From the NCBI GenBank assembly GCA_021813905.1, contig JAKAJH010000003.1, positions 12,967-76,966 on the forward strand: DNA of 64,000 nucleotides. The letters run 5' to 3'. Positions 1 through 64,000 of the stretch are shown here, one piece after another. This stretch comes from Bacteroidota bacterium (GTDB lineage: Bacteria > Bacteroidota > Ignavibacteria > UBA10030). Positions within the stretch are counted from its first letter, which is position 1. Each line of letters begins with the position of its first letter. The translations under genes were made by a program, and so were the position numbers. Under the pieces are notes generated by a model. The model searched no databases, was not told the origin of the DNA, and worked only from the letters and a program-made list of their open reading frames with translations.

Positions 1-177
1 GCCGTGGTTGCCGCCCTGGTGGTGGTATTCTCGAAGGCGACGCTGCTGTTCCCGGTGCTACTGGCGTTCATTCTGTTTGGTGTTCTCCGGTCAGCGCTCC
101 GCTGGCTGGGTGCCTGGTCGTCCCGTGCCGAACACCTGGAAGATCGGGACGAAGAGGTCTCCAGTATCGACATTTAA
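1..177 (+). CDS. C-terminal fragment of a membrane protein, possibly phosphatidylserine synthase
   Basis: The window opens inside a reading frame that runs in frame 1 to a TAA at 175-177 and gives 58 residues. The first part is strongly hydrophobic (a run of A, V, L and F, residues 1-32), followed by a basic/aromatic patch and an acidic soluble tail. This fits the last membrane helix and cytoplasmic tail of an integral membrane enzyme. CDP-diacylglycerol-serine phosphatidyltransferase is plausible from the layout of the segment, but no catalytic motif lies inside the window. The product name is a guess; only the existence of the coding tail is supported. purS starts 15 bases downstream. Confidence 0.45.
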   Translation, partial: AVVAALVVVFSKATLLFPVLLAFILFGVLRSALRWLGAWSSRAEHLEDRDEEVSSIDI

Positions 178-192
178 CTCCGGGAGTTCCGC

Positions 193-459
193 GTGTTCCA
201 TGCCACAGTCTCGGTAACGCTCCGATCGTCCATCCTCGATCCGCAGGGAAAGGCCGTGGAGCACGGCATTCATTCGCTCGGGTTCGATGCGGTTGCGAAT
301 GTGCGAATGGGCAAGCTGATTGAAATGGACGTGGATGCCGCCACCGAGGCGGAGGCGCGTCACATGGCCGAAGAAGTTGCCCGCAAACTGCTGGCCAATC
401 CGGTGATGGAAGATTTCCGGATCGTGCTGACCCCGACGGAACGGACGGTACCCTCGTGA
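193..459 (+). CDS. purS: Phosphoribosylformylglycinamidine synthase subunit PurS
   Basis: This 88-residue protein matches PurS in size and pattern (alternating beta strands and a helix, with a [12 protein letters not shown]-type segment near residue 30). PurS is the small structural subunit of the three-part FGAM synthetase, which bridges the glutaminase PurQ and the synthetase PurL in step four of purine biosynthesis. The start is a GTG with a purine-rich CGGGAG at 181-186. The end overlaps the purQ start by four bases, so the two are translationally coupled. No purL is visible in the window. Confidence 0.9.
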
Positions 460-1193
460 GCCGGGTCCGCTTCGGCGTCGTTGTCTTCCCGGGATCGAAC
501 TGCGATCACGATGCGCACTACGTCGCGGGCGACGTGATGGGACAGGAGGCGCGCTTCATCTGGCATAAGGAAGGATCAATCGGCGATGTCGATGTGGTGA
601 TCCTTCCGGGCGGATTCTCGTACGGAGACTATCTGCGCTGCGGTGCGATCGCGCGCTTCTCGCCGGTGATGAAGGATGTTGTGCGATTCGCCAACGCGGG
701 CGGCCGGGTCATCGGCATCTGCAACGGATTCCAGGTCCTGACTGAAGCCGGGCTGTTGCCGGGCGTGTTGCTGCGCAATGAATCGCTGCGGTTCATTTGT
801 CGCTCCGTTCATTTGCGGGTGGAGAATGCGCGAACGGATTTCACGAACGCGTGCCGCGCGGGCGATGTGCTGGAAATCCCCATCGCACATGGGGAGGGAA
901 ACTATTTCGCGGATGCTGACACGATCCACCGGCTCGAGGATCGCAACCGGATCGTATTCCGGTACTGTGAGCCGGACGGGACGATCTCGGCCGCCGCGAA
1001 TCCCAACGGATCCATTTCGAATATCGCGGGGATCATCAACGAAGGCGGCAACGTGCTCGGGATGATGCCGCATCCGGAGCGGGCAGCGGATCCCGCGCTC
1101 GGCCATACGGATGGACGGAAAGTGTTCGACTCCATCCTCCGCGCGGTGCTGCACGACGAGGCGCCCGCGGCCATTCTTTCAGACAGGAGCTAG
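456..1193 (+). CDS. purQ: Phosphoribosylformylglycinamidine synthase subunit PurQ (glutaminase)
   Basis: This 245-residue class I glutamine amidotransferase supplies ammonia to PurL in purine biosynthesis. The N terminus has the PurQ signature FPGSNCD. The nucleophile is Cys89 in GICNGFQ, and the His206/Glu208 pair sits in MMPHPE near the C terminus. The GTG start overlaps the purS stop (GTGA), confirming a purSQ operon. Length fits stand-alone PurQ, in contrast to the fused enzyme of gammaproteobacteria. Confidence 0.95.
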
Positions 1194-1195
1194 CT

Positions 1196-1399
1196 ATGTT
1201 CGGCAATCTCGGCGGATCGGAACTGTTCCTCATTCTTCTCATCATCCTCGTGTTCTTCGGGGCGAAGAAGCTTCCGGAACTTGCCCGCGGCCTCGGCCAG
1301 GGCATCAAAGAATTCCGGAAAGCGGCGCGCGATGTGCAGGACGAGGTGGAGAAGGAAGCGAAACAGATCGACGACAAGTCGGACAAGTCCACCAAGTAG
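1196..1399 (+). CDS. tatA: Twin-arginine translocase subunit TatA/TatE
   Basis: This 67-residue protein has the TatA plan: a short N terminus, one hydrophobic helix (about residues 9-22), the FFGAKKLPELARGLG hinge, an amphipathic helix and a charged lysine/aspartate tail. TatA oligomers form the passage for folded proteins across the inner membrane. The gene begins two bases after the purQ stop and is probably cotranscribed with it. No tatC is in the window, so the rest of the translocase is encoded elsewhere. Confidence 0.93.
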   Translation: MFGNLGGSELFLILLIILVFFGAKKLPELARGLGQGIKEFRKAARDVQDEVEKEAKQIDDKSDKSTK

Positions 1400-1471
1400 C
1401 CTGTTTCCATTGCGGCGGCCGACCGGGCCCTTCCGGCGGCTTCCGCGTGTACATCGGGAACTTTGCAGGGC

Positions 1472-2893
1472 ATGAGGGACTTCGACGACATCCGACGCGA
1501 TCTCGCGGCCGGCACCGCGACTGTCGAGTCGATCACGCGCGACTATCTTGCGTCCATCGGGCGGCAGAGCGGGCTGAACGCTTTTCTGGCGGTATTTTCG
1601 GAGTCGGCGGTCGAAGCGGCGAGAGAGGTGGATCGGAAGCGATCGAACGGAACCGCCGGTTCGCTTGCGGGCATGGTTGTGTCCGTCAAGGATGTGCTTG
1701 CCATGAAGGGGGAGCGCCTGACCTGCGGATCGAAGATACTCGACGGATTCATCGCGCCGTACGACGCGACCGTGATTGCACGGCTTCGGGCGGCCGATGC
1801 GGTGCTGATCGGCAAGTGCAACATGGATGAGTTCGCGATGGGATCGTCCACGGAACACTCCGCCTTCGGCCGTGTGCATCTTCCGGAGGACGAAGCGCGT
1901 GTCCCGGGCGGTTCCAGCGGCGGGTCCGCAGTCGCAGTCTCGGCCGGCATGTCCACGGCGTCGCTCGGTTCCGACACCGGCGGGTCGATCCGCCAACCGG
2001 CCGCGTTCACCGGCGTTGTGGGATTGAAGCCGACGTACGGACGGGTTTCGCGGTACGGACTGGTGGCATTCGCATCGTCGTTTGACACAATCGGTCCGTT
2101 CGCCTCACGAGTGCGGGACGCCGCTCACGTGCTGCAGACGATTGCCGGGTACGATCCGTACGATGCGACGTCATCGGCCGTTCCGGTGCCGGAGTACGCG
2201 TCGGCGCTGACGGGTGAAGTGAAGGGATTGAAGATCGGAATTCCGCGGGAGTACTTCGGACCCGGTCTGAATGATGAAATCCGCTCGGCGGTGGATGCCG
2301 CTCTTCGGACGCTTCGTGAGCATGGGGCGGCGGTGACGGAAGTCTCGCTCCCGCATACGGAGTACACGATCGCCGCCTACTATGTCCTGGCGACCGCCGA
2401 AGCATCGTCCAATCTCGCGCGATTCGACGGCACTCGCTACGGGTTTCGGGCTCCGGAGGCTGCCGAACTGAACGGATTGTATGTCCGCTCGCGGACGGAA
2501 GGATTCGGACCGGAAGTGCAACGACGCATCATGCTGGGAACGTACGTCCTCTCCGCGGGATATTATGATGCGTACTATCGTAAGGCTCAAAAGGTCCGTC
2601 GGCTGATCGCGCAGGATTTCGATCGGGTGTTTGCCGCGGTCGACTGCCTGCTTACGCCGACGACACCGACAACGGCATTTCGGGCCGGTGAGAAGACGGA
2701 TAACCCGTTGGCGATGTACTTGTCCGATATATACACGACCTCAGCGAATCTGGCCGGCATACCGGGCATCAGCGTTCCCGTCGGTCGTGACCGCCGGGGA
2801 TTGCCGATCGGTGTCCAGATCCTGGGAAAGAAATTCGACGAATCAACCATTCTGCGTGTCGCCGACGTGCTTGAATCGGCACACGCGCAATGA
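1472..2893 (+). CDS. gatA: Aspartyl/glutamyl-tRNA amidotransferase subunit A
   Basis: This 473-residue amidase-signature enzyme is the GatA subunit, which releases ammonia from glutamine to convert misacylated Glu-tRNA(Gln) or Asp-tRNA(Asn). The Ser-cisSer-Lys catalytic set is visible: Lys in VSVKDV (about residue 73), serines in GGSSGGSA (about 147-150) and [10 protein letters not shown] (about 172). The C-terminal region has the expected [11 protein letters not shown] prefer ATG 1472; an in-frame TTG at 1463 adds three residues, but GGGAA at 1456-1460 is better spaced for the ATG. gatB and gatC are not adjacent. Confidence 0.93.
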
Positions 2894-2920
2894 TCACTTA
2901 CTGAACGGAATGCAGACGCT

Positions 2921-3904
2921 ATGAGCATCCTTGTCGGCAAAAAGACGCGCCTTGTGGTCCAGGGGATCACCGGCGGTGAAGGTACCTTCCACACGAAACA
3001 AATGATCGAATACGGCACGAACGTCGTCGCAGGTGTGACGCCGGGAAAGGGCGGGACGACCTACTCGGGAAATGAGCGAGATCAGTTCCCGCGGCCTGTG
3101 CCGGTCTTCAACAGCGTCGCCGATGCGGTGGCGAAGACGAAGGCGGATACCTCGATCATTTTCGTCCCCGCGGCATTCGCTGCCGATGCGATCATGGAGG
3201 CGGCCGATTCCGGCATCCGGCTCATCGTGGCCATCACCGAAGGTATTCCAGCCGCGGACATGGTGCGCGTCTACGACTATTTGAAGGGCAAAGACGTGAG
3301 CCTGATCGGTCCCAACTGTCCGGGCATCATCACGCCGGGCGGAGCGAAGATCGGGATCATGCCGGGGTTCATTCATCTTCCGGGACGCGTGGGCCTCATC
3401 TCGCGCAGCGGAACACTGACGTATGAAGCCGTGTCGCAGCTGACCGCGCTCGGACTCGGACAGTCCACCTGCATCGGCATCGGCGGTGATCCCGTCATCG
3501 GCACCCGGTTCATCGATGCCATGAAGCTGTTCAATGCCGACAAAGGCACCGATGCGATCGTGATGATCGGTGAGATCGGCGGGACGGCGGAGGAAGAGGC
3601 GGCCGAGTACATCCGCGCGCATGTGAAGAAGCCGGTCATCGGCTTCATCGCCGGTCAGACGGCGCCGCCGGGCCGCCGGATGGGACATGCCGGGGCGATT
3701 ATCTCGGGCGGCAAAGGAACGGCCGCGGAGAAGATGGCGGCCATGAAGAAGGCGGGCATCATCGTGGTGGACAGCCCCGCCGTGATCGGCGAGACGGTGG
3801 CGCGCGCACTGCGCAAATCCGGCCGCAGGACAACGGCGAAGCGTGTGACGGCGAAACGAAAGCCCCGCGCAGCGGCACGCAAGCCCGCCCGGAAACGCAA
3901 GTGA
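2921..3904 (+). CDS. sucD: Succinyl-CoA synthetase alpha subunit with a basic C-terminal tail
   Basis: This is the alpha subunit of succinate-CoA ligase, which makes ATP or GTP in the citric acid cycle. The CoA-binding Rossmann part is at residues 1-130 ([15 protein letters not shown]). The phosphorylated histidine is His256 in RRMGHAGAI. The family is usually about 290 residues. This protein has 327, and the last 28 residues (300-327) are almost only Arg, Lys, Ala, Pro and Thr, with 14 basic residues. The reading frame runs cleanly into the tail. No sucC is adjacent. Confidence 0.95.
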
Positions 3905-3952
3905 GTTGTCTCTCTCATCATTCCACGTGTTCGAAAGGAGCAGGAGTACCCG

Positions 3953-4372
3953 ATGGCAATTGAACGTACGCTCGCGATTCTGAAACCGGATTGTGTCCGC
4001 AAAGGTCTGCAGGGAGAAGTGCTCTCGCGGATTCAGAAGGCGGGCTTCAAGGTTCTTGGCTTCAAACAGATCCGCCTCACGAAGGAGACGGCCGGCGCAT
4101 TCTACGCGGTGCATAAAGGACGCCCGTTTTACGAGGGGCTGGTTGAGTTCATGACCAGCGGTCCCTGCGTCCCGGTTGCGCTTGAGAAGGAGAATGCGGT
4201 GGCGGACTTCCGCACGCTCATCGGCGCCACAGATCCGAAAGAGGCAGCCGATGGTACGATCCGCAAGCTGTTCGCCGACAACAAAGGCGAGAACATTGTG
4301 CACGGTTCGGATTCGGCTGAGAATGGCCGCGTCGAAGTGGCGTTCTTCTTCTCGTCCGCGGAACTGGTGTAG
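3953..4372 (+). CDS. ndk: Nucleoside diphosphate kinase
   Basis: This 139-residue enzyme transfers the terminal phosphate between nucleoside tri- and diphosphates. The N terminus ([10 protein letters not shown]) and the active-site histidine His117 in NIVHGSDS are canonical, and length matches the family. An AAAGGAG motif precedes the ATG at good spacing. A strong hairpin follows the stop. It lies in line with sucD and may share its transcript. Confidence 0.97.
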
Positions 4373-4383
4373 GCTGATCATCC

Positions 4384-4421
4384 GGCCCTGCCGCGAGCGT
4401 CACGGCGGGGCCTCCGTTGTT
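4384..4421 (+). terminator. Probable rho-independent terminator after ndk
   Basis: A 10-base-pair stem with one G-T wobble pairs 4384-4393 (GGCCCTGCCG) with 4403-4412 (CGGCGGGGCC) across a 9-base loop. It is followed by a T-rich but interrupted run. It sits between the ndk stop and the Nudix gene start. Confidence 0.55.
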
Positions 4422-4427
4422 CTTCCC

Positions 4428-4961
4428 ATGCCACTCTCCCGTTGGAAAAAGCGCTCTGAACGCGTGGTCTTCCGGAATCCGTGGTGGACGTATAAGCAGG
4501 ACGAAACGATCCTGCCGAACGGCTCGCCCGGCGAGTACCATTACGTCCACACGTATGGTTCCAGCTGCGTTCTCCCGGTCTTCCCGGACGGGCGCATCGT
4601 GCTGGTGAATCAGTACCGCTATCTTGCCGACCGGGAAAGCCTCGAATTTCCCTGCGGAGGCGTCAAGGAAGGACAGTCGTACGATGAGACTGCGGTCCAG
4701 GAACTGGCCGAAGAAGCGGGCTACCGCGCTGCCGACTGGATGATCGCGGGGGAATTCAATCCGTACAACGGCGTGACTGACGAGATCTGCCGGGTCCACA
4801 TCGCCCGGGCGCTGGTGCAGACCAACGCAACGCCGGATGATACGGAAGAGTTCGAGCGCGTGGTGCTCACCCCGGACGAAATTGACGCACGCATCATCGC
4901 GGGCGTGATCTGGGACGGCATGACCATCGCCGCCTGGACGATCGCCCGGCCGCACCTCTGA
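4428..4961 (+). CDS. Nudix hydrolase, ADP-ribose pyrophosphatase type
   Basis: This 177-residue protein carries a Nudix box at about residues 72-94 (GGVKEGQSYDETAV followed by QELAEEAGY) and a preceding substrate strand VNQYRYL typical of ADP-ribose/sugar-nucleotide hydrolases. Against the consensus G-x5-E-x7-RE-U-x-EE-x-G-U, the first Glu is Gln and the Arg is Gln. The metal-binding core E..EE is intact, so it is probably active but atypical. I chose ATG 4428 because the reading frame further upstream overlaps ndk. Substrate is not known. Confidence 0.8.
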   Translation: MPLSRWKKRSERVVFRNPWWTYKQDETILPNGSPGEYHYVHTYGSSCVLPVFPDGRIVLVNQYRYLADRESLEFPCGGVKEGQSYDETAVQELAEEAGYRAADWMIAGEFNPYNGVTDEICRVHIARALVQTNATPDDTEEFERVVLTPDEIDARIIAGVIWDGMTIAAWTIARPHL

Positions 4962-4997
4962 CGCGGAATCTTCCGCCCACCAACGAGGAATCCTCCC

Positions 4998-6230
4998 ATG
5001 TCCATTCGCCGATCGCTTCTGCTTCTTTCGATTCTGATGCTTCTGCCACTGCTGCTCCTCTCGCAGGTTCGGGTGGGAGCCGATCTGCTGCTCGCCAAAG
5101 AACAATCGCTGATCACGGGAAAGCGGGTCGGACTGATCACCAACCATACGGCACTGCTGGCCGACGGGCGTCATCTGGCTGATGCGATCGCTGCGCTGCC
5201 CGACGTGAAACTCGTGGCCCTCTTCGGACCCGAGCACGGTGTTCGGGGCGACGCGGCGGACGGCGCGACCATCGGGAACGGCGTCGATCCGAAGACCGGT
5301 GCGCCGGTCTATTCCCTGTACGGCCGCATCAACAAACCCACCGACGAGATGCTGAAAGGCGTCGATGTCCTTCTGTATGACATCCAGGATGTCGGTGTCC
5401 GTTTCTATACGTTCGAGAGCACGCTCATTCTCGGTATGGAAGCCGCCGCGGAACATCACATCCCTTACATCGTGCTCGACCGGCCGAATCCGATCACCGG
5501 AATGCGCGTGGAGGGGCCGCTCCGGGTCGATTCGCTGCGGTCGTTCGTCGGCTGGCTGCCCGTGCCGATTGCGCACGGGATGACGGTGGGAGAGCTGGCG
5601 ACCATGGCCAACGAGGAAGGATGGCTGGCGCATGGCATCAAAGCCGATCTTCACGTGGTGCGGATGGAGGGATGGAAACGGTCAATGTGGTACGACGAGA
5701 CGGGACTGCGCTGGGTGAAGCCGTCGCCCAATATGGCGACGCTGCGGACGGCGATCGTCTATCCCGGGACGTGCCTCGTGGAAGGGATCTCGGTGGCCGA
5801 AGGAAGAGGGACCGATCGGCCGTTCGAGTGGCTGGGTGCGCCGTTCATCGACGGCGATCGTTGGGCGCAGGCGCTGAATGGCCTCGCGCTCCCCGGCGTG
5901 CATTTCGAGCCGATCACCTTCGTGCCAAAAGAGATTCCCGGGGTCGCGTCCAATCCCAAGTTTCGGGATCGGCACTGCTCCGGCGTGTTCGTCGACGTGA
6001 CGGATCGCAATCGGTACGAAGCGGTTCGAACCGGGATCGCCATTCTGTCGACCATACGGTCGCTGTATCCGGACAGTGTTCAGTGGAGAGGAAGCATTGA
6101 TCGGCTTGCGGGGACTCCAGACGTGCGTCGCGCGATCGACCAGGGAGTCGATGCGGATTCATTGTGCGCGCGCTGGAAACCGGAGATCAACCGGTTCCGG
6201 AACATCCGGGAGAAATACTTGCTGTACTGA
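4998..6230 (+). CDS. namZ: Exo-beta-N-acetylmuramidase NamZ (DUF1343 family), exported
   Basis: This 410-residue protein belongs to the DUF1343/NamZ family, which removes non-reducing-end MurNAc from peptidoglycan chains. Residues 1-23 form a Sec signal peptide (a basic start, then a long leucine run). The conserved FGPEHGVRG motif places the likely catalytic Glu at residue 79. Further family motifs are YDIQDVGVRFYT, DRPNPI and the ARGRGT-like VAEGRGTDRPFE. It converges on nagZ, whose enzyme acts on the alternating GlcNAc in the same chains. In Bacillus the two enzymes work together in cell-wall turnover, which supports the same role here. Confidence 0.9.
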   Translation: MSIRRSLLLLSILMLLPLLLLSQVRVGADLLLAKEQSLITGKRVGLITNHTALLADGRHLADAIAALPDVKLVALFGPEHGVRGDAADGATIGNGVDPKTGAPVYSLYGRINKPTDEMLKGVDVLLYDIQDVGVRFYTFESTLILGMEAAAEHHIPYIVLDRPNPITGMRVEGPLRVDSLRSFVGWLPVPIAHGMTVGELATMANEEGWLAHGIKADLHVVRMEGWKRSMWYDETGLRWVKPSPNMATLRTAIVYPGTCLVEGISVAEGRGTDRPFEWLGAPFIDGDRWAQALNGLALPGVHFEPITFVPKEIPGVASNPKFRDRHCSGVFVDVTDRNRYEAVRTGIAILSTIRSLYPDSVQWRGSIDRLAGTPDVRRAIDQGVDADSLCARWKPEINRFRNIREKYLLY

Positions 6231-6275
6231 CCGCGCTGATCGTGGAACAAGGGGCGGGGACCGATCGAAGCGGAG

Positions 6276-7985
6276 CTATCGGCTGACTGCTTCGCGGTCC
6301 AGTCCCGTCCCGAGGGGGAATTCGGCGGAAATCGAAACCGGCAATTTCCCGTGGACCGGGATCTCGCCGAACAATGCGCGCGCGGCCGCTTCCTGAAGAA
6401 CCTCGGCGTTGTCGTACGCGCAGACGTATGTGGAAAGCCCGGGGATGGTTCCTCCGGCGTACGGACTTCCGAATGACACCAGCACCACTCGGGGATTCGT
6501 CCGGACAAGTCGTGTGAGGAGATCTCGTTGGGCCGGCGGCAGATCCACGGTACCGCTGGCCATGAAGATCCGCACGTACGCGCTGACGATCACCGTCTCA
6601 CTTCGTTCTGCCTCCTCAAGGATCTTCGCGATCACGTCGGGCGTGAGCGTGTCGGGAACGTCGAAGACGGAAACGTCTGTCGATCGCTTCTGCACCTCCG
6701 CCGGGAACGTAACGCTCGTCCGTGACATCAGCGCCTGACCCGCCTGATTGTCGAGGGTGAGCAACAACGTGCGCGCGGCGGGATGAAGGGGGAGGATCGT
6801 GCGCTCGTCATTCACGAGTGTGATGCAGGATGCCGCCAGATTCCTGGCCCGCTCGAGGTTCCTGGGTGCTCGCAGTGTCCGCCCCAGGGCCGATTCGTCC
6901 ACGGAGTATCCCTGCCGGACGCCCCCCTGCGACTTGGCGCGCAGGATCCGTCGGACCGATGCATCGAGCCGTTCCCTGGAAATGCGTCCGTCCTGGACGG
7001 CTGCCAGCAGCGAGTCATACGCCGCCCGGACGCTCTCCGGCCACACCACCAGATCGACGCCTGCCATGATCGTCCGGATTGCCGCTTCACCCGGACCGGC
7101 ATGCTTGGCGATTGCCCCCATCACCATCGCATCGGTGCAGACGAGACCGTCGAATCCGAGCCGGTCCCGCAGAACTCTTTGAACCGCGTTCCGCGAAAAC
7201 GTCGCCGGCGTCGGGTCGACATCCAACGCGGGCAGCCAAAGATGGGACACCATGACAGCGGCCGGATGGTCGCGGCCGATGATCACGCGATAGGGGAGCA
7301 GCTCCGTCCGTTCGATCTTATCCATCGATCCCGCGACACGCGCCAGATCCGCGTGCGAGTCCACCGCCGTATTGCCGTGACCCGGATAATGCTTCAGCGT
7401 CGCGAGCAGTCCGTGGTCCTGATATCCGCGCACCGCAGCGGCGCCGAATTCGGCAACCCGCGCCGGATCTTCACCGAATGACCGGACATTGATGACCGGA
7501 TTCATCGGATTGTCATTGACGTCGACGACGGGTGCGAAATCGATGTGCACGCCGAGCGCTCGCGCTTCTTCAGCCGTGATCGCTGCTGCTTCGTACGCGG
7601 CGGCAGGATCGCCGCTCGCGGCCAGGGCCATCGCGCCGGGAAGGTCGATTCCCCCGTCCACATGAGTCCCGGCTCCTTTTTCGAAATCCACGGCGACGAG
7701 AAGGCCATAGGGAGCGATCCGCTGCAGCTGATTGAGCTGGCGGGCGATCTCGGGCGCTTTGGCCTTGGCGAACCACAGCCCGCCGACATGATACTCCCGG
7801 ACATTGCGCTCGGACTCTTCCATCGACTGATGAGCGGGCATGATAAGGTGGCCCACCTTGTCCTCCACGCTCATGCGGTTCAGCGTGGATTCCACCCACG
7901 CCGTGTCAACGGGATGCAACTGGCTGTGAACACTCAAAGGGATCATCAGGAAGAACAACAGAAGCGGGATACGCATCGGTTCCAC
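6276..7985 (-). CDS. nagZ: Exported family 3 beta-N-acetylhexosaminidase (NagZ type)
   Basis: This 569-residue glycoside hydrolase of family 3 has the NagZ signatures KHYPGHG (198-204) and DSH (209-211, general acid dyad), with the nucleophile Asp285 in VCTDAMVMG. Residues 1-22 look like a signal peptide (SVHSQ cleavage region), so it acts outside the cytoplasm, unlike the single-domain cytosolic NagZ of Escherichia coli. A second domain (about 390-569) ends in GKLPVSI, as in two-domain exported family members. The start is GTG 7985, with ATG 7976 as an alternative. It begins two bases after the metB-like stop, so they form one operon. Confidence 0.88.
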   Translation of the reverse strand: MEPMRIPLLLFFLMIPLSVHSQLHPVDTAWVESTLNRMSVEDKVGHLIMPAHQSMEESERNVREYHVGGLWFAKAKAPEIARQLNQLQRIAPYGLLVAVDFEKGAGTHVDGGIDLPGAMALAASGDPAAAYEAAAITAEEARALGVHIDFAPVVDVNDNPMNPVINVRSFGEDPARVAEFGAAAVRGYQDHGLLATLKHYPGHGNTAVDSHADLARVAGSMDKIERTELLPYRVIIGRDHPAAVMVSHLWLPALDVDPTPATFSRNAVQRVLRDRLGFDGLVCTDAMVMGAIAKHAGPGEAAIRTIMAGVDLVVWPESVRAAYDSLLAAVQDGRISRERLDASVRRILRAKSQGGVRQGYSVDESALGRTLRAPRNLERARNLAASCITLVNDERTILPLHPAARTLLLTLDNQAGQALMSRTSVTFPAEVQKRSTDVSVFDVPDTLTPDVIAKILEEAERSETVIVSAYVRIFMASGTVDLPPAQRDLLTRLVRTNPRVVLVSFGSPYAGGTIPGLSTYVCAYDNAEVLQEAAARALFGEIPVHGKLPVSISAEFPLGTGLDREAVSR

Positions 7986-7987
7986 AC

Positions 7988-9139
7988 TCAGCGAATTGAC
8001 AGTGCCTGCCGCAGATCGGCGAGGATATCGTCAATGTCCTCGATCCCCACGGAGATCCTGACAAGACCATCCGTGACGCCGATCTTCCGACGGAGATCGG
8101 GAGGGACGGACGCGTGCGTCATGCTGGCGGGATGCGAGACGAGGGTCTCGACGCCGCCGAGACTCTCCGCGAGCGCACAGAGACGCACCCGCCGAAGGAA
8201 CGTCCGTGCCCGGGCAGGCGTCCCCAGATCAAATGAGATCATGCCGCCGAAACCCCTCATCTGAGTACGTGCGAGTCGGTGCTGCGGATGTTCACGAAGA
8301 CCGGGATAATGGACACGCCGAACCAGACGGTGCCCGTGCAGGAACCGGGCGACCGCCAGGGCGTTGGCGTTGTGTCGCTCCATGCGCACCGCCAGCGTCT
8401 TGACTCCCCGCAGGCACATCCAGGCATCGAACGGACTCATCACGGCACCGACCGACTTCTGGAGGAAGCGCAGACGTTCACGATGCCGCCGGTCGCGGAG
8501 GACCAGGACTCCGCCGAGCATGTCACTGTGGCCATTCAAATACTTTGTGGCACTATGAACGACGATGTCTGCCCCGAGGTCGAGCGGTGACTGCAGGTAC
8601 GGAGTCGCAAATGTGTTGTCGACCACGCAGGTGAGGCCCTTCCGTCGGCACAAACGGGCTGCCGTCCGGATGTCCGTGATCTCCATGGTCGGATTGGTCG
8701 GCGTTTCAATGAACACCATCCGCGTGGAAGGTTCGATCGCCGCTGCCAGATTCCGCAAATCGGTCGTGTCGACGAAGGAGAACCGGAGACCGAGCGGCTC
8801 CAGCACAAGTCGGGCAACGCGGTACGTGCCCCCATACACGTTCTCGGAGAGAATGACGTGATCTCCCGATTTCAGCAGGAGGAAGAGTGTACTGATCGCC
8901 GCCATCCCCGAGGCGAAGGCCAGCGCCTCGGTGCCGTTCTCCAGAGCGGCAATGTTGCGTTCAAGAGCGGTTCGTGTCGGATTGCTAACCCGGGCGTATT
9001 CGTAGCCCTTGTTCACGCCAAGGGCTTCCTGGCGGTAGGTCGATGTCAAATGGACGGGGGTCATGATGGAGCCGTAGCTTGGGTCCGGCTCCACACCCGC
9101 GTGAATCACGCGGGTCTTGAATTTCATTGCATGTGCCAT
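7988..9139 (-). CDS. metB: Cystathionine gamma-synthase / gamma-lyase family PLP enzyme
   Basis: This 383-residue protein belongs to the Cys/Met metabolism PLP enzyme family. Visible landmarks are YEYARVSNPTR (49-56), the aromatic VYGGTYR loop (101-107), VVDNTFATPY (172-181) and the PLP lysine Lys199 in HSATKYLNGHSD. Sequence alone does not separate cystathionine gamma-synthase, gamma-lyase and methionine gamma-lyase, so the symbol is provisional. The start could be ATG 9139 or the internal ATG at 9127. A sigma-70-like promoter at 9301-9329 would give a leader of about 155 bases. It is cotranscribed with nagZ. Confidence 0.85.
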   Translation of the reverse strand: MAHAMKFKTRVIHAGVEPDPSYGSIMTPVHLTSTYRQEALGVNKGYEYARVSNPTRTALERNIAALENGTEALAFASGMAAISTLFLLLKSGDHVILSENVYGGTYRVARLVLEPLGLRFSFVDTTDLRNLAAAIEPSTRMVFIETPTNPTMEITDIRTAARLCRRKGLTCVVDNTFATPYLQSPLDLGADIVVHSATKYLNGHSDMLGGVLVLRDRRHRERLRFLQKSVGAVMSPFDAWMCLRGVKTLAVRMERHNANALAVARFLHGHRLVRRVHYPGLREHPQHRLARTQMRGFGGMISFDLGTPARARTFLRRVRLCALAESLGGVETLVSHPASMTHASVPPDLRRKIGVTDGLVRISVGIEDIDDILADLRQALSIR

Positions 9140-9293
9140 CGGTACTCAATTCAGGTGCAAAGGGTTGATTGTCACTGCGGGAGGCCGTACATTGCGGCGT
9201 CCCCTCCCCACGGAAGCAGGCACTGTGCGAGGGCCAGTGCCCGGGCTCTCGCTGCAACGATGCGACGCCCGATCGGGTGCCACCGCGCCGATT
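9140..9293 (-). promoter_or_regulatory. Long structured 5' leader of the metB-nagZ operon (candidate cis-regulatory RNA)
   Basis: If transcription starts near 9293, the message has about 154 untranslated bases. Read as RNA on the minus strand, a perfect 7-bp hairpin pairs 9241-9235 with 9225-9219. A helix can pair 9269-9264 (GGCGUC) with 9201-9196 (GACGCC), enclosing that hairpin and two smaller stems. The 3' arm of this closing helix also overlaps an alternative stem (GCCG/CGGC) flanked by GGAGG/CCUCC, so the two folds exclude each other. I do not recognise the consensus of SAM-I, SAM-II, SAH or cobalamin riboswitches. Folding was by eye. Confidence 0.4.
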
Positions 9294-9300
9294 CCCGCTC

Positions 9301-9329
9301 AATATAGCATGAAGGTCGGCAAAGTTCAA
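9301..9329 (-). promoter_or_regulatory. Sigma-70-like promoter for metB-nagZ
   Basis: On the minus strand, TTGAAC (9329-9324) and TATATT (9306-9301) are separated by exactly 17 bases. It lies upstream of the metB-like gene with no other gene between. Confidence 0.6.
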
Positions 9330-9509
9330 AAACGACGGTCTTTGTGACATGCCGCCGACAGAAATGACCGATGCGACTCAGGCGTCATGCGAAATCGAGC
9401 GATTCGGGACACCGGCAAATCGGTACGAATATTGAAACTGGTGACAGGGGGGAGAGTTTCCTGGGTTTCTTGTGAATCTATTCAGGGAATGTCATAAAGT
9501 GACGCAGGC
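9330..9509. other. Divergent intergenic region before the prepilin-like operon
   Basis: Together with the leader this completes a 370-base gap. It must hold the promoter of the plus-strand prepilin-like operon, but I found only weak candidates (for example TTGTGA near 9469 with CATAAA about 17 bases on). No repeat, RNA gene or open frame was convincing here. Confidence 0.4.
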
Positions 9510-10004
9510 ATGAACACGGGGCAGACGCTCCTCACGACGTTGGCGGTCATTCTGTTGGGGACGACCGTTCTGACGCTCAACAAGACCTTTCTTCAGCACG
9601 GCACGATCCTGCGGCAAACCGAGATCGGGGTGTACGCCGTTTCATTGGCCACGTCTGTCATCGAAGAAGCATCGGGCCAGGCATTCGACGAAAAGACGAT
9701 TGACGATGTGGTCACGTCGCCGACTTCCTTGACGTCATCCTCCCAACTGCGGGCGGAGAGCGGCGAAGTCTATCCGTATCTCGACGATTTTGATGACTAC
9801 AACGGCCTGCAACTTGGTTACAAAGCCGCGGGAACCGACTCCTTCAGTATCCGTCCGGTCGTGTACTACGTGAACGCCGCGTCCCCGAATACGCCTGTCT
9901 CCTCACCGACATTCTTCAAGCGGATGGATGTCTCGGTCTGGGGCACCGCCACCGGCGACACGGTGAAGATGTCCTACATATTCAGCTATTTCATCTTCAG
10001 GTGA
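9510..10004 (+). CDS. Prepilin-like membrane-anchored protein 1
   Basis: This 164-residue protein begins MNTGQTLLTT and then has one hydrophobic helix (about residues 6-24) and a soluble, mostly polar remainder. That plan matches minor pilins or pseudopilins: a very short leader ending in Gly, a helical stalk and a globular head. The Glu normally found at position +5 after the Gly is absent, so prepilin peptidase processing is uncertain. It is the first of three similarly built proteins encoded in a row. No specific family is recognised. Confidence 0.7.
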   Translation: MNTGQTLLTTLAVILLGTTVLTLNKTFLQHGTILRQTEIGVYAVSLATSVIEEASGQAFDEKTIDDVVTSPTSLTSSSQLRAESGEVYPYLDDFDDYNGLQLGYKAAGTDSFSIRPVVYYVNAASPNTPVSSPTFFKRMDVSVWGTATGDTVKMSYIFSYFIFR

Positions 10005-10008
10005 CGGC

Positions 10009-10626
10009 ATGGGCGCGAGTACGATGTTGGATATGATCGGCTCCTTTGTCGTCGGCGGGATGCTGTTTCTGATGGCCCTGCGACTGAATGCCAGCGCTGT
10101 CGAGGAATCATCGGTCTATAACGGCAACCTCATTCTGCAGCAGAACATGACGACAACGGTCAACCTGATCGAGACCGATTTCCGGAAGATCGGATACTGC
10201 CGAAACTGGCGGATGATCCCGGATCCCAGTCAATCGATCCGTATCGCCGACTCGAACCGGCTCCGGTTCTGGACCGATCTCGGGAATGACGGAACGCTGG
10301 ACAGCCTGACCTATTATCTTGGGCCCGCCTCCGAGTTGAATGATACCCCCAACCCTCGCGACCGCTTCCTGTACCGGCAGGAGGATGCCAATCCACCGGA
10401 GCGCATGAACCTGGGGATCACGCAGTTTCAGCTTCGCTACCGGGATGCGGAGGATTCGATCATTGCGTTCCCTGTCACGGATCCGCGCGAGGTCAATTCA
10501 CTTGAATTGTCGATCGCCATCGAATCGGCGGCTCCAATGACGCAGCAGTACATGAACGATACATCCCAGTACCAGGTCTTCTGGCGCCAGATTCGTCTGG
10601 TGACGAAGAACCTGCGAAATCGCTAG
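10009..10626 (+). CDS. Prepilin-like membrane-anchored protein 2 (PilW-like)
   Basis: This 205-residue protein starts MGASTMLDM, with a single N-terminal hydrophobic helix (about 8-25) and a soluble domain carrying a DFRKIGYCR segment near residue 56. That segment resembles the conserved region after the helix in PilW-type minor pilins, where aspartate and isoleucine/glycine residues precede a variable head. It starts four bases after the preceding stop, so the genes are coupled. A structural role in a pilus or type II-like assembly is inferred. Confidence 0.65.
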   Translation: MGASTMLDMIGSFVVGGMLFLMALRLNASAVEESSVYNGNLILQQNMTTTVNLIETDFRKIGYCRNWRMIPDPSQSIRIADSNRLRFWTDLGNDGTLDSLTYYLGPASELNDTPNPRDRFLYRQEDANPPERMNLGITQFQLRYRDAEDSIIAFPVTDPREVNSLELSIAIESAAPMTQQYMNDTSQYQVFWRQIRLVTKNLRNR

Positions 10627-10639
10627 GGCGGGGGGGGCT

Positions 10640-11857
10640 ATGGGCCGGTCTTCGATCCTTCTGGTGATGGGGTTCAACATCATTTTTCTGCTGATGGGGT
10701 TCAATCTCTCGCGGGTTTCGACCACCGCGTACGAAAACTACATCAGCTATTATCAGCGAAGCGTGGCGCACAATCTGTCCGGGAGCGCGGCGAACATGGC
10801 TGCAGCGCAGTTCATGACGAATCCCGCCTGGCGGACCGGATACTCCAACCTCAGTTTCTCCGGCGGCCGGATCGACGCGTCCATTGTGGACCTGGATTCC
10901 AATCGGGTCCAGATCACTACCACCGGGTCGATCGACAATGAATCCGCGACCACCGTCATCACGCTGGGACCGTCGCGCTTTTCGAAGTTTGCCTACTACA
11001 GCAACATTGAAGGAGCCATCTACTGGGTGACGGGTGATACGTGCTGGGGACCGATGCACACCCAGCAGAAGATCAATGTCGCCGGCGAGCCGGTGTTCTA
11101 CGGCAAGGCATCGTCGAAAAACGGGATCTCCAAGAATCCATCGTCGTCGAAGCCCAAGTTCTACGGCGGGTACCAGAGTGGAGTTGATATTCAGCTGCCG
11201 ACGAACTTCGGCCCGCTGCAGACGGCAGCGACGGCCGGCGGCATGTACTGGAACAACACGGACATTTGGCTCAGCTTCAACAGTGACGGCACGGTCGTCG
11301 TCCGGGAAGGAAGCGCCACGGCCACGCCAACGACAGTTGCGCTGACGAGCCTTGCTCCGAACGGCGTGTTGTATGCCAACAATGCCAACGTGCACATCAA
11401 GGGAACTCTGAGCGGCAAGATCACGCTCGCCGCCACCGGTAGCTCCGGCGTCGCCAAGGGAAACGTCTGGGTGGACTCGTCCGTCATCTACAGCCAAAAT
11501 CCCTTGACCGGCTCGTCCCCCGATATGCTCGGCATCGTCGCCGACAATGACGTCATTATCGCGGACAACGCCAACAATAACAATGCTGCGAAGGGTGTCA
11601 CCATCCATGCGTCGATCCTGTCCCGATCCGGCGGCCTGAAAGCGGAGAACTACAATTCGCGTCCGATTGCGGGGACACTCACTCTGCTCGGTGGAGTACA
11701 GCAGTACCAGCGGGGACCAGTCGGGACCTTCTCCGGATCAGCGACGATTGTATCCGGTTTCCAGAAGAATTACCGGTATGATGAGCGGATGGCGAACGAC
11801 TTTCCGCCTTTCTATCCGGCGACGCAGATCTACGAGGTACTTTCGTGGTATGAATAG
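10640..11857 (+). CDS. Prepilin-like membrane-anchored protein 3 (PilX-like, large)
   Basis: This 405-residue protein starts MGRSSILLVM and has an N-terminal helix (about 5-24) followed by a long beta-rich extracellular part. It includes the stretch GAIYWVTGDTCWGPMHT near 130 and a glycine/asparagine-rich middle. The C-terminal region (IVADNDVIIADN, then a run of asparagines near 315) resembles bacterial proteins annotated as PilX N-terminal/DUF4900 types that expose repetitive strands. It closes the three-gene operon before a terminator. Function beyond surface assembly is not known. Confidence 0.65.
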   Translation: MGRSSILLVMGFNIIFLLMGFNLSRVSTTAYENYISYYQRSVAHNLSGSAANMAAAQFMTNPAWRTGYSNLSFSGGRIDASIVDLDSNRVQITTTGSIDNESATTVITLGPSRFSKFAYYSNIEGAIYWVTGDTCWGPMHTQQKINVAGEPVFYGKASSKNGISKNPSSSKPKFYGGYQSGVDIQLPTNFGPLQTAATAGGMYWNNTDIWLSFNSDGTVVVREGSATATPTTVALTSLAPNGVLYANNANVHIKGTLSGKITLAATGSSGVAKGNVWVDSSVIYSQNPLTGSSPDMLGIVADNDVIIADNANNNNAAKGVTIHASILSRSGGLKAENYNSRPIAGTLTLLGGVQQYQRGPVGTFSGSATIVSGFQKNYRYDERMANDFPPFYPATQIYEVLSWYE

Positions 11858-11882
11858 CTTCCGCGGGTCCTGTTGACCCTCC

Positions 11883-11911
11883 AAGGCCCGAGTGACCCTC
11901 AGGCCTTTTTT
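11883..11911 (+). terminator. Rho-independent terminator after the prepilin-like operon
   Basis: AAGGCC at 11883-11888 pairs with GGCCTT at 11902-11907, and six T residues run to 11911. Confidence 0.6.
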
Positions 11912-11939
11912 CCTCCCGTCGCGTCCTAAATGTCTTCCC

Positions 11940-11968
11940 TTGACTTTCCTGCAACATTTCTCTATCTT
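11940..11968 (+). promoter_or_regulatory. Sigma-70-like promoter for efp-accBC
   Basis: TTGACT (11940-11945) and TATCTT (11963-11968) are 17 bases apart. An AT-rich leader of about 60 bases follows before the efp ATG, standing out from the GC-rich surroundings. Confidence 0.6.
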
Positions 11969-12033
11969 TTTCGGCCAAAATTGTGATGTTTTGTATCATT
12001 TTCGTGCAAAAGTGAAAGGCTTTTTGCGGTTTT

Positions 12034-12597
12034 ATGGCGACCACAGCAGATTTCAGAATTGGCATGATAATTCGATTCAACGGGGAATTGCACCGGATCG
12101 AAGAGTACATCCACAGAACGCCGGGTAACCTCAGGGCGTTCGTCCAAGCGAAGCTTCGCAACCTCAAGAATGGCCGCGTGACTGAGACGCGCTTTCGCTC
12201 CGGAGAAGAGGTCGAAGAAGTCCGCATGGAACAGCGGGAATTTCAGTATCTCTTCCATGACGGAGCAAGCTTCCAGTTCATGGACAAGGAGTCGTACGAG
12301 CAGATTCCTGTCGATGAGAAGCTCCTCGGGCAAGGCGCCGAATTCCTCAAGGAAGGGGAAACGGTCGTGCTGAACCTGGTGGGCACCGACATAGTCGGCG
12401 CTGAACTTCCGTACAACGTGGAGCTGAAGATCGTCGAGACCGTCCCCGGAGTCCGGGGCGACACGGCCTCCGGCGCGACGAAGCCCGCAAAGCTGGAAAC
12501 GGGGGCGACGGTCAATGTTCCTCTGTTCCTGAACGAAGGCGACGTGATCCGTGTGGACATCCGCACGGGCAAGTACCTCGAGCGGGTCAACAACTAG
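12034..12597 (+). CDS. efp: Translation elongation factor P
   Basis: This 187-residue EF-P has the usual three beta-barrel domains. It relieves ribosomes stalled on consecutive prolines. The C-terminal signature ([19 protein letters not shown]) is intact. The domain I loop that reaches the peptidyl-transferase centre reads TPGNLRAF (29-36). At the place of the modified Lys34 of Escherichia coli there is Asn32, followed by Leu33 and Arg34. This is not the usual PGKG loop, nor clearly the arginine-rhamnosylated type. The efp-accB-accC order is a common bacterial arrangement. Confidence 0.95.
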
Positions 12598-12646
12598 CCG
12601 ACCGTTGCACCGTTCGGCTGCGGCATTCACCAGTCACGGAGCTTCG

Positions 12647-13117
12647 ATGGAACTTTCGTACGTCCGCAAGATCATTCGCCTCGTTGAAAACAGTAACGTG
12701 GATGAGGTGGAGATCGAAGAAGAAGGAAAACGGGTCCGCGTTGTCCGGCACCGGAACAGTGTCCCTCCCCAGGTGCCGATGGCGTACGTGCCGGCACCCG
12801 CTCCCCTTGCGGCCCCGCAACCTCCGGCAGCGACTCCTGCCGCACCAGCCGCCTCCTCCCAACCGGAGAAGCAGTATCATGAGGTCCGATCGCCCATCGT
12901 TGGGACCTTCTACCGGGCCCCAGCTCCCGATGCGGAGTCGTATGTCGAAATTGGCCATTCGGTGAAGGTCGGGACAGTGCTCTGCATCGTCGAGGCCATG
13001 AAGCTGATGAACGAGATCGAGTCCGACGCGGAAGGGACGATCGTGAAGATCCTGGTCGAGAACGGCAAGCCTGTCGAGTACAACCAGCCGCTCTTCTGGA
13101 TCGAAAAGACGTCCTGA
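12647..13117 (+). CDS. accB: Biotin carboxyl carrier protein of acetyl-CoA carboxylase
   Basis: This 156-residue carrier holds biotin on Lys119 in the canonical EAMKLMNEI motif and shuttles the carboxyl group to carboxyltransferase in fatty-acid synthesis. An N-terminal domain (1-40) is joined to the biotinyl domain (78-156) by a proline/alanine linker (40-72). I chose ATG 12647, which follows CACGGAG, over a longer in-frame start that overlaps efp. Confidence 0.95.
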
Positions 13118-13160
13118 GCGCCTTTCGTGCTTCCGGCCATCACTATCCAGCAAGAACCTC

Positions 13161-14504
13161 TTGTTTAAGAAAATCCTTATTGCCAATCGCGGCGAGATCG
13201 CGCTTCGCGTCATCCGGGCGGCCCGTGAACTGGGAATCCGCACGGTGGCGGTGTATTCTGAAGCCGACCGCGACGCGTTGCATGTCAAGTTTGCCGATGA
13301 AGCCGTGTGCATCGGACCGCCCGCCGGCAGACAAAGCTACCTGAACGTTCCCCAGATCATCTCGGCCGCCACGGTCACGAATTCCGACGGCATTCATCCC
13401 GGATACGGATTTCTCGCCGAGAATGCGAACTTCGCCGAGATCTGTGCCAGCTCCGGCATCACGTTCATCGGGCCGCATCCCGATGCGATCACTGCCATGG
13501 GTGACAAGGCGCTCGCCAAGGAAACGATGAAGAAAGCGGGCGTCCCGGTGGTTCCGGGGAGTGAGGGCGTCCTTTCCACCGTCGAAGATGCCCGGCGTGT
13601 CGCTGGGGAGATCGGCTACCCCGTCATTATCAAGGCGACGGCCGGCGGTGGCGGACGGGGCATGCGCATCGTCCGGTCGACCGACGAGCTTGAGAACGCC
13701 TTCCGGACTGCGAGCCATGAGGCGGAATCGGCGTTCGGCAACGCGGCGGTCTACATCGAGAAATACATCGAACAGCCGCGCCACGTCGAGATCCAGGTCA
13801 TGGGCGATCGGTTCGGCACGGTGGTGCACTATGGCGAGCGGGATTGCAGCATCCAGCGCCGTCACCAGAAGCTGGTCGAGGAGTCGCCTTCGCCTGCGCT
13901 GACCCCCGAGCTTCGTGAGGCCATGGGGGTTGCCGCAATCAAGGGGGCCAAAAGCGTCCAGTACGTCGGGGCGGGGACGATCGAGTTCCTCCTGGACAAG
14001 GACAAGCAGTTCTACTTCATGGAAATGAATACGCGGATCCAGGTGGAGCATCCGGTGACGGAAGAGGTCTATGGTGTGGACCTGGTCAAGCAGCAGATCC
14101 GTATGGCGGCCGGCGAACGGCTGCGCCGGACGGCACGAAGGCCGGAGTGGCATGTGATCGAGTGCCGCATCAACGCGGAAGATCCGGAGAAGAACTTCCG
14201 TCCGTCGCCCGGAAAGATCACGGATCTGCATTTCCCGGGCGGATTCGGCGTTCGCATCGACACGCACGTATACGCCGGATACGAAATCCCGCCGTTTTAC
14301 GATTCGCTCATTGCCAAGCTGATTGCGAAGGGACGGACGCGCGAAGAGGCGATGGACAAGATGTACCACGCGCTGGACGAGTTCATCATCGAAGGGATCA
14401 AGACGACGATCCCCTTCCACAAGAAGTTGATGAAGGACGAGCGATTCCGCAGCGGCAACTTTGATACGAAGTTCATCGAAACGTTTTCACTGAACGGGGA
14501 GTGA
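13161..14504 (+). CDS. accC: Biotin carboxylase subunit of acetyl-CoA carboxylase
   Basis: This 447-residue ATP-grasp enzyme carboxylates the biotin on AccB. It opens with [15 protein letters not shown]. The glycine-rich ATP loop is [12 protein letters not shown] (about 159-170), and the core contains [26 protein letters not shown] in full agreement with the family. The start is a TTG. The gene lies 43 bases after accB. Confidence 0.96.
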
Positions 14505-14559
14505 CGGCCGGCGTGGCCGGAATCCCGGAAACCGAAATCACGATTACAGAGAGGTGTCC

Positions 14560-14940
14560 ATGAATTTCCCCGAACAGCTTCGCTATACCAAGGATCACGA
14601 ATGGATCCGTGTGGAGGGGGGAATGGGATGGGTGGGGATCACGGAATATGCGCAGGGCGAGTTGGGTGATATTGTCTATGTCGAACTGCCCGCGGTGGGT
14701 GCGAAACTTGTACAAGGCAAGAGCTTCGGAACGATCGAAGCGGTGAAAGCTGTGTCCGATCTTTACGCGCCGCTCAGTGGAGAGGTGACGGAGCTCAACA
14801 AGGAGATTCAGGACCATCCCGAGTCGGTCAACAAGGATCCGTACGGGAAGGGATGGATGGTCAAGATAAAGTTGTCGAACGCCGCCGACGCGAACGGACT
14901 GCTGGACGCAGCGGCGTACAAGGCGCTGGTCGGGAAATAG
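14560..14940 (+). CDS. gcvH: Glycine cleavage system H protein
   Basis: This 126-residue lipoyl carrier shuttles the aminomethyl group between glycine decarboxylase and the T protein. The lipoylated residue is Lys63 in [15 protein letters not shown]. The N terminus YTKDHEW is standard. ATG 14560 follows AGAGAGG at good spacing; GTG 14554 is a less likely start. gcvT and gcvP are not in the window. Confidence 0.96.
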
Positions 14941-14992
14941 GCGCCGTGCGCGGCGCAGACCCACTGCGCTGACGATGCAAAACTAACCTGCG

Positions 14993-16651
14993 GTGGCACC
15001 AGCGGACCCGCAGGTCGGCTGTTCATATCCTGCCATGAAATCCGCCGACAACCGTGACGGCCTGAATCCGGTCGGAGGTGCCGACCCGCACCGCGGGGTG
15101 AGTGTGTCGTCGCTCGTCCGAGCGATCGACGATCTCCCCGAGGGACTGATCATTCTCCAGGGGGGGGCGATCCGCTTTGCAAGCGCGGCGGCGATTCAGA
15201 TGCTTGGCGCTTCCCGTGCGTCCGATCTGGCACTCCCGTCGCTCACCGAATTGCTCCCGGCGGAATACCGCAGCGTTCTCACCGCGTTGGCCGCACCGGC
15301 GGAATCTCCGGCCGTTCACGTTGAAGTCCGTTCCCGCTCGACCGAAGGACGCACGCTGGACCTGGAGTGGACCATTCGGCCGATCGAATGGGATGGCGAG
15401 GGGGCGATCGAGCTTCAGGTCCACGACATCTCCGAACGAAAAAACTTCGAACGGGAACAGGCGCTCTGGCACTGGGAACAGGAAGCCCTGCGGGATATCG
15501 ACCGGCAGCTGGTGGGTGTGGCCGATATCGCCCGGATTCTGGACTCGATTCTGCAACAGGCCATGACGCTGGTCCGTGCGGACTGGGCCGGTGTCCTTGA
15601 GTCGCCGGAGCGCGATCGGGGTGTGTCATGGCGGATGGTGCGGGGATCGCTCACCGGCGGCCATCGGTCGGAATTCGATGTGGGCCACGCCGCATGGGAT
15701 CAGTTGGAACAGAGGATCCAACGTATTTATCGCTCCTCGGACCCGCCGGGCGCTAATCTGCTCCGGGATCTTCCGGGGCTCCCGGAAGAGCAGCTGTTCC
15801 TGGTAATATGGTCGCCGCTGGTCGTGGAATCGCGCAGCGTGGGCGCCCTCGTCGTCGGCTACCGTCGTCCGCAGGAGGTGCAGGCGCGTGACTTACGCCT
15901 GCTCGCATCGCTGGCGCAGCGGAATGCGATCGCGATGCTGAACGCCAGACTCTACGACAGCATTCTCGCCCGGGAGCGGGATTTGGAGCTCCTCTCGGCG
16001 TCCCGCACGGAGGCGCAGGAAGACGAGCGCCGCCGCATCGCCAAGCAGATCCATGACGGCATTGGTCAGATGCTGACCGCCATTAAGTTCAACCTGGAGA
16101 TCCTCGAAGACTCCGTCCAGGCAAATGACGAAGACCGGGCCAGGATCCGAGAGATGAAGATGCTCCTGGACAATCTGATGAAGGAAGCGCGGGATATGTC
16201 GTACGCGCTGATGCCGAGCGTCCTTGAGGATTTCGGTCTCGTGCCGGCCCTGCAGCAGCTCTGCGAACAGTTCGGACGCCGTTCCGGTATGCGGGCGGTG
16301 TTCCAGAGCCACGGGCCCGCAACGCGACTGGCGCGGTTTGCTGAGGTATCGTTGTATCGGATCGCGCAGGAAGCGCTTTCGAATATTGCCCGTCACGCAG
16401 GAGCGACCGAAGTGACCCTGCAGATCATTTACGGCTCCGGCCATCTACGACTTGTGGTGGAAGACAATGGGAGAGGAATCGCGGTCACCGACGACGGTGC
16501 ACCGCCGGTCCGGGCGGGCGGACTGGGCATCGTGGGGATGCGGGAGCGGGCCGCGCAGATGGGAGGCACACTGGTCATTGATTCGACGCCGGGACGCGGC
16601 ACCATTGTGTCCGCGGACATCCCGCTGACGGGACGAACGGAGAACGCATGA
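14993..16651 (+). CDS. Sensor histidine kinase, NarL/HisKA_3 type, with PAS- and GAF-like domains
   Basis: This protein (552 residues from GTG 14993, or 538 from ATG 15035) has no clear membrane helix, so it probably senses a cytoplasmic signal. A PAS-like domain covers about 35-150 and a GAF-like domain about 170-325. The dimerisation/phosphoacceptor segment has EDERRRIAKQIHDGIGQ with His near residue 354. The HATPase region has QEALSNIARHA, EDNGRGI and GLGIVGMRERA. The last four bases overlap the response regulator (ATGA), so these two are partners. The signal is unknown. Confidence 0.9.
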   Translation: MAPADPQVGCSYPAMKSADNRDGLNPVGGADPHRGVSVSSLVRAIDDLPEGLIILQGGAIRFASAAAIQMLGASRASDLALPSLTELLPAEYRSVLTALAAPAESPAVHVEVRSRSTEGRTLDLEWTIRPIEWDGEGAIELQVHDISERKNFEREQALWHWEQEALRDIDRQLVGVADIARILDSILQQAMTLVRADWAGVLESPERDRGVSWRMVRGSLTGGHRSEFDVGHAAWDQLEQRIQRIYRSSDPPGANLLRDLPGLPEEQLFLVIWSPLVVESRSVGALVVGYRRPQEVQARDLRLLASLAQRNAIAMLNARLYDSILARERDLELLSASRTEAQEDERRRIAKQIHDGIGQMLTAIKFNLEILEDSVQANDEDRARIREMKMLLDNLMKEARDMSYALMPSVLEDFGLVPALQQLCEQFGRRSGMRAVFQSHGPATRLARFAEVSLYRIAQEALSNIARHAGATEVTLQIIYGSGHLRLVVEDNGRGIAVTDDGAPPVRAGGLGIVGMRERAAQMGGTLVIDSTPGRGTIVSADIPLTGRTENA

Positions 16652-17325
16652 CAACTCCATCAAAGATCCGGATTCTCCTTGCTGATGATCATCCGCTGGT
16701 GCGCAGCGGACTGACGAAACTGCTTGAACCGCACAAGGAGATCGTGGTGGTCGGGGAAGCCGGCGACGGAGAAGAGGCGGTCGCACTTGCCCGTTCACTT
16801 CGTCCGGATGTTGCGGTGATCGATTTGTCCATGCCGAAGATGAACGGCATTGAGGCGACACGGCTGATCTGCCAGCAGACGCCGTCCGTGCGCGTCCTCG
16901 TACTCACCATGCACGACACCGAAGAGTACATCTTCCAGATCCTGAAGGCCGGAGCCGGCGGGTACGTTCTCAAGAACAGCGGCCGTGAAGAGCTGGCGGC
17001 GGCGATCACGGCGGTTGCCCGCGGCGAAAAGTTCTTCAGCCCGCGCGTTTCTGAAATCATGGTACAGTCGTACCTGAAGAAGGCGGAAGGCCGGGACGAG
17101 AAACCCACGGCCGACGACCTTCCGCTCACGAAGCGTGAACGCGAAGTTCTCCTCCTCATCTCCGACGGACTGAACAACACGCAGATCGGAGAGAAGCTTT
17201 TCATCAGTCCCCGAACAGTGGATACCCACCGGACAAACATCATGCAGAAGCTGGACATCCACGACGTGGCCAACCTTGTTCGATTTGCCTACGAGCACCG
17301 CACGATCCTCCTGAAGACGAAGTAG
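16648..17325 (+). CDS. NarL/FixJ-family response regulator
   Basis: This 225-residue regulator has a receiver domain (about 7-125) with Asp13/Asp14, phosphoacceptor Asp59, Thr87 and Lys109. A LuxR-type helix-turn-helix follows (about 158-215: LTKREREVLLL, FISPRTVDTHR). It is cognate to the overlapping kinase. Targets are not visible, but the large secreted-protein cluster begins less than 1 kb downstream and is a natural candidate. Confidence 0.95.
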   Translation: MTTPSKIRILLADDHPLVRSGLTKLLEPHKEIVVVGEAGDGEEAVALARSLRPDVAVIDLSMPKMNGIEATRLICQQTPSVRVLVLTMHDTEEYIFQILKAGAGGYVLKNSGREELAAAITAVARGEKFFSPRVSEIMVQSYLKKAEGRDEKPTADDLPLTKREREVLLLISDGLNNTQIGEKLFISPRTVDTHRTNIMQKLDIHDVANLVRFAYEHRTILLKTK

Positions 17326-17400
17326 TCCAACCTGCTGCATCCCCCGAATTCCTTTTGAATTCAGGGATCCTCAATTCCTTCTTTCCTCCAGCTACGGTTG

Positions 17401-17420
17401 CCTACGGAATTCACCGTAGG
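17401..17420. repeat. Short perfect inverted repeat between two regulator genes
   Basis: CCTACGG (17401-17407) and CCGTAGG (17414-17420) form a perfect 7-bp inverted repeat around AATTCA. It lies between the response regulator stop and the stand-alone receiver and has no T run, so an operator or processing hairpin is as likely as a terminator. Confidence 0.4.
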
Positions 17421-17525
17421 GCTTACCGATTCCGCGGTATTTCCCAGAATACAGCCCCTCTCCGATGTTCTTCGACAGTCTTCCCGATAGATTGCATCAG
17501 AACATTTTGGTGGGAGAGAAGAAGA

Positions 17526-17945
17526 ATGGAGACAGTCAAAGTTCTCATCGCCGAAGATAAGGCCGAGATCCGGCGGGCTTTGCGGGCCTTTTTGACCCGA
17601 CATCCAAATGTTGTGGTCGTCGGGGAGACGAACGTCGACGCAGACGCGGTCATCACTGCCGGTGAAGTTCGCCCTGACGTCGTGCTGATGGACATGGGAG
17701 TGCCGGGATGGCTGAGTCTGGTGACAGCCCGGATGATCAAGGAAAAGGCTCCTGCGGCAAAGATATTCCTTTCGACCATCCACGACGACACCGTCTACTC
17801 GGAAAAGGCAAATTCGGCTTGGATTGACGGTGTCATAAGCAAACTTGATCTCATGGCGGGGCTTCGCTCGATGCTGACAGCTGTTTCGCCTGAGGCGACG
17901 ACGAGACAATTTGGAGGAGGAATGAATTCGCAGTACCCACTGTGA
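17526..17945 (+). CDS. Stand-alone receiver-domain protein
   Basis: This 139-residue protein is a receiver domain with no output domain. The acidic pocket (Glu10, Asp11), phosphoacceptor Asp56 in VLMDMGVPG, Thr84 and Lys106 are all present, so phosphorylation is expected. ATG 17526 is preceded by a purine-rich GGGAGAGAAGAAG. It may act as a phosphate sink or protein-interaction switch beside the kinase/regulator pair just upstream. The last 20 or so residues are not typical of the domain. Confidence 0.85.
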   Translation: METVKVLIAEDKAEIRRALRAFLTRHPNVVVVGETNVDADAVITAGEVRPDVVLMDMGVPGWLSLVTARMIKEKAPAAKIFLSTIHDDTVYSEKANSAWIDGVISKLDLMAGLRSMLTAVSPEATTRQFGGGMNSQYPL

Positions 17946-18252
17946 ACGGTGCTGACATGTTGGCAAGGGGAGGCGGATCTTGCTGGCATAGTCACCCGTT
18001 CGCAGTGGACTTTTTCACTGGGAGGCGTCGACTCGCTGTGGGAGGCATCGACGACCGAAGCAGGTTCTACTGGCGACCGAAGCGCTGTATTTTGAGGGCA
18101 AATTGTTAGAATCTGTTAGCATTTAAGGCAGACTCGAAAATCCTCAAAAGAAGCTCAAAATGGCTGCTGTACAATCTCAGCCACCCCATTAAGTGCAGGT
18201 GGCCGCTATGATTAATGGCGTCATTTTGATAAATTACTGCACTCGGTGAGGA
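17946..18252 (+). promoter_or_regulatory. Intergenic region with tandem direct repeats, upstream of the giant repeat-protein gene
   Basis: This 307-base gap has no convincing gene. It contains two copies of TGGGAGGCRTCGAC (18019-18032 and 18039-18052, start-to-start 20 bases) and two of CGACCGAAGC (18052-18061 and 18074-18083, 22 bases). Further on there is a GTTAG pair near 18107-18120. Spacing close to two helical turns suggests stacked protein-binding sites on one DNA face. The region from about 18100 is more AT-rich and probably contains the promoter, though I cannot assign -35/-10 boxes with confidence. Confidence 0.45.
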
Positions 18253-21200
18253 ATGTTTCCAGTCGATGACAGGCTTAGCTTTGGTGCCGAGACCGAGTTG
18301 AGGGAGGCGAGGTCTTATTACCCCGCGCTTGCGGCGTTGCCCAAGAACTACGCCGTCTTTCCTCATTTCTGCCTGTCATTTTGTCCCATGTCGTTCCGCA
18401 ACTCCAAAAATATCGCGAAGTCTTTTCCCTTGAGGGGCGCGCCCCGGGTGGGGATGTGCGGACTTGTGCGAACCCTCGTTCACCTGACGTCGGCCATTCT
18501 GCTTCTTCTCAGCCTCGGTTCATTTGCTGCTGTTGCCCAGAGCCTCGCGAACTACACGGTCACTCGGACGACCGGAATCACGTACAGCTCGATCGCAGCG
18601 ATCGGAAATTCCGTCCCGAGCTGGCGCAATTCCACGCAATGGGTACAGGACGATAATCGGAGCTATCCGATTCCCATTGGCTTCGACTTCTGGTACAACG
18701 GAGTTCGCTACACCACCATCAGTATATCGACGAACGGATTCGCGGACTTCTCATCCTCAACGGCCGACGGCACGATCGGTGCAGATCAACTCGGCCGTGA
18801 CTATGATTCTCAGAATCAGCGAGTGTCGAGCACCAGCGGACTGATCGCTTGGAACGTACTGGCGCCGTTCTATGACGATCTTACCACGCAAAACGAAGCC
18901 GATCCACTGGGCACGAGCATTAAGTTCCTGACCAGCGGCACCGCGCCGTACCGCGTCTTCACGCTCGAATGGATCAATATGAGCGTGTGGAACTATGCCG
19001 GGTTAGGGACCAGTCTGAATTTCCAGGTAAAGCTGTACGAGACAACCGGCGTCATCGAATTCGTGTACGGCACCATGACAAGCGGGTCGGCGGTCTATAG
19101 CGCGACCTGCGCGTTCAACGCTGCGGATCTTTCCGGAGGACTCACGACGGCTGTCCTTCGGACGCAACAGAAGATCAATACGGTCACCTTCACGGCGAGA
19201 CCGCAGAACAATCTCACATCCTCTCCTGCGTCGAACTCTCGCCTTGAGATCACGCCACTGTCCGCCGCGGCACCCACGGGGATGAACTTCGTGAATGTGG
19301 CACAGACTTCCATGCGCGTCCGGTGGACGGATAACGCCACGAACGAAGTCGGATATGCCATCTACCAGTCCAGCGATGGATTGAACTATTCCTTCGTTCG
19401 TCAGGACCCCGCTCGAGCAAGCACCGGGCTCGACTCTGCCGACATCAGCGGACTCGTCAGCGGGACAACCTATTACTTTCGCATCATGGCGGTGACGGAG
19501 GGACAGGTCAGCGCCGCAGCGACCGGATCACAGGCGACGCTGCCGGCGGGCGATGATACTTCGGCGCAGAGCGGACTCTGGAGCTTGCCGTCCACATGGT
19601 CGAGCGGCAGTGTGCCCGGCGTCGGAACGAACGTGGTGATCCACGACGGGCATACCGTGACGATCGACGGGAACATCATCGCGAACAGCGTCACCGTCGG
19701 AACCGGCACGAGCGGAAGCCTGCAAATCGGTACCGGTAGCACGGCACTGACCGACACAGTGCTGAGCGCTTTCACCGTCCGGCCCGGCGCGACATTCACG
19801 GTAAATGCGGCATCGACCACGACGGGGCACCGCCTTGTGCTGGGCGGAAATCTGGTGAATGACGGGATCGTGAATTTTGCACCGGCGCCGGGAAGCAAAT
19901 GTGCGCTGACATTCTACCGCACGGGACTGCACACAATCAACGGCACCGGTTCGCAGACAAATCTGTACCGGCTGACCGCGGCGCTTGGACCGGCATCGGG
20001 TGATATGCTCGACATCTTCCCCGCATCACTGACCGCGGACACGGCCGGCTTCCTTACCATCGATCAGGGGATCGTCCGTCTGTCCGCCGCGGGAACGTTC
20101 ACGCCGTTCATCGGCAATGCCTTGATCCCTCAGTTCGCCGGATTCTGGCTGAACAACAGCGGCGCTACGGTGACGGTGAAGGATAGCCTGACGGTGGCGG
20201 GACTGCTTCGGGTGACATCGGGCTCGATGACCGTGGGGACGGCGGTCAACAACCGACTTCTGTCTTCGGGTGGATCATTCATTTTCGAGGGAGGCAACAC
20301 CTCTGTCGCCGGGAGTTTCAACCCGAAGGAAACGACCGCCATCACCGACTTCACGATGACGGGCGGGACGATCACCGTCCCGACGATCGGCACGACCAGT
20401 TCGGCGCTCCAGAACTCCCCGTTTACGGTGGACGTGGTCGGATCGTCGTTCAATATGAGCGGAGGAACGATCGTCGTGCGGGCGGAGGGCGGTGCCGGCC
20501 CGGACGACCTTGGGTACGTCAACACCGGTTCGACGATCTCTTCGGTGACCGGCGGGACTGTGCAAATCGGTTCACCGTCGAGTCCTCAAGGGCAGACGAT
20601 GCGGGTCCGTTCCACGATCCCGATCTACAACCTCAGCGTCAGCGGGACGGGCAACGCCAGCGTGGACGGAAATCTGACCGTCCTGAACGACGTGGCGATC
20701 AGCGATACGCTGTTTGGCGGTTCCTCGACGCTCTCTGTCGGACATAACTGGACAGATAACGGCGTGTTCGTGCCCCAAAGCGGGACGGTACTCTTCAACG
20801 GATCCGGTGCCCAGACGATCAGTCGCCCGGGCGGAGAGCGGTTCTTCGGGTTGACGGTGAACACGACCGGCACGGTGAGCTGGAACGCAGACCTGGCCGT
20901 GGACGGGCCGTTCAATCTGAGCTCCGGTACCGCGAATGTCGGAAGTGACACGCTGACACTGGCGGGATCCGTCGTGGGCAACGGCGCGTTCGTCAGCAAT
21001 TCAGACGGGACCGTTCGCTACGTGCAGGCAACCGGGGGACAGAACATACTCGCGGGCTCGTACGGCAATTTGACGCTTGGAAATGCGGCAAAAGTGTTCC
21101 CGAACGGCGGCACCGTTGCTGTCGCTGGGACGTTCGCTCCGGGCACAGGCACCGGGCACGTCGTCACCGGCAGCACGGTGAATTTCACCGGGGTCTCGCA

Positions 21201-24200
21201 GACGGTCGGGCGCTTTGATTTCAATCATCTGATGTTCTCCGGTTCAGGAACTCCGCGCGTTTCGGGACAGGATCTCGTCTCCGGAAACCTGACGATCCAG
21301 CCCACGGTGACGTTGACCTGCGACAGCGCGCTTGTGGTCAATGGGAGTGTCACCAACAATGGCACGACGACCGGCAGCGGGCGGGTCGTCCTGAATGGCG
21401 GTGGAGCCCCCCACTTGCTGAGTGGTGCGGGAACGTACTCCCGTCTGCAGTTGAACGACACGCAGGGCGCAATTCTCTCCGGCAGTCTTTCGATCGACGA
21501 TTCGCTTTCCCTGACTTCCGGCGTGATCAGCACGGGGACCGACACAGTCCGCATCGGACCGACGGGTGTTGTTTCCCGAGTGAACGGACACGTCAACGGG
21601 TGGCTGCGAAAAGTGGTGCCGGCCGGTACGGCGCGAGCGGTGACGTTCGAGATCGGTGATGCGGTCAATTATGCACCCGCCCAGATCTGGTTTAACACCG
21701 TATCGACGGGCGGCACTCTGTCGTGCCGTGATACGGCGATCCAGCATCCGAGCATCAGCTCCTCCTTCATCAATCCCACCGACGGTGTGAATCGGTACTG
21801 GACCCTACGGCCCGGGAACGGATTAGCGTTCACGCCCGGAGCCGGTGATAGTATCCGGCTGACGTACGTGTCCGCCGATCAGGACGTGCCGGCGAGCTAC
21901 CCGCTGTATCGCGTCAACGTGTACAACGGAAGCTCGTGGGACTCCACGGATGCCGGCGGACGGACCTCAACGACGACAACGGGGAAGACGCTCTTCGGAC
22001 TGGGCGATTTCGCGATCGGTGTCCAGAATGCAGCAGGAGCGTACCGCACTGCGCAATCCGGCGACTGGAATCTGGCATCGACCTGGCAGAAATTCGACGG
22101 GACCGCGTGGGTGGCCGCCACCGCGAGTCCGACGAGCACGGATGGAACGATCACGATTCGAAGCGGACACACCGTTACCGTGACGGCGAATCTCACCATC
22201 GACCAGACGATCGTCGAAGCGGGCGCGCACCTCGTTATCGGCACAGGGAACATCACGCTGACGATCGCTGGCGGACCGGGCACCGATTTGACGGTCCTGG
22301 GAACGCTGCAGAATGCCAGCAACAACGACATCATAACCACAGGGACTGTGGGATTTGCGGCCGGATCCCGGTACGAGCATCGGCGGCATGGCGGGAACAT
22401 CCCGCTCGCGACCTGGGATGCGACATCGACGTGCGTGATCATGGGCGGTGCGACGGCCGGCGCGACACTGCCGGGGAACCGGAATCAGGCGTTCGGCAAC
22501 TTCCAATGGGACTACGCGACGCAGAACGCGGCGCTGAACCTCGCGGCACAACCGGGCTCCATCCAGGGTGACTTCAGTATCACGAACACGAACGGTCAGA
22601 CTTTGCAGTTGTACTCCGCCGCGGGCCAGTCGATCAGCACGGGCGGTCGCTTCGTGGTGGACGGCGGCACGGTCGTCGGGTTCACGACAAGCACGACCGC
22701 GACACTGACGTTGAACGTTAGTGCTTCACTGGTGGTCGGCTCGGGTCAGTTCAATCTGTCGACGGGCCGGGGCGTTACAGCGAACCTCAACGTCGGCGAC
22801 AGCCTGGTGGTATCCGGTGGCACGCTGAACCTGAGCGGGGCCAACAGCACGATCGGCAGGATCAACCTCCAGGGTCATTTCTTCCATCCCGCAGGGACGA
22901 TCACGGAGACAGCGGGCGGGTCCGGACAGATCAACTTCATCGGCTCGGGCGTGCAGCACTATGTCGGCGGCGGAACCATCCTGAACACGATCAATTTCAC
23001 GGTCGGAACCGGCGCATCGTTGTATCTGGGGACGGACACACTGACCGGATCCGGCACATTCACCCTCTCGTCCGGTGCGACACTCGGGATCGGCTCGCCA
23101 CAGGGCATTTCGTCGTCGGGGGCAACGGGAAATATTCAGGTCACAGGCACCCGATCCTTCAACACGGGAGCGAAGTACGTCTACGACGGCACCGGGTTAC
23201 AGCTGACCGGAAACGGCCTGCCGTCAACGGTGAAGCAGTTGGTCATCGTCAATGCGGCTGGCGTCACTTTGAATGCATCGGTCACGGTGAGTGACACGCT
23301 CTTCCTGACCAACGGGACATTTGCGATCGGTGCGAATACGCTCACCCTGAGCAATACCGCGACAGTCACCGGCGGGTCAATGACGAGCGCCACGACGGGC
23401 ACGGTCGTCTACAACCGCGCTTCAGCCGGACAGCCGGTCCTGCGCGCGCAGTACGGCAATCTGACGCTCAACAACTTCGCCAAAGTCTTCGCCACGGACG
23501 ACACGGTGCGCATTGCCGGGACGTTCCTTCCGGGCACAGCCGCCGGGCATTCGATTGCCGGAACGACGTTCGATTTCAACGGGGCGTCGCAGGTCATTCC
23601 GTCGTTCCGCTTCAACAACCTGCGACTGAGCGGAACGGGGACAAAATCGCTCGGTGCAACGGATACCGTCCAGGGCCGTCTGGATATCCAGGGTGTCACG
23701 TTCAGCGACAGCGTGTTTACTCTGGTGCTGAACGGATCGATCACGAACGCGGGCACGCACACAGGGACCGGACGTATTCGGCTGACGGGGACCTCCTCCG
23801 CTCCGTCGATCACCGGGACCGGGCACTTCGGCAATCTGGAAATCGACAATCTGTCCTTTGGCGCCGCGCTTGGCAGCGACCTGATCGTGGACGGCATCCT
23901 GACGCTGACGCGCGGGATCATTTCCGCCGGTATGGACACAGTCATCATCGGTCCCACCGGTTCCGTGGCACGACCGGTGAGCGGCGGGCATGTGTTCGGA
24001 TATATGCGCAGGTCGGTCTCCACGAGTGCGCTCCCGCAGTCGGTCACCTTCGACGTCGGCGACAGCCTGTACTACGCTCCCATTTCGATGGCATTCGTAT
24101 CGGTGGCGACAGCCGGAACCATGACTGCGCGCACGGTCCGGACAGAGTACCCGACGCTGCAGCAGTCCGGACTTGATCCGGCAAAGTCGGTGAACCGTTA

Positions 24201-26376
24201 CTGGGACGTCCGTAATAACGGCGTCGTGTTCACCTCGTTCGATGGGACGTATACGTTCGATCCGCTGGACGTCGATGCCGGAGCGAACACGGCGATGTTC
24301 TTTGTCCGGCGCTATACGGGTCTTCTCTGGAAAGCCACGACGACAACGGCACGGACCGCGACGAGCACGACGGCTGCCGCCCTCGTCGGGGTCGGGGATT
24401 TTGTCACCGGTGAACTGTCGTCGACGTTCTACTGGACCGGAGACGGGGGGAGCCACAGCTGGAAGGATCCGCAGAACTGGAGCGGACTCAATGTCCCGCT
24501 TCTCACCACGACGGTGATCCTGAATGGTCCGGATGCCATCGATGTCGACACGACCGCGAAAGCGCGGGTGATCACGATGGCCAACGACTCGCTTGTGCTT
24601 ACCGTCCTGCCATCCGCGAACCTTCGGGCGGTCGACACGCTTGCGATGACCCTCGGAACGCTCAACATCCAGACCGTTCGGTTCGATTCCGTGACGACGA
24701 TGGCGTTGAGCAGTGGAACGGTCGCGTACACCGCAGCGAGCGGAACGCAGGTGATCATGCCGGCGGCGTACCGAAATCTGACGCTCAGCGGCGGCGGATC
24801 GAAATCGGCGGGCGGAGCATTCTCGGTGGCGGACACGCTCAGAATCCTGCCGGGATGCACGCTGAATGACAGCACCTCCGTTGTCACTGTAAAGGGGAAT
24901 GTCATCAACGGCGGTGTTCATACAGGCGGCGGCAGGATCCTCCTCAGCGGCGGGGTGGTCGCTCATGGATTGTCCGGCGGAGGGACCTTCACGAACATTG
25001 AGCTGAATGACGTCGTCGGGGCGACTCTTGCCGGAGCCCGAACCACCGTCAGCGGTACGTTGACATTGACCCAGGGCATCCTGACCGTCCCCAACGTGAG
25101 CGACACGCTGAGCATCGGGGCGACGGGCGCGGTGACGCGCTCGAGCGGCTACGTGGTCGGAAATCTGCAGAAGTACGTGCCGACCGGCTCTCCGAGCGTC
25201 GTGTGGGAGGTTGGTTCGCTATCGGCGTATCGGCCGGTACGCATCGCGTTCACATCCGTCACGACACCGGGTTTCATGACGCTGATGCGTGTCGCCGGAG
25301 AGCATCCGAACGCGTCGCATGCATCGAATCTCGTTGACACGACGATGGATGTGAACATCTGGTGGAGACTCGTGAACAGCGGGACTGTTCTCGGCGGGAC
25401 GTTCGAGGCCACGGTGGCGTACAGCAACCCCGGAGAACTGAATGCCGGGGTTACGCCGACGGGGACGGATTTCATCGGTGAGCGGTGGACCGGAACGGCA
25501 TGGATCGGGGTTCCGGTGGGGCAGCGATGGGCCGACAGTACGCGGATTGACAGCTTGACCGCGTTCGGCGATTTTGTCCTCGGCAAGGCGCTTGCCACGC
25601 TTCTTTCGGCAGCACAGAGCGGCCTCTGGAGCGATCCGGCAATCTGGGGTGGTCGCGTGCCGGGTGCCAATGACACCGTGGTGGTCGTGAGTCCGTACAC
25701 AATCACGCTGAATACGAATACGACCATCACGAAGCTCGTCGTGAATTCCGGCGGTACATTCTCGGACAGCACGTTCACGCTGACCCTGACGGGCGACCTG
25801 GTGCTGAACGGCACATGGAAGGGAAACGGAATCATCTCGCTCACGACGGCGAATGATACCATCTACGGCACGGGGTCGGTTGCGGGGACGAGCATCCTGC
25901 AGATCGCGGGCAACAAGGTGGTGCATCCGACAGCGAACCTGACCCTTCATCAGGTCAACGTTGTGGCGGGAGACACCTTGAAGAACATCGGGACCGTCAC
26001 CGCGGACTCGATCGTCGGATTCGGACCATCGTCGGTTTGGCTCAACGCGGCCGGATCCACGCTGGCGGTGAACGGGGCACTGCTGACGAACGGAACGCTG
26101 AATGCGACATCCTGCCCGAATACCGTGGCGTTCGTCGGGACGGCGGATCAGACCGTCAAGGTGACCACGTATTGCGATCTCGTGCTGTCAAATGGGTACA
26201 CCGGAACACTGCCGGACCACACCAAGCTGATTCCTTCGTCGCTGAGCGTTCTGAACAATCTCACGGTTTCACCCGCCACGTTCGTGCAGATCCCCTCGTC
26301 GACGGTCGTGTCGGTCGGTGCGACGTTCGAGAATGACGGGCGCGTCGATAACCAGGGGACGATCCGGACACCATAG
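18253..26376 (+). CDS. Giant secreted beta-strand-repeat protein with FN3 and G8-like segments (2707 aa)
   Basis: The open frame encodes 2707 residues. The likely signal peptide is at 68-97 (MCGLVRTL, leucine run, AVAQS), so the true start may be ATG 18388 or 18454. After a beta-sandwich-like region (98-330) comes a fibronectin type III domain (about 337-431). Four W-containing G8-like segments follow (starting near 437, 1266, 2057 and 2453). The rest is repeats with consensus [YF]-x-x-L-x-L plus a later GxK/GxV. Three modules of about 285-335 residues (926-1260, 1723-2056, 2162-2447) are clear duplications, each ending in GxGDFxxG. No T9SS sorting domain is seen; the protein stops at NQGTIRTP. 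It is likely a surface or matrix adhesin. Confidence 0.85.
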   Translation: MFPVDDRLSFGAETELREARSYYPALAALPKNYAVFPHFCLSFCPMSFRNSKNIAKSFPLRGAPRVGMCGLVRTLVHLTSAILLLLSLGSFAAVAQSLANYTVTRTTGITYSSIAAIGNSVPSWRNSTQWVQDDNRSYPIPIGFDFWYNGVRYTTISISTNGFADFSSSTADGTIGADQLGRDYDSQNQRVSSTSGLIAWNVLAPFYDDLTTQNEADPLGTSIKFLTSGTAPYRVFTLEWINMSVWNYAGLGTSLNFQVKLYETTGVIEFVYGTMTSGSAVYSATCAFNAADLSGGLTTAVLRTQQKINTVTFTARPQNNLTSSPASNSRLEITPLSAAAPTGMNFVNVAQTSMRVRWTDNATNEVGYAIYQSSDGLNYSFVRQDPARASTGLDSADISGLVSGTTYYFRIMAVTEGQVSAAATGSQATLPAGDDTSAQSGLWSLPSTWSSGSVPGVGTNVVIHDGHTVTIDGNIIANSVTVGTGTSGSLQIGTGSTALTDTVLSAFTVRPGATFTVNAASTTTGHRLVLGGNLVNDGIVNFAPAPGSKCALTFYRTGLHTINGTGSQTNLYRLTAALGPASGDMLDIFPASLTADTAGFLTIDQGIVRLSAAGTFTPFIGNALIPQFAGFWLNNSGATVTVKDSLTVAGLLRVTSGSMTVGTAVNNRLLSSGGSFIFEGGNTSVAGSFNPKETTAITDFTMTGGTITVPTIGTTSSALQNSPFTVDVVGSSFNMSGGTIVVRAEGGAGPDDLGYVNTGSTISSVTGGTVQIGSPSSPQGQTMRVRSTIPIYNLSVSGTGNASVDGNLTVLNDVAISDTLFGGSSTLSVGHNWTDNGVFVPQSGTVLFNGSGAQTISRPGGERFFGLTVNTTGTVSWNADLAVDGPFNLSSGTANVGSDTLTLAGSVVGNGAFVSNSDGTVRYVQATGGQNILAGSYGNLTLGNAAKVFPNGGTVAVAGTFAPGTGTGHVVTGSTVNFTGVSQTVGRFDFNHLMFSGSGTPRVSGQDLVSGNLTIQPTVTLTCDSALVVNGSVTNNGTTTGSGRVVLNGGGAPHLLSGAGTYSRLQLNDTQGAILSGSLSIDDSLSLTSGVISTGTDTVRIGPTGVVSRVNGHVNGWLRKVVPAGTARAVTFEIGDAVNYAPAQIWFNTVSTGGTLSCRDTAIQHPSISSSFINPTDGVNRYWTLRPGNGLAFTPGAGDSIRLTYVSADQDVPASYPLYRVNVYNGSSWDSTDAGGRTSTTTTGKTLFGLGDFAIGVQNAAGAYRTAQSGDWNLASTWQKFDGTAWVAATASPTSTDGTITIRSGHTVTVTANLTIDQTIVEAGAHLVIGTGNITLTIAGGPGTDLTVLGTLQNASNNDIITTGTVGFAAGSRYEHRRHGGNIPLATWDATSTCVIMGGATAGATLPGNRNQAFGNFQWDYATQNAALNLAAQPGSIQGDFSITNTNGQTLQLYSAAGQSISTGGRFVVDGGTVVGFTTSTTATLTLNVSASLVVGSGQFNLSTGRGVTANLNVGDSLVVSGGTLNLSGANSTIGRINLQGHFFHPAGTITETAGGSGQINFIGSGVQHYVGGGTILNTINFTVGTGASLYLGTDTLTGSGTFTLSSGATLGIGSPQGISSSGATGNIQVTGTRSFNTGAKYVYDGTGLQLTGNGLPSTVKQLVIVNAAGVTLNASVTVSDTLFLTNGTFAIGANTLTLSNTATVTGGSMTSATTGTVVYNRASAGQPVLRAQYGNLTLNNFAKVFATDDTVRIAGTFLPGTAAGHSIAGTTFDFNGASQVIPSFRFNNLRLSGTGTKSLGATDTVQGRLDIQGVTFSDSVFTLVLNGSITNAGTHTGTGRIRLTGTSSAPSITGTGHFGNLEIDNLSFGAALGSDLIVDGILTLTRGIISAGMDTVIIGPTGSVARPVSGGHVFGYMRRSVSTSALPQSVTFDVGDSLYYAPISMAFVSVATAGTMTARTVRTEYPTLQQSGLDPAKSVNRYWDVRNNGVVFTSFDGTYTFDPLDVDAGANTAMFFVRRYTGLLWKATTTTARTATSTTAAALVGVGDFVTGELSSTFYWTGDGGSHSWKDPQNWSGLNVPLLTTTVILNGPDAIDVDTTAKARVITMANDSLVLTVLPSANLRAVDTLAMTLGTLNIQTVRFDSVTTMALSSGTVAYTAASGTQVIMPAAYRNLTLSGGGSKSAGGAFSVADTLRILPGCTLNDSTSVVTVKGNVINGGVHTGGGRILLSGGVVAHGLSGGGTFTNIELNDVVGATLAGARTTVSGTLTLTQGILTVPNVSDTLSIGATGAVTRSSGYVVGNLQKYVPTGSPSVVWEVGSLSAYRPVRIAFTSVTTPGFMTLMRVAGEHPNASHASNLVDTTMDVNIWWRLVNSGTVLGGTFEATVAYSNPGELNAGVTPTGTDFIGERWTGTAWIGVPVGQRWADSTRIDSLTAFGDFVLGKALATLLSAAQSGLWSDPAIWGGRVPGANDTVVVVSPYTITLNTNTTITKLVVNSGGTFSDSTFTLTLTGDLVLNGTWKGNGIISLTTANDTIYGTGSVAGTSILQIAGNKVVHPTANLTLHQVNVVAGDTLKNIGTVTADSIVGFGPSSVWLNAAGSTLAVNGALLTNGTLNATSCPNTVAFVGTADQTVKVTTYCDLVLSNGYTGTLPDHTKLIPSSLSVLNNLTVSPATFVQIPSSTVVSVGATFENDGRVDNQGTIRTP

Positions 26377-26378
26377 CT

Positions 26379-27959
26379 GTGCAGCGGGCCGTATTCCATA
26401 TCGCCCATTCGCCGCAGTTCAGGCAATCCGCAAGCCGACGCAACGTGTCGGCATTGGTGTTTCTTGCCCTGCTGCTCGTGGCTGCCGTTGTGCCGGCGCA
26501 GACGATCCGGAACAACGGGACGATGAACAACACCGGCACGCTGAACTGTGCCAGCTTCTACAACTACAAGGGAGGGACACCGGGCACGCTGAACAACACG
26601 GGCACGGTGAATGCTTCGTTGCTCTTCGACAACAATCTGACCGGCGCGACAGTCAACAACAACGCCGTCGGTAAGATCAATCTCACCGGCGCGACCAGCA
26701 GTTACACCAACGGTCTTGGCGCGACGTACAACAACACGGCGACCAGCCGGATCGCTGTTGCGGCGACGCTGAGTGTGGGAACCGGCACATTCGTGACGTC
26801 GGCCGGTGAAGTGCTGTACAACGGCACGGCCGCCCAGACCATTGCGCCGCTCTCGTACGGCATCCTCTCGACGGCGACGGGCGGCACGAAATCGCTCAGC
26901 GGAACGACGGCGGTTCAGTCGTCTCTCTCCATCGGTTCGGGCACGACGTTGAGTGTGGCGGGTGATACGCTGACGATCAACGGCATCCCGAGCAATGCAG
27001 GGACGTTCGCCGCCAACGCTGCAGGATCGCTCGTCATTTACAACGGGGCGGGGAATCAGTCGGTCCTCGGTGCTTTGTACGACAATCTGACTGTCCAGAA
27101 CGGCGGTACGAAGACCGCGCTCGGAGCCGTCGATGTGGCGGGCAGGCTGACGAACACGGCGACATTCGACCTCTCGACCTTTGCGTTGACCACGGGTGCA
27201 TCGGCGTCGATCGTCAATACCGGCTCGACGATCCAGACGGCGGGGAATGTCACCTTCGGTGCGCGTCACCTGATCGACGGTACGTTCATCTACAACGCAT
27301 CCTCCGGCAGTCAGACGCTGGGGGCGGCTTCCTACCTGAACATGACACTTTCCGGCGGCAGCGGGGCGACGGGTCAGAAGAATTTCCCGGCTGACACCGT
27401 GAGCGTTCGCGGAATCTATGCGATCAGCGGCGCGAACCGAAATTACGGCTCGGGCGTCTTCGCCTATGCCGGCGCGGCCGCGCAGACGGTCTTCTCGTCG
27501 GAGGCGTACGCCGGACTTACGATCACCGGCGCCGCAGATACCAGTGTGCACAAGACTGCGGATGGAAATCTCACGCTGTCCGGAGCGCTCTTCATTGCCG
27601 CGAACAATACGCTGGATATGCTTGGCTTCGGTGGCACGTTCGGGTCCGGTTCGATGAATTCGGGTAAGATCATGTGGCAGGGGAACAACGCGTATGTCGC
27701 CGGATCCGGGATGACCGAGTTCTATGGCACAACGCCGGGACTGGTCGCTGTTGGTGCGGCGTACGGCAACATGCGCTTCTCCGGCTCGGGCACGAAGACG
27801 ATCAGCGGCGCGGTGGGCGCGACGGGCGGCAATGCGGCGTTCGGTGTCACGATTGATTCGAATCTGACGATCGGTGTGGGCGCATCGTTGACGATCACGG
27901 GCATGGATATGAATGCGATTGGACCCATCACAAACAACGGAACGATCACCGTTCAATAA
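26379..27959 (+). CDS. Secreted beta-strand-repeat protein (526 aa)
   Basis: This protein starts at a GTG two bases after the giant gene's stop, so the pair is coupled. A signal peptide covers about residues 20-41 (ALVFLALLLVAAVVPAQ). Mature protein opens with TIRNNGTMNNTGTLN and consists of Asn/Gly/Thr-rich strands with about five copies of the repeat seen in the giant protein (for example YDNLTVQNGGTKT, YGNMRFSGSGTKT). The C terminus is ITNNGTITVQ. No enzymatic domain, cysteine pattern or sorting domain is visible. It is probably a beta-solenoid structural protein. Confidence 0.8.
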   Translation: MQRAVFHIAHSPQFRQSASRRNVSALVFLALLLVAAVVPAQTIRNNGTMNNTGTLNCASFYNYKGGTPGTLNNTGTVNASLLFDNNLTGATVNNNAVGKINLTGATSSYTNGLGATYNNTATSRIAVAATLSVGTGTFVTSAGEVLYNGTAAQTIAPLSYGILSTATGGTKSLSGTTAVQSSLSIGSGTTLSVAGDTLTINGIPSNAGTFAANAAGSLVIYNGAGNQSVLGALYDNLTVQNGGTKTALGAVDVAGRLTNTATFDLSTFALTTGASASIVNTGSTIQTAGNVTFGARHLIDGTFIYNASSGSQTLGAASYLNMTLSGGSGATGQKNFPADTVSVRGIYAISGANRNYGSGVFAYAGAAAQTVFSSEAYAGLTITGAADTSVHKTADGNLTLSGALFIAANNTLDMLGFGGTFGSGSMNSGKIMWQGNNAYVAGSGMTEFYGTTPGLVAVGAAYGNMRFSGSGTKTISGAVGATGGNAAFGVTIDSNLTIGVGASLTITGMDMNAIGPITNNGTITVQ

Positions 27960-27980
27960 GCGAAAGGAGGGAACACGATC

Positions 27981-28001
27981 ATGAACAGCCGACCGCCGTA
28001 G
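27981..28001 (+). CDS. Possible six-codon leader peptide ending Arg-Pro-Pro-stop
   Basis: AAAGGAGG at 27963-27970 is one of the strongest Shine-Dalgarno matches in the window and lies 10 bases before an ATG opening MNSRPP and a TAG. Two more AAGGAG/ATG pairs follow before the next large gene. A Pro-Pro pair directly before a stop is a known difficult context for ribosomes. It could be a regulatory minigene or chance; the evidence is only the motif and spacing. Confidence 0.25.
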   Translation: MNSRPP

Positions 28002-28117
28002 ACGAACATCCTCTGAACCATTCATTCTTTCAAGGAGAGAAAGTTATGAATGCAGTGCAGAAGTACGAAACGATCAAAACACAGATGCACAAAACATTTC
28101 AAAAAAGGAGCAATGTC

Positions 28118-29686
28118 ATGTCGTATACGAAAGCAGTTTCGCGGATCCTGTCGGCGGTGTTCTCAATCTTCCTGATTGCGAACCTTGCCTTGGGTCAAAA
28201 TCTCAAGCTTGGCGGTAGTGCAACAACGTACGGCGGCACATGGAAAGTGAAAGGCAATATTGACAATACGAACAAGACTGTTGCGGTGACATTCACTGAT
28301 ATCGTTCAACTCACCGGAACGGCAGCTCAGGCGGTCGGCGTGGCGACGAAACCGGATATCAACTTTACGACGCTCACAGCCACCGGTGCTTCAGGGAAGA
28401 CGTTCGCGGTCAACTCGTCGATCGCAACGGCGATTGACATGACCACGGGGACGGGAACGTCGTTTGCGCTCGCGGCCGGCACGAAGCTGACCGTCGTCGG
28501 TGCCGTCAATAATACCGGTACCCAAGGCACGTACGATTTCTCGACTGGCGAAGTGAACTATGCAGGGGCTACCCAGACGGTGTATGGGACGGCGTATGGC
28601 AAGCTGACTGTGAGCGCGGCCGGGACGAAATCTCTTGGAGGAGCGGCGAGCGTCACGACAGCCCTTGGCGTCTCCGCTGGTGATTTGAGCATCGGCGCCA
28701 ATACACTGACCATTGACGGCACCTACACCGTCAACACCGGCAGTTCGGTTATTGGTGGAACGAGCTCCAACATGGTTCTCGGAGGCAATGGTGACCTGCC
28801 GCAATTTGCCGTGACCAATGGACTCAACAACTTCACCCTGAATCGAAACACCAACACCGTCACCCTGTCGAGTCCGCTGTCTGTCGCGGGTGCACTTGCG
28901 CTGAACAATGGTACCCTGGCGGTTGGCACTTCGACCCTGACTTTGAAGGGTGCAGTAAGTGCGGCGGGTTCGGGTGCGTTGACCAGTACTCCCACAGGAA
29001 CGGTCGACTACAATGCTGGTACGCAGACCGTCTTGGCTTCGAACTATGGAAACCTTACTTTCACGGCTGGAAACAAGACACTCCCCTCGACGGGAACGGT
29101 CGGTATTGCCGGTGCATTCTCTCCTGGCCCGGGTACCCCGGTGGTCGCCGGCAGCACGATCGATTTCAACGGTACTGGAACCCAGACCATCCCTGTCTTC
29201 ACGTACAACAACCTCGTGACGGAAGGCGCCGGATCGACGAAGAACGCGGGTGGGAGTCTCTCAATTGCCGGCACGCTTGACAATGGCGGCAGCTTGAATC
29301 AGAATGTCACGCTGAATATGTCGACGTATACCCTGGGCGTGACGGGAGACAACACCGGCGCGACAGTCCAGTTTGGTGGACCCAGCAATGGCGTCCAGTT
29401 CACCACGGGAACGGTCGAGTATAACGCCATTAGCGGTGATCAGATCATTGCAGGCAACGCGAACTACGCGACCAACCGGTATGCCACGCTTCTTCTGAGC
29501 GGTGGCGGGACAAAGACGGTGTCGTCCGGCAACGCGAACGTTGCAGTTGACGGCGGACTCACCGTGGGTTCAACGGTCACGCTCGTTGTTGACCTCGGCA
29601 GGGAACTTCTTGTCGGCTACACCGCCGGCGATCTCACGATTGACGGTACTGTCACGAACAGCGGAACGATCACGGTTGGTCAATAA
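28118..29686 (+). CDS. Secreted beta-strand-repeat protein (522-546 aa)
   Basis: The longest frame starts at ATG 28046, but ATG 28118 gives a clean signal peptide (MSYTKAVSRIL, hydrophobic core, LALGQ) and has AAGGAG at 28105-28110, so it is preferred. The mature protein is almost all Gly, Thr, Asn, Val and Ala, with four clear copies of the family repeat (YGKLTVSAAGTKS, YGNLTFTAGNKT, YNNLVTEGAGSTK, YATLLLSGGGTKT). The C terminus VTNSGTITVGQ resembles those of the two genes before it. The base composition looks less GC-rich than its neighbours. No sorting domain is present. Confidence 0.82.
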   Translation: MSYTKAVSRILSAVFSIFLIANLALGQNLKLGGSATTYGGTWKVKGNIDNTNKTVAVTFTDIVQLTGTAAQAVGVATKPDINFTTLTATGASGKTFAVNSSIATAIDMTTGTGTSFALAAGTKLTVVGAVNNTGTQGTYDFSTGEVNYAGATQTVYGTAYGKLTVSAAGTKSLGGAASVTTALGVSAGDLSIGANTLTIDGTYTVNTGSSVIGGTSSNMVLGGNGDLPQFAVTNGLNNFTLNRNTNTVTLSSPLSVAGALALNNGTLAVGTSTLTLKGAVSAAGSGALTSTPTGTVDYNAGTQTVLASNYGNLTFTAGNKTLPSTGTVGIAGAFSPGPGTPVVAGSTIDFNGTGTQTIPVFTYNNLVTEGAGSTKNAGGSLSIAGTLDNGGSLNQNVTLNMSTYTLGVTGDNTGATVQFGGPSNGVQFTTGTVEYNAISGDQIIAGNANYATNRYATLLLSGGGTKTVSSGNANVAVDGGLTVGSTVTLVVDLGRELLVGYTAGDLTIDGTVTNSGTITVGQ

Positions 29687-30371
29687 GCAGACTGCGGATT
29701 CTCACATAGCATGAAGATGATCGGACCAGCGCGGATATGAACGGTCTCACGCCAGCTCATCCATCCATGGGTGGGTGAGGCGGGGCTTTGGAACCGACCC
29801 GGCTCCGGTCACTGACTTGACATACGAAACGGCTTTGCCGAGCGGGCAATTGCGAAGAGATCGCACAGCATCAAACGATTCCGGTGCTGTGGCGGATCGC
29901 TTCCACAAGCCCGTTTCGGAGCCATTCCTCATCACAGAGGAGTTCCTCTCCTTGCTCCTGTGTGACGCGGGAACTGGCACCCGGACGTGGTCCGGGGAAA
30001 TGCCGTGAGTTCAGATACCTTCACGGGAAGGCGGGTTTTCGCTCCTTCCCGCCTTCCCTTGGGTATTCCGGGAGAGGCAACAGGAGCGGCCAGAACAAGG
30101 ATCTTCGGCTTGTCGATACGAGCGACATATGCATTGACCACAACACCAGTCGGCGGAGACAGAACTCCGCAGACCGGCAGAACACGCGCTTCATCGCTTG
30201 AACCACGACGGTCCGGGATTCTCTGTCCAGACGTGGGTGCACGCATTGAAAACGACCTGGAGCGATTCGTCAGGTTCTTGTGGCCTGGTGGATCGAACGG
30301 CACATAGGATTTCACTCCATATCGGCGGGAGAATGACCGATGACGGGTGACGCACGCCTGTTCATAGTGTC
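29687..30371. other. 685-base gap inside the repeat-protein cluster
   Basis: No open frame here has a plausible product: the candidates are short, Arg/Pro-rich and lack ribosome-binding sites. A perfect 11-bp inverted repeat lies at 30025-30058. A TTGACA at about 29816 lacks a convincing -10 partner. The region probably holds the promoter of the 1366-residue gene, and possibly an unrecognised small RNA, but I cannot support either directly. Confidence 0.5.
30025..30058. repeat. Perfect 11-bp inverted repeat (terminator-like hairpin)
   Basis: GGGAAGGCGGG (30025-30035) is the exact reverse complement of CCCGCCTTCCC (30048-30058), around a 12-base T-rich loop. There is no T run after either arm, so it is a weak intrinsic terminator at best. 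Confidence 0.5.
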
Positions 30372-33300
30372 ATGGGTATATCTGTTCTTGCATCAATCGG
30401 GACCGCAGAGCGGAAACCGGCAAGGGAGCAGTGCAGGGAGAAGTGTACTGAATCGTCGTTCATGAGACGACAACCAACATATCGCAATCGTTCGCGCGGA
30501 CGGCCGCCCTGGCATGTGGTCGTTGGCCTCATCCTCGCGCTGACCGCGCTGTTCGGCGTTGACGCGAGCGGGCAGAATGTCATTGCCCGTGGCCGGATCA
30601 CGAACAATGGAACGTTCCGCATCCAGGGTAACTCCCAGGGCATGTCCGGGAGTCTGAACGGCACGTTTGAGTACTTTGGCGGCAACCAGTCGATCGCCGG
30701 CCAGTCGTACCAGACCCTGCTGCTGAGCGGAACCGGCACGAAGTCGGCCGACAGCAGTATCACGGTCTTCCAGCACGTGACGGTGGCCCCGGCGGTGACG
30801 CTGCAAATGCAGCCCGGTGCCGTACTCCGTCTTGACGCAGCGGGCGGGCGGCTCACCGAGAACGGCTACGTCAGCGGCAAGCTGGAGAAATCGGAACAGC
30901 TCGCGACCGCATCGGCATCGACCGACTTCGGAGGGATCGGTCTGTCCGTCCGGTTGGGTGCGCAAACGCCCGGCTTGACCACGGTGGAACGGATCTCCGG
31001 AACCGCGACCGTCGTGAACGGCAAGTCGTCGATCCGCCGGCAGTTCGTTGTCACTCCGGCCGTGCTGTCGACAAGGTTCGACACGCTCCGGTTCTCGTAC
31101 GCTTCAGATGAGGTGACGGGTCAGGATACCGCGTCGCTTGATCTGTGGCGTTCGATCGACGGAGGAACGACCTGGCGGCGGCAGCATACCGTGCGTGACG
31201 GAACGGCGAAGACGCTCTTCCGGCGGGGGATCCCGCTCGCCGGTATGTGGACGGCGGCGGACTCCGGGAATATCATCGGCCGACCGAACTACGAATGGGA
31301 TCCGGATTCACTCTGGCGGGTGACTCCAGATTCCGTCCGCGGACGGGTCGGTCGCATCCTCGACGCGTTCATCGCTCGAGTGTCCGACGTGTACGGCAAT
31401 CCGGTTGCGGGCGTCCCCGTGACCTTCCGTGTCGTCTCCACACCCACAGGTGCGATCGGCGCATCGCTGACGCAGGTTTCGGCCGTGACGGACTCGCTCG
31501 GCAACGCATCCACCCAGCTCACCCTCGGAAATCTCCGCGGCGACTATGCCGTCGAAGCGAAGGTAATTTCCGGATCGGCTCCGCCGACCGCGTTCCACGC
31601 CCATGCGGATCCGGGTGCGGTCGCACTGCCGATCGCGGCCGGCAATCTCCAGACCGACTCCATCCGCACGGTCCTGCCGACGGCACTCAGCGTCGTCGCG
31701 AAGGATTCGGCTGGCATCGGTGTGCAGGGCATCCCGGTGGCATTCACAGTCATTCAGGCACCGGCAGGAGCGACCGGTCAGCAGTTCGTCAGCGTCTCGG
31801 ATACAACGGATTCCGTCGGCGTGGCGCATGCGTCGTTCCGCTTTGGTACGAAAGCAGGGACGTACGTGATCCGGGCGGTATCGGCGGAGATCCCGGGCGA
31901 CTCCGCGACCTTCCAACTGACGGCTACGCACGGTGCACCGGCGCTGGCCTGGAAGGACAACGTGGCGCGGCAGGATACGATCGGCACAACGCTTGTACCG
32001 TTCGTTTATACAGTGACTGACGGCGACACGAATGCGGTGCCCGGCCGGACCGTGCAGTTCGCCGTTGCACAACGACCGGCGGGAGCAGTCGGCGATTCGC
32101 TGCTGACCGTCTCCGCGACGACCGATTCGCTCGGTCGTGCCGTTGCGACATTCCGGCTTGGTACGAAGGTTGGCACGTATGTCGTGAATGCTGCCGATGC
32201 GGGACTTCCGAATTCGATCCGCGCGTTCTCTGTCACGGCCAGGCCCGGTCTCCCGGCCTTCGGGCTTGCAGTCGTGCCCGCACGGGCCGACACGATCGGT
32301 GCGTTGCTGGCGCCGTTCACCGTGCGCATTGCCGATCGCGGCGACAATCCGGTAAGTGGTGTGCCGATGATATTTGCGTTCGCCGGCACGCCGGCCGGAA
32401 CGGCGGGCGATTCGCTGCTTGTCCTTCGGGCACAAACCGACACGCTGGGTCTTGCAGCGGTGCAGGTGCGTCTGGGCGACAAGGCGGGGGACTATTCTGT
32501 CCGCGCGACGTCGACGGCCATACCGGGTTATGCCGGCGTGGAGCTCTTCCGGGCCCAACCGGGCATGCCGGCGTCCGTCGTGGTGAACTCCGGTGCGAAC
32601 CAGTCAAAGAGCATCCTGCAGCCGCTCGATTCGCTGATCGCGGTCCGGCTGACGGATCGTGCAGCCAATGCCATTCCGCTCGACTCCGTGGAATTCCGGA
32701 TCATCGGCGCACCGGCGGGCGCGACCGGACAGGTACTGAGCTCTTCGATGGCCGTCACCGATTCGTCGGGATTGGCGTCCACGCAACTGATGCTGGGAAC
32801 GAAGACCGGCACGTATGAAGTGCTGGCCCGCTCGGTACGCCGCGCGGGTGTATTCGTGTCCATCGGCGCGACGGCGCGCAACGGTGTTGCGGCGCACATC
32901 GACACGAGCGGCATCGGGGTGCCGACGCAGCCGATCCTGACGGTGCTGAATACGCCGTTCACGGTGCGGATCACGGACGTGGGTGGAAACGCGGTTCCTC
33001 GAGCCTCTGTCACGTTCTCGATTGCCGGACGGCCGGCGGGTGCCGTTAAGGATTCCATTCTCACCTCGACGGCGCTGACCGATTCGACGGGTGAGGCGCG
33101 CACGGTTCTGCTTCTCGGCACGAAGGTCGGTGATTATCTCGTACAGGCGGTTACGGCGGATCTGCCGGGTGACACCGTACAGTTCCGGGCTCGTGCCACG
33201 GTCGGGGCCCCGTCGGCGTTCGTTGCGCTTGCGGGCGCAGGGCAGAGAGCCCAGATCGGCGATCGTCTCCAGGCGTTTACGGTCCACGTCGTGGATGTCG

Positions 33301-34472
33301 GCGAGAATCCGGTCCCGAACGCCGCCGTTGCATTCCGCATTGTGGAACGCCCGGCGCTGGCCAGCGGCGACTCGCTCACGGTGACGACGGCGAAGACCGA
33401 TTCTGCCGGAAGGGCCTCGACAGTCATGGTGCTCGGCAGCCGTCCCGGTCGCTACACCGTACAGGCGTCCGGCACGGGCGTGCGTGACACATCGTTCGCG
33501 GCCGAGGCGATCTTCGTTCTGGCGGATGTCAACAACGACAATTACCAGAACATCGGCGACCTGACGGCAATCATCGACCACATCCTCGGCCGCCGTATCC
33601 TGACAGGATATGATTTCATCAAGGCGGACATCGACAACAACGGCGTTGTGGATGTGCGCGACGCGTTGCGATGCCGTGACAGTCTCCTTGTCGGCGCCTG
33701 GAATCCCGTCTACAATTGGACGACGCAGACGTATCTTGGCAAGAAGTCCGGCGCGATGGCCGCTGCTGCATCCGATCCGCCGGAGAACTCCGGTGACGGC
33801 AACGCTGCGGTCAAATCTGAATTGCAGCGCACACACATCGGAGCGCGATTCTACCTCCGCAACTCCGTGCCGATCAAGGGCTTGCAGGCGACGGTGTTCC
33901 TGAAGCATCCGGCGGATATCGACACGGTCGATCTTGTCTTCCCGTCAGCCAAGATGATGAACGTGAGTGTCCGGAGCGTGGGGAACGAGGTGCACATGGT
34001 GCTGTTCAACTTCTCCAACACGCCGATCCAGGCGGATACCGGCGCTCCCGTGTTCCGGCTCCCGCTGAAGCTCTCGTCACTCTCGGATATCGACTCGATC
34101 CGTGTGGTGGCCAGCGTGGATACGAATGTGGCATCTCTGGTGCCGTCTGCCACCGAGGATCTGACAAATTCACTGCCGGTCAACTGGACGCTGTATCAGA
34201 ACTATCCCAATCCGTTCAACTCGAGCACGACGATCGAATTTGACGTGCCCGAAGTGGTCGGCAAAGTGCCGCGGCTCGCGGTGCAGATCTTCGACCTGCT
34301 CGGTCGCAAAGTCATCACGATCGAGAAAGGCAACTACGATGCCGGCATGCGCTATCGCGTGGTGTGGGACGGCCGGAACGAGGCCGGCGAACACGTGGCG
34401 TCGGGGGTATACTTCTATCGGTTGCTTGCGGGTGATTACGTGAGCACCAAGAAAATGGTGCTGCTGAAATAA
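30372..34472 (+). CDS. T9SS-secreted Ig-like repeat protein with dockerin-like domain and type A sorting domain (1366 aa)
   Basis: ATG 30372 opens the frame; ATG 30462 (MRRQPT) fits better before the signal peptide (VVVGLILALTALFGVDASGQ). Residues about 67-178 repeat the beta-strand motif of the upstream genes (ITNNGTF, YQTLLLSGTGTKS). Seven Ig-like (Big_1 type) repeats of about 105 residues follow (316-1047), each with PAGAxGDSL, TDSxGxA and LGTKxGxY. A dockerin-like pair of calcium loops (DVNNDNYQNIGD, DIDNNGVVDVRD; about 1050-1107) and a cohesin-like stretch (about 1149-1243) precede the T9SS domain (1273-1366: YQNYPNPFN, FDLLGRKV, KKMVLLK). It should be exported by T9SS and anchored or released at the surface. 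Confidence 0.92.
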   Translation: MGISVLASIGTAERKPAREQCREKCTESSFMRRQPTYRNRSRGRPPWHVVVGLILALTALFGVDASGQNVIARGRITNNGTFRIQGNSQGMSGSLNGTFEYFGGNQSIAGQSYQTLLLSGTGTKSADSSITVFQHVTVAPAVTLQMQPGAVLRLDAAGGRLTENGYVSGKLEKSEQLATASASTDFGGIGLSVRLGAQTPGLTTVERISGTATVVNGKSSIRRQFVVTPAVLSTRFDTLRFSYASDEVTGQDTASLDLWRSIDGGTTWRRQHTVRDGTAKTLFRRGIPLAGMWTAADSGNIIGRPNYEWDPDSLWRVTPDSVRGRVGRILDAFIARVSDVYGNPVAGVPVTFRVVSTPTGAIGASLTQVSAVTDSLGNASTQLTLGNLRGDYAVEAKVISGSAPPTAFHAHADPGAVALPIAAGNLQTDSIRTVLPTALSVVAKDSAGIGVQGIPVAFTVIQAPAGATGQQFVSVSDTTDSVGVAHASFRFGTKAGTYVIRAVSAEIPGDSATFQLTATHGAPALAWKDNVARQDTIGTTLVPFVYTVTDGDTNAVPGRTVQFAVAQRPAGAVGDSLLTVSATTDSLGRAVATFRLGTKVGTYVVNAADAGLPNSIRAFSVTARPGLPAFGLAVVPARADTIGALLAPFTVRIADRGDNPVSGVPMIFAFAGTPAGTAGDSLLVLRAQTDTLGLAAVQVRLGDKAGDYSVRATSTAIPGYAGVELFRAQPGMPASVVVNSGANQSKSILQPLDSLIAVRLTDRAANAIPLDSVEFRIIGAPAGATGQVLSSSMAVTDSSGLASTQLMLGTKTGTYEVLARSVRRAGVFVSIGATARNGVAAHIDTSGIGVPTQPILTVLNTPFTVRITDVGGNAVPRASVTFSIAGRPAGAVKDSILTSTALTDSTGEARTVLLLGTKVGDYLVQAVTADLPGDTVQFRARATVGAPSAFVALAGAGQRAQIGDRLQAFTVHVVDVGENPVPNAAVAFRIVERPALASGDSLTVTTAKTDSAGRASTVMVLGSRPGRYTVQASGTGVRDTSFAAEAIFVLADVNNDNYQNIGDLTAIIDHILGRRILTGYDFIKADIDNNGVVDVRDALRCRDSLLVGAWNPVYNWTTQTYLGKKSGAMAAAASDPPENSGDGNAAVKSELQRTHIGARFYLRNSVPIKGLQATVFLKHPADIDTVDLVFPSAKMMNVSVRSVGNEVHMVLFNFSNTPIQADTGAPVFRLPLKLSSLSDIDSIRVVASVDTNVASLVPSATEDLTNSLPVNWTLYQNYPNPFNSSTTIEFDVPEVVGKVPRLAVQIFDLLGRKVITIEKGNYDAGMRYRVVWDGRNEAGEHVASGVYFYRLLAGDYVSTKKMVLLK

Positions 34473-34482
34473 GGACTCTTCC

Positions 34483-35247
34483 GTGCACGAACGGATGAAG
34501 AATGCTCGGTGGTTCTGGATCCCGGTGCTGATCGCGGCCATTGTCTTCGGCGCTGCGGGATGTGCCACAGGCCGGCCGTACACCGCCGGGCAGGGGGGAA
34601 AGTACCGGTACACGTATCGGATGGTGAAGCCCGTCCGGAGCGACGATCTGCTCTTCCAGGACGACAGCCTCGTCGTTCAGTTCAAGTTCGACGAAGCGGC
34701 GATCCGTTTCCAGATGCAAAATCTCGCGCGATCCGACCTCCGGGTGAACTGGGCGAAGATGTCGATCGGTGTGAACGACCGGTTCTTCGCAGTCCGCCAC
34801 TCCGCGACGCTGTACTCGGACAGCAGTTCCTCCGGTCTCTCCGAGTTGATCCCGTCATACGGGTATATCCGCGATCTGGCGATTCCGCAGCCGAACGTCT
34901 TCTTCGACGGCAACCGATGGAGTGAAGCGGATCTGTTCCCGACGACGGACGGCAACTCGCCCGCAACGCGGGACTCGATCCTGCACAGCGCGGGACAGCG
35001 TGTGAGTCTCATCCTTCCACTGCAGTTCGGGAGTGCGGAGAAGGACTACCGGTTCGACTTCGAAGTGGCATTTGTGAATCGAATTGCGTGGAAGGACTAC
35101 CAGCCTCTTCAGCGAATCCCGCCACCCCCGGCTCCGCAGCAATCTCAATCCTCGATCGATCAGATGACGGCGGCGCTCATCGTGGTCGGTGTGCTCGGCT
35201 TTGCCGCGTATCTGATCACGCTGAAGAAGAATCCGCCGACGGAATAG
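34483..35247 (+). CDS. Lipoprotein with a C-terminal transmembrane helix
   Basis: This 254-residue protein (from GTG 34483; ATG 34495 is an alternative) has a lipoprotein signal with lipobox AAGC, giving lipidation at Cys27 or Cys23 depending on the start. A soluble domain (about 45-205) is followed by a proline/glutamine-rich spacer (PPPPAPQQSQ). A second hydrophobic helix (about 225-245: IVVGVLGFAAYLI) comes near the end. A lipid anchor and a C-terminal helix in one protein is unusual. It starts 11 bases after the T9SS cargo gene and may be cotranscribed with it. No family was recognised. Confidence 0.75.
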   Translation: MHERMKNARWFWIPVLIAAIVFGAAGCATGRPYTAGQGGKYRYTYRMVKPVRSDDLLFQDDSLVVQFKFDEAAIRFQMQNLARSDLRVNWAKMSIGVNDRFFAVRHSATLYSDSSSSGLSELIPSYGYIRDLAIPQPNVFFDGNRWSEADLFPTTDGNSPATRDSILHSAGQRVSLILPLQFGSAEKDYRFDFEVAFVNRIAWKDYQPLQRIPPPPAPQQSQSSIDQMTAALIVVGVLGFAAYLITLKKNPPTE

Positions 35248-35405
35248 GCCGCACCGTCCGGCCTTCATCGCCCTCGCCCGGAGGAATCAACGCGGGGTCC
35301 GCCCCTCTGCGACCACGCTCACCATTCCGGACCGCACGATTGCCGTAACGGGACATTGCCCATGCATCGGGGGGCGTTCCGGCGGCAGATCATCCTGCCC
35401 GTTCA

Positions 35406-35434
35406 TTGATTCTGCCGGTTCTTCTTTCTACTTT
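35406..35434 (+). promoter_or_regulatory. Sigma-70-like promoter for the beta-CASP nuclease operon
   Basis: TTGATT (35406-35411) and TACTTT (35429-35434) are 17 bases apart, about 30 bases before the gene start. The -10 region TACTTTG also resembles the TANNTTTG element of Bacteroidota promoters. Confidence 0.55.
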
Positions 35435-35463
35435 GCACGCGGTGTCACATCTCATGGGAACTC

Positions 35464-36870
35464 ATGGCCAATCTCTCGATTCGATTCCTCGGCGCGGCGC
35501 AGACCGTCACCGGCTCAATGCATCTGCTGTCTCTCGACGGGCGGCGTGTCCTTCTGGATTGCGGACTCTTTCAGGGCAAGCGCTCTGAGTCGTTCGCACG
35601 AAACCGCAATTTTGATTTTGACCCGACGCAGCTCGATGCCGTTGTACTCTCACACGCGCACATCGATCATGCGGGGAATCTGCCGAATCTTGTCCGGAAC
35701 GGATATCGCGGTCCCATCTATTGTACAGCGGCGACCAGAGATCTGTGCAACGTGATGCTGTTCGACAGCGCATACATCCAGGAGAGAGATGTCGCGTATC
35801 TCAACAAGAAGCACCGCAAATTGCATCAGCCGGAGGTCGAACCGCTGTACACGGTCGACGATGCGCGGCGCGCGATGGAGCAATTCGTCGGCGTGGGGTA
35901 TCACCAGCCCTTCCGCGTCACGGAGGGGGTGACAGCCACATTCTCCGACGCCGGACATATTCTCGGATCAGCGGTGACGCTCTATGAGATCGCGAATGGT
36001 GCGACCCCGATCCGCCTCGGCTTCACGGGAGACCTCGGACGGAAGAATTCGCCGATCATCAGAGATCCGGAGTCGCTCGGGGCGGTCGACTATCTGATGA
36101 TGGAAAGCACGTATGGCGGCAGGATCCACGAGCCGATCACGGGAATGAAAGCCTCCTTGCGTGACGTTATCGGCCGCACGATCACCCGGGGCGGCAAGGT
36201 CATCATTCCGGCCTTCAGCATCGAACGCACGCAGGAACTGGTCTACTCGCTCTTCGAGCTGTTCGACGACGGTTCTCTCCCGGCCATTCCGGTCTTCGTC
36301 GATAGCCCGCTGGCGGTCAATGCCACGGATGTCTTCCGCATGCACCCGGAATGCTTTGACGACGAGACGATCGCTCATCTGCACGCGAATGAGGATCCGT
36401 TCGGCTTCGGACGGCTGACGTACATCCGCGACGTCGAGAGCTCGAAGCGACTCAACGACATCAAGACGCCGTGTATCATCATCGCCGCGTCCGGCATGTG
36501 CGAAGCCGGCCGGATCCTGCATCATCTCGCGAACAACGTGACCGACCCCGGGAATACGGTGATGATCGTTGGCTATCAGGCTGAGCATACGCTGGGCCGG
36601 CGCATCGCGGAACGTCAGCCGGAAATCAAGATCTTCGGCGAGATGTATCCGCTGAAGGCCGAGGTGGCGGTGATGCATGCGTTTTCGGCGCACGCCGGGC
36701 AGGATGAGCTGGCAGGATATGTGAACGGACTTGACCGGAAGCGCCTTCGGTCGATCTTCCTGGTCCACGGCGATCCCGATCAGGCGCAGGCGCTGGAAGG
36801 GGTCCTGCGCGCGGACGGATTCGACCACGTGCACATCCCTGAACGCGGCGAAACGGTGACGCTCGCATGA
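35464..36870 (+). CDS. MBL-fold beta-CASP ribonuclease-like protein
   Basis: This 468-residue metallo-beta-lactamase-fold protein has the zinc motif SHAHIDH (His64, His66, Asp68, His69). Further metal ligands lie in FSDAGHILGSA and in HAFSAHAGQDEL. The segment PAFSIERTQEL and the IIAASGMCEAGR signature define the beta-CASP and RMMBL parts found in RNA-processing exonucleases related to CPSF73/YSH1. Length fits the bacterial family. It overlaps the next gene by four bases, starting a three-gene coupled operon. Confidence 0.9.
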   Translation: MANLSIRFLGAAQTVTGSMHLLSLDGRRVLLDCGLFQGKRSESFARNRNFDFDPTQLDAVVLSHAHIDHAGNLPNLVRNGYRGPIYCTAATRDLCNVMLFDSAYIQERDVAYLNKKHRKLHQPEVEPLYTVDDARRAMEQFVGVGYHQPFRVTEGVTATFSDAGHILGSAVTLYEIANGATPIRLGFTGDLGRKNSPIIRDPESLGAVDYLMMESTYGGRIHEPITGMKASLRDVIGRTITRGGKVIIPAFSIERTQELVYSLFELFDDGSLPAIPVFVDSPLAVNATDVFRMHPECFDDETIAHLHANEDPFGFGRLTYIRDVESSKRLNDIKTPCIIIAASGMCEAGRILHHLANNVTDPGNTVMIVGYQAEHTLGRRIAERQPEIKIFGEMYPLKAEVAVMHAFSAHAGQDELAGYVNGLDRKRLRSIFLVHGDPDQAQALEGVLRADGFDHVHIPERGETVTLA

Positions 36871-37721
36871 AGATCCTGCTCACCGGCGGCAGCGGCCTCG
36901 TGGGTCGCTTTGTGGCGGACGAGCTGATGACGTCACACGCCGTGACGAACCTGGATATCAAGCCGCCGCACCGCGCAGAGATCCCCTGGCAGCGGTTTGA
37001 CCTTCTTATGCCGGACGGACTGGACGAGGTCGTGCGCGGCTTCGATGCCGTTGTTCATCTCGCGGGCATCCCGCATCCGCTGGACCATCCGGCGGAGGTC
37101 GTGTATCGCATCAATGCCCTCGGGACGTATCATCTGCTCGAATCGTGCGTCCGGTGTGACGTCCGACGGTTCGTCTTTCTCTCCAGTGAATCCACGCTGG
37201 GATTCGCATTTTCCACGGTCCGTCAGTGGCCGCTGTTCGTTCCCATCGATGAGTCCCATCCCTTGCGGCCGCAGGACCCGTACGGCCTGAGCAAAGTGAC
37301 CGGGGAGTTGCTGTGCCGGGGCGTGGTGGCGCGCTCGTCGATGACCGCCATCTGTCTGCGGCCGCCATGGATCTGGGTGCCGGAAGAGCGGGAGAAGGCG
37401 ATGTACCGGTCGTTGATCCGTGACTATCCGCGCTGGTCGAAGAATCTTTGGGCGTACATCCACGTGCGTGACGTTGCGCAGGCGATCCAGCTTGCCCTCA
37501 CCGCGGAACCTCCCGAGCGGTTTGCCGCGTGCTTCATCAGCGCCGCCGAAAACTGGACAGGAGAGGACAGCGTCGGTTTATTGAAGAGGTTCTATCCTGA
37601 AACGGCGGATGTTCGTCGAGGCTTTGGCGGTGCCGATTCGTTTCTGAGCCATCGCTTGGCCGAGGATATTCTCGGCTATCATCCGCGGTTCACGCGGAAA
37701 GACATCTTCCCGGACGAATGA
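36867..37721 (+). CDS. NAD-dependent epimerase/dehydratase family protein
   Basis: This 284-residue short-chain dehydrogenase of the extended type opens with the nucleotide-binding TGGSGLVGR (residues 6-14). The catalytic Ser/Tyr-x-x-x-Lys set is represented by LSSEST and YGLSK. VVHLAGIPHP is also typical. The substrate, probably a nucleotide sugar or similar, is not apparent. It is coupled by ATGA overlaps to both neighbours. Confidence 0.85.
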   Translation: MKILLTGGSGLVGRFVADELMTSHAVTNLDIKPPHRAEIPWQRFDLLMPDGLDEVVRGFDAVVHLAGIPHPLDHPAEVVYRINALGTYHLLESCVRCDVRRFVFLSSESTLGFAFSTVRQWPLFVPIDESHPLRPQDPYGLSKVTGELLCRGVVARSSMTAICLRPPWIWVPEEREKAMYRSLIRDYPRWSKNLWAYIHVRDVAQAIQLALTAEPPERFAACFISAAENWTGEDSVGLLKRFYPETADVRRGFGGADSFLSHRLAEDILGYHPRFTRKDIFPDE

Positions 37722-38650
37722 ACCGAAGCCCCCGGCCCGTTCTGATCGACACGGACACCGGCGTGGATGACGCGCTGGCGCTCATGCTGGCGTTTCATTC
37801 TCCCGAACTCTCCGTGAGAGCGATTACCACCGTTGCCGGCAATGCGCCCGTGGACCGCTGCACACGCAACGTCCGGGGATTGCTCCAGGTGCTTCATCCG
37901 GCGACGGTGCCGGAGGTCGGCCGCGGTGCTTCACGACCGCTCCGGCGGGCGCTGACCACGGCGCCCGAAGTGCACGGAACGGACGGCCTGGGCGGGATCT
38001 CTGCGACACTCCCGGCTGCGCGGGTTCCCGTGGTCGACGGCGTTGATCTGATACTTCGGATGAGCCAGAGGTACGGCCGATTGCTGACCATCATCGCTCT
38101 CGGTCCGCTCACGAATCTCGCCCGCGCGCTTCGCAGGAAGCCGGATGTGTTTCGCCGGGTGGGGCGGATCGTGAGCATGGGCGGAGCGTTCTCGGTCCCG
38201 GGAAACACCGGACCGGTCGCGGAGTTCAATGTCTTTGTCGATCCGGATGCGGCCGCCGAAGTGTACGGAAGCGGGATCCCGATCACCATCGTTCCGCTCG
38301 ACGTGACGGAGCAATGCCGGTTCACACGAGACGAACTGCGGACTCTCGCGCCCGGGCGCTCGCCGAAAATCTCGCGTCTCGTTCTCTCCCTGGCACGAGG
38401 GTACATGGAATATCACCGGATGACCGAGGGGTTTGTCGGCGGGTACCTGCATGATCCGCTGGCGGTGGCGGTTGCGGCGCAGCCATCCCTCGTCCGGTGT
38501 GAGCCGTCGCGCGTTGTCGTTGAGCGGGACGGACATTCGCTCCGCGGAATGACGTCGAAGGTCGGCGTCCGCCGGTCATCGGTCGAGGTCGCGGTCCAGG
38601 TCAACCGCACGCGCTTTCGCCGATTGTTCCATTCGCGTCTGCTTCCCTGA
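37718..38650 (+). CDS. Inosine-uridine preferring nucleoside hydrolase family protein
   Basis: This 310-residue enzyme has the calcium-binding DTDTGVDDA motif (Asp11, Asp13, Asp17, Asp18), which defines nucleoside hydrolases that cleave ribonucleosides to base plus ribose. Other family landmarks are TVAGNA, IALGPLTNLA, EFNVFVDPDAA and the late HDPLAVA. It is a probable salvage enzyme. The start overlaps the preceding stop. Confidence 0.92.
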   Translation: MNRSPRPVLIDTDTGVDDALALMLAFHSPELSVRAITTVAGNAPVDRCTRNVRGLLQVLHPATVPEVGRGASRPLRRALTTAPEVHGTDGLGGISATLPAARVPVVDGVDLILRMSQRYGRLLTIIALGPLTNLARALRRKPDVFRRVGRIVSMGGAFSVPGNTGPVAEFNVFVDPDAAAEVYGSGIPITIVPLDVTEQCRFTRDELRTLAPGRSPKISRLVLSLARGYMEYHRMTEGFVGGYLHDPLAVAVAAQPSLVRCEPSRVVVERDGHSLRGMTSKVGVRRSSVEVAVQVNRTRFRRLFHSRLLP

Positions 38651-38663
38651 CGGAGTCCGCCCG

Positions 38664-40583
38664 GTGCGCTCATCGCTGAAAGCCCGGCCGTTTTTCTCCT
38701 TCATCGCCGTCGTGCTGTTGGTGATCCGCATGCAGGGACAGGATTTTGACCGATCCATGGACATTGTGCCGGCGGATTCTCTCGGGCGCTCGGTCATTTC
38801 CTTTGAGCGCCTGCTGAACACGTTCACCTGGGATGGGGTGCTGAACTTCGCGCGCGCATCCGCAGACTGGAGCATCGAAACGAATCAATCCGCCCGCGCC
38901 CGGCTGATCCGTGCCGGCCAGTCGTCCATCCAGCGCGAGTACGCCGGCGCGTTCACCCTCCGCTACCTTCCCCAACGTGCTCTCAGTCCGTTCGTCTCGG
39001 CCAATGCCATGGTGGTCACAGACAATCGGGCCGTCGAGCTCGGCCGTACGTCGCAGGATCGCGGACTGATCGGTGTGACCTGGACGCCGGCCGAACCGAT
39101 CCGGACTTCGGTTGCGGCCGGAATGGAGTTCGACTGGCAGGAGAATCAGCACGATCAGGGTTTGTCGTACGCGCTGGGACTCGATGCGCCGACACTTAGC
39201 GTAGGTGAGTTCCTGTCGGGTCTGGCGGCGCACTGGTCGGAATCCCGGCTCGAGCGACGCCGGCCTCACGACGGCGACGTGGTGCTTCAACTCGTCCGGG
39301 ACTTTACCGGGGGAACGCGGGATTCACTGGGAGTACGGTTCAACACGCAGCGGCGGGAATTCTATGCATCGGGGACACCGGAGATCCTTGCCATCTACGG
39401 CGTGGACTATAATGTATTTGAACGAGAGATGTCCGCCTGGAACGTGGCCAACCGACTTGAGTATCCGCTCGCCGTGAACGTGCGTCTCTCCGTCGGGGCT
39501 GAGGTGGGAAATCGGATTATCGATCGTCGGAACCGGTATCAGGATCCGACCAATGCCCGGCTCTCGCCGGTCGGTTCGCGGATCCAGGAATTCCAGATGG
39601 GCGGAAGCATTGCCCTGGACTGGAGCCAGGGGGACTGGATGCGGTCCCGCTGGACATTCGCCCATACGGAAAGTGAGGAGCGACACACGGCGGAAACGAA
39701 TGCGGGACTGTCCGCTGTTCTCGTTGATAATCAGCAGGCATTAGCCCGTCGGCTGGATAACACCGCGGCCCGAACGACCGCCTCAGGTCAGGGGGATTTC
39801 AGAATTTCTGCGGCGGACCGTTTGCAGATGCAGATTTCGGCGAGTATTTTGCGCTATGACACGCCGGACACGCTCAACACGGACGACCGGGATGAACTCA
39901 ACATCTCAGCCAGCCTTCGGTACTCACACCGCTTCGGGCGTGTGTTGACTGGTGCGATCGAAGCGAATCTGCAGCTGGCGCACCTCGTGTATTTGAGCCG
40001 GTTCCAAAGTGCGAACAACCAGTGGAACCGGGTGATTCGTCTGGCGCCGATCGTGGAATATCGACCGACGGCATGGCTGCAGTCGGTGTTGCGCACCGAA
40101 GTGCTGGCCAATTATACGGTGAGCGATTTCGAAGAGCAGGTCGCCTCGGTTCGCAGTTACTCGTTCCGCCAGGCCGCATGGACGGATTCGACGGCGTTTC
40201 GCGTGACCCGCCGGATTCATGCAGCGATCTCCGGCAGTGTCCGGCTGACAGAGCGAGGGATTCTGCGGTGGAAGGAGTTTCAGGAGCGACCCGAAGACTA
40301 CTATGTGGAGAAATCGCTCTGGCCGCGGGTCGAGGTACTGGCGGGGGAATGGTCGTTCGAGGTCGGTTTTCGGTACTTCGGCCAGGACCGGTACGGCTAT
40401 CAGAACGGAGCGCGTGTGTTTCAGCAGTCGTTTGAGTCGCGCGGTCCGACCGGCCGGATCGGATGGGCCATGGGCGGTTTTCAGCGGATCGACATGGAAG
40501 GATGGCGGGAGGAGCAACGGGTGAACGGATCGGTGACCACGACAATTCCCAATGTGCGCCTGACGGCGAGTGCATTCCTATGA
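38664..40583 (+). CDS. Putative outer-membrane beta-barrel protein (639 aa)
   Basis: This protein has a signal peptide (about 1-25, ending MQGQ). The body shows alternating hydrophobic/polar strands throughout, with many aromatic residues, and the protein ends RLTASAFL, which fits the last strand of a barrel. No plug, TonB box or enzymatic motif is seen. It starts at a GTG with CGGAG upstream and overlaps the RsbW-like gene by three bases. No specific family is recognised; a porin or transporter role is only inferred. Confidence 0.65.
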   Translation: MRSSLKARPFFSFIAVVLLVIRMQGQDFDRSMDIVPADSLGRSVISFERLLNTFTWDGVLNFARASADWSIETNQSARARLIRAGQSSIQREYAGAFTLRYLPQRALSPFVSANAMVVTDNRAVELGRTSQDRGLIGVTWTPAEPIRTSVAAGMEFDWQENQHDQGLSYALGLDAPTLSVGEFLSGLAAHWSESRLERRRPHDGDVVLQLVRDFTGGTRDSLGVRFNTQRREFYASGTPEILAIYGVDYNVFEREMSAWNVANRLEYPLAVNVRLSVGAEVGNRIIDRRNRYQDPTNARLSPVGSRIQEFQMGGSIALDWSQGDWMRSRWTFAHTESEERHTAETNAGLSAVLVDNQQALARRLDNTAARTTASGQGDFRISAADRLQMQISASILRYDTPDTLNTDDRDELNISASLRYSHRFGRVLTGAIEANLQLAHLVYLSRFQSANNQWNRVIRLAPIVEYRPTAWLQSVLRTEVLANYTVSDFEEQVASVRSYSFRQAAWTDSTAFRVTRRIHAAISGSVRLTERGILRWKEFQERPEDYYVEKSLWPRVEVLAGEWSFEVGFRYFGQDRYGYQNGARVFQQSFESRGPTGRIGWAMGGFQRIDMEGWREEQRVNGSVTTTIPNVRLTASAFL

Positions 40584-41044
40584 ACAGTCGGAAGTCTGCA
40601 CGGCGAAAGACAGCGCCCCGTCCCGTGGCCGGCCGCGGGGCGTACGAGCTCCGCCTGGCGAGCAATCCCCGGAACATCGGTCGCGTGGAGGGGTTCCTCA
40701 ACGATGTCAACCGCAAGGCGCGGCTGGATGATGGCACGATGTACCGTTTGCTGGTGGCATGCACTGAGGCCGTGAACAACGCGATCATTCACGGAAATCA
40801 TTCCGATCCCGCGAAGGAAGTGGTGGTAACCTGCCGCATCAGCCGGAATTGCCTTCAACTCCGTGTGCGGGACCAGGGAACCGGGTTCGATGCGGACCAT
40901 CTGCCGAATCCCGTCGAAGAGAGGAACCTCCTGCGTGAAAGCGGGCGGGGCGTGTTTCTGATGCGGAGCCTCATGGACGAGGTGAAGTTCCGGAGGCTTC
41001 GGAAGGGATCGACGGTGACCATGCGGATCTGCATGGAACGATAG
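40580..41044 (+). CDS. RsbW/SpoIIAB-like serine kinase or anti-sigma regulatory ATPase
   Basis: This 154-residue protein is a compact GHKL ATPase. It shows the N-box (TEAVNNAIIHGN, with Asn66/Asn67), G1 (RDQGTGFD, Asp98) and G2 (SGRGVFLM, Gly122-Gly124). Such proteins phosphorylate an anti-anti-sigma factor or sequester a sigma factor. No STAS partner or cognate sigma is adjacent, so its partner lies elsewhere. A basic N terminus (MNSRKSARRK) is unusual. It is the last gene before a bidirectional terminator. Confidence 0.85.
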   Translation: MNSRKSARRKTAPRPVAGRGAYELRLASNPRNIGRVEGFLNDVNRKARLDDGTMYRLLVACTEAVNNAIIHGNHSDPAKEVVVTCRISRNCLQLRVRDQGTGFDADHLPNPVEERNLLRESGRGVFLMRSLMDEVKFRRLRKGSTVTMRICMER

Positions 41045-41062
41045 ATCGACGCGACGCAGAGA

Positions 41063-41106
41063 AAAGCAAAAAGGCCCATCCGGCTGAACCGGACGGGCCT
41101 TTCTTG
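41063..41106. terminator. Bidirectional rho-independent terminator
   Basis: GGCCCATCCGG (41073-41083) pairs with CCGGACGGGCC (41089-41099) across a short loop with one mismatch. An A run lies before it and a T-rich run after it, so it can stop transcription from both the RsbW-like gene and the converging FadL-type gene. Confidence 0.85.
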
Positions 41107-41124
41107 TTGCAGGAAGCGTTGCGA

Positions 41125-42453
41125 TCAGAACGAGTAGCCGATATCGACGCTGATCAGATTCGCGATGCTGTTGTACGTGCCGGGCAGCGACGGATTGTTC
41201 GTCGCACGCTCGGCGAACAGCACGATCATGTATGCGAGATCGACGTGGAGGTTCTGGTCAATCTTGTAGCTGCCGCCGACGCTCAGATCCGTGCGGTCGC
41301 CATCGGGCAGCATCGGCTCGGTCTTCACCGGGGGCTGCGGGGAGATGTCCATGATCAAACCGGCGCGGAGCGTCAGCTGATCATCGTACTTGTACTCCGC
41401 ACCGACGCGGCCCAGGTATCCGTCGTCCCAGTTCTTGTAATCCGTCGAGGGACCCTGGAGGACCTTCTGCACGATCACCGGGGGCGGCCCTGCGCTTACC
41501 ACTAGGTTTGCCGTCGGACCGACCGGAAGGTCGAGCGTCAGTTTGTCATACGCGCTCCAGCCCACATACTGGAAGTCGGCTTCAACCGTGAGTTCCGGCA
41601 TCACCTGATACGCGGCACCGACGTAAATATTCATCGGCATCGGAAGCGTTGCCTTGCCGTCGCCGCCGGGGGTGAATTGTCCCATATCCCCCATATCGCT
41701 GAAGGTCGCGGTGCCGGAGAAATCCAGCTTTGTCTCGGACCGGAAGGAGGCGCCCAACGACAGCTCGGGCATGGGCTTGTAGATCACGCCGAAGTTGAAT
41801 CCGAAGCCGCTTGCCGTGGCATCGAGCTTCACCGAGCCGTCGGCTGCACTGGAGGGCACGGGTGCATACACGCCCGGTGCAACGGTCACCAACGTGCGGT
41901 AGATCGGTCCCACTTTGCGGCTCATTGTGACGCTGCCGTAAACGTAGCTGAGGCCGAACCCGACCGAGAGGTCATCCGAGATCTTGTAGCCGATGCTCGG
42001 GTTCACATAGAATGTCTGCAGGTCGGTCTTCACGGCAAGGTAGCGGCCCGGCCATGAGTTGTCGTTCGGCCATTCGGTGCCGAGTCCGTACGGCGTGAAG
42101 ACGCCGAGTCCCAGGACCATCTGATCGTCAACCGCATATGTTCCGTACAGATTGGGCGGGAAGAAGACCAGCGAGGAGGCCTTGGTCTCCGCACCCGTCG
42201 GACGATAGGTGAATTTGGTCGACGGCAGGATGAACGTGCCACCGCCGAGGAGATTGATGCCCTGCTGGAATCCAAGGCCGGCGGGGTTGAAGTACACCGC
42301 CGATGCGTCGGACGCCCGGGCAACGAATGCACCGCCCATACCAACGGCGCGTGCGCCATGCTCGTTCAACTGGTATCCGCCCGCAAAAGCGGTGGTCACG
42401 AGAAGCGTGGCCAACACAACCAGGCACGAGATGTGAACAAGGAATCTCTTCAA
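41125..42453 (-). CDS. FadL/OmpP1/TodX-family outer-membrane transporter
   Basis: This 442-residue protein has a signal peptide (about 1-24, ending TTAFA) followed by the FadL hallmark region GYQLNEHGARAVGMGGAFVARASDASAVYFNPAGL. Members are 14-strand barrels that take up long-chain fatty acids or other hydrophobic molecules. The C terminus ends in a strand closing with Phe (SVDIGYSF). I place the start at TTG 42453 because a perfect AGGAGG lies five bases upstream (42464-42459) and the signal peptide begins there; a longer frame adds a non-signal extension. Substrate is unknown. Confidence 0.9.
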   Translation of the reverse strand: MKRFLVHISCLVVLATLLVTTAFAGGYQLNEHGARAVGMGGAFVARASDASAVYFNPAGLGFQQGINLLGGGTFILPSTKFTYRPTGAETKASSLVFFPPNLYGTYAVDDQMVLGLGVFTPYGLGTEWPNDNSWPGRYLAVKTDLQTFYVNPSIGYKISDDLSVGFGLSYVYGSVTMSRKVGPIYRTLVTVAPGVYAPVPSSAADGSVKLDATASGFGFNFGVIYKPMPELSLGASFRSETKLDFSGTATFSDMGDMGQFTPGGDGKATLPMPMNIYVGAAYQVMPELTVEADFQYVGWSAYDKLTLDLPVGPTANLVVSAGPPPVIVQKVLQGPSTDYKNWDDGYLGRVGAEYKYDDQLTLRAGLIMDISPQPPVKTEPMLPDGDRTDLSVGGSYKIDQNLHVDLAYMIVLFAERATNNPSLPGTYNSIANLISVDIGYSF

Positions 42454-42529
42454 GGGACCTCCTGTGAGATGTGTGAAGGATGTGGGATGTGAGGGAACCT
42501 TGGTGAAGAAGGGATTTTTGGACTGGCAA

Positions 42530-42558
42530 ATGATAAGGAATGAATCTTTGAGATGCAA
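42530..42558 (-). promoter_or_regulatory. Sigma-70-like promoter for the FadL-type gene
   Basis: On the minus strand TTGCAT (42558-42553) and TATCAT (42535-42530) are 17 bases apart. The -10 also reads TATCATTTG, close to TANNTTTG. Confidence 0.5.
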
Positions 42559-42669
42559 GATTCAGGAATCCCCGCTCCGTCCTCCTGACGCGCTGTCCGG
42601 AAATTCATCAATGACTCGGGGAAGCCCTCTGGTTGCGGGAGGGGCGTTTTTTGGTTATCATCATAGTCA

Positions 42670-43689
42670 ATGATCACCCTTTTGGGCATCGAATCCTCGT
42701 GTGACGAGACTTCGGCGGCTGTCCTCCGGGACGGAACGCTCCTGTCCAACGTCACCGTCAGCCAGATGGCGCATATCGCGCACGGGGGCGTTGTGCCGGA
42801 ACTGGCCTCGAGGGCCCACCAGCAGCTCATCGTCCCGATCGTGGAAGAGGCGCTCAAGCAGGCGGGAGTCACCCGGAGCGAACTGAGCGCCGTCGCCGCG
42901 GTGTACGGCCCGGGATTGATCGGATCTCTGCTCGTCGGCCTGAGCTTCGGCAAGGCATTTGCAGCGGGGTTGGGCATTCCGTTCATCGGCGTCAATCACA
43001 TGGAAGCCCATCTTCTCTCCCATTTTATTGATGAGCCGCGCCCGGAGTATCCGTTCGTGAACCTCACCGTGTCCGGGGGACACACGCAGCTCGTGCTCGT
43101 GCGGGGAACGTTCGACTACGCGCTCCTCGGTGAAACGAGGGACGATGCCGCCGGCGAAGCGTTCGATAAGGTGGCAAAGATGCTGGGGGCCGGCTACCCG
43201 GGCGGTCCCGCCATCGACCGTCTGGCGGCCGAGGGGAATCCGCGATTCGTCTCGTTCCCGCGTCCGGCCCTCGATGATGATTCGTTCGAATTCAGTTTCA
43301 GCGGCCTCAAGACCTCCGTGCTGTACTATCTCCGCAAGGTCGGCTATCGGCCGGGCGATTCACCGCAACTGATGCGCGATGTGGCGGCGAGTTTCCAGAC
43401 CGCGGTGGTGGACGTGCTGCTCGCAAAGCTGATGCGCGCCGCAGAACGGTTCGGCGTGCGTGATGTCGCCGTGGCCGGCGGCGTGTCGGCGAATTCCGAG
43501 CTCCGCCGACGACTGCAGATGGAAGCGACGATCCGTCATCTGCGCGCTCACATTCCCCGGTTCGATCTGTGTACGGACAACGGCGCCATGGTGGCGCTGG
43601 TCGGCTACGAACACCTTCGGGCGGGGCGCACGTCGCCGGACGACCTGACCGCGCATCCTGATCTGCAGTTTGCCGTTTCGCGCGCCTGA
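42670..43689 (+). CDS. tsaD: tRNA N6-adenosine threonylcarbamoyltransferase TsaD
   Basis: This 339-residue ASKHA-fold enzyme transfers the threonylcarbamoyl group to A37 of tRNAs reading ANN codons. The family signature is clear: GIESSCDETS at 6-15, metal-binding His110 and His114 in NHMEAHLLSH, VSGGHT, GEAFDKVAKMLG, SGLKTS and CTDNGAM. Length is standard. It begins a coupled run with the chorismate mutase and MltG genes. Confidence 0.97.
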   Translation: MITLLGIESSCDETSAAVLRDGTLLSNVTVSQMAHIAHGGVVPELASRAHQQLIVPIVEEALKQAGVTRSELSAVAAVYGPGLIGSLLVGLSFGKAFAAGLGIPFIGVNHMEAHLLSHFIDEPRPEYPFVNLTVSGGHTQLVLVRGTFDYALLGETRDDAAGEAFDKVAKMLGAGYPGGPAIDRLAAEGNPRFVSFPRPALDDDSFEFSFSGLKTSVLYYLRKVGYRPGDSPQLMRDVAASFQTAVVDVLLAKLMRAAERFGVRDVAVAGGVSANSELRRRLQMEATIRHLRAHIPRFDLCTDNGAMVALVGYEHLRAGRTSPDDLTAHPDLQFAVSRA

Positions 43690-43701
43690 GGATCTTCCCG
43701 C

Positions 43702-44022
43702 ATGACCATGCCCGAGCAGGATCTTCACGAATGGCGCCGCCGGATCGATGAGCTCGACCGGACGCTGGTGCGCTTGCTGAACGAGCGGGCTGAATACGCC
43801 ATGCGGATCGGCGAGTGGAAACACGAGCGGGGAATGGACATCCGGGTCCCGGCCCGCGAGACGGAGGTGCTGCAAAACGCCGTTCGCTGGAACCCCGGTC
43901 CTCTCGGCGAAGAAGCCATCCGACGCTTGTTCGAGCAGATCATGATCGAGACCCGGGCGCTTGAGCAGCAGTCGGAGAGCCCGTCCTCCCACGAACCGAA
44001 CGTCCCGCCGAACACACCATGA
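43702..44022 (+). CDS. Chorismate mutase, AroQ class
   Basis: This 106-residue all-helical protein converts chorismate to prephenate for phenylalanine and tyrosine. The AroQ active-site residues are present: Arg13 in RRRIDELD, Arg29, Lys40, and an ARETEVL helix carrying the Arg52/Glu55 region. It is a stand-alone domain, not fused to prephenate dehydratase. The tail (about 90-106) is Ser/Pro-rich. It overlaps mltG by four bases. Confidence 0.88.
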   Translation: MTMPEQDLHEWRRRIDELDRTLVRLLNERAEYAMRIGEWKHERGMDIRVPARETEVLQNAVRWNPGPLGEEAIRRLFEQIMIETRALEQQSESPSSHEPNVPPNTP

Positions 44023-45086
44023 TACCACCGATCCTTCGCTCACGATGGACCGCGATCACCGGCGGGATCGTGCTGATCGTCCTGCTGTCCATCACCATCA
44101 TTTTTTGGCTTCCCAATCCGCGCGTGAATCCGGCAGGCGTGGTCGTGACCATTCCCCGGGGAGCATCCTTCCATGCAGTGACCGATTCGCTCGACAAGGC
44201 GGGTGTCTTACGCAGCACGCTCACGTTCAAGCTTGCCGGACGGCTGCTCGGCTACACCACCCGGATCAAAGTCGGCAAGTACCTCTTCGCACCGGGCATG
44301 TCCAACCTGGACATCCTCAAGGACATTGAAGTGGGGAAATCGAGACTGATCATCGCCGTCACCATCCCGGAAGGGTGGAGGATGGACGCGATCGTCCGGA
44401 AGTACCGTCGGGATCTCGGGATCGACGCGGAGCGCATGCTTGCGCTGTGCACCGACTCCGCATTCACACACCGCCTCGGCATCGACGCATCCACGCTGGA
44501 AGGATACCTCATGCCCGATACGTACTCCTTCTACTGGCAAACGGATGAGCGTGAGATCGTCGAGCGGATGGTGGAGCAGTTCCGCCTTTTCTATGTCGAT
44601 TCGCTTCGGACGCGGCAGCATGATCTTCATGTCTCCCTGCGTGAGGTCATGACGCTGGCCTCTATTGTAGAGGCAGAATCGGGCGTCGACAATGAGCGGA
44701 GCACGATCGCCGGGGTGTACTGGAACCGGCTGCAGAAGCGTATGAAACTGGAGGCGGATCCGACCGTCCAGTATGCCCTGGGAAGCACGCCCCGGCGGCT
44801 GACCTTCCGCGATCTTCGGTTGGATTCGCCGTACAACACGTATCGCCGGTACGGACTTCCGCCCGGTCCGATCAATAATCCCGGCCGGAAGGCGATTCTG
44901 GCGGTCCTGTATCCGGAACGCCATCAGTATCTCTATTTTGTCGCCACAGGGCAGGGGGGACACCGGTTCTCCCGGTCGTTTGCGGAACATCAGCGGGCGA
45001 TCCGGTTGTATCACCAGGCGCGCCGCCAGCAACGGAGTCTGCTTCGCCAATCGGTCCAAAATCCGGCGTTGGGACAGGCAAAGTGA
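44019..45086 (+). CDS. mltG: Endolytic murein transglycosylase MltG (YceG family)
   Basis: This 355-residue inner-membrane enzyme cuts nascent glycan strands and is thought to terminate their growth. A single N-terminal helix (about 13-30) anchors it, a LysM-like segment follows (about 41-105), and the catalytic Glu is Glu218 in ASIVEAESG. Other landmarks are EGYLMPDTY and ADPTVQYALG, and near the end YNTYRRYGLPPGPINNPG. Length is as expected. Confidence 0.95.
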   Translation: MIPPILRSRWTAITGGIVLIVLLSITIIFWLPNPRVNPAGVVVTIPRGASFHAVTDSLDKAGVLRSTLTFKLAGRLLGYTTRIKVGKYLFAPGMSNLDILKDIEVGKSRLIIAVTIPEGWRMDAIVRKYRRDLGIDAERMLALCTDSAFTHRLGIDASTLEGYLMPDTYSFYWQTDEREIVERMVEQFRLFYVDSLRTRQHDLHVSLREVMTLASIVEAESGVDNERSTIAGVYWNRLQKRMKLEADPTVQYALGSTPRRLTFRDLRLDSPYNTYRRYGLPPGPINNPGRKAILAVLYPERHQYLYFVATGQGGHRFSRSFAEHQRAIRLYHQARRQQRSLLRQSVQNPALGQAK

Positions 45087-46810
45087 GATCATTCTTTCAC
45101 GTCAGGTTCTTCGCGGGACTTTCCCTGCTGGGTGTCGGGATGCTGCTGAGTTCGTGCGCGAATCAACAGGCGCCGGGCGGCGGACCGGTCGATGTCGTGC
45201 CGCCGCGCATTATCGCGACGGATCCTCCGAATAACACCGTCAACTTCCGCGACGACCGCATCGTCATGGAGTTGGACAAGTACGTCGATCAGCGATCGTT
45301 CAACGAATCGGTCTTCATCTCGCCGCACGTCAGCAATCTGGAGTTCGACTGGAGCGGCCGCTCTGTGGAGATCAGCTTCGGGGAGCCGCTCCGTCCGTTC
45401 ACGACATACGTGGTGAATGTCGGCACGGATGTCGTCGATCTCAACAACCGGAATCGTATGGCCCATGCCTTCACGCTGGCCTTCTCGACCGGGCCCGACG
45501 TGGATCATGGCGGTATCGAGGGGAGGATTTTTCCCCTGCGCCCGGACGATCCGCTGACCGGTGTAATGATCTTCGCCTACCGGCTTGACGGACGCGACGC
45601 AGATACGCTTAATCCCGAGAAGGTGCAGCCGGATTTCGTCACGCAGACGGGGGATGGGGGAGCGTTCGCACTGACGCATATCCCGTTCGGGTCGTATCGC
45701 GTGCTCGCGGTGCGCGACGAATACCGCAACCTCGTGTACGATCCCGAAGCGGATCAGTTTGCCGTCCCCTCCGGTCCGATTGTGATCACGCCGGAAGACA
45801 CGTTGCGAACGGACCTTTTCCTTGCGATGTCGAGGGAGGATACGACGGCGCCGCGTCTGATCCGGGCGGAATCGCCGGAGCGGAATCACATCGCGCTCAC
45901 GTTCTCGGAGTCGGTGGTGCTGGATCGTGCGGGCGGAGCACGGGCGGAAGTTGCTGATACGGTGACCGGACGTGCCCTTGGTGTCCGCTCGTTCTATCAG
46001 CAGACCACGCCGGCAACCACCGCCATGGTCGTCACGGATACGCAGGATTCGACGGTGTTCTACCGGGTGACGGTCGCGGGCGTCCGGGACTCCGCCGGCA
46101 ATGCCATATCATCACTGGCTTCTTCCATCGTGGTGCAGGGATCAGGCAGAAGGGACACGCTGGCGCCGAGGCTTGCCGGGATTTCCCTGACTGACAGTGC
46201 CAGATCCGTCGATGCGTCGCCGCAAATTGCGCTGACGTTCAGCGACGCCGTGGTCATCGCGCATCCGGAGGAGGTGGTTCAGCTCACTGACGCGACGGGA
46301 AGGGCTGTCCGCCTCACGGTGCGCACCCTGGATCCAGCGCGCCTGGACGTTGAGCCGTCGTTGCCGTTGGTGCCGCTGAGCTGGTACCGTCTGACGGTGC
46401 GTTTGGATTCCATCCGCACGTGGAATGGCGGGCGTTTGCAGGATTCGCTGCGGATCGTGCATTTCCGCACGTTCGATCCCGATGATCGAAGCAGTATCGA
46501 CGGGAAGGTGTTGGATCGCTTCCGCGGCGATCTTCCGCTGCGCTACATGGTGCGCGCAATGCGCGTGGCTCGTAATCAGCGCGGGGAGGAGACGGTCCGT
46601 ACCGACTCGTCCGGGAACTTCTCGTTTCAAAATATTCCGGAGGGCGAGTATGTGCTCCAGGCGTTCCTGGACGCCAACGGCAACGGAATATATGATGCGG
46701 GACGACCTCAGCCGTTTCGCGCGTCGGAGCGTCTCAGTGCGCTGACGGATACGCTCCGGCTCCGTGCGCGGTGGCCGCTCGACGGAGTCCTCATCCGTTT
46801 TCCCCGCTGA
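45083..46810 (+). CDS. Lipoprotein with SbsA-like Ig (Big_5) domains
   Basis: This 575-residue protein has a lipoprotein signal with lipobox LSSC (Cys25). The N-terminal part (about 40-140) is an SbsA-like Ig domain (PRIIATDPPNNTVNF...FTLAFSTG). Two further Ig-like stretches with the same P-R-L/I-x-x...S-x-x-x-L-x-F-S-x-x-V pattern lie around 255-345 and 365-460. A C-terminal transthyretin/carboxypeptidase-regulatory-like fold covers about 475-555 (DSSGNFSFQNIPEGEYVLQAF). The GTG start overlaps the mltG stop. It is a surface lipoprotein of unknown role; homologues in this phylum often sit near this operon. Confidence 0.8.
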   Translation: MRSFFHVRFFAGLSLLGVGMLLSSCANQQAPGGGPVDVVPPRIIATDPPNNTVNFRDDRIVMELDKYVDQRSFNESVFISPHVSNLEFDWSGRSVEISFGEPLRPFTTYVVNVGTDVVDLNNRNRMAHAFTLAFSTGPDVDHGGIEGRIFPLRPDDPLTGVMIFAYRLDGRDADTLNPEKVQPDFVTQTGDGGAFALTHIPFGSYRVLAVRDEYRNLVYDPEADQFAVPSGPIVITPEDTLRTDLFLAMSREDTTAPRLIRAESPERNHIALTFSESVVLDRAGGARAEVADTVTGRALGVRSFYQQTTPATTAMVVTDTQDSTVFYRVTVAGVRDSAGNAISSLASSIVVQGSGRRDTLAPRLAGISLTDSARSVDASPQIALTFSDAVVIAHPEEVVQLTDATGRAVRLTVRTLDPARLDVEPSLPLVPLSWYRLTVRLDSIRTWNGGRLQDSLRIVHFRTFDPDDRSSIDGKVLDRFRGDLPLRYMVRAMRVARNQRGEETVRTDSSGNFSFQNIPEGEYVLQAFLDANGNGIYDAGRPQPFRASERLSALTDTLRLRARWPLDGVLIRFPR

Positions 46811-46877
46811 TCAGCATCGACGTCGGTCTGATGTTTCGTCGACGGATCGCACCGGCATGCGGAATGAATCGGATTGG

Positions 46878-46906
46878 TTGCATTTCAGGCCATTTTTCGG
46901 TACTCT
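46878..46906 (+). promoter_or_regulatory. Sigma-70-like promoter for nuoABCDEF
   Basis: TTGCAT (46878-46883) and TACTCT (46901-46906) are 17 bases apart, and the nuoA ATG follows at 46916, which would leave almost no leader. Confidence 0.4.
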
Positions 46907-46915
46907 AACCACTGT

Positions 46916-47272
46916 ATGATTGAAACATACATACCGATATTCATGATGCTTGCCGCTGCGGCGGCGTTCGCCGTCATCATGGCCAAGATCAACGAGATCG
47001 TTGGTCCGCGGCGCGAAACGGACGAAAAAGTGACCACATACGAGAGCGGCATGGAGCCGGTGCGCACAGCCCGTGAACGCTTCTCGGTGAAGTACTACAT
47101 GGTGGCCGTGCTGTTCATCCTGTTTGACATCGAAATTGTCTTCCTGTATCCGTGGGCAGTAAGCTTTCGCCAGCTGGGCCTCCATGGATTTGTCGTGATG
47201 TTCGTCTTCATGTTCGTGCTGCTGGTGGGCTTCGTCTATGTGTGGAGGAAAGGAGCGCTGGAATGGGATTAG
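46916..47272 (+). CDS. nuoA: NADH-quinone oxidoreductase subunit A
   Basis: This 118-residue membrane subunit of respiratory complex I has three hydrophobic helices and the conserved segments YESGMEP and [26 protein letters not shown]. The start at 46916 follows the promoter directly. It overlaps nuoB by 10 bases, a coupled arrangement. Confidence 0.95.
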
Positions 47273-47802
47273 AGAGCGCGATCGGCGACGGCTACGTCGC
47301 GACGAAACTGGAAGCGGTCATCAACTGGTGCCGCAAGAACTCCCTGTGGCCGATGCCGATGGGCATTTCCTGCTGTGCGATCGAAATGATGGCGTTCGCA
47401 GGCCCGCGGTTTGACGCTTCGCGGTTCGGCTCGGAAGTCATGCGGTTTTCCCCGCGACAGTGTGATGTGATGATTGTGGCCGGCACCACCACGTACAAGA
47501 TGGCGAAGGTGGTGCGGAAGATCTATGATCAGATGCCCGACCCGAAATGGGTGATCGCGATGGGCGCCTGCACCTCATCCGGCGGCATGTACCGGACCTA
47601 CTCCGTGGTGCAGGGGATCGATCAGTTCCTGCCGGTGGACGTCTACGTGGCCGGCTGTCCGCCGCGTCCCGACAATCTTCTGAACGCCCTCATGCAGCTG
47701 CAGCAGAAGGTGCAAAACGGCGAGTGCCGCGGTATGGCACCGGCACTGGTCGGGGATTTCGGCAAGCACGCCCCCGCCCCGGTCTCTTCCCATCCGATGT
47801 AG
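47263..47802 (+). CDS. nuoB: NADH-quinone oxidoreductase subunit B
   Basis: This 179-residue subunit holds the terminal iron-sulphur cluster N2, ligated by Cys37/Cys38 (ISCCAIEM), Cys103 ([10 protein letters not shown]) and Cys132 (VAGCPPRP). It passes electrons to quinone at the base of the peripheral arm. ATG 47263 is inside the end of nuoA; a longer frame upstream is not plausible as NuoB. Confidence 0.97.
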
Positions 47803-47821
47803 CGATCCTGCCGACGTTCCT

Positions 47822-48313
47822 ATGGATGCACGAAATCAACTGGTTGTCGATCGTCTGAACGCCCGATTCCCCGGCGTGATCGCGGAACACGCGGAATTCC
47901 GCGGTGAACTCACCGTCGTGGTTCCGCGCGAGTCCGTCGTCGCGGTTTGCCGGTTCCTCAAGGAGGACCCGGAGCTGCGCTACGATTTGCTCGCCGATCT
48001 CTGCGGCATCGATATGGCGACCCCCGCGCAGCGATTCGGGGTCATCTACAATGTGTTCTCACTGACCACACGGCATCGGATGCGGCTGAAGACGTTCGTG
48101 GAAGAGAGCGATCCGCACGTGCCGACGATGACCGGCGTGTGGGGAACGGCGAACTGGCACGAGCGCGAGACATTCGACATGTTCGGCATCGTGTTCGACG
48201 GTCATCCCGATCTTCGCCGCATGTACATGCCGGAGGAATTTGAGCATTATCCGCTGCGCAAGGATTTCCCGCTGATGGGAATCCCCGGCTCACTCTCGTT
48301 GCCCAAGAAGTGA
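47822..48313 (+). CDS. nuoC: NADH-quinone oxidoreductase subunit C
   Basis: This 163-residue structural subunit of the complex I peripheral arm has the conserved core YNVFSLTTRHRMRLK and the signature WHERETFDMFGIVFDGHPDLRR, ending in PLRKDFPL. It is a separate protein here, not fused to NuoD as in Escherichia coli. It overlaps nuoD by four bases. Confidence 0.95.
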   Translation: MDARNQLVVDRLNARFPGVIAEHAEFRGELTVVVPRESVVAVCRFLKEDPELRYDLLADLCGIDMATPAQRFGVIYNVFSLTTRHRMRLKTFVEESDPHVPTMTGVWGTANWHERETFDMFGIVFDGHPDLRRMYMPEEFEHYPLRKDFPLMGIPGSLSLPKK

Positions 48314-49602
48314 AATCTGACACGCCCGCGAATCTGACCGACCCCATGGAGCAGCCGCCGACCGAATCCCCGAAGAAGACCAAGATCCTCGAAGCGCTGG
48401 AGAACGAGCACACGACGGTGACGTTCGACGATCCGCTCGAGAGTGAAATGGTGCTCAATATGGGTCCCCAGCATCCCGCCACGCACGGCGTGCTGCGACT
48501 GCTGGTGAAGCTCGACGGTGAAACCGTGATGGCGGCGGTCCCGGAACTCGGCTATCTGCACCGGGGGTATGAGAAGCTCGCCGAGAATTCCACGTTCCAT
48601 GAGTTCATCCCTCACACCGATCGTCTCGACTATCTCTCGCCGTTATCGAACAACACGGCGTATGCCCTCACGGTCGAAAAGCTCATCGGCATCGAGGCGC
48701 CGCCCCGCGCGCAGTACATCCGTGTGCTGATCTCCGAGCTGGCGCGCATCTCCTCGCACCTGATGTTCCTCGGATCGCTCGCGATGGATGTCGGCGCGCT
48801 GACGGTGTGGATGTGGGCGTTCCGCGAGCGCGAAAAGCTGTACGATATCTTTGAGAATATTGCCGGCGCGCGGTTCACCACCAGCTACACGCGCATCGGC
48901 GGCGTGGCGCAGGATGTGACGCCGCAAACGCTCGCGATGGTGAAGGTCTTCATCGACGAGTTTCCCGGGAAGCTCCGCGAGTGCGAAAAGCTGCTGAACA
49001 AGAACAACATCTTCCTGGGACGGACGGACGGCATCGGACCGATCACGCGCGAGCAGGCGATTGACCTGGGATTGACGGGTCCGTCGCTGCGGGCCTGCAA
49101 CGTGGAGCACGATCTGCGCCGCGCGAGTCCGTATCTCGTGTATGCCGACCTGGATTTTGCGGTGCCGGTGTACGACGGCGGCGATTCTCTTGCGCGGTAC
49201 TACGTGCGCATGGATGAGATGAAAGAGAGCGTCAGGATCGTCCTGCAGGTCCTGGAGCGGATGCCCGCCGGCGAAGTGCATGCCGGCAAGCCCAAGAAGG
49301 TGCTGCCGCGCAAGGAACGCGTGTACACGAAGATGGAAGAGCTGATCCACGACTTCGTCATCGTGAATTTCGGCATCGAGCCACCCGTCGGCGAAGTGTA
49401 CCACGCGGTCGAAGCGCCGAAAGGCGAGCTGGGATTCTATCTCTCCAGCAACGGGGAAGGCTACCCCTGGCGCCTCAAGATTCGCTCTCCATCCTTTGTA
49501 AACCTGCAGTCGTTGTCGACGATGATGAGGGGAGCCATGGTCTCCGATGTCGTGGCCATCATCGGCAGTCTGGACCCGGTGATGGGAGAGGCCGACAAAT
49601 AG
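48310..49602 (+). CDS. nuoD: NADH-quinone oxidoreductase subunit D
   Basis: This 430-residue subunit forms the quinone-binding pocket with NuoB. Typical segments are LNMGPQHPATHGVLRLL, YLHRGYEKLAEN, SHLMFLGSLAMDVGA and GRTDGIGPIT. A GTG start overlapping the nuoC stop gives an N-terminal extension of about 45 residues before the conserved core; a shorter start cannot be excluded. Confidence 0.96.
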   Translation: MKSDTPANLTDPMEQPPTESPKKTKILEALENEHTTVTFDDPLESEMVLNMGPQHPATHGVLRLLVKLDGETVMAAVPELGYLHRGYEKLAENSTFHEFIPHTDRLDYLSPLSNNTAYALTVEKLIGIEAPPRAQYIRVLISELARISSHLMFLGSLAMDVGALTVWMWAFREREKLYDIFENIAGARFTTSYTRIGGVAQDVTPQTLAMVKVFIDEFPGKLRECEKLLNKNNIFLGRTDGIGPITREQAIDLGLTGPSLRACNVEHDLRRASPYLVYADLDFAVPVYDGGDSLARYYVRMDEMKESVRIVLQVLERMPAGEVHAGKPKKVLPRKERVYTKMEELIHDFVIVNFGIEPPVGEVYHAVEAPKGELGFYLSSNGEGYPWRLKIRSPSFVNLQSLSTMMRGAMVSDVVAIIGSLDPVMGEADK

Positions 49603-49643
49603 GATTTGCCACCCGCGGGACCGTTCCCGCGTCGCGCAAAGGA

Positions 49644-50123
49644 ATGACGACGGTGTCGATATTCACTGAAGAGAATCTGAAGAAGATCGAGGAACTGCGC
49701 AGCCGGTATCCGACGGCGCAGGCGCTGGTCCTGCCGGTGCTGTGGATCGTGCAGAAGCAGCACGGCTACATCTCCGAAGAAGCCATGAAGGAGATCGCGG
49801 AGCTGCTCCAGGTCCCCTTCGGCCATATTCTTGGCGTCGTGACTTTCTACACGATGTTCCAGGAAAAGCCGGTTGGCAAACACCACATCGAGGTGTGCAC
49901 GAATGTGTCCTGCCTGCTTCGCGGATCCGACAAGGTCCTGGCACACCTGGAAAAGCGACTCGGGGTCAAGGCGGGAGAGACCACGCCCGATCGCAAGTGG
50001 ACATTGTCCGAGACGGAGTGCATGGGGTCGTGCGGTACGGCCCCGATGTTCGCCATCGGCGACGAGTACTACGAAAACCTGACGATCGAAAAGATCGATC
50101 GCATCCTCGACAGCCTGCAATGA
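49644..50123 (+). CDS. nuoE: NADH-quinone oxidoreductase subunit E
   Basis: This 159-residue thioredoxin-fold subunit carries a [2Fe-2S] cluster bound by the cysteines of CTNVSC and CMGSC. With NuoF it forms the NADH-oxidising tip of complex I. It overlaps nuoF by four bases (ATGA). Confidence 0.96.
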   Translation: MTTVSIFTEENLKKIEELRSRYPTAQALVLPVLWIVQKQHGYISEEAMKEIAELLQVPFGHILGVVTFYTMFQEKPVGKHHIEVCTNVSCLLRGSDKVLAHLEKRLGVKAGETTPDRKWTLSETECMGSCGTAPMFAIGDEYYENLTIEKIDRILDSLQ

Positions 50124-51427
50124 TCCTCCGACCCGTCGACTCTGAAAAGAACTCTGCCTGGACCCGGCTGATCGTGCCGGACACGCCCGACTTCCATCGC
50201 CTCGAAGTGTACCGTGCGCACGGCGGGTACGAAGCGCTTCGCAAGGCGCTGGGTATGAAGCCGGAAGAAGTCACCGACGAAGTGAAGAAGTCGAACCTTC
50301 GCGGTCGCGGTGGCGCTGCTTTTCCGACGGGCCTCAAGTGGTCCTTCATGCCGAAACAGTCGGCGAAGCCGAAGTATCTGTGCGTGAACGGCGACGAGTC
50401 GGAGCCCGGCACGTTCAAGGACCGCCAGATCTTCGAGTTCAATCCGCACCAGCTGCTCGAAGGCATCCTCATCGGCTGCTACGCGATGGGGATCACCACC
50501 GCGTACATTTATGTCCGCGGCGAGTACGGCAAATGGATCACCATGCTCGAGCGCGCGCTGGCGGATGCCTCCGCGAACGGCCTGGTCGGCAAAGGCATTC
50601 TGGGAACCGAGTTCTCGACGGATATCGTCATTCACAAAGGAGCCGGTGCCTATATTTGCGGTGAAGAATCGGCGCTGATGAACTCGATCGAAGGCCAGCG
50701 TGGTTATCCGCGCGTCAAGCCGCCGTTCCCCGCGCAGAACGGATTGTGGGGATGTCCGACCACGATCAACAACGTGGAAACGATGACCAATGTCCCGCTG
50801 ATCATTCAGCGCGGATGGGAATGGTACTCCAGAATCGGCGCCCCGAAACAACCTGGTCCGATCCTCGTCGGCGTGAGCGGCCACGTGAACAATCCCGGTG
50901 TCTTTGAAATGCCGACCGGAGAGTCGCTGCTCGAGATCATTCACAAGTGGGCAGGAGGCGTGCCGGGCAACAAACGGATCAAAGCGGTTATTCCCGGCGG
51001 GTCCTCAACGATGATCGTTCGCGGCGAGAACCTCGAAGGCGTTCGGATGGATGCCGATTCCCTCAAGGCGGCGGGATCGTCAGTCGGTACCGCCGGGCTC
51101 ATCGTCATGGACGAAGACACCGATCTGATCCGTGTCATCACGCGGATCGCGAAATTCTACTACCACGAGTCCTGCGGCCAGTGTACGCCCTGTCGGGAGG
51201 GGACGGGATGGATGTGGAAGATTCTGACGCGGTTCGAGAAGGGGGAGGGGACGATGAAGGATATCGACATTCTGCTCGACGTGGCGAACAATATCGAAGG
51301 GAACACCGTCTGCGCGTTGGGAGATGCCGCTGCCTGGCCTGTGCAGTCCATGATCCGACGATTTCGGGAAGAATTCGAGGCCCGGGCGGTCGACCGACCC
51401 TCCGGATCGCGCGAAGCCGCCGCGTGA
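50120..51427 (+). CDS. nuoF: NADH-quinone oxidoreductase subunit F
   Basis: This 435-residue flavoprotein oxidises NADH. The FMN/NADH site is marked by GRGGAAFPTGLKW, NGDESEPGTFKDR and ICGEESALMNSIEG. The 4Fe-4S cluster N3 is bound by the cysteines of SCGQCTPCREGTG and a later Cys in TVCALGD. It is the last complex I gene here: nuoG to nuoN do not follow. Confidence 0.97.
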   Translation: MILRPVDSEKNSAWTRLIVPDTPDFHRLEVYRAHGGYEALRKALGMKPEEVTDEVKKSNLRGRGGAAFPTGLKWSFMPKQSAKPKYLCVNGDESEPGTFKDRQIFEFNPHQLLEGILIGCYAMGITTAYIYVRGEYGKWITMLERALADASANGLVGKGILGTEFSTDIVIHKGAGAYICGEESALMNSIEGQRGYPRVKPPFPAQNGLWGCPTTINNVETMTNVPLIIQRGWEWYSRIGAPKQPGPILVGVSGHVNNPGVFEMPTGESLLEIIHKWAGGVPGNKRIKAVIPGGSSTMIVRGENLEGVRMDADSLKAAGSSVGTAGLIVMDEDTDLIRVITRIAKFYYHESCGQCTPCREGTGWMWKILTRFEKGEGTMKDIDILLDVANNIEGNTVCALGDAAAWPVQSMIRRFREEFEARAVDRPSGSREAAA

Positions 51428-51453
51428 CGATGAAATCTCCCTGCATGAAATTC

Positions 51454-51488
51454 CGGAACCCGCAACGCCTCGCGCCACGCGGGTTCCG
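51454..51488 (+). terminator. Hairpin ending the nuoABCDEF operon
   Basis: CGGAACCCGC (51454-51463) is the exact reverse complement of GCGGGTTCCG (51479-51488). Only a weak T run follows (TCGTTT). It sits 27 bases after the nuoF stop. Confidence 0.6.
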
Positions 51489-51507
51489 TCGTTTGGGGGC
51501 CCTGGCT

Positions 51508-51536
51508 GGAACGACCGCGCCGGTCGCGCCGTCTAA
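51508..51536 (+). promoter_or_regulatory. Candidate ECF-sigma (RpoE-type) promoter
   Basis: GGAAC (51508-51512) and GTCTAA (51531-51536) are separated by 18 bases, close to the layout of sigma-E promoters. It lies about 70 bases upstream of the ECF sigma gene, where autoregulation is usual. Based on motif and position only. Confidence 0.45.
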
Positions 51537-51605
51537 TGGAATGGCTGAACGAACGGACGAACTGGTACGATGCTCCCATTCCCTGACCAAAAAGGAAGCG
51601 CAGCG

Positions 51606-52307
51606 ATGGCCCTCCGGATCCCCGGCGGATTTCGCCAACGCGTTGGCCTGTCCATCCCCGGCATGGAGGTGTCCGTGACATTGCCCGTGGCTCGCAAAGA
51701 ACACGACGAGCGCGCGATGGTCCATGCGGACTTTGTCCGGATGGACGACGACGGCCTGATCACGCTGTTCCAGTCGGGGGAAGAGCGCGCCTTCCGGACA
51801 CTCGTCGAGCGGTACGAAGAGCGCATCCACAATCTTCTGCGCGGCATGTTCCACGACACGGCCGCCGTGGATGATCTGGTGCAGGAGATCTTCATCAAAG
51901 TCTACGAAGCGCTCCCCCGCTTCCGGTTCGAATCATCGTTCTACACGTGGCTGTATCGGATCGCGGTGAACCGGAGCCGCGATGAGATCCGGCGCCGCAA
52001 GGTCCGCCGGTTCCTGTCTTTCCAGAGCCTTGATGACGGAACGGAACACGAGATCGATGCGCGTCTGGCCACACCGCCGGAAAATCGCGACGACCAGGAG
52101 ATCATCCATCTTGGTCTGCACCTGTTGCCGGAGAAGTTCCGGACCGCGGTCGTCCTGAAAGATCTGGAAGGAATGTCGTACGAAGAGATCGCCGAGATCA
52201 TGCAGTGTGAGATCGGTACGGTGAAATCGCGCCTGTCACGGGGCCGGACGATGTTGCGCAAAGCGCTTCAGCCCCTGGTGAAGGAGGCCGAGTATGGCAC
52301 GCATTGA
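51606..52307 (+). CDS. RNA polymerase ECF sigma factor (sigma-70 family, RpoE type)
   Basis: This 233-residue sigma factor has region 2 (TLVERYEERIHNLL, DLVQEIFIKVYE, FYTWLYRIAVNRSRDEIRRRK) and region 4 (EKFRTAVVLKDLEGMSYEEIAEIMQCEIGTVKSRLSRGR). ATG 51606 follows AAGGAAG at good spacing; other in-frame ATGs at 51570, 51663 and 51717 are possible. It overlaps the anti-sigma gene by 14 bases. Confidence 0.92.
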   Translation: MALRIPGGFRQRVGLSIPGMEVSVTLPVARKEHDERAMVHADFVRMDDDGLITLFQSGEERAFRTLVERYEERIHNLLRGMFHDTAAVDDLVQEIFIKVYEALPRFRFESSFYTWLYRIAVNRSRDEIRRRKVRRFLSFQSLDDGTEHEIDARLATPPENRDDQEIIHLGLHLLPEKFRTAVVLKDLEGMSYEEIAEIMQCEIGTVKSRLSRGRTMLRKALQPLVKEAEYGTH

Positions 52308-53715
52308 GAACGAGAAACGATCGGAACGTTTGAGCCTGTACCTCGACGGGGCCCTCTCGCCGGCCGAGACGGCGGAAGTGGAAGAGTTGCTCCGTCTCGA
52401 CGCCGATGCACGCCGGGAGCTGGAAGAACTCCGTCGCCTCACCGCGCTGCTGTCGTCGCGCAAGCGCGTGTCCGCCGATCCCGCGTTCTGGACGCGGTTG
52501 TCGACCCGGCTGGAAGGCCGCACATCGGAAGCGGAGAATCTGCTCCCGTTCCCGCGACGGTACGTCCCGGCGATCGCGAGCATGGCCGCCGTCGTCGTGG
52601 CCGCTGTCGGATTTGTGGTGATCCAGAATCGGATGAGCGTGATGCAGTACTTCTCCCGTCAGACCGATGCCGTGAAGAATGTGTACGAGCGCGGCCTGCT
52701 CCAGGGGAACATCCTGCCGGTGCTGGCGTCGGTGGACCGCGATGCGGCGCTCCGGTTCTCGCTTTTCGGCACGTTGCCTCTCGACGAGTCGTCGCAAACG
52801 ACCCTGCGCGTGGACCAATCAACGGACCGCGGATACCGGATTGAGGTCGGCAAGCCGTCGAAGAAAGCCGAACAGACCGTGACGTTCAACCGCTTCATGG
52901 CCGAGGTGAAACCGAATCCGCGACAGCGGCAGGTCATCGACTCGCTCATTGATTTCACGAGCCGGCGTCTGGCCTCGGCCGTCTGGGTGGGAGACAACAA
53001 CGCGCTGGCGATCGATCCCGACCTCCCGCGCCTGAACCGCAACGTGGTGGCGGGGATCGCCTCGTGTCTCGAGCCGACACAGCGGGTGCGGATGGAGCAG
53101 ATCCTGACCTCCAACCGGGCGCCCTATACGGTCGAGATCGGCAAGGACATCCCGGCGGAACCGGAACTGGTGATGAAACGCTTCCGCCCCCTGCCGCGGC
53201 CGCAGCGGTTCGTCCTCATCCGTCCGGATACGACGGATCTGGCCCAGATCCGGATCGATCTTGACAGTCTGCGTCGTGAGGCGCTGGTGAATATGCAGGC
53301 GATGGAGCAACGCCGGGCGCAATTTTTCCGGCAGTTCGCCGCGGAGCAATATCGCATCCTGCAGGCCGAAGATACCTCGGTTCCGTCGTCGCGGATGATC
53401 GATGACTCCGAATTCATGCGCGTGGAAGTGGGTCGTGCGATGGATGACCAGGGCGTGGGCGTCCTGCATGTGACCGTCGTGCCGCGTCACCCGGTGACGA
53501 TCGAAGGGGGCGATGAATTCGGAAGCGGGCCCGTGCGTATCCGCATCCTCCGGACACCCGAGGGGCAGCCCGGCGTTCCGCGCGTGGATGTGCAGGTGAA
53601 CGACTCCGTCCGTTCACAGCTGAAGAAGCGGATGCGAGACGCCGATGACCTGAGGAACGCGCCGCAGAAGCGGACGCCGCCTCCGCCGTCATCGCGACCC
53701 GTGCCCCAGCCATGA
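52294..53715 (+). CDS. Membrane-spanning anti-sigma factor
   Basis: This 473-residue protein begins with a short helical anti-sigma-like region (LSLYLDGALSPAETAEVEELL, about 14-34). It lacks the zinc-binding His-x3-Cys-x2-Cys motif. One membrane helix follows (about 91-110). A long extracytoplasmic domain of about 360 residues covers the rest and ends proline-rich (PPPPSSRPVPQP). Overlap with the sigma gene implies stoichiometric translation. The sensory part matches no family I recognise. Confidence 0.8.
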   Translation: MARIENEKRSERLSLYLDGALSPAETAEVEELLRLDADARRELEELRRLTALLSSRKRVSADPAFWTRLSTRLEGRTSEAENLLPFPRRYVPAIASMAAVVVAAVGFVVIQNRMSVMQYFSRQTDAVKNVYERGLLQGNILPVLASVDRDAALRFSLFGTLPLDESSQTTLRVDQSTDRGYRIEVGKPSKKAEQTVTFNRFMAEVKPNPRQRQVIDSLIDFTSRRLASAVWVGDNNALAIDPDLPRLNRNVVAGIASCLEPTQRVRMEQILTSNRAPYTVEIGKDIPAEPELVMKRFRPLPRPQRFVLIRPDTTDLAQIRIDLDSLRREALVNMQAMEQRRAQFFRQFAAEQYRILQAEDTSVPSSRMIDDSEFMRVEVGRAMDDQGVGVLHVTVVPRHPVTIEGGDEFGSGPVRIRILRTPEGQPGVPRVDVQVNDSVRSQLKKRMRDADDLRNAPQKRTPPPPSSRPVPQP

Positions 53716-53809
53716 TTCGAGCCTGACGCCGTCTGCGTCCCGGCAGCGTCCCGGTCCGTCTTCTCCGACATTGCTCCCGCAGCGCCGATCCCAGGTACGG
53801 CTCTTCGCC

Positions 53810-53838
53810 TTGATTCTCCCCCCATGTTTTCCTATATT
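53810..53838 (+). promoter_or_regulatory. Sigma-70-like promoter for the TPR lipoprotein gene
   Basis: TTGATT (53810-53815) and TATATT (53833-53838) are 17 bases apart, about 50 bases before the gene start. Confidence 0.65.
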
Positions 53839-53889
53839 TTCTGGCCTCCAAACCACCGTCGTTCTGTCTCAACCAAGGACCATAACCAC

Positions 53890-55272
53890 ATGAAACGCCC
53901 ACACATTGCCTGGATCGGAGCCCTGATCGCGGTTGCGCTCATGACACAGGCTTTTCAATGCGGATCTCCGGAGTTCACCGGAGCCAAAGTGTACATTCAG
54001 CAAAAGAACTACAAAGAGGCTGTCCGGTTGCTTGAGGCCGAAACCCAGAAGAATCCCGGCAATGAAGAGGCGTGGTACCTGCTGGGACTCACCAAAGGGA
54101 AGGACCTTGACGACTACGTCGGCATGAACATGGCTTTCAATGCCGCCCTCAAGCTGTCAAACGTCCACCAGCGCGAGATCCACGCGCTTCGCTATCAGAA
54201 ATGGGTGGATCACCTCAACGAGGGCGTGAATCTGCTGAACAAGGCGATGACCGATTCTTCGCAGTATTACGACAAGTCCATTCACGAATTCAATCGTGCG
54301 ATCGAAGCCTGGTCGGATACCTCGCTGACCTACCGGTACCTGGGGCACGCTTACAACAGCAAAGGGGTCGCGGACTCCGCGATCACGGCCTATACCAAAG
54401 CATGGGACCTTGGTCAGGACAAGGAAGCGTACATGCGGGCCGGCCGGCTGTACACGCAGCGGGGCCTGGACCTGAAGTCCAAGTTCGAGACGGACAACGC
54501 CGAAAAGCTCCACATCATGCGCGGGCTCGCGGATATTGATCGTGGCAGCTACAAGAATGACGTGATGCAGGCGCTCGGAGCTCCGGACAATGTGAAGAAG
54601 GGCCCGAAGAACTCAAAGAAGGAAGAGTGGACGTACGCAAAGTACAATCTGACGCTCGTCTTCGAGGGCGACCGCGTCCTGACGAAGACCATGAGCAAAC
54701 CGTATGACGCCGGCGTCGATTCGACGGCGTATCACAATGCCGAAAAGGAATTCTCCAAAGCGATCGCGATCTTCGAGAAGATCAAAGAGGTCGATCCGAA
54801 GGACAATCAGAACCTGAGCCTGCTTCTGCAGGCGTACGTGGAATCCAACCGGATCGTCGAGGCGACGGCGGCGTTCAAGCAGGCGGTATTGAACGAGCCG
54901 GGCAACAAGACGAACCACTACATCCTCGGAGTGCTGCACCGGACCACCGGTGACTTCACAGACGCGATCAGTGAATTCAAGGAAGCGCTGAAGATCGACC
55001 CGGCCTACGGGGACGCGCTCTTTGACCTGGGAGCGACGTACTACAACTGGGGTGTCGACATTCTGAAGGCGGCACAGGACAAGGGAGAGGAGAATGTCGA
55101 GTACAAGGAGAAGTTCAAAGAGGCACTGCCGTACCTCGAGCAGGTCACGCAGATCAAGCCGGACGATGCGCAGGTGTGGGAGACGCTCGGAACGATCTAT
55201 GCCCGCCTCGGCCAAGCCGACAAGGCCCAGAAGGCGCTGGATCAGGCGGACAAGATCCGGCAGGGCAAATGA
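53890..55272 (+). CDS. TPR lipoprotein with an embedded BamE/SmpA-like segment
   Basis: This 461-residue protein has a lipoprotein-like signal ending AFQC (Cys20). Tetratricopeptide repeats occupy about 30-205 (AVRLLEAETQKNPGNEEAWYLLG) and 285-455 (AISEFKEALKIDPAYGDALFDLG). Between them, residues about 210-275 read GSYKNDVMQALGAPDNV then EEWTYAKYNLTLVFEGDRV, which follows the BamE/SmpA pattern (G-x-x-x-x-D-V...LG-x-P...W-x-Y...L-x-F). In other bacteria the TPR lipoprotein BamD and BamE are separate parts of the outer-membrane assembly machine. Combination in one chain here is suggestive, not proven. ATG 53890 is the start that gives the signal peptide. Confidence 0.78.
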   Translation: MKRPHIAWIGALIAVALMTQAFQCGSPEFTGAKVYIQQKNYKEAVRLLEAETQKNPGNEEAWYLLGLTKGKDLDDYVGMNMAFNAALKLSNVHQREIHALRYQKWVDHLNEGVNLLNKAMTDSSQYYDKSIHEFNRAIEAWSDTSLTYRYLGHAYNSKGVADSAITAYTKAWDLGQDKEAYMRAGRLYTQRGLDLKSKFETDNAEKLHIMRGLADIDRGSYKNDVMQALGAPDNVKKGPKNSKKEEWTYAKYNLTLVFEGDRVLTKTMSKPYDAGVDSTAYHNAEKEFSKAIAIFEKIKEVDPKDNQNLSLLLQAYVESNRIVEATAAFKQAVLNEPGNKTNHYILGVLHRTTGDFTDAISEFKEALKIDPAYGDALFDLGATYYNWGVDILKAAQDKGEENVEYKEKFKEALPYLEQVTQIKPDDAQVWETLGTIYARLGQADKAQKALDQADKIRQGK

Positions 55273-55303
55273 GCCCGAACAGCGCGGGAAGGACCGTGAG
55301 CAC

Positions 55304-55630
55304 ATGAGTGAGCCACTCCAGCAACAGCAGATCAACATCGAACTCGGCGAGAAGGAAGCGGAGGGGATCTACTCGAACCTCGCGATCATCACGCATTCGC
55401 CGGCGGAGTTCGTCATCGACTTCACGCGGGTGCTTCCCGGTGTGCCGAAGGCCAAGGTGCACGCGCGGATCGTGATGACGCCGCAACACACCCGCATGCT
55501 TCTCAACGCGCTGAAGGACAACGTCGACAAGTACGAGAAGAAGTTCGGCGAGATCAAGCTGGCGGGTGAGTTCTCCGGCGGACCGGTCCTGGGATTCCAG
55601 TCGCCGTCCAAGGAAGAGAAGTATCACTGA
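55304..55630 (+). CDS. DUF3467-family protein
   Basis: This 108-residue protein has the family pattern IYSNLAIITHSPAEFVIDFTRVLPG and VVMTP-like RIVMTPQHTRMLLNALKDNVDKYE. Members are small cytosolic proteins common in Bacteroidota and of unknown function. It lies 31 bases after the TPR gene, and a GGAAGGACC sequence precedes its ATG. Confidence 0.88.
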   Translation: MSEPLQQQQINIELGEKEAEGIYSNLAIITHSPAEFVIDFTRVLPGVPKAKVHARIVMTPQHTRMLLNALKDNVDKYEKKFGEIKLAGEFSGGPVLGFQSPSKEEKYH

Positions 55631-55756
55631 CCGGGAACTCCCGCACCGGTGTGCAACCAGGGAGGCTGATGCCGTTGTCGGACATCAGCCTTCTCGTTTC
55701 TTGCGTGAGCGTGCGCACAGGGTTCGGAAGAATCCGGCAGCGCGAAGCCTGTTTCC

Positions 55757-55785
55757 TTGACATTCCTGGAGGGGCTGGGTATATT
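55757..55785 (+). promoter_or_regulatory. Consensus sigma-70 promoter for the lipoprotein/barrel pair
   Basis: TTGACA (55757-55762) and TATATT (55780-55785) are 17 bases apart, the best promoter match in the window. Confidence 0.75.
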
Positions 55786-55830
55786 GACGCACGCGGTACA
55801 CTTCAGTTCATTTGACATTGGGTGAGGCAT

Positions 55831-57942
55831 ATGAAACTCGTTCGACCGCCGTCGTTTCCGCTCCTTCTGCTCGCGGCGCTCGTGCTGTCCGGCATCGGAA
55901 TCCAGTGCATCGAGAATCCCCTGGAACCGATCATGCCGTACACCGACACGCAGCTGAACGTTCCTCTCTTTTCCATCGAGAAGACATTTCTCGATCTCGT
56001 TCGGACCGACACGCTCCTGCATACCAATCCGGACGGGACGATCTACTATCCGACCAGTCAGTCGCTTGATCCCGTGGGCCTCGGCACGATCGAGGTTCAG
56101 CCGCAATCGTCCGGTCAGCAGGTGACCGTCGGACTGTTTAACGTTCAGCCGATCGCTGCACCGGCACAGTCCGTGACGGCGGGGACGATCGGCTTTCCTC
56201 CGGGCCCACATCCATTCTTCCCGGCCTCCACGGGAACGGTTCCTCCGCTCACGGTCGACCTCAGCTCGAGTCTCGATTTTGTCCACGTCAGTTCCGGCAC
56301 ACTGACTCTTCAGGTGAAAAATACGCTTCCGTTCCCGATCGACTTTCCCAAGGGCATTACGCTGCGGAACAACTCCGCGTCGCCTGCGGATACATCGGCT
56401 ATCGGCCAGTTCGTGTTCAGCGATACGATCGCTACAGGCTCGACGCAAACCGTCAGCATCGATCTGGCCGGAAAGCTGGTCCGCGGAGCCCTCGGGACCG
56501 ATTCCATCGTGATTCACGAGGCAGGGACCACGGGCTCGACGACCATCCTCGCGTCAGACGGCCTGGAATTCACGTTTGGGTCGACGGCCATCACCGCCGA
56601 CAGTGCATCCGCGATCATCCCCAGTCAGCCGGTCTTCAGCGTGCAGGATTCCACTCTGACGGTGGATGACTCGGTGTCCATCCAGACGGCCCGCTTCCGG
56701 TCCGGCTCGTTCGTCCTGGCGGTCAAGAACAACCTGGGCATTTCCGTTGGCGTGTACGTCAAAATGGACGACTTCAAGAGCACGAAGACGAACGCCGGCT
56801 TCCTGGTGAACACGACGCTGAACGGCAAGGACAGCCTCGTCATCCCGATCTCAGTCGACACGCTTCTGATCAGCACCGGCGCGGCTCCGCAGGGCACGAA
56901 ACTGACCTTCTCGGTCGGTATCACGACGATCTATTCGGGATCATCAAAACAGACCGTGGCGTCGACGGACTTCGTGCGGGCGGAATTCCGAGCCAGTGAT
57001 CCGCTGATTGTGCAGTCCGTAACGGGCAAGATCAAGCCGATGACGGTGCCGATCTACACCGCCGTTCAATCCACGTACAAACTGGGTGAGGCGGCCACGA
57101 AGTTCACGGCAAATTTGTCCTTCGACTCGGTGCGCGTCACCATGCGCCTGCCGGTGACGGGGGGCTTCCCGGCGGACTATGCGCTGAAGCTGATCGCCAA
57201 GAACTCGAAGCGCAATCTGATCGATTCGATCGTGCTCCCGCCGACGCAGGCGGGGATCCGGCGGATCTATCCGAACAGCGGATCGACATCGATCGTGATC
57301 GATAACGCCACGAATCTCAACGGATTCCTCGGGAAGTTCTTCCCCGACATGCCGGATTCCTTCTTCGTCCGTGGGCAGATGGTGTTCGAGCCGCTGGATG
57401 AGTATGTCAACCCTGTCTACTATACAGTGAGCGACACGAGCAAGGTGTATCCTTCGTTCAGCCTGGACTTCCCGCTGAAGGTCGGCATCGCGAACGGCCA
57501 CATCACTTCAACGGAAGGAATCTTCAACGGCTCGAACGGCGAGCGCGTGCCGAAAGAAATCACCCGGTCGATGAAATCCGCAAACCTGAATCTCGCGATC
57601 ACGAACGGGATGCCCGTGGCGATGAACATGGTGGTGAAGTTGGTCGGATTCGATTCCACACTCAACCGTCGGGATACGCTCCTGACGATCACGCCCAGTG
57701 CCCCCATCGCAGCCGGCGGTGTGGACGCAGCGGGGTACACGAACAGTCCCACGGTGTCGAAGGTCACGATCGGTCTCAGCGGAACCGACATTGAGAAGCT
57801 GAACAGCGCCGATTCCGCGTATGTGCGGTTCGACATAGCCACGACCAACAACGGGGCGCTCCCGGTGCGGTTCCGCACCACGGATTTCATCAAGGTCCGT
57901 GCATCCGGCGGTATCGTCTACACCATCAATAAACCCCGGTAG
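55831..57942 (+). CDS. Lipoprotein of unknown function with LEA/WHy-like beta repeats
   Basis: This 703-residue protein starts at ATG 55831 with a leucine-rich signal ending GIGIQC (Cys26), so it is probably lipidated. Two or three segments of the form SGTLTLQVKNTLPFPIDF / SGSFVLAVKNNLGISVGV recur around 155-180 and 290-320, resembling the LEA/WHy fold. The remainder is beta-rich with many DS/DT residues. It lies nine bases before a barrel-type gene, and both probably act together at the outer membrane. No exact family is recognised. Confidence 0.72.
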   Translation: MKLVRPPSFPLLLLAALVLSGIGIQCIENPLEPIMPYTDTQLNVPLFSIEKTFLDLVRTDTLLHTNPDGTIYYPTSQSLDPVGLGTIEVQPQSSGQQVTVGLFNVQPIAAPAQSVTAGTIGFPPGPHPFFPASTGTVPPLTVDLSSSLDFVHVSSGTLTLQVKNTLPFPIDFPKGITLRNNSASPADTSAIGQFVFSDTIATGSTQTVSIDLAGKLVRGALGTDSIVIHEAGTTGSTTILASDGLEFTFGSTAITADSASAIIPSQPVFSVQDSTLTVDDSVSIQTARFRSGSFVLAVKNNLGISVGVYVKMDDFKSTKTNAGFLVNTTLNGKDSLVIPISVDTLLISTGAAPQGTKLTFSVGITTIYSGSSKQTVASTDFVRAEFRASDPLIVQSVTGKIKPMTVPIYTAVQSTYKLGEAATKFTANLSFDSVRVTMRLPVTGGFPADYALKLIAKNSKRNLIDSIVLPPTQAGIRRIYPNSGSTSIVIDNATNLNGFLGKFFPDMPDSFFVRGQMVFEPLDEYVNPVYYTVSDTSKVYPSFSLDFPLKVGIANGHITSTEGIFNGSNGERVPKEITRSMKSANLNLAITNGMPVAMNMVVKLVGFDSTLNRRDTLLTITPSAPIAAGGVDAAGYTNSPTVSKVTIGLSGTDIEKLNSADSAYVRFDIATTNNGALPVRFRTTDFIKVRASGGIVYTINKPR

Positions 57943-57950
57943 GTGGAACC

Positions 57951-59357
57951 ATGAAGAACCGTGCACTTGCATTGATGCTCCTGGTCCTCCCCGGGGTGGT
58001 GACACTTCAGGCGGGCGACCGCACCAATATCCGCGGTGTCGGCATGGCGCGAACGATGAACGCGTCGGCGTTCGGCACCGATGCCCTCGGGATCAATCCG
58101 GCGAACCTCGCGGTCTACGATCGCGGGTCCTTCCGGCTGGTCCTGTCACCGGTCGGATTTGCCATCCGGTCGGATTTGATCAGCTACGACATCTATCAGA
58201 ACTATTTCACCGGCGTGCCGGGACCGAACGGGACGCGGGTGGCGAAATACCTCAGCGCGGCGGACCAGCAGGATATTCTTTCCCGGCTCCCGGATATCGG
58301 CTCCACGATGTTCGAGATGGAAGATATGTGGCTGGGCGTGAGCTTCCGGCATCCGGTCATCGGCGGTATCGGATTCTCGATCACGGACAGGATGGGCTGG
58401 CGATTGACGCTCCCGAAGGACTACTTCCGCCTCTTCCAGGGACTCGATGTCAACGGCACGACATACGACTTCTCGGGCACCGGGTTCAGTGCGTGGTGGT
58501 ACCGGGAGTATAACATCTCCTACGGCCGGGAGATCCCCGTGCCGATCCCGGCGGTGCGGCACCTGTACGCGGGCGTGGGGGTGAAGATCCTGCGGGGCTA
58601 TGGTGCGCTGGTGACGGATTACTACCGGTCGAAGTTCGGCAATGTGCCCGATCCGAACGATCCGTTGCAGTACACTCTGATCGGCAACTCGGACTTCCGT
58701 GAGCTGCGCTCGGGCATCGACGTTTTCGACAAGAGCAAGAACGTCAACATGACACCGTTCCCCGATCCGGCCGGCAAGGGCACGGGATTCGACCTCGGCA
58801 TCTCGGCGAACATCCTGGGTGACATTCACGCGTCGGTGAGCGTGACGGACATCGGCAAGATCACGTGGGATCGGAACGTGTATGAGACGACAGGAAAAGG
58901 CGCTGTCACGATCACGGACATTGCGTCGGCGGCGCGGGATTCCATTCGGGACGCGTTTGCGGGACAGGACCGGGCGCTGACGGAGTCCTTCACGACCGCA
59001 TTGCCGACACGGCTGCGCATCGGTGCGATGGTGCGATCCGGCGAGTTGCAGTTCCTGCGCTGGATGCCGGGAAATATGATGCTGGCGGCGGATTACACTC
59101 AGGGATTCAACGAGTCACTGGGGAATACGACGAAACCGCGGTTCTCGCTGGGCATGGAATACCGGATCATCCCGCTTCTGCCGTTGCGCACGGGCATTTC
59201 GGTGGGGGGAGGAGACAAGTTCCGGTGGGCGGCGGGATTCGGGCTGGATTTCTACGCGCTGACGCTGGATTTTGCGACGGACAATTTCGGCATCCTGTTT
59301 TCGCCGAAGAACTTCTCGATGGCGTCGTTCTCGTTCGGACTCGGCTTCCGGATCTGA
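57951..59357 (+). CDS. Outer-membrane beta-barrel protein, DUF5723-like
   Basis: This 468-residue protein has a signal peptide (1-22, ending LQAG) and opens with RTNIRGVGMARTMNASAFGTDALGINPANLA. This glycine/asparagine-rich start is shared by DUF5723 and PorV/FadL-type proteins of the phylum. The rest is alternating strands, ending SFSFGLGFRI as a last barrel strand. It is coupled to the lipoprotein gene upstream. It could serve transport or T9SS-related surface assembly, but this is inference. Confidence 0.72.
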   Translation: MKNRALALMLLVLPGVVTLQAGDRTNIRGVGMARTMNASAFGTDALGINPANLAVYDRGSFRLVLSPVGFAIRSDLISYDIYQNYFTGVPGPNGTRVAKYLSAADQQDILSRLPDIGSTMFEMEDMWLGVSFRHPVIGGIGFSITDRMGWRLTLPKDYFRLFQGLDVNGTTYDFSGTGFSAWWYREYNISYGREIPVPIPAVRHLYAGVGVKILRGYGALVTDYYRSKFGNVPDPNDPLQYTLIGNSDFRELRSGIDVFDKSKNVNMTPFPDPAGKGTGFDLGISANILGDIHASVSVTDIGKITWDRNVYETTGKGAVTITDIASAARDSIRDAFAGQDRALTESFTTALPTRLRIGAMVRSGELQFLRWMPGNMMLAADYTQGFNESLGNTTKPRFSLGMEYRIIPLLPLRTGISVGGGDKFRWAAGFGLDFYALTLDFATDNFGILFSPKNFSMASFSFGLGFRI

Positions 59358-59375
59358 ACGAGTGCCGCCGTACGG

Positions 59376-60761
59376 TCAGAGGATGTAGCGGCTGAGGTCG
59401 CGGTTCGTGGCGATGGCGCTCAGCCGCTCGCTGACGATGGCCGGTGTGATGACGACGTGACGCTCCCGGATCACATCGGGAGCGTCGAACAGCAGTCCCT
59501 CCAGCAGCGTGGTGAGGATGGTGTGCAGACGGCGCGCACCGATGTTCTCCACCTGCTCGTTCACTTCGAATGCCACGCGGGCGATCTCCCGCACGGCCTC
59601 CTCACTGAATTCCACGTCGATCCCCTCTGTTGCCAGCAGCGCAGTGTACTGCTTCAACAGCGCGTTCTGAGGTTGCGTGAGGATCTGTACAAAATCGTCC
59701 TGGGAAAGGCTGTTCAACTCGACCCGGATGGGGAAGCGGCCCTGCAGTTCCGGGATCAGGTCGGACGGCTTGGCGACGTGAAACGCCCCGGAGGCGATGA
59801 ACAGCACGTGGTCGGTGCGCACCATGCCGTACTTCGTAAGCACGCTGGAGCCTTCGACGATCGGGAGCAGGTCCCGCTGCACGCCTTCGCGGGAGACGTC
59901 GGGGCCGCCATGCTCTCCCCGCGTGCTCGTGATCTTGTCGATCTCGTCGATGAACACGATGCCGGAGTTTTCGACGCGGTCGACCGCTTCCTTGACCGCC
60001 TTCTCCATGTCGATGAGCTTCTGCGATTCCTCCTGGATAAGGAGCGCACGCGCTTCGGCGACGGCCAGCCGGCGCTGCTTCTCCCGCTTCGGCAGAATGT
60101 TGCCCAGAACTTCCTGCAGATTGATCCCCATCTCCTCGAGACTGAGCGGCCCCATCACCTGCATGACCGGCGACGGTGCCGCCGGGATCTCGAGCTCCAC
60201 CATGCGTCCATCCATCTCGCCCGCCCGCAGACGCTCCCGGAGTTTGTCCCGCGTCGATTCGTGGTTGGCGGCAGCAGCCTCTCCGGATTCGTCGGGTGAC
60301 GCGCCATGAGACCGGCGAACGGGAGGAAGAAGAAGATCAAGGAGCCGCTCCTCTGCGAGGTGCTCGGCCTGCGGCCGGACGGCAGCCGCGCGCTCGTTCT
60401 TCACCATTGTGACGGCGATCTCGGTGAGGTCGCGGACCATCGACTCGACGTCGCGCCCGACGTAACCGACTTCGGTGAACTTCGACGCCTCGACCTTCAG
60501 GAACGGGGCATGGGCAAGACGGGCGAGTCGCCGCGCGATCTCGGTCTTTCCGACTCCGGTGGGGCCGATCAGGATGATGTTGTTCGGCATGATCTCCTCA
60601 CGGAGCGCATCGGGCACCTGAAGCCGGCGCCAGCGGTTCCGCAGGGCGATCGCCACCGAGCGCTTGGCGTTGTGTTGGCCGACGATGTACTTGTCCAGCG
60701 CCTCCACGATCTGGCGTGGCGTGAGTTCGGTCGATGCGGCGGAGCGTTTCCGGTTGGCCAT
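59376..60761 (-). CDS. hslU: ATP-dependent protease ATPase subunit HslU
   Basis: This 461-residue AAA+ unfoldase feeds substrates to HslV. Walker A is GPTGVGKT (66-73) and Walker [11 protein letters not shown]. The family-specific start ([17 protein letters not shown]) and the C-terminal RDLSRYIL, which docks into HslV, are intact. A long I-domain lies in between. It starts one base after the hslV stop. Confidence 0.97.
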
Positions 60762-60762
60762 G

Positions 60763-61305
60763 CTATGACAATTCCTCGATCACGAAGTTCCGGTTGGTGT
60801 AGATGCAGATGTCCGCGGCGGCGGTCAGAGACTGCTCCACAATTTCCCGGGCGGAGAGGGACGTGTGCGTGACGAGTACGCGCGCGGCGGCGAGGGCATA
60901 GTTGCCGCCTGAGCCGACCGCCACGATCCCGTCATCCGGCTCGATCACGTCGCCGGTACCGGAAATGATGAGCGCGTGATCCCGGTCCATCACGGCGAGC
61001 AGCGCCTCCAGCTGGCGCAGGTACTTGTCCGTGCGCCACACCTTGGCGAGTTCGACGGCCGCGCGCACCAGCTGTCCCTGGTACTGTCCCAGCTTCTCCT
61101 CGAACCGCTCGAGCAGGCTGAACGCGTCCGCGGCCGCGCCGGCGAATCCCACCAGCACCGATCCCTCCTGAAGGCGGCGGATCTTGTTCGAGTGCTGCTT
61201 CATGATGGCGGATCCGAGGGTGACCTGTCCGTCACCGCCGATGGCCACGCTGCCGCGATGCCGGACGCCGATGATGGTGGTCGCATGTATACGCTCGTGT
61301 TCCAT
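60763..61305 (-). CDS. hslV: ATP-dependent protease peptidase subunit HslV
   Basis: This 180-residue proteasome-like threonine peptidase forms the chamber of HslUV. The catalytic threonine is the first of [12 protein letters not shown]. It lies after an eight-residue leader (MEHERIHA), so a propeptide must be removed, whereas Escherichia coli loses only Met. Other landmarks are [16 protein letters not shown] and [14 protein letters not shown] 61305 is preceded by GAAGGA. Confidence 0.95.
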
Positions 61306-61330
61306 GGGTGGTTGTCCTTCCTGCCGGCGA

Positions 61331-62761
61331 TCAGATCTTCCGGCGGAGCCGCGCGATCGGCAAGCCGAGCTGCTCCCGGTATTTGGCCACGGTGCGCCGG
61401 GCAATGCGGATCCCGCCTTGCTTCAGGATCTCCGCGATCTTGTCGTCGTTCAGCGGATCGTTGGGGTCTTCGCCGTCGATGATCTCCTTGACGCGCTGTT
61501 TGACCGCGAAGTTGGAGACATCCTCGCCGCTGTCCGACTCCAGTCCGGACGTGAAGAAATAGCGGAGAGGATGAACGCCGAATTCCGTCTGAACGAACTT
61601 GCTGTTGACCACCCGGCTGATCGTGGAGATATCCACGCCCACGACCTCCGAGATGTCCTTGTAGATCATCGGCTTCAGGAGCTCGCCGTGCTCGAACCAC
61701 TCGCGCTGCCGGTCCACGATCGCCCGCATGACCTTGAGCAGCGTCTCGCGGCGCTGGTGGATGGAGGCGATGAACCACTTGGCGGCTTCGAACTTCTTCT
61801 TCACGAAATCGCGGGCTTCGGCGGAGACCTTCTTTCCTTTGGGCATCACCAGGTCACGGTACGCGGTGTTGATCCGGAGGGGAGGGATGTTCCGGTCGTG
61901 CAGGAGGATGAGAAAATCCCCCTCGTCCTTTTCCACGATGAAATCCGGCGTAATGTAGTTCTCCTGTGCGGAGAATTCGCCCTCACCGGGCTTGGGATTC
62001 AACCGCTGGAGGATCTCGATGACCTTCTTGAGCGTTTCGCGGCTGACTCCCAGGTTTCGCTCCAGAGCGTCGTACCGTTTGAGCTTGAAATCCTCGAAGT
62101 GCTCCCGGATCAGCCGGATGGCGAGCTCCTTCAATGCGGCGGGGAAGATGCCGGCCTTGAGCTGCGCCAGAAGGCATTCCTGCAGGGATCGGGCGGCGAT
62201 GCCGGGGGGGTCGAGCAATTGAAGGCGCTGAAGAACGCCTTCCGCCTTCTCGAGGCCGATCGTCAGGCCGAAACTCAGATTGAGGTCCTGAACGATCAGC
62301 GCCAGCTCGCGCCGCAAATAGCCGTCTTCATCGACATTCCCGAGGATCTCTTCGGCCAGCAGGGATTCCTCGTCGTCCGTTGCCGAGAGACGGAACTGGC
62401 TGAGCAGGCGCTCGGACAGCGGAACAGTCGCCGGGAGCGGCGGCTCGTAGCTGTCATCTTCGTCCTGTTGCTTGACGGTCTCGGGGCTCTTGAATCCCGC
62501 GAGGTCGTCGTTCATGTAGTCTTCGAGAGTGTAGGTGTCCTCCGGTTCGGCCTCCGAGGATTCGTCGGAAGCGGTGTCCGGCTCTTCCTGCTCCAGCGTC
62601 TGCTCAAGTTCCTCGTTCGTCTCGAGCATGGGATTCATCTCCAGCTCCATCTTGATGCGCTGCTCGAGAGCGAGCGTCGGCAGCTGCAGGAGCTTGAGAT
62701 ACTGGACCTGCTGAGGCGTGAGTTTGAGGCCGAGGCGAAGCTGTTGCTGGAGATTGATCAT
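61331..62761 (-). CDS. rpoN: RNA polymerase sigma-54 factor
   Basis: This 476-residue sigma factor starts with the glutamine/leucine-rich activator region ([20 protein letters not shown]). An acidic stretch (about 52-80) and the core-binding region (about 110-310) follow. The RpoN box [10 protein letters not shown] lies near residue 460. It directs enhancer-dependent promoters, which need an AAA+ activator; none is in the window. It overlaps the DUF3109 gene by four bases. Confidence 0.97.
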
Positions 62762-63348
62762 GCGGCGTCTGCGGAGTGCGTGGTGCGTCGATACTCATCG
62801 GCAGCACGACGGAATTCCTCGTACCACTCCGGACCATAGGCGCGAGTCAGGGCATCGCGGAGGAACTCGCTGACGGGAATCGCGCGATCCGCGCCGTTCT
62901 GATAGGCGGCACGGCACTCCGCGATCCGCTCGAGCCAGATGTGCTCGATCTCTCCGCTCCGGTTGACCCGCAGCGGAAAGAGGTGACAGGAAACGGGTTT
63001 CTGCCAGGCGATGAGTCCGTCGAGATACCCGCGTTCAAACGCGCATCGGGCGATGCCGTTCTCGAAGTGGACGAACACGCAGGCCCGCTCGTTCACGACG
63101 GTGGTTGTGCGGTCGCCGGGGGGGCCTTCAAAAAGCCCGCGCCGTTCGATTACTTCCTGATGCGCGGCAGGGATGAAGTGGCGGATGGCAGGGTAGCATT
63201 CATGCAAACGATCGATCTCTTCATCCAGGAGCGGAGCGCCCTTGCTGCCGGGCATGGTGCAACAGGCGCCCTTGCACGCGTTGAGGTCGCAGGCGAATGG
63301 CGTGTCTGCGGCTGCGTCTTCCACGGCTATTTCCCGGATGATTATCAT
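62758..63348 (-). CDS. DUF3109-family cysteine-rich protein
   Basis: This 196-residue protein has the family cysteine cluster CDLNACKGACC (20-30) plus Cys residues around 90-125 (ACVFVHFENGIARC, PVSCHLFPLRV), a pattern expected for a metal or iron-sulphur site. Function is unknown. The family is widespread in Bacteroidota. It couples to rpoN by an ATGA overlap. Confidence 0.88.
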   Translation of the reverse strand: MIIIREIAVEDAAADTPFACDLNACKGACCTMPGSKGAPLLDEEIDRLHECYPAIRHFIPAAHQEVIERRGLFEGPPGDRTTTVVNERACVFVHFENGIARCAFERGYLDGLIAWQKPVSCHLFPLRVNRSGEIEHIWLERIAECRAAYQNGADRAIPVSEFLRDALTRAYGPEWYEEFRRAADEYRRTTHSADAA

Positions 63349-63418
63349 GTTCCGTGCCAGTCCTCTTTAAAAAATGTACTGAAAAAATGACACAGAGCAA
63401 ACCCGCCGGGATCGCGGC

Positions 63419-64000
63419 TCAGGTTCTCACGAAATGCTTGCCGGGGAGTTGTCGGACGAGACCTTTGAACTCGAGGGAGAGGAGATGGACGAGCAGGTCG
63501 CCGGGACTGAGATCGCATGTTTCGGCGATCGAGTCGATGAACTTCGGCGCACCGTCGAGGACGTCGAGCACCCGTTGTTCGAAGAGCGACACGGATACGG
63601 GGACCGGCGGCGGGGCAGGAGCCACCGTGGCCCCGCACTCGACGAGGATGTCGTCGATTCCGCGGATGAGTTTCGCGCGTCCCTGCTGGATCAGCAGATG
63701 CGGTCCGGCGCTGCGAGGGTCGTCCATATGTCCGGGGACGGCGAACACCTCACGATTCTGGTCGAGAGCCGTCGATGCGGTGATCATCGCTCCGCCATCG
63801 ATCGCGGACTCGATCACGACCGTGCCGAGCGACAGTCCGCTGATGATACGATTGCGCCGGGGAAAGTTCTGCGGATCGGGGGGTGTGCCGAGCGGAAATT
63901 CCGAGAAGACAATCCCGGTTTCCGCGATGCGCTCCATGAGCGTCCGGTTCTCGGGAGGGTAGGGAACGTCGAGGCCCGAGCCGATGACGGCGATCGTGAT
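63419..64000 (-). CDS. dprA: DNA-processing protein DprA/Smf (5' part outside window)
   Basis: Only the last 193 residues are present; the frame is open to the window edge. IAVIGSGLDVPYPPEN, PRRNRIISGLS, ALDQNREVFAVPG and GPHLLIQQGR are core motifs of the Rossmann-type DNA-binding fold of DprA, which loads RecA on incoming single strands in transformation. A winged-helix-like C-terminal domain (about the last 55 residues) is also present. It leads the dprA-DUF3109-rpoN-hslV-hslU run on this strand. Confidence 0.93.
   Translation of the reverse strand: MTIAVIGSGLDVPYPPENRTLMERIAETGIVFSEFPLGTPPDPQNFPRRNRIISGLSLGTVVIESAIDGGAMITASTALDQNREVFAVPGHMDDPRSAGPHLLIQQGRAKLIRGIDDILVECGATVAPAPPPVPVSVSLFEQRVLDVLDGAPKFIDSIAETCDLSPGDLLVHLLSLEFKGLVRQLPGKHFVRT

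What the first reader, a model, noticed from the sequence alone, without database searches (positions are those of the whole stretch)
9510..11857. Three consecutive prepilin-like proteins with unusually short leaders and no Glu5
The proteins begin MNTGQTLL, MGASTML and MGRSSILL, each followed by one helix and a soluble head. A leader of one to three residues before Gly and the lack of Glu at +5 differ from standard type IV prepilins. They may define a distinct pilus-like or secretion assembly; no ATPase, platform or peptidase gene is adjacent.
Basis: partly seen in the sequence, partly recalled or inferred. Interest (0 to 1): 0.6.

Follow-up and report, generated by a model that had tools for sequence, protein, structure and literature searches.

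The report
Pilins made without a cleavable leader
These three genes encode small parts of a bacterial pilus whose building blocks seem to be made at their finished length, in bacteria that mostly lack the enzyme normally thought indispensable for trimming such proteins, so a textbook step of pilus building may be dispensable.

Summary
Three co-directional genes (9510-10004, 10009-10626, 10640-11857) encode prepilin-like proteins with at most 1-3 residues before a Gly and no Glu5; no ATG/GTG/TTG start lies further upstream in frame. They are the I, J and K minor pilins of a type IV pilus system. The window's J protein is predicted to have the GspJ/XcpW fold. Orthologous trios lie directly behind pilB in four relatives, in the operon pilA-pilC-pilB-I-J-K-pilT-pilM-pilN-pilQ. 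The window's genome carries two more trios beside pilB/pilC, and a secretin, but no detectable prepilin peptidase. The major pilins of this system are leaderless too: 119 of 119 held proteins begin MG (114 MGQQQ), 94 with five or fewer codons after the upstream stop. The pilin family occurs in 129 of 395 genomes of the phylum sample; 114 of the 129 lack a detectable peptidase, including single-contig genomes. The 15 that have one also have a classical leader-bearing prepilin within 1.5 kb of it. I conclude that a large lineage around the Ignavibacteria assembles type IV pilins translated at mature length. Removal of Met by methionine aminopeptidase is my inference; no N terminus has been sequenced.

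The parts
9510..10004 (+). I-type minor pilin (GspI/PilV position), 164 aa, MNTGQTLLTTLAVILL; leader at most MNT before Gly4
   Evidence: homologues in 16 other rows of the alignment; M1 and Q5 invariant, G4 nearly so; stop four codons upstream. Role by operon position and N-terminal form; no structure predicted
10009..10626 (+). J-type minor pilin (GspJ/XcpW fold), 205 aa, MGASTMLDMIGS; invariant Asp8
   Evidence: ten best structural matches are TTHA1219 and GspJ/XcpW/EpsJ, Z 12.4-10.3, next row 3.9; weak NCBIfam PRK10557 'prepilin peptidase-dependent protein' E 0.002, below cut-off
10030..10032 (+). codon of Asp8 of the J protein, the acidic residue at the Glu5-like place
   Evidence: invariant in 19 of 19 aligned J proteins; the alignment to the XcpW filament model starts at model residue 4 = chain residue 1
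10640..11857 (+). K-type minor pilin (GspK/PilX position), 405 aa, MGRSSILLVMG; long head, weak DUF4900 similarity
   Evidence: DUF4900 E 0.0022, 18.8 bits against a cut-off of 29.4; M1 G2 invariant in 16 aligned rows
11883..11911 (+). intrinsic-terminator-like hairpin and T run that ends the trio before efp
   Evidence: sequence and fold, (whole-stretch z-score only -1.29)
12034..12597 (+). neighbour: elongation factor P (efp), not part of the system

Best explanation
The trio is a displaced I-J-K minor-pilin cassette, the tip or priming complex, of a type IV pilus system whose pilins have no cleavable leader. The subunits are translated at mature length: the start Met sits directly before, or up to three residues before, the position that the prepilin peptidase exposes in ordinary pilins. 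The protein inserts N-in through its hydrophobic helix. Where residue 2 is Gly, Ser, Thr, Ala or Val, methionine aminopeptidase can remove Met, and PilB/PilC then assemble the subunits without a prepilin peptidase or its N-methylation. Shown here: genes, starts, operon, predicted folds, and absence of the A24 peptidase in most carriers. Inferred: Met removal, N-in insertion, tip position, filament formation.
For: (1) Starts: of 119 distinct major pilins in 102 held loci, 118 have no ATG/GTG/TTG between the in-frame stop and the MG start, 94 have 5 or fewer codons there, 119 have Gly2 and 114 begin MGQQQ; trio proteins: no upstream start in 28 of 28 I, 26 of 28 J, 26 of 27 K. (2) Machine: 3 T2SSE, 2 platform genes (4 half-hits) and 1 secretin in the own genome, with two further trios beside pilB/pilC. 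(3) Operon pilA-pilA-pilC-pilB-I-J-K-pilT-pilM-pilN-pilQ in L067, L073, L074, L077, L082; the window's J is 41-50% identical to those of L067, L073, L074, L082 and 27-34% to the other 14. (4) Peptidase: PF01478 in 0 of 1 own, 6 of 119 class genomes and 51 of 395 phylum genomes; a profile of this group's own PilDs finds the same 6 of 119 at E below 1e-60, and in other genomes only hits at E 0.008 or worse. (5) Major pilin in 65 of 119 and 129 of 395; platform and pilin together in 62 of 119, 56 of them without PF01478. (6) In the 129, all 15 with a peptidase have a classical prepilin (PF07963) 530-1484 bp away, and 2 of the 114 without one have such a prepilin. (7) Folds: window J matches GspJ/XcpW; the major pilin, pLDDT 90.5, has type IV pilins in all of its top 19 rows.
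Against: No protein N terminus, filament or mutant has been seen. Gly2 is invariant in the major pilins although methionine aminopeptidase would accept Ala, Ser or Thr too, so Gly may serve something else. In the I family 15 of 28 have a second residue (N, Q, E) that the aminopeptidase should not accept, so Met would stay. G033 (99% complete) and G257 carry a classical prepilin motif without a PF01478 hit, G065 likewise, so the profile or the assemblies can miss a peptidase. Profile-profile comparison with this class's classical pilins gave no significant match (probability 0.7-2.1%). Folds of I and K were not predicted, and PDB sequence searches with both found nothing relevant.
Confidence: 0.78

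Rival explanations
1. An unrelated, still unknown peptidase removes a dipeptide to tetrapeptide (MG, MNTG) after the conserved Gly, so the pilins do have an ultra-short leader and are processed.
For: Gly2 invariant in 119 of 119 major pilins and 26 of 27 K; G4-Q5 in most I proteins, reminiscent of Gly(-1) before the mature residue. Structural matches of the major pilin to full-length PAK, FimA and gonococcal pilin start at model residue 4 = chain residue 1.
Against: J proteins do not keep the Gly (residue 2 G, S, T, A, V, N or H); no A24 peptidase in most carriers. Whether another conserved gene travels with the operon was not searched beyond the listed families.
Confidence: 0.13
2. The peptidase exists but was missed, through incomplete assemblies or extreme divergence of the A24 family.
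For: G033, G065 and G257 have classical prepilin motifs but no PF01478 hit; the own genome is 90 contigs.
Against: Of 13 carriers listed with a single contig in the phylum sample, 12 have no PF01478 match (read by me; the script listed 12 such carriers because I left out G121); G032, also one contig, has none. A profile from this class's own PilDs found nothing more. A missed peptidase would not lengthen the leaders.
Confidence: 0.06
3. Same machine parts, but the assembly is a type II-like secretion pseudopilus and not a surface pilus.
For: The J fold is closest to GspJ/XcpW and TTHA1219; a trio of this kind is shared by both kinds of system; the PilN-like protein has a weak T2SSM match (E 0.026).
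Against: A second, PilT-like ATPase lies in the operon; duplicated small major pilins with pilus-pilin matches. GspC was not sought.
Confidence: 0.2
4. Start misassignment: a longer leader is translated from a non-standard start codon.
For: Window J and K have 14 and 12 open codons upstream.
Against: 94 of 119 major pilins have 5 or fewer codons before a stop whatever the start codon; medians for I, J, K are 5.5, 5 and 5 codons.
Confidence: 0.03

Closest known systems
Type IVa pilus systems
   Same: PilB, PilC, PilT-like ATPase, secretin, PilM/PilN-like genes, major pilin fold, I-J-K minor pilins
   Different: no leader, no Glu5 in the major pilin, no prepilin peptidase in most carriers; reviews give leaders of 6-26 residues and count the peptidase as one of five core parts (passages of PMC4471445, and PMC10191384)
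Type II secretion minor pseudopilins GspI-GspJ-GspK (XcpVWX, EpsIJ)
   Same: trio I-J-K; J fold; K-like subunit without Glu5, as reported for the tip subunit (PMC10191384 passage)
   Different: no leaders; Asp instead of Glu in J; K head long and weakly DUF4900-like
Classical prepilins with PilD inside the same class (e.g. L117, L118, L119, L121, L123)
   Same: type IV filament superfamily, same genomes or sister genomes
   Different: leaders of some 8-30 residues, G-F cleavage site and Glu5, PilD gene next door; their PilB-type ATPases form a separate clade together with a PilB whose locus also holds pilD, L083
Type IV pili genes of Melioribacter roseus (PMC3534657)
   Same: pilT, pilQ, pilB, pilC reported; [quoted passage not shown]
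   Different: the authors took the set as incomplete; a leaderless pilA would explain both absences. That genome was not among my named loci

Membership tests
Type IV filament superfamily | extension ATPase (T2SSE) | tested here: met
   three hits in the genome, 1.6e-106 to 8.6e-33
Type IV filament superfamily | platform protein (T2SSF, two domains) | tested here: met
   two genes, four half-hits
Type IV filament superfamily | secretin (diderms) | tested here: met
   one hit, 1.7e-23
Type IV filament superfamily | subunits with pilin fold | tested here: met
   window J and a relative's major pilin; I and K not predicted
Type IV filament superfamily | prepilin peptidase (A24) | tested here: not met
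   none in the own genome by PF01478 or by a class-specific profile; absent in 114 of 129 carriers
Type IV filament superfamily | class III signal peptide: hydrophilic leader of 6-26 residues ending in Gly, then cleavage | tested here: not met
   no PF07963 match in the own genome
Type IV filament superfamily | Glu5 | tested here: not met
   0 of 119 major pilins with an acidic residue in the first 12; J has Asp instead
Type IVa pilus | PilM, PilN, PilO, PilP alignment complex | tested here: inconclusive
   two genes between pilT and the secretin in PilM/PilN position, without significant Pfam matches; PilO and PilP not sought
Type IVa pilus | retractile surface filament | not testable with these tools
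   -
Type II secretion system | GspC and dedicated GspG pseudopilin | not tested
   -
GspJ/XcpW minor pseudopilin | long N-terminal helix with GspJ-type beta head | tested here: met
   ten best rows, Z 12.4-10.3

The most novel reading that the evidence does not exclude
A whole lineage (Ignavibacteria and related classes of its phylum) runs type IV pili without a prepilin peptidase. Its major and minor pilins are born mature, their N termini set only by the start codon and, where residue 2 allows, methionine aminopeptidase. Leader, leader peptidase, N-methylation and the Glu5-N1 contact would then all be dispensable for type IV filament assembly, with a polar QQQ (major) or Asp (J) signature standing in for Glu5.
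Probability: 0.72. Interest if true: 0.87.

Novelty: new variant of a known kind. Interest (0 to 1): 0.8.

Why it matters
The leader peptide and its peptidase are treated as defining and near-universal for type IV filaments. One review found type IV prepilins without a detectable peptidase only in Nanoarchaeota (PMC4471445 passage). A bacterial lineage that builds the same machine without them would make it testable what the leader, the cleavage, the N-methylation and Glu5 are for. [quoted passage not shown] It warns that searches for prepilin motifs (class III signal peptide, PF07963) will miss these pili: the own genome has no PF07963 hit.

Tried and rejected
Tried without result: Pfam and NCBIfam on the three proteins gave only sub-threshold matches; Pfam and NCBIfam on the major pilins gave nothing useful; PDB sequence searches with the I and K alignments gave unrelated chains; Foldseek alone ranked the major pilin model's best pilin match only at E 0.12. 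hhalign of A1, A2, A3 against classical pilins of the same class gave probabilities of 0.7-2.1%, so kinship rests on fold, operon and machine genes. L083, returned as a distant PilB relative, turned out to be a classical pilB-pilC-pilD locus and serves as contrast.

Rejected: chance hydrophobic ORFs (conserved across about 20 loci with whole-length homology); binning contamination (two other contigs of the same genome carry paralogous trios; contamination 0.15%); 'peptidase lost from the assembly' as a general explanation (single-contig carriers).

Limits of the counts: loci are mostly the best-scoring ones and include those from which the profiles were built; starts were taken as the ATG/GTG/TTG nearest to the profile start within six codons; ORFs open at the start of a locus strand were left out. 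In one search my start-picking rule failed for the K protein of L067. Left out of the alignments A1-A4: all proteins of L004 and L007, the I of L057 and L058, and the K of L058, L067 and L079. Fisher values ignore kinship. For G013 (two PilD hits) the distance uses the copy on contig C8; the C31 copy has no PF07963 hit on its contig. One search looked at 27 loci chosen by me. The tree contains partial ORFs. MAG names are only those in the record titles; that the phylum is Bacteroidota in the GTDB sense is inference. Methionine aminopeptidase itself was not searched for in the genome.

Not in print, as far as searched: (open-licence PMC papers only).

Full report
1. What is there. The window holds three co-directional genes at 9510-10004, 10009-10626 and 10640-11857 (164, 205, 405 aa). 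Four bases separate the first stop from the second start and 13 the second stop from the third start. A terminator-like hairpin with a T run (11883-11911) follows, then efp. Each start is the first ATG/GTG/TTG after the in-frame stop, 4, 14 and 12 codons downstream of it. The N termini MNTGQTLL, MGASTML and MGRSSILL are therefore real, unless an unusual start codon is used for the second and third.

2. The rest of the machine is in the same genome. The window is part of contig C29 of a 3.08-Mb genome in 90 contigs, rated 100% complete. The genome has three T2SSE ATPase hits, two platform genes and one secretin. On contig C48, pilC and pilB are followed by a second I-J-K trio (MSLGQSIL, MVALLDLI, MGSSKIIL), with a small pilin-like gene MGQQQMLLVLLGI divergent from them. 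On contig C38, pilC and pilB are followed by a third trio on the other strand (MQTGQTML; MGALFDYI from a GTG; MGRAAMLM), then a PilT-like ATPase, two genes in PilM/PilN position and the secretin. No prepilin peptidase was found (PF01478; class-specific profile).

3. Relatives. One scan with the C38 PilB found 36 named loci, mostly Ignavibacteria and Bacteroidota MAGs. Homologues of I, J, K and of the MGQQQ pilin were gathered from these plus the window and its sister contigs: 21, 21, 21 and 27 ORFs. The order pilA-pilA-pilC-pilB-I-J-K-pilT-pilM-pilN-pilQ is seen complete in L067, L073, L074, L077 and L082. The window's J is 41-50% identical to J of L067, L073, L074 and L082 and 27-34% to the other 14. 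Its K is 36-39% identical to those of L073, L074 and L082 and 16-27% to the other 12 aligned. So the window's trio is the orthologue of a trio that elsewhere sits directly behind pilB; here it stands apart, next to efp.

4. The leaders are really absent. In 102 held loci, 119 distinct major pilins were found. All 119 have Gly2 and 114 begin MGQQQ. 118 have no ATG/GTG/TTG between the in-frame stop and the start, and 94 have five codons or fewer there, which limits the leader whatever the start codon. None has an acidic residue in the first 12 positions. For I, J and K, 28 of 28, 26 of 28 and 26 of 27 have no upstream start. In J an Asp stands at ORF residue 6 (19 of 28) or 8 (8 of 28). Counted from the residue after Met, Asp6 is the fifth residue, and residue 2 is G, S, T, A or V in 26 of 28 J proteins. 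The structural alignment of the window's J to the XcpW pseudopilus model begins at model residue 4 = chain residue 1, which puts Asp8 at +5; that part of the model has modest confidence (pLDDT 63-73). I read this as Glu5 kept as Asp5 in J. Where residue 2 is Asn, Gln or Glu (15 of 28 I proteins) Met should stay.

5. Folds. The window's J (AlphaFold2, 19-row alignment, mean pLDDT 79.8) has its ten best structural matches in TTHA1219 and GspJ/XcpW/EpsJ (Z 12.4-10.3); the next, unrelated, row has Z 3.9. A relative's MGQQQ protein (26-row alignment, pLDDT 90.5) is a helix of residues 2-55 plus a beta sheet of four strands. Its best 19 rows are type IV pilins (Z 10.8-6.7), though rows under Z 8 carry little weight and Foldseek alone gave E 0.12. 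I and K were not modelled.

6. Does the peptidase go with these pilins? In an even draw of 119 class genomes, 64 have the platform, 65 the MGQQQ-family pilin, 62 both, and 6 PF01478; 56 of the 62 have no PF01478. In 395 genomes of the phylum, 129 have the pilin, 51 PF01478, and 15 both. All 15 also have a classical prepilin (PF07963), 530-1484 bp from the peptidase; of the 114 without peptidase only G033 and G257 have one. Inside the class, loci with a PilD show ordinary prepilins such as ...GFSLTELMVALVIIGVL with leaders and Glu5. Among the pilin carriers the peptidase thus follows the classical prepilin, not the MGQQQ pilin. Incomplete assembly is not the general cause: of 13 carriers listed with one contig, 12 have no PF01478 match (my reading), and G032, of the class draw, has none either. 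Against this: G065 and G033, both near-complete, have a classical prepilin motif without PF01478. The profile or the assemblies can therefore miss a peptidase. Over all 395 genomes the pilin and PF01478 are simply uncorrelated (Fisher p 0.64), and 36 genomes have PF01478 without this pilin.

7. One lineage. In a FastTree tree of 125 PilB/PilT-type ATPases rooted on the PilT-like group, the 65 PilBs of this system form one clade (support 0.993). The 15 ATPases of classical loci, most of them beside PilD, form another (0.991), including a PilB whose locus also holds pilC and pilD, L083. In 13 loci fetched from genomes outside the class, 21 pilins all begin MGQQQ. Membership of a GTDB-style Bacteroidota is my inference from titles.

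8. How it probably works. Inferred: the proteins insert N-in by their hydrophobic helix (K keeps a Lys or Arg at residue 3 in most members). Deformylase and, where allowed, methionine aminopeptidase finish the N terminus. I, J and K form the tip complex as GspI-J-K do, with K, which lacks an acidic residue in its first 12 positions, at the top. PilB/PilC then add MGQQQ pilins. With three trios in one genome, K heads of different length (144, 348, 405 aa) may give exchangeable tips.

9. In print. [quoted passage not shown] Reviews describe leaders of 6-26 residues and the peptidase as a core part (PMC4471445 passages; PMC10191384 passages). A superfamily survey treats the peptidase as a key component that can be shared between systems; it notes that MSH loci lack their own but occur with others that have one (PMC6668835 passages). 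Searches for leaderless or peptidase-free type IV pilins found nothing on the point.

Noticed in passing
window 18253-26376: A 2707-aa ORF with fn3 and G8 domain matches, a very large secreted-type protein.
   Followed up: partly
window 30372-34472: 1366-aa protein with five Big_1 repeats, a dockerin match and a Por/CHU type IX secretion C-terminal signal just under cut-off: the organism may also use type IX secretion.
   Followed up: no
window 4998-6230 and 6276-7985: NamZ exo-muramidase and a family 3 glycoside hydrolase, neighbours on opposite strands, look like a peptidoglycan-recycling pair.
   Followed up: no
G013:C42 (L131:9783): A second, long-branch PilB-like ATPase close to the leaderless operon, inside the clade of this system but with a much weaker match than its other members.
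   Followed up: no
platform genes of this system, e.g. L062:8523-9896, L006:12858 onward: The platform proteins are long (open frames of about 446-519 aa) against 355-415 aa for classical ones in the same class; the extra N-terminal part has no Pfam match.
   Followed up: partly
L139 (G033:C6): A lone classical GspG-like prepilin in a near-complete genome that has no PF01478 hit; its processing is unexplained.
   Followed up: no

Follow-up and report, generated by a model that had tools for sequence, protein, structure and literature searches.

A cluster of secreted beta-solenoid proteins with shared terminal rungs may encode the pieces of one surface structure on a T9SS-sorted base

A cluster of four genes in a bacterium of the Ignavibacteria (GTDB lineage Bacteroidota; Ignavibacteria; UBA10030) encodes secreted proteins, here called A, B, C and D, whose ends carry the same double rung of a beta-solenoid, a pattern that is kept across the order. 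On balance, we favour the reading that the cluster encodes the individual parts of a single long beta-solenoid on the cell surface that are stacked via these shared rungs, with D at the base. Such head-to-tail stacking on a T9SS protein had been proposed in an earlier note on the same DNA (the window, i.e., the whole stretch of 64,000 nucleotides that was analysed); it fits all the evidence described below, while the contact between the ends, the order of the chain and the surface location of A to C are what we infer from this evidence.

The four reading frames of secreted proteins lie on the forward strand as they had been described (Table 1), with a gap of 686 bases in front of D. Each product has a predicted signal peptide followed by Q, and A could alternatively start at 18388 (MSFRN..). 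No family match was obtained for B and C in Pfam or NCBIfam, and a search of the genome with C matched this cluster alone (C itself and A). The [YF]xxLxL..GxK repeat that was said to run through all four proteins is indeed found in each of them, with 2, 2, 3 and 1 copies in A, B, C and D, respectively, against a mean of 0.02-0.05 in shuffled sequences, but D has only its single copy and consists mostly of Ig domains (Big_1), followed by a dockerin and a T9SS type A tail. We rejected the idea of one gene broken by a frameshift, since every piece has its own signal peptide and mature start and the layout is kept in other genomes; the arrangement of a large A-type gene, short B/C-type genes, D and E is seen again in roughly 25 genomes of this order. 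The upstream kinase, NarL-type regulator and receiver protein as well as the downstream lipoprotein E are probably regulators or helpers of the cluster. Short receiver-like proteins also precede it in loci L033-L035, L125, L148 and L154, and E, which belongs to no Pfam family, has phmmer matches in 12 other D loci. Rfam gave no match within the window, and scans for promoters and terminators stayed at or near chance level.

Table 1. Features of the cluster and its neighbours, in positions of the window.
Feature	Position	Strand	Basis and remarks
Histidine kinase (PAS, GAF, HisKA_3), likely cluster regulator	14993..16651	+	Pfam; L033, L034 and L035 have a homologue in this position
NarL/LuxR-type response regulator	16648..17325	+	Pfam; conserved upstream in L033, L034, L035, L125
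Stand-alone receiver-domain protein	17526..17945	+	Pfam Response_reg, 2e-12
A	18253..26376	+	2707 aa, secreted solenoid protein; unique N-terminal domain, fn3, G8-like repeats (Pfam); no CTD
A, C-terminal shared rung GATFENDGRVDNQGTIRTP-COOH	26317..26373	+	best of 2696 segments of 12 residues, D N-terminus matrix
B	26379..27959	+	526-aa solenoid subunit; GTG start, signal peptide, no CTD
B, N-terminal shared rung QTIRNNGTMNNTGTLNCASF, first mature residues	26499..26558	+	sequence; predicted signal peptide cut before Q41
B, C-terminal shared rung MDMNAIGPITNNGTITVQ-COOH	27903..27956	+	end motif; D N-terminus matrix
C	28046..29686	+	solenoid subunit of 546 aa; has a signal peptide but no CTD
C, N-terminal shared rung, degenerate, QNLKLGGSATTYGGTWKVKGN	28196..28258	+	alignment A2: orthologues have NSGTIKVKGN there
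C, C-terminal shared rung GDLTIDGTVTNSGTITVGQ-COOH	29627..29683	+	end motif, matrix, alignment; predicted strands 535-538, 541-544
D	30372..34472	+	1366-aa T9SS cargo, proposed fibre base; aligned with its orthologues (A1, A3)
D, N-terminal shared rung QNVIARGRITNNGTFRIQGNS, first mature residues	30573..30635	+	profile of 25 orthologues
D, single solenoid unit (GTFEYFGGNQSIAG..YQTLLLSGTGTK)	30654..30767	+	profile 'unit'
D, middle beta domain, weak hint of a ZU5-like fold	30846..31244	+	profile; Foldseek match with ankyrin ZU5 at a probability of 0.99, though with E 0.08
D, Big_1 Ig-like domains, 6-7 stretches	31368..33521	+	Pfam PF02369, 1e-41; 10/10 orthologues
D, dockerin type I domain	33522..33671	+	Pfam PF00404, 23.5 bits vs cut-off 22.9; 6/10 orthologues
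D, T9SS type A C-terminal sorting domain (CTD)	34203..34469	+	TIGR04183, 37.9 bits vs cut-off 23; PF18962
E, conserved lipoprotein (lipobox AAGC), C-terminal hydrophobic segment	34483..35247	+	adjoins D in most loci

The ends quoted in the earlier note for A (NQGTIRTP), B (NNGTITVQ) and C (NSGTITVGQ) are present exactly as given, as are the starts that it quoted for B, which begins QTIRNNGTMNN, and for D, which begins QNVIARGRITNNGTF, and the start of C turned out to share the rung as well, in degenerate form, while the N-terminus of A is a different domain unlike the shared start. The double rung at the ends of the pieces approximately follows the consensus [GQ][DN]LxNxGx[LI]TNxGT[IV]xV, and across 25 orthologues of D its residues G7 and G13 are invariant and N11 is almost so. 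When scored with a matrix of these D N-termini (in which the D of the window contributes 1 of 25 rows), the final 12 residues of A top all other segments of that protein. NxGT-like strings are also found inside the proteins (9 in A, 9 in B and 6 in C, ends included), so that matching ends in four proteins alone might be due to chance, and we therefore compared the homologous loci of related genomes. These include metagenome-assembled ones, and their genes were called by a simple script with some errors.

This comparison revealed that the matched ends are conserved. The motif NxG[x][ILVMF]x[VILAM] (about NxG[TIV][IVL]x[VI]), followed by no more than 4 residues, ends 47 of the 52 complete repeat proteins encoded upstream of D in these clusters but none of the 13 related repeat proteins encoded away from D in the same order (Fisher's exact test, p = 5e-10, to be taken as a guide only because related genomes are not independent), and a chance match in four proteins is ruled out by this cross-genome comparison. 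A total of 48 motif proteins share the consensus GDLxNxGxLTNxGTITVG with the core 1-4 residues from the stop. Among the 5 proteins that miss the motif, two end in variants (NQGTIRTP of A itself and NNADINIGN in L038), and the remainder include probable gene-calling errors or a dissimilar A-type protein. Most of the 13 outside proteins end in a T9SS tail (e.g., L145, L146, L147, L150, L152, L153, L155 and L159), while those of L144, L151, L162 and L163 have another terminal domain that is DUF11-like where tested.

The likeness between these ends and the start of D was assessed with the matrix built only from the N-termini of the 25 D orthologues, which was slid along each repeat protein. In 21 of 49 cluster proteins (0.5 expected at random), the best segment lay at the extreme C-terminus, which was among the top three in 40 of 49 compared to 0 of 13 controls; for 13 further cluster proteins, the best segment was found at the mature N-terminus (counted from listed positions). 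A profile of the D N-terminus also matched B/C-type C-termini such as DLINNGAITNNGTIAVQ-COOH (best E 1.2e-5), C-termini like LTNNGAITNAGTIRVQ-COOH and B/C-type N-termini like QDLVLNGNITNNGLIRVRR. From the matches of matrix and profile, we therefore conclude that one and the same double rung is found at the start of D, where the short proteins start and where the upstream proteins end. The loss of the rung Asn in some D orthologues (GTYKGPGLFQVKG in L030 and L132) counts against the stacking model.

The genomic arrangement ties these proteins to D. All 44 end-motif proteins that were counted are encoded upstream of D and on its strand. According to the earlier note, homologues standing alone without the cluster would have spoken against stacking; wherever the contig extends far enough, no end-motif protein was found without D. 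Conversely, D loci that lack end-motif proteins stop at a contig edge. Inspection by hand revealed a frame ending in GTITNNGAITVGS-stop upstream of D in L126 and, in L031, a contig edge that runs into the apparent start of D; The case of L140 is fused and non-orthologous. The shared tail of A-type proteins follows heads that are unlike the shared one (SANY..SWRN..DDNRSFPIPIGFDFWY or G8-like), proteins of the B/C types have the shared rung at their N- as well as C-terminus, and D combines the shared head with a unique tail. Gene order is therefore a possible chain order A-B-C-D.

An AlphaFold2 model of C, calculated with 12 homologues, predicts a single solenoid from around residue 51 to the end of the protein (pLDDT 87.4, pTM 0.81), as judged from repeated short strands together with the repeat sequence. 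Its last strand covers residues 541-544 of 546, and both ends are uncapped, so that the predicted model of C is open where closed, capped solenoids would have spoken against stacking. The N-terminal 320 residues of D reach a pLDDT of 91, but its first 30 residues score lower (66, 83, 68) despite being conserved, which would fit an edge modelled without its partner and is weak evidence for such an edge. Foldseek found nothing significant in the PDB for either C (best E 0.07) or D (best E 0.03), and sequence searches of solved structures found none for C and one weak match for D; we therefore do not claim a structural family.

Taken by itself, the conserved rung might just as well cap the ends, with the products being independent secreted monomers in which the NxG rung closes the edge against aggregation. 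Beta-solenoids usually need such edge protection, the rung forms the final strand pair of the C model at good pLDDT, and NxGT-like rungs are found internally as well. However, repeat proteins encoded away from D lack the rung at their C-terminus, no helix or loop cap is predicted for C, and the same rung at both ends means that each would offer a complementary open edge. A cap also leaves the link of gene order to D unexplained, and we regard it as unlikely. It is quite unlikely that the C-terminal motif instead stands in for the T9SS CTD of A, B and C as a tag for sorting or export, and resembles the start of D as a by-product of the repeat. The motif does occupy the exact C-terminus, where related repeat proteins elsewhere in the order have their CTD, but it is found just as well at the mature N-terminus of D, which has a CTD of its own, and of B/C types, and in the C model it belongs to the solenoid and forms no separate domain. 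Both the cap and the tag explain part of the pattern, but not the presence of the same rung at the start of D. Very unlikely, and rejected on the basis of the rank test and its controls, is a match that merely reflects the common repeat without special function: though NxGT recurs internally in a repetitive fold, it is the exact C-terminus that ranks in the top three (40/49 in the cluster against 0/13 elsewhere), at a constant 1-4 residues to the stop in 48 proteins.

Since the pieces have this double rung at their ends in common, stacking of one rung on another would be possible. Each subunit would place its C-terminal rung on the N-terminal rung of the next so that the solenoid continues, with A as the distal piece, in which a unique N-terminus is combined with the shared C-terminus, B and C as internal pieces that share both ends and might repeat, and D as the cell-side base, in which the shared rung and one solenoid unit are followed by Ig domains and the T9SS sorting domain. 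T9SS substrates are defined by their C-terminal sorting domain, and D is the only one among A-D to have one; A, B and C match neither Por_Secre_tail nor TIGR04183 nor CHU_C and thus have neither a type A nor a type B sorting domain. The genome encodes SprA (SprA_N, 3e-58), PorV (7e-32) and 51 T9SS tail matches, and a T9SS is therefore present. This system would export D, and A, B and C would reach the surface with D or join it there. Since the T9SS translocon binds its substrates via the CTD (PMC10994853), A to C should travel bound to D or by another route. Against stacking, no export route is known for CTD-less subunits, and the start of C is degenerate in the window; a literature search with partial coverage, which does not prove absence, returned no account of CTD-less T9SS subunits that are exported with a partner.

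Complete D proteins including the N-terminal rung were found in this order alone; outside the order, the search with D recovered just its middle domain in dissimilar proteins. When contigs were scanned with the alignment of D, matches to the T9SS tail prevailed, and named true orthologues of D came from at most one record; record JAOAFT01 (L094) proved identical with genome G002, a member of the window's family.

Among known systems, T9SS type A adhesins of the RemA or RemZ type resemble D in its signal peptide, Ig-like domains and a type A CTD that scores over the cut-off, whereas A to C lack a CTD even though close relatives of their repeats elsewhere have one. Single-chain relatives in the order and class join solenoid units, a D-type middle domain and a CTD in this sequence (L147, L152, L159 and L167); unlike the cluster, each is a single polypeptide that bears a CTD of its own and lacks the NxG motif at its end. 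Their domain order speaks for a physical connection of the repeats with D and points to the cluster as a split version of such proteins. More tentatively, and as no more than a possible reading of the whole, the cluster might encode a multi-protein T9SS surface fibre: a non-covalent split of single-chain T9SS solenoid adhesins in which only the base has an export domain, the CTD-less solenoids are exported or assembled by end-to-end stacking of NxG rungs, and gene order sets chain order. Filamentous haemagglutinin and other two-partner secretion adhesins are likewise long secreted beta-helices with NxG-type turns, but Pfam finds no TPS (haemagglutination activity) domain in A-D or 12 C-type homologues, and no TpsB-like partner is present among the neighbouring genes examined. 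Nor does Pfam match a C-terminal outer-membrane beta-barrel of autotransporters; the chains of A to C end in a solenoid rung.

A precedent for the proposed stacking is given by curli, in which the solenoid continues across subunits by R5/R1 head-to-tail stacking of the last and first repeats of CsgA (PMC10192328). Curli (CsgA/CsgB) and the cluster have in common open-ended solenoid subunits with similar first and last repeats, Asn/Gln ladders and a dedicated base (in curli, the nucleator) encoded beside the main subunit (PMC10192328); an open-ended monomer of this kind is seen for C in its predicted model. In contrast to curli, the cluster has much larger and different repeats, several distinct subunits and a base with a T9SS sorting domain instead of a CsgG channel, and Pfam detected no curlin repeats in A-D or 12 C-type homologues. 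If the stacking model is true, the T9SS would be able to build multi-subunit surface structures from mostly CTD-less subunits, and the cluster would be a second, unrelated instance of the curli principle of a solenoid that is continued across subunits. The end motif could help to find and link such subunits in other genomes.

The set of probable regulatory genes upstream of A (2707-residue solenoid protein) also precedes the cluster in the relatives' loci L033, L034, L035 and L125, and is present in part in L148 and L154. Homologues of the lipoprotein E, which matched no Pfam family, adjoin D (T9SS cargo with the cluster's only C-terminal sorting domain, CTD) in 12 other loci. The gap between D and the 546-residue solenoid subunit C contains no convincing gene and gave no Rfam match; in L126 and L031, the stretch before D is longer still.

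Features within and around the cluster
Feature	Position	Remarks
Histidine kinase, NarL-type response regulator, stand-alone receiver	14993-17945	directly upstream of A
C-D gap	29687-30371	686 bases
D middle domain	30846-31244	
D dockerin, then conserved segment VPIKGIQxxIxLK	33522-33900	
E, conserved lipoprotein	34483-35247	lipobox; C-terminal hydrophobic segment ending KKNPPTE

A weak Foldseek hit to the ankyrin ZU5 domain (probability 0.99, E 0.08) hints at a ZU5-like fold for the D middle domain. Across the order and the phylum, numerous CTD proteins contain this middle domain as well. By eye, the conserved segment following the dockerin resembles a cohesin.

Other families of the order carry a second cluster (L144, L151, L160, L162 and L163), whose A-like solenoid proteins lack a CTD, end in a DUF11-like strand and adjoin proteins of about 360, 560, 1050 and 1160 residues with similar ends ([YF]xVxI[NQK]). 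It is possibly another matched-end assembly.
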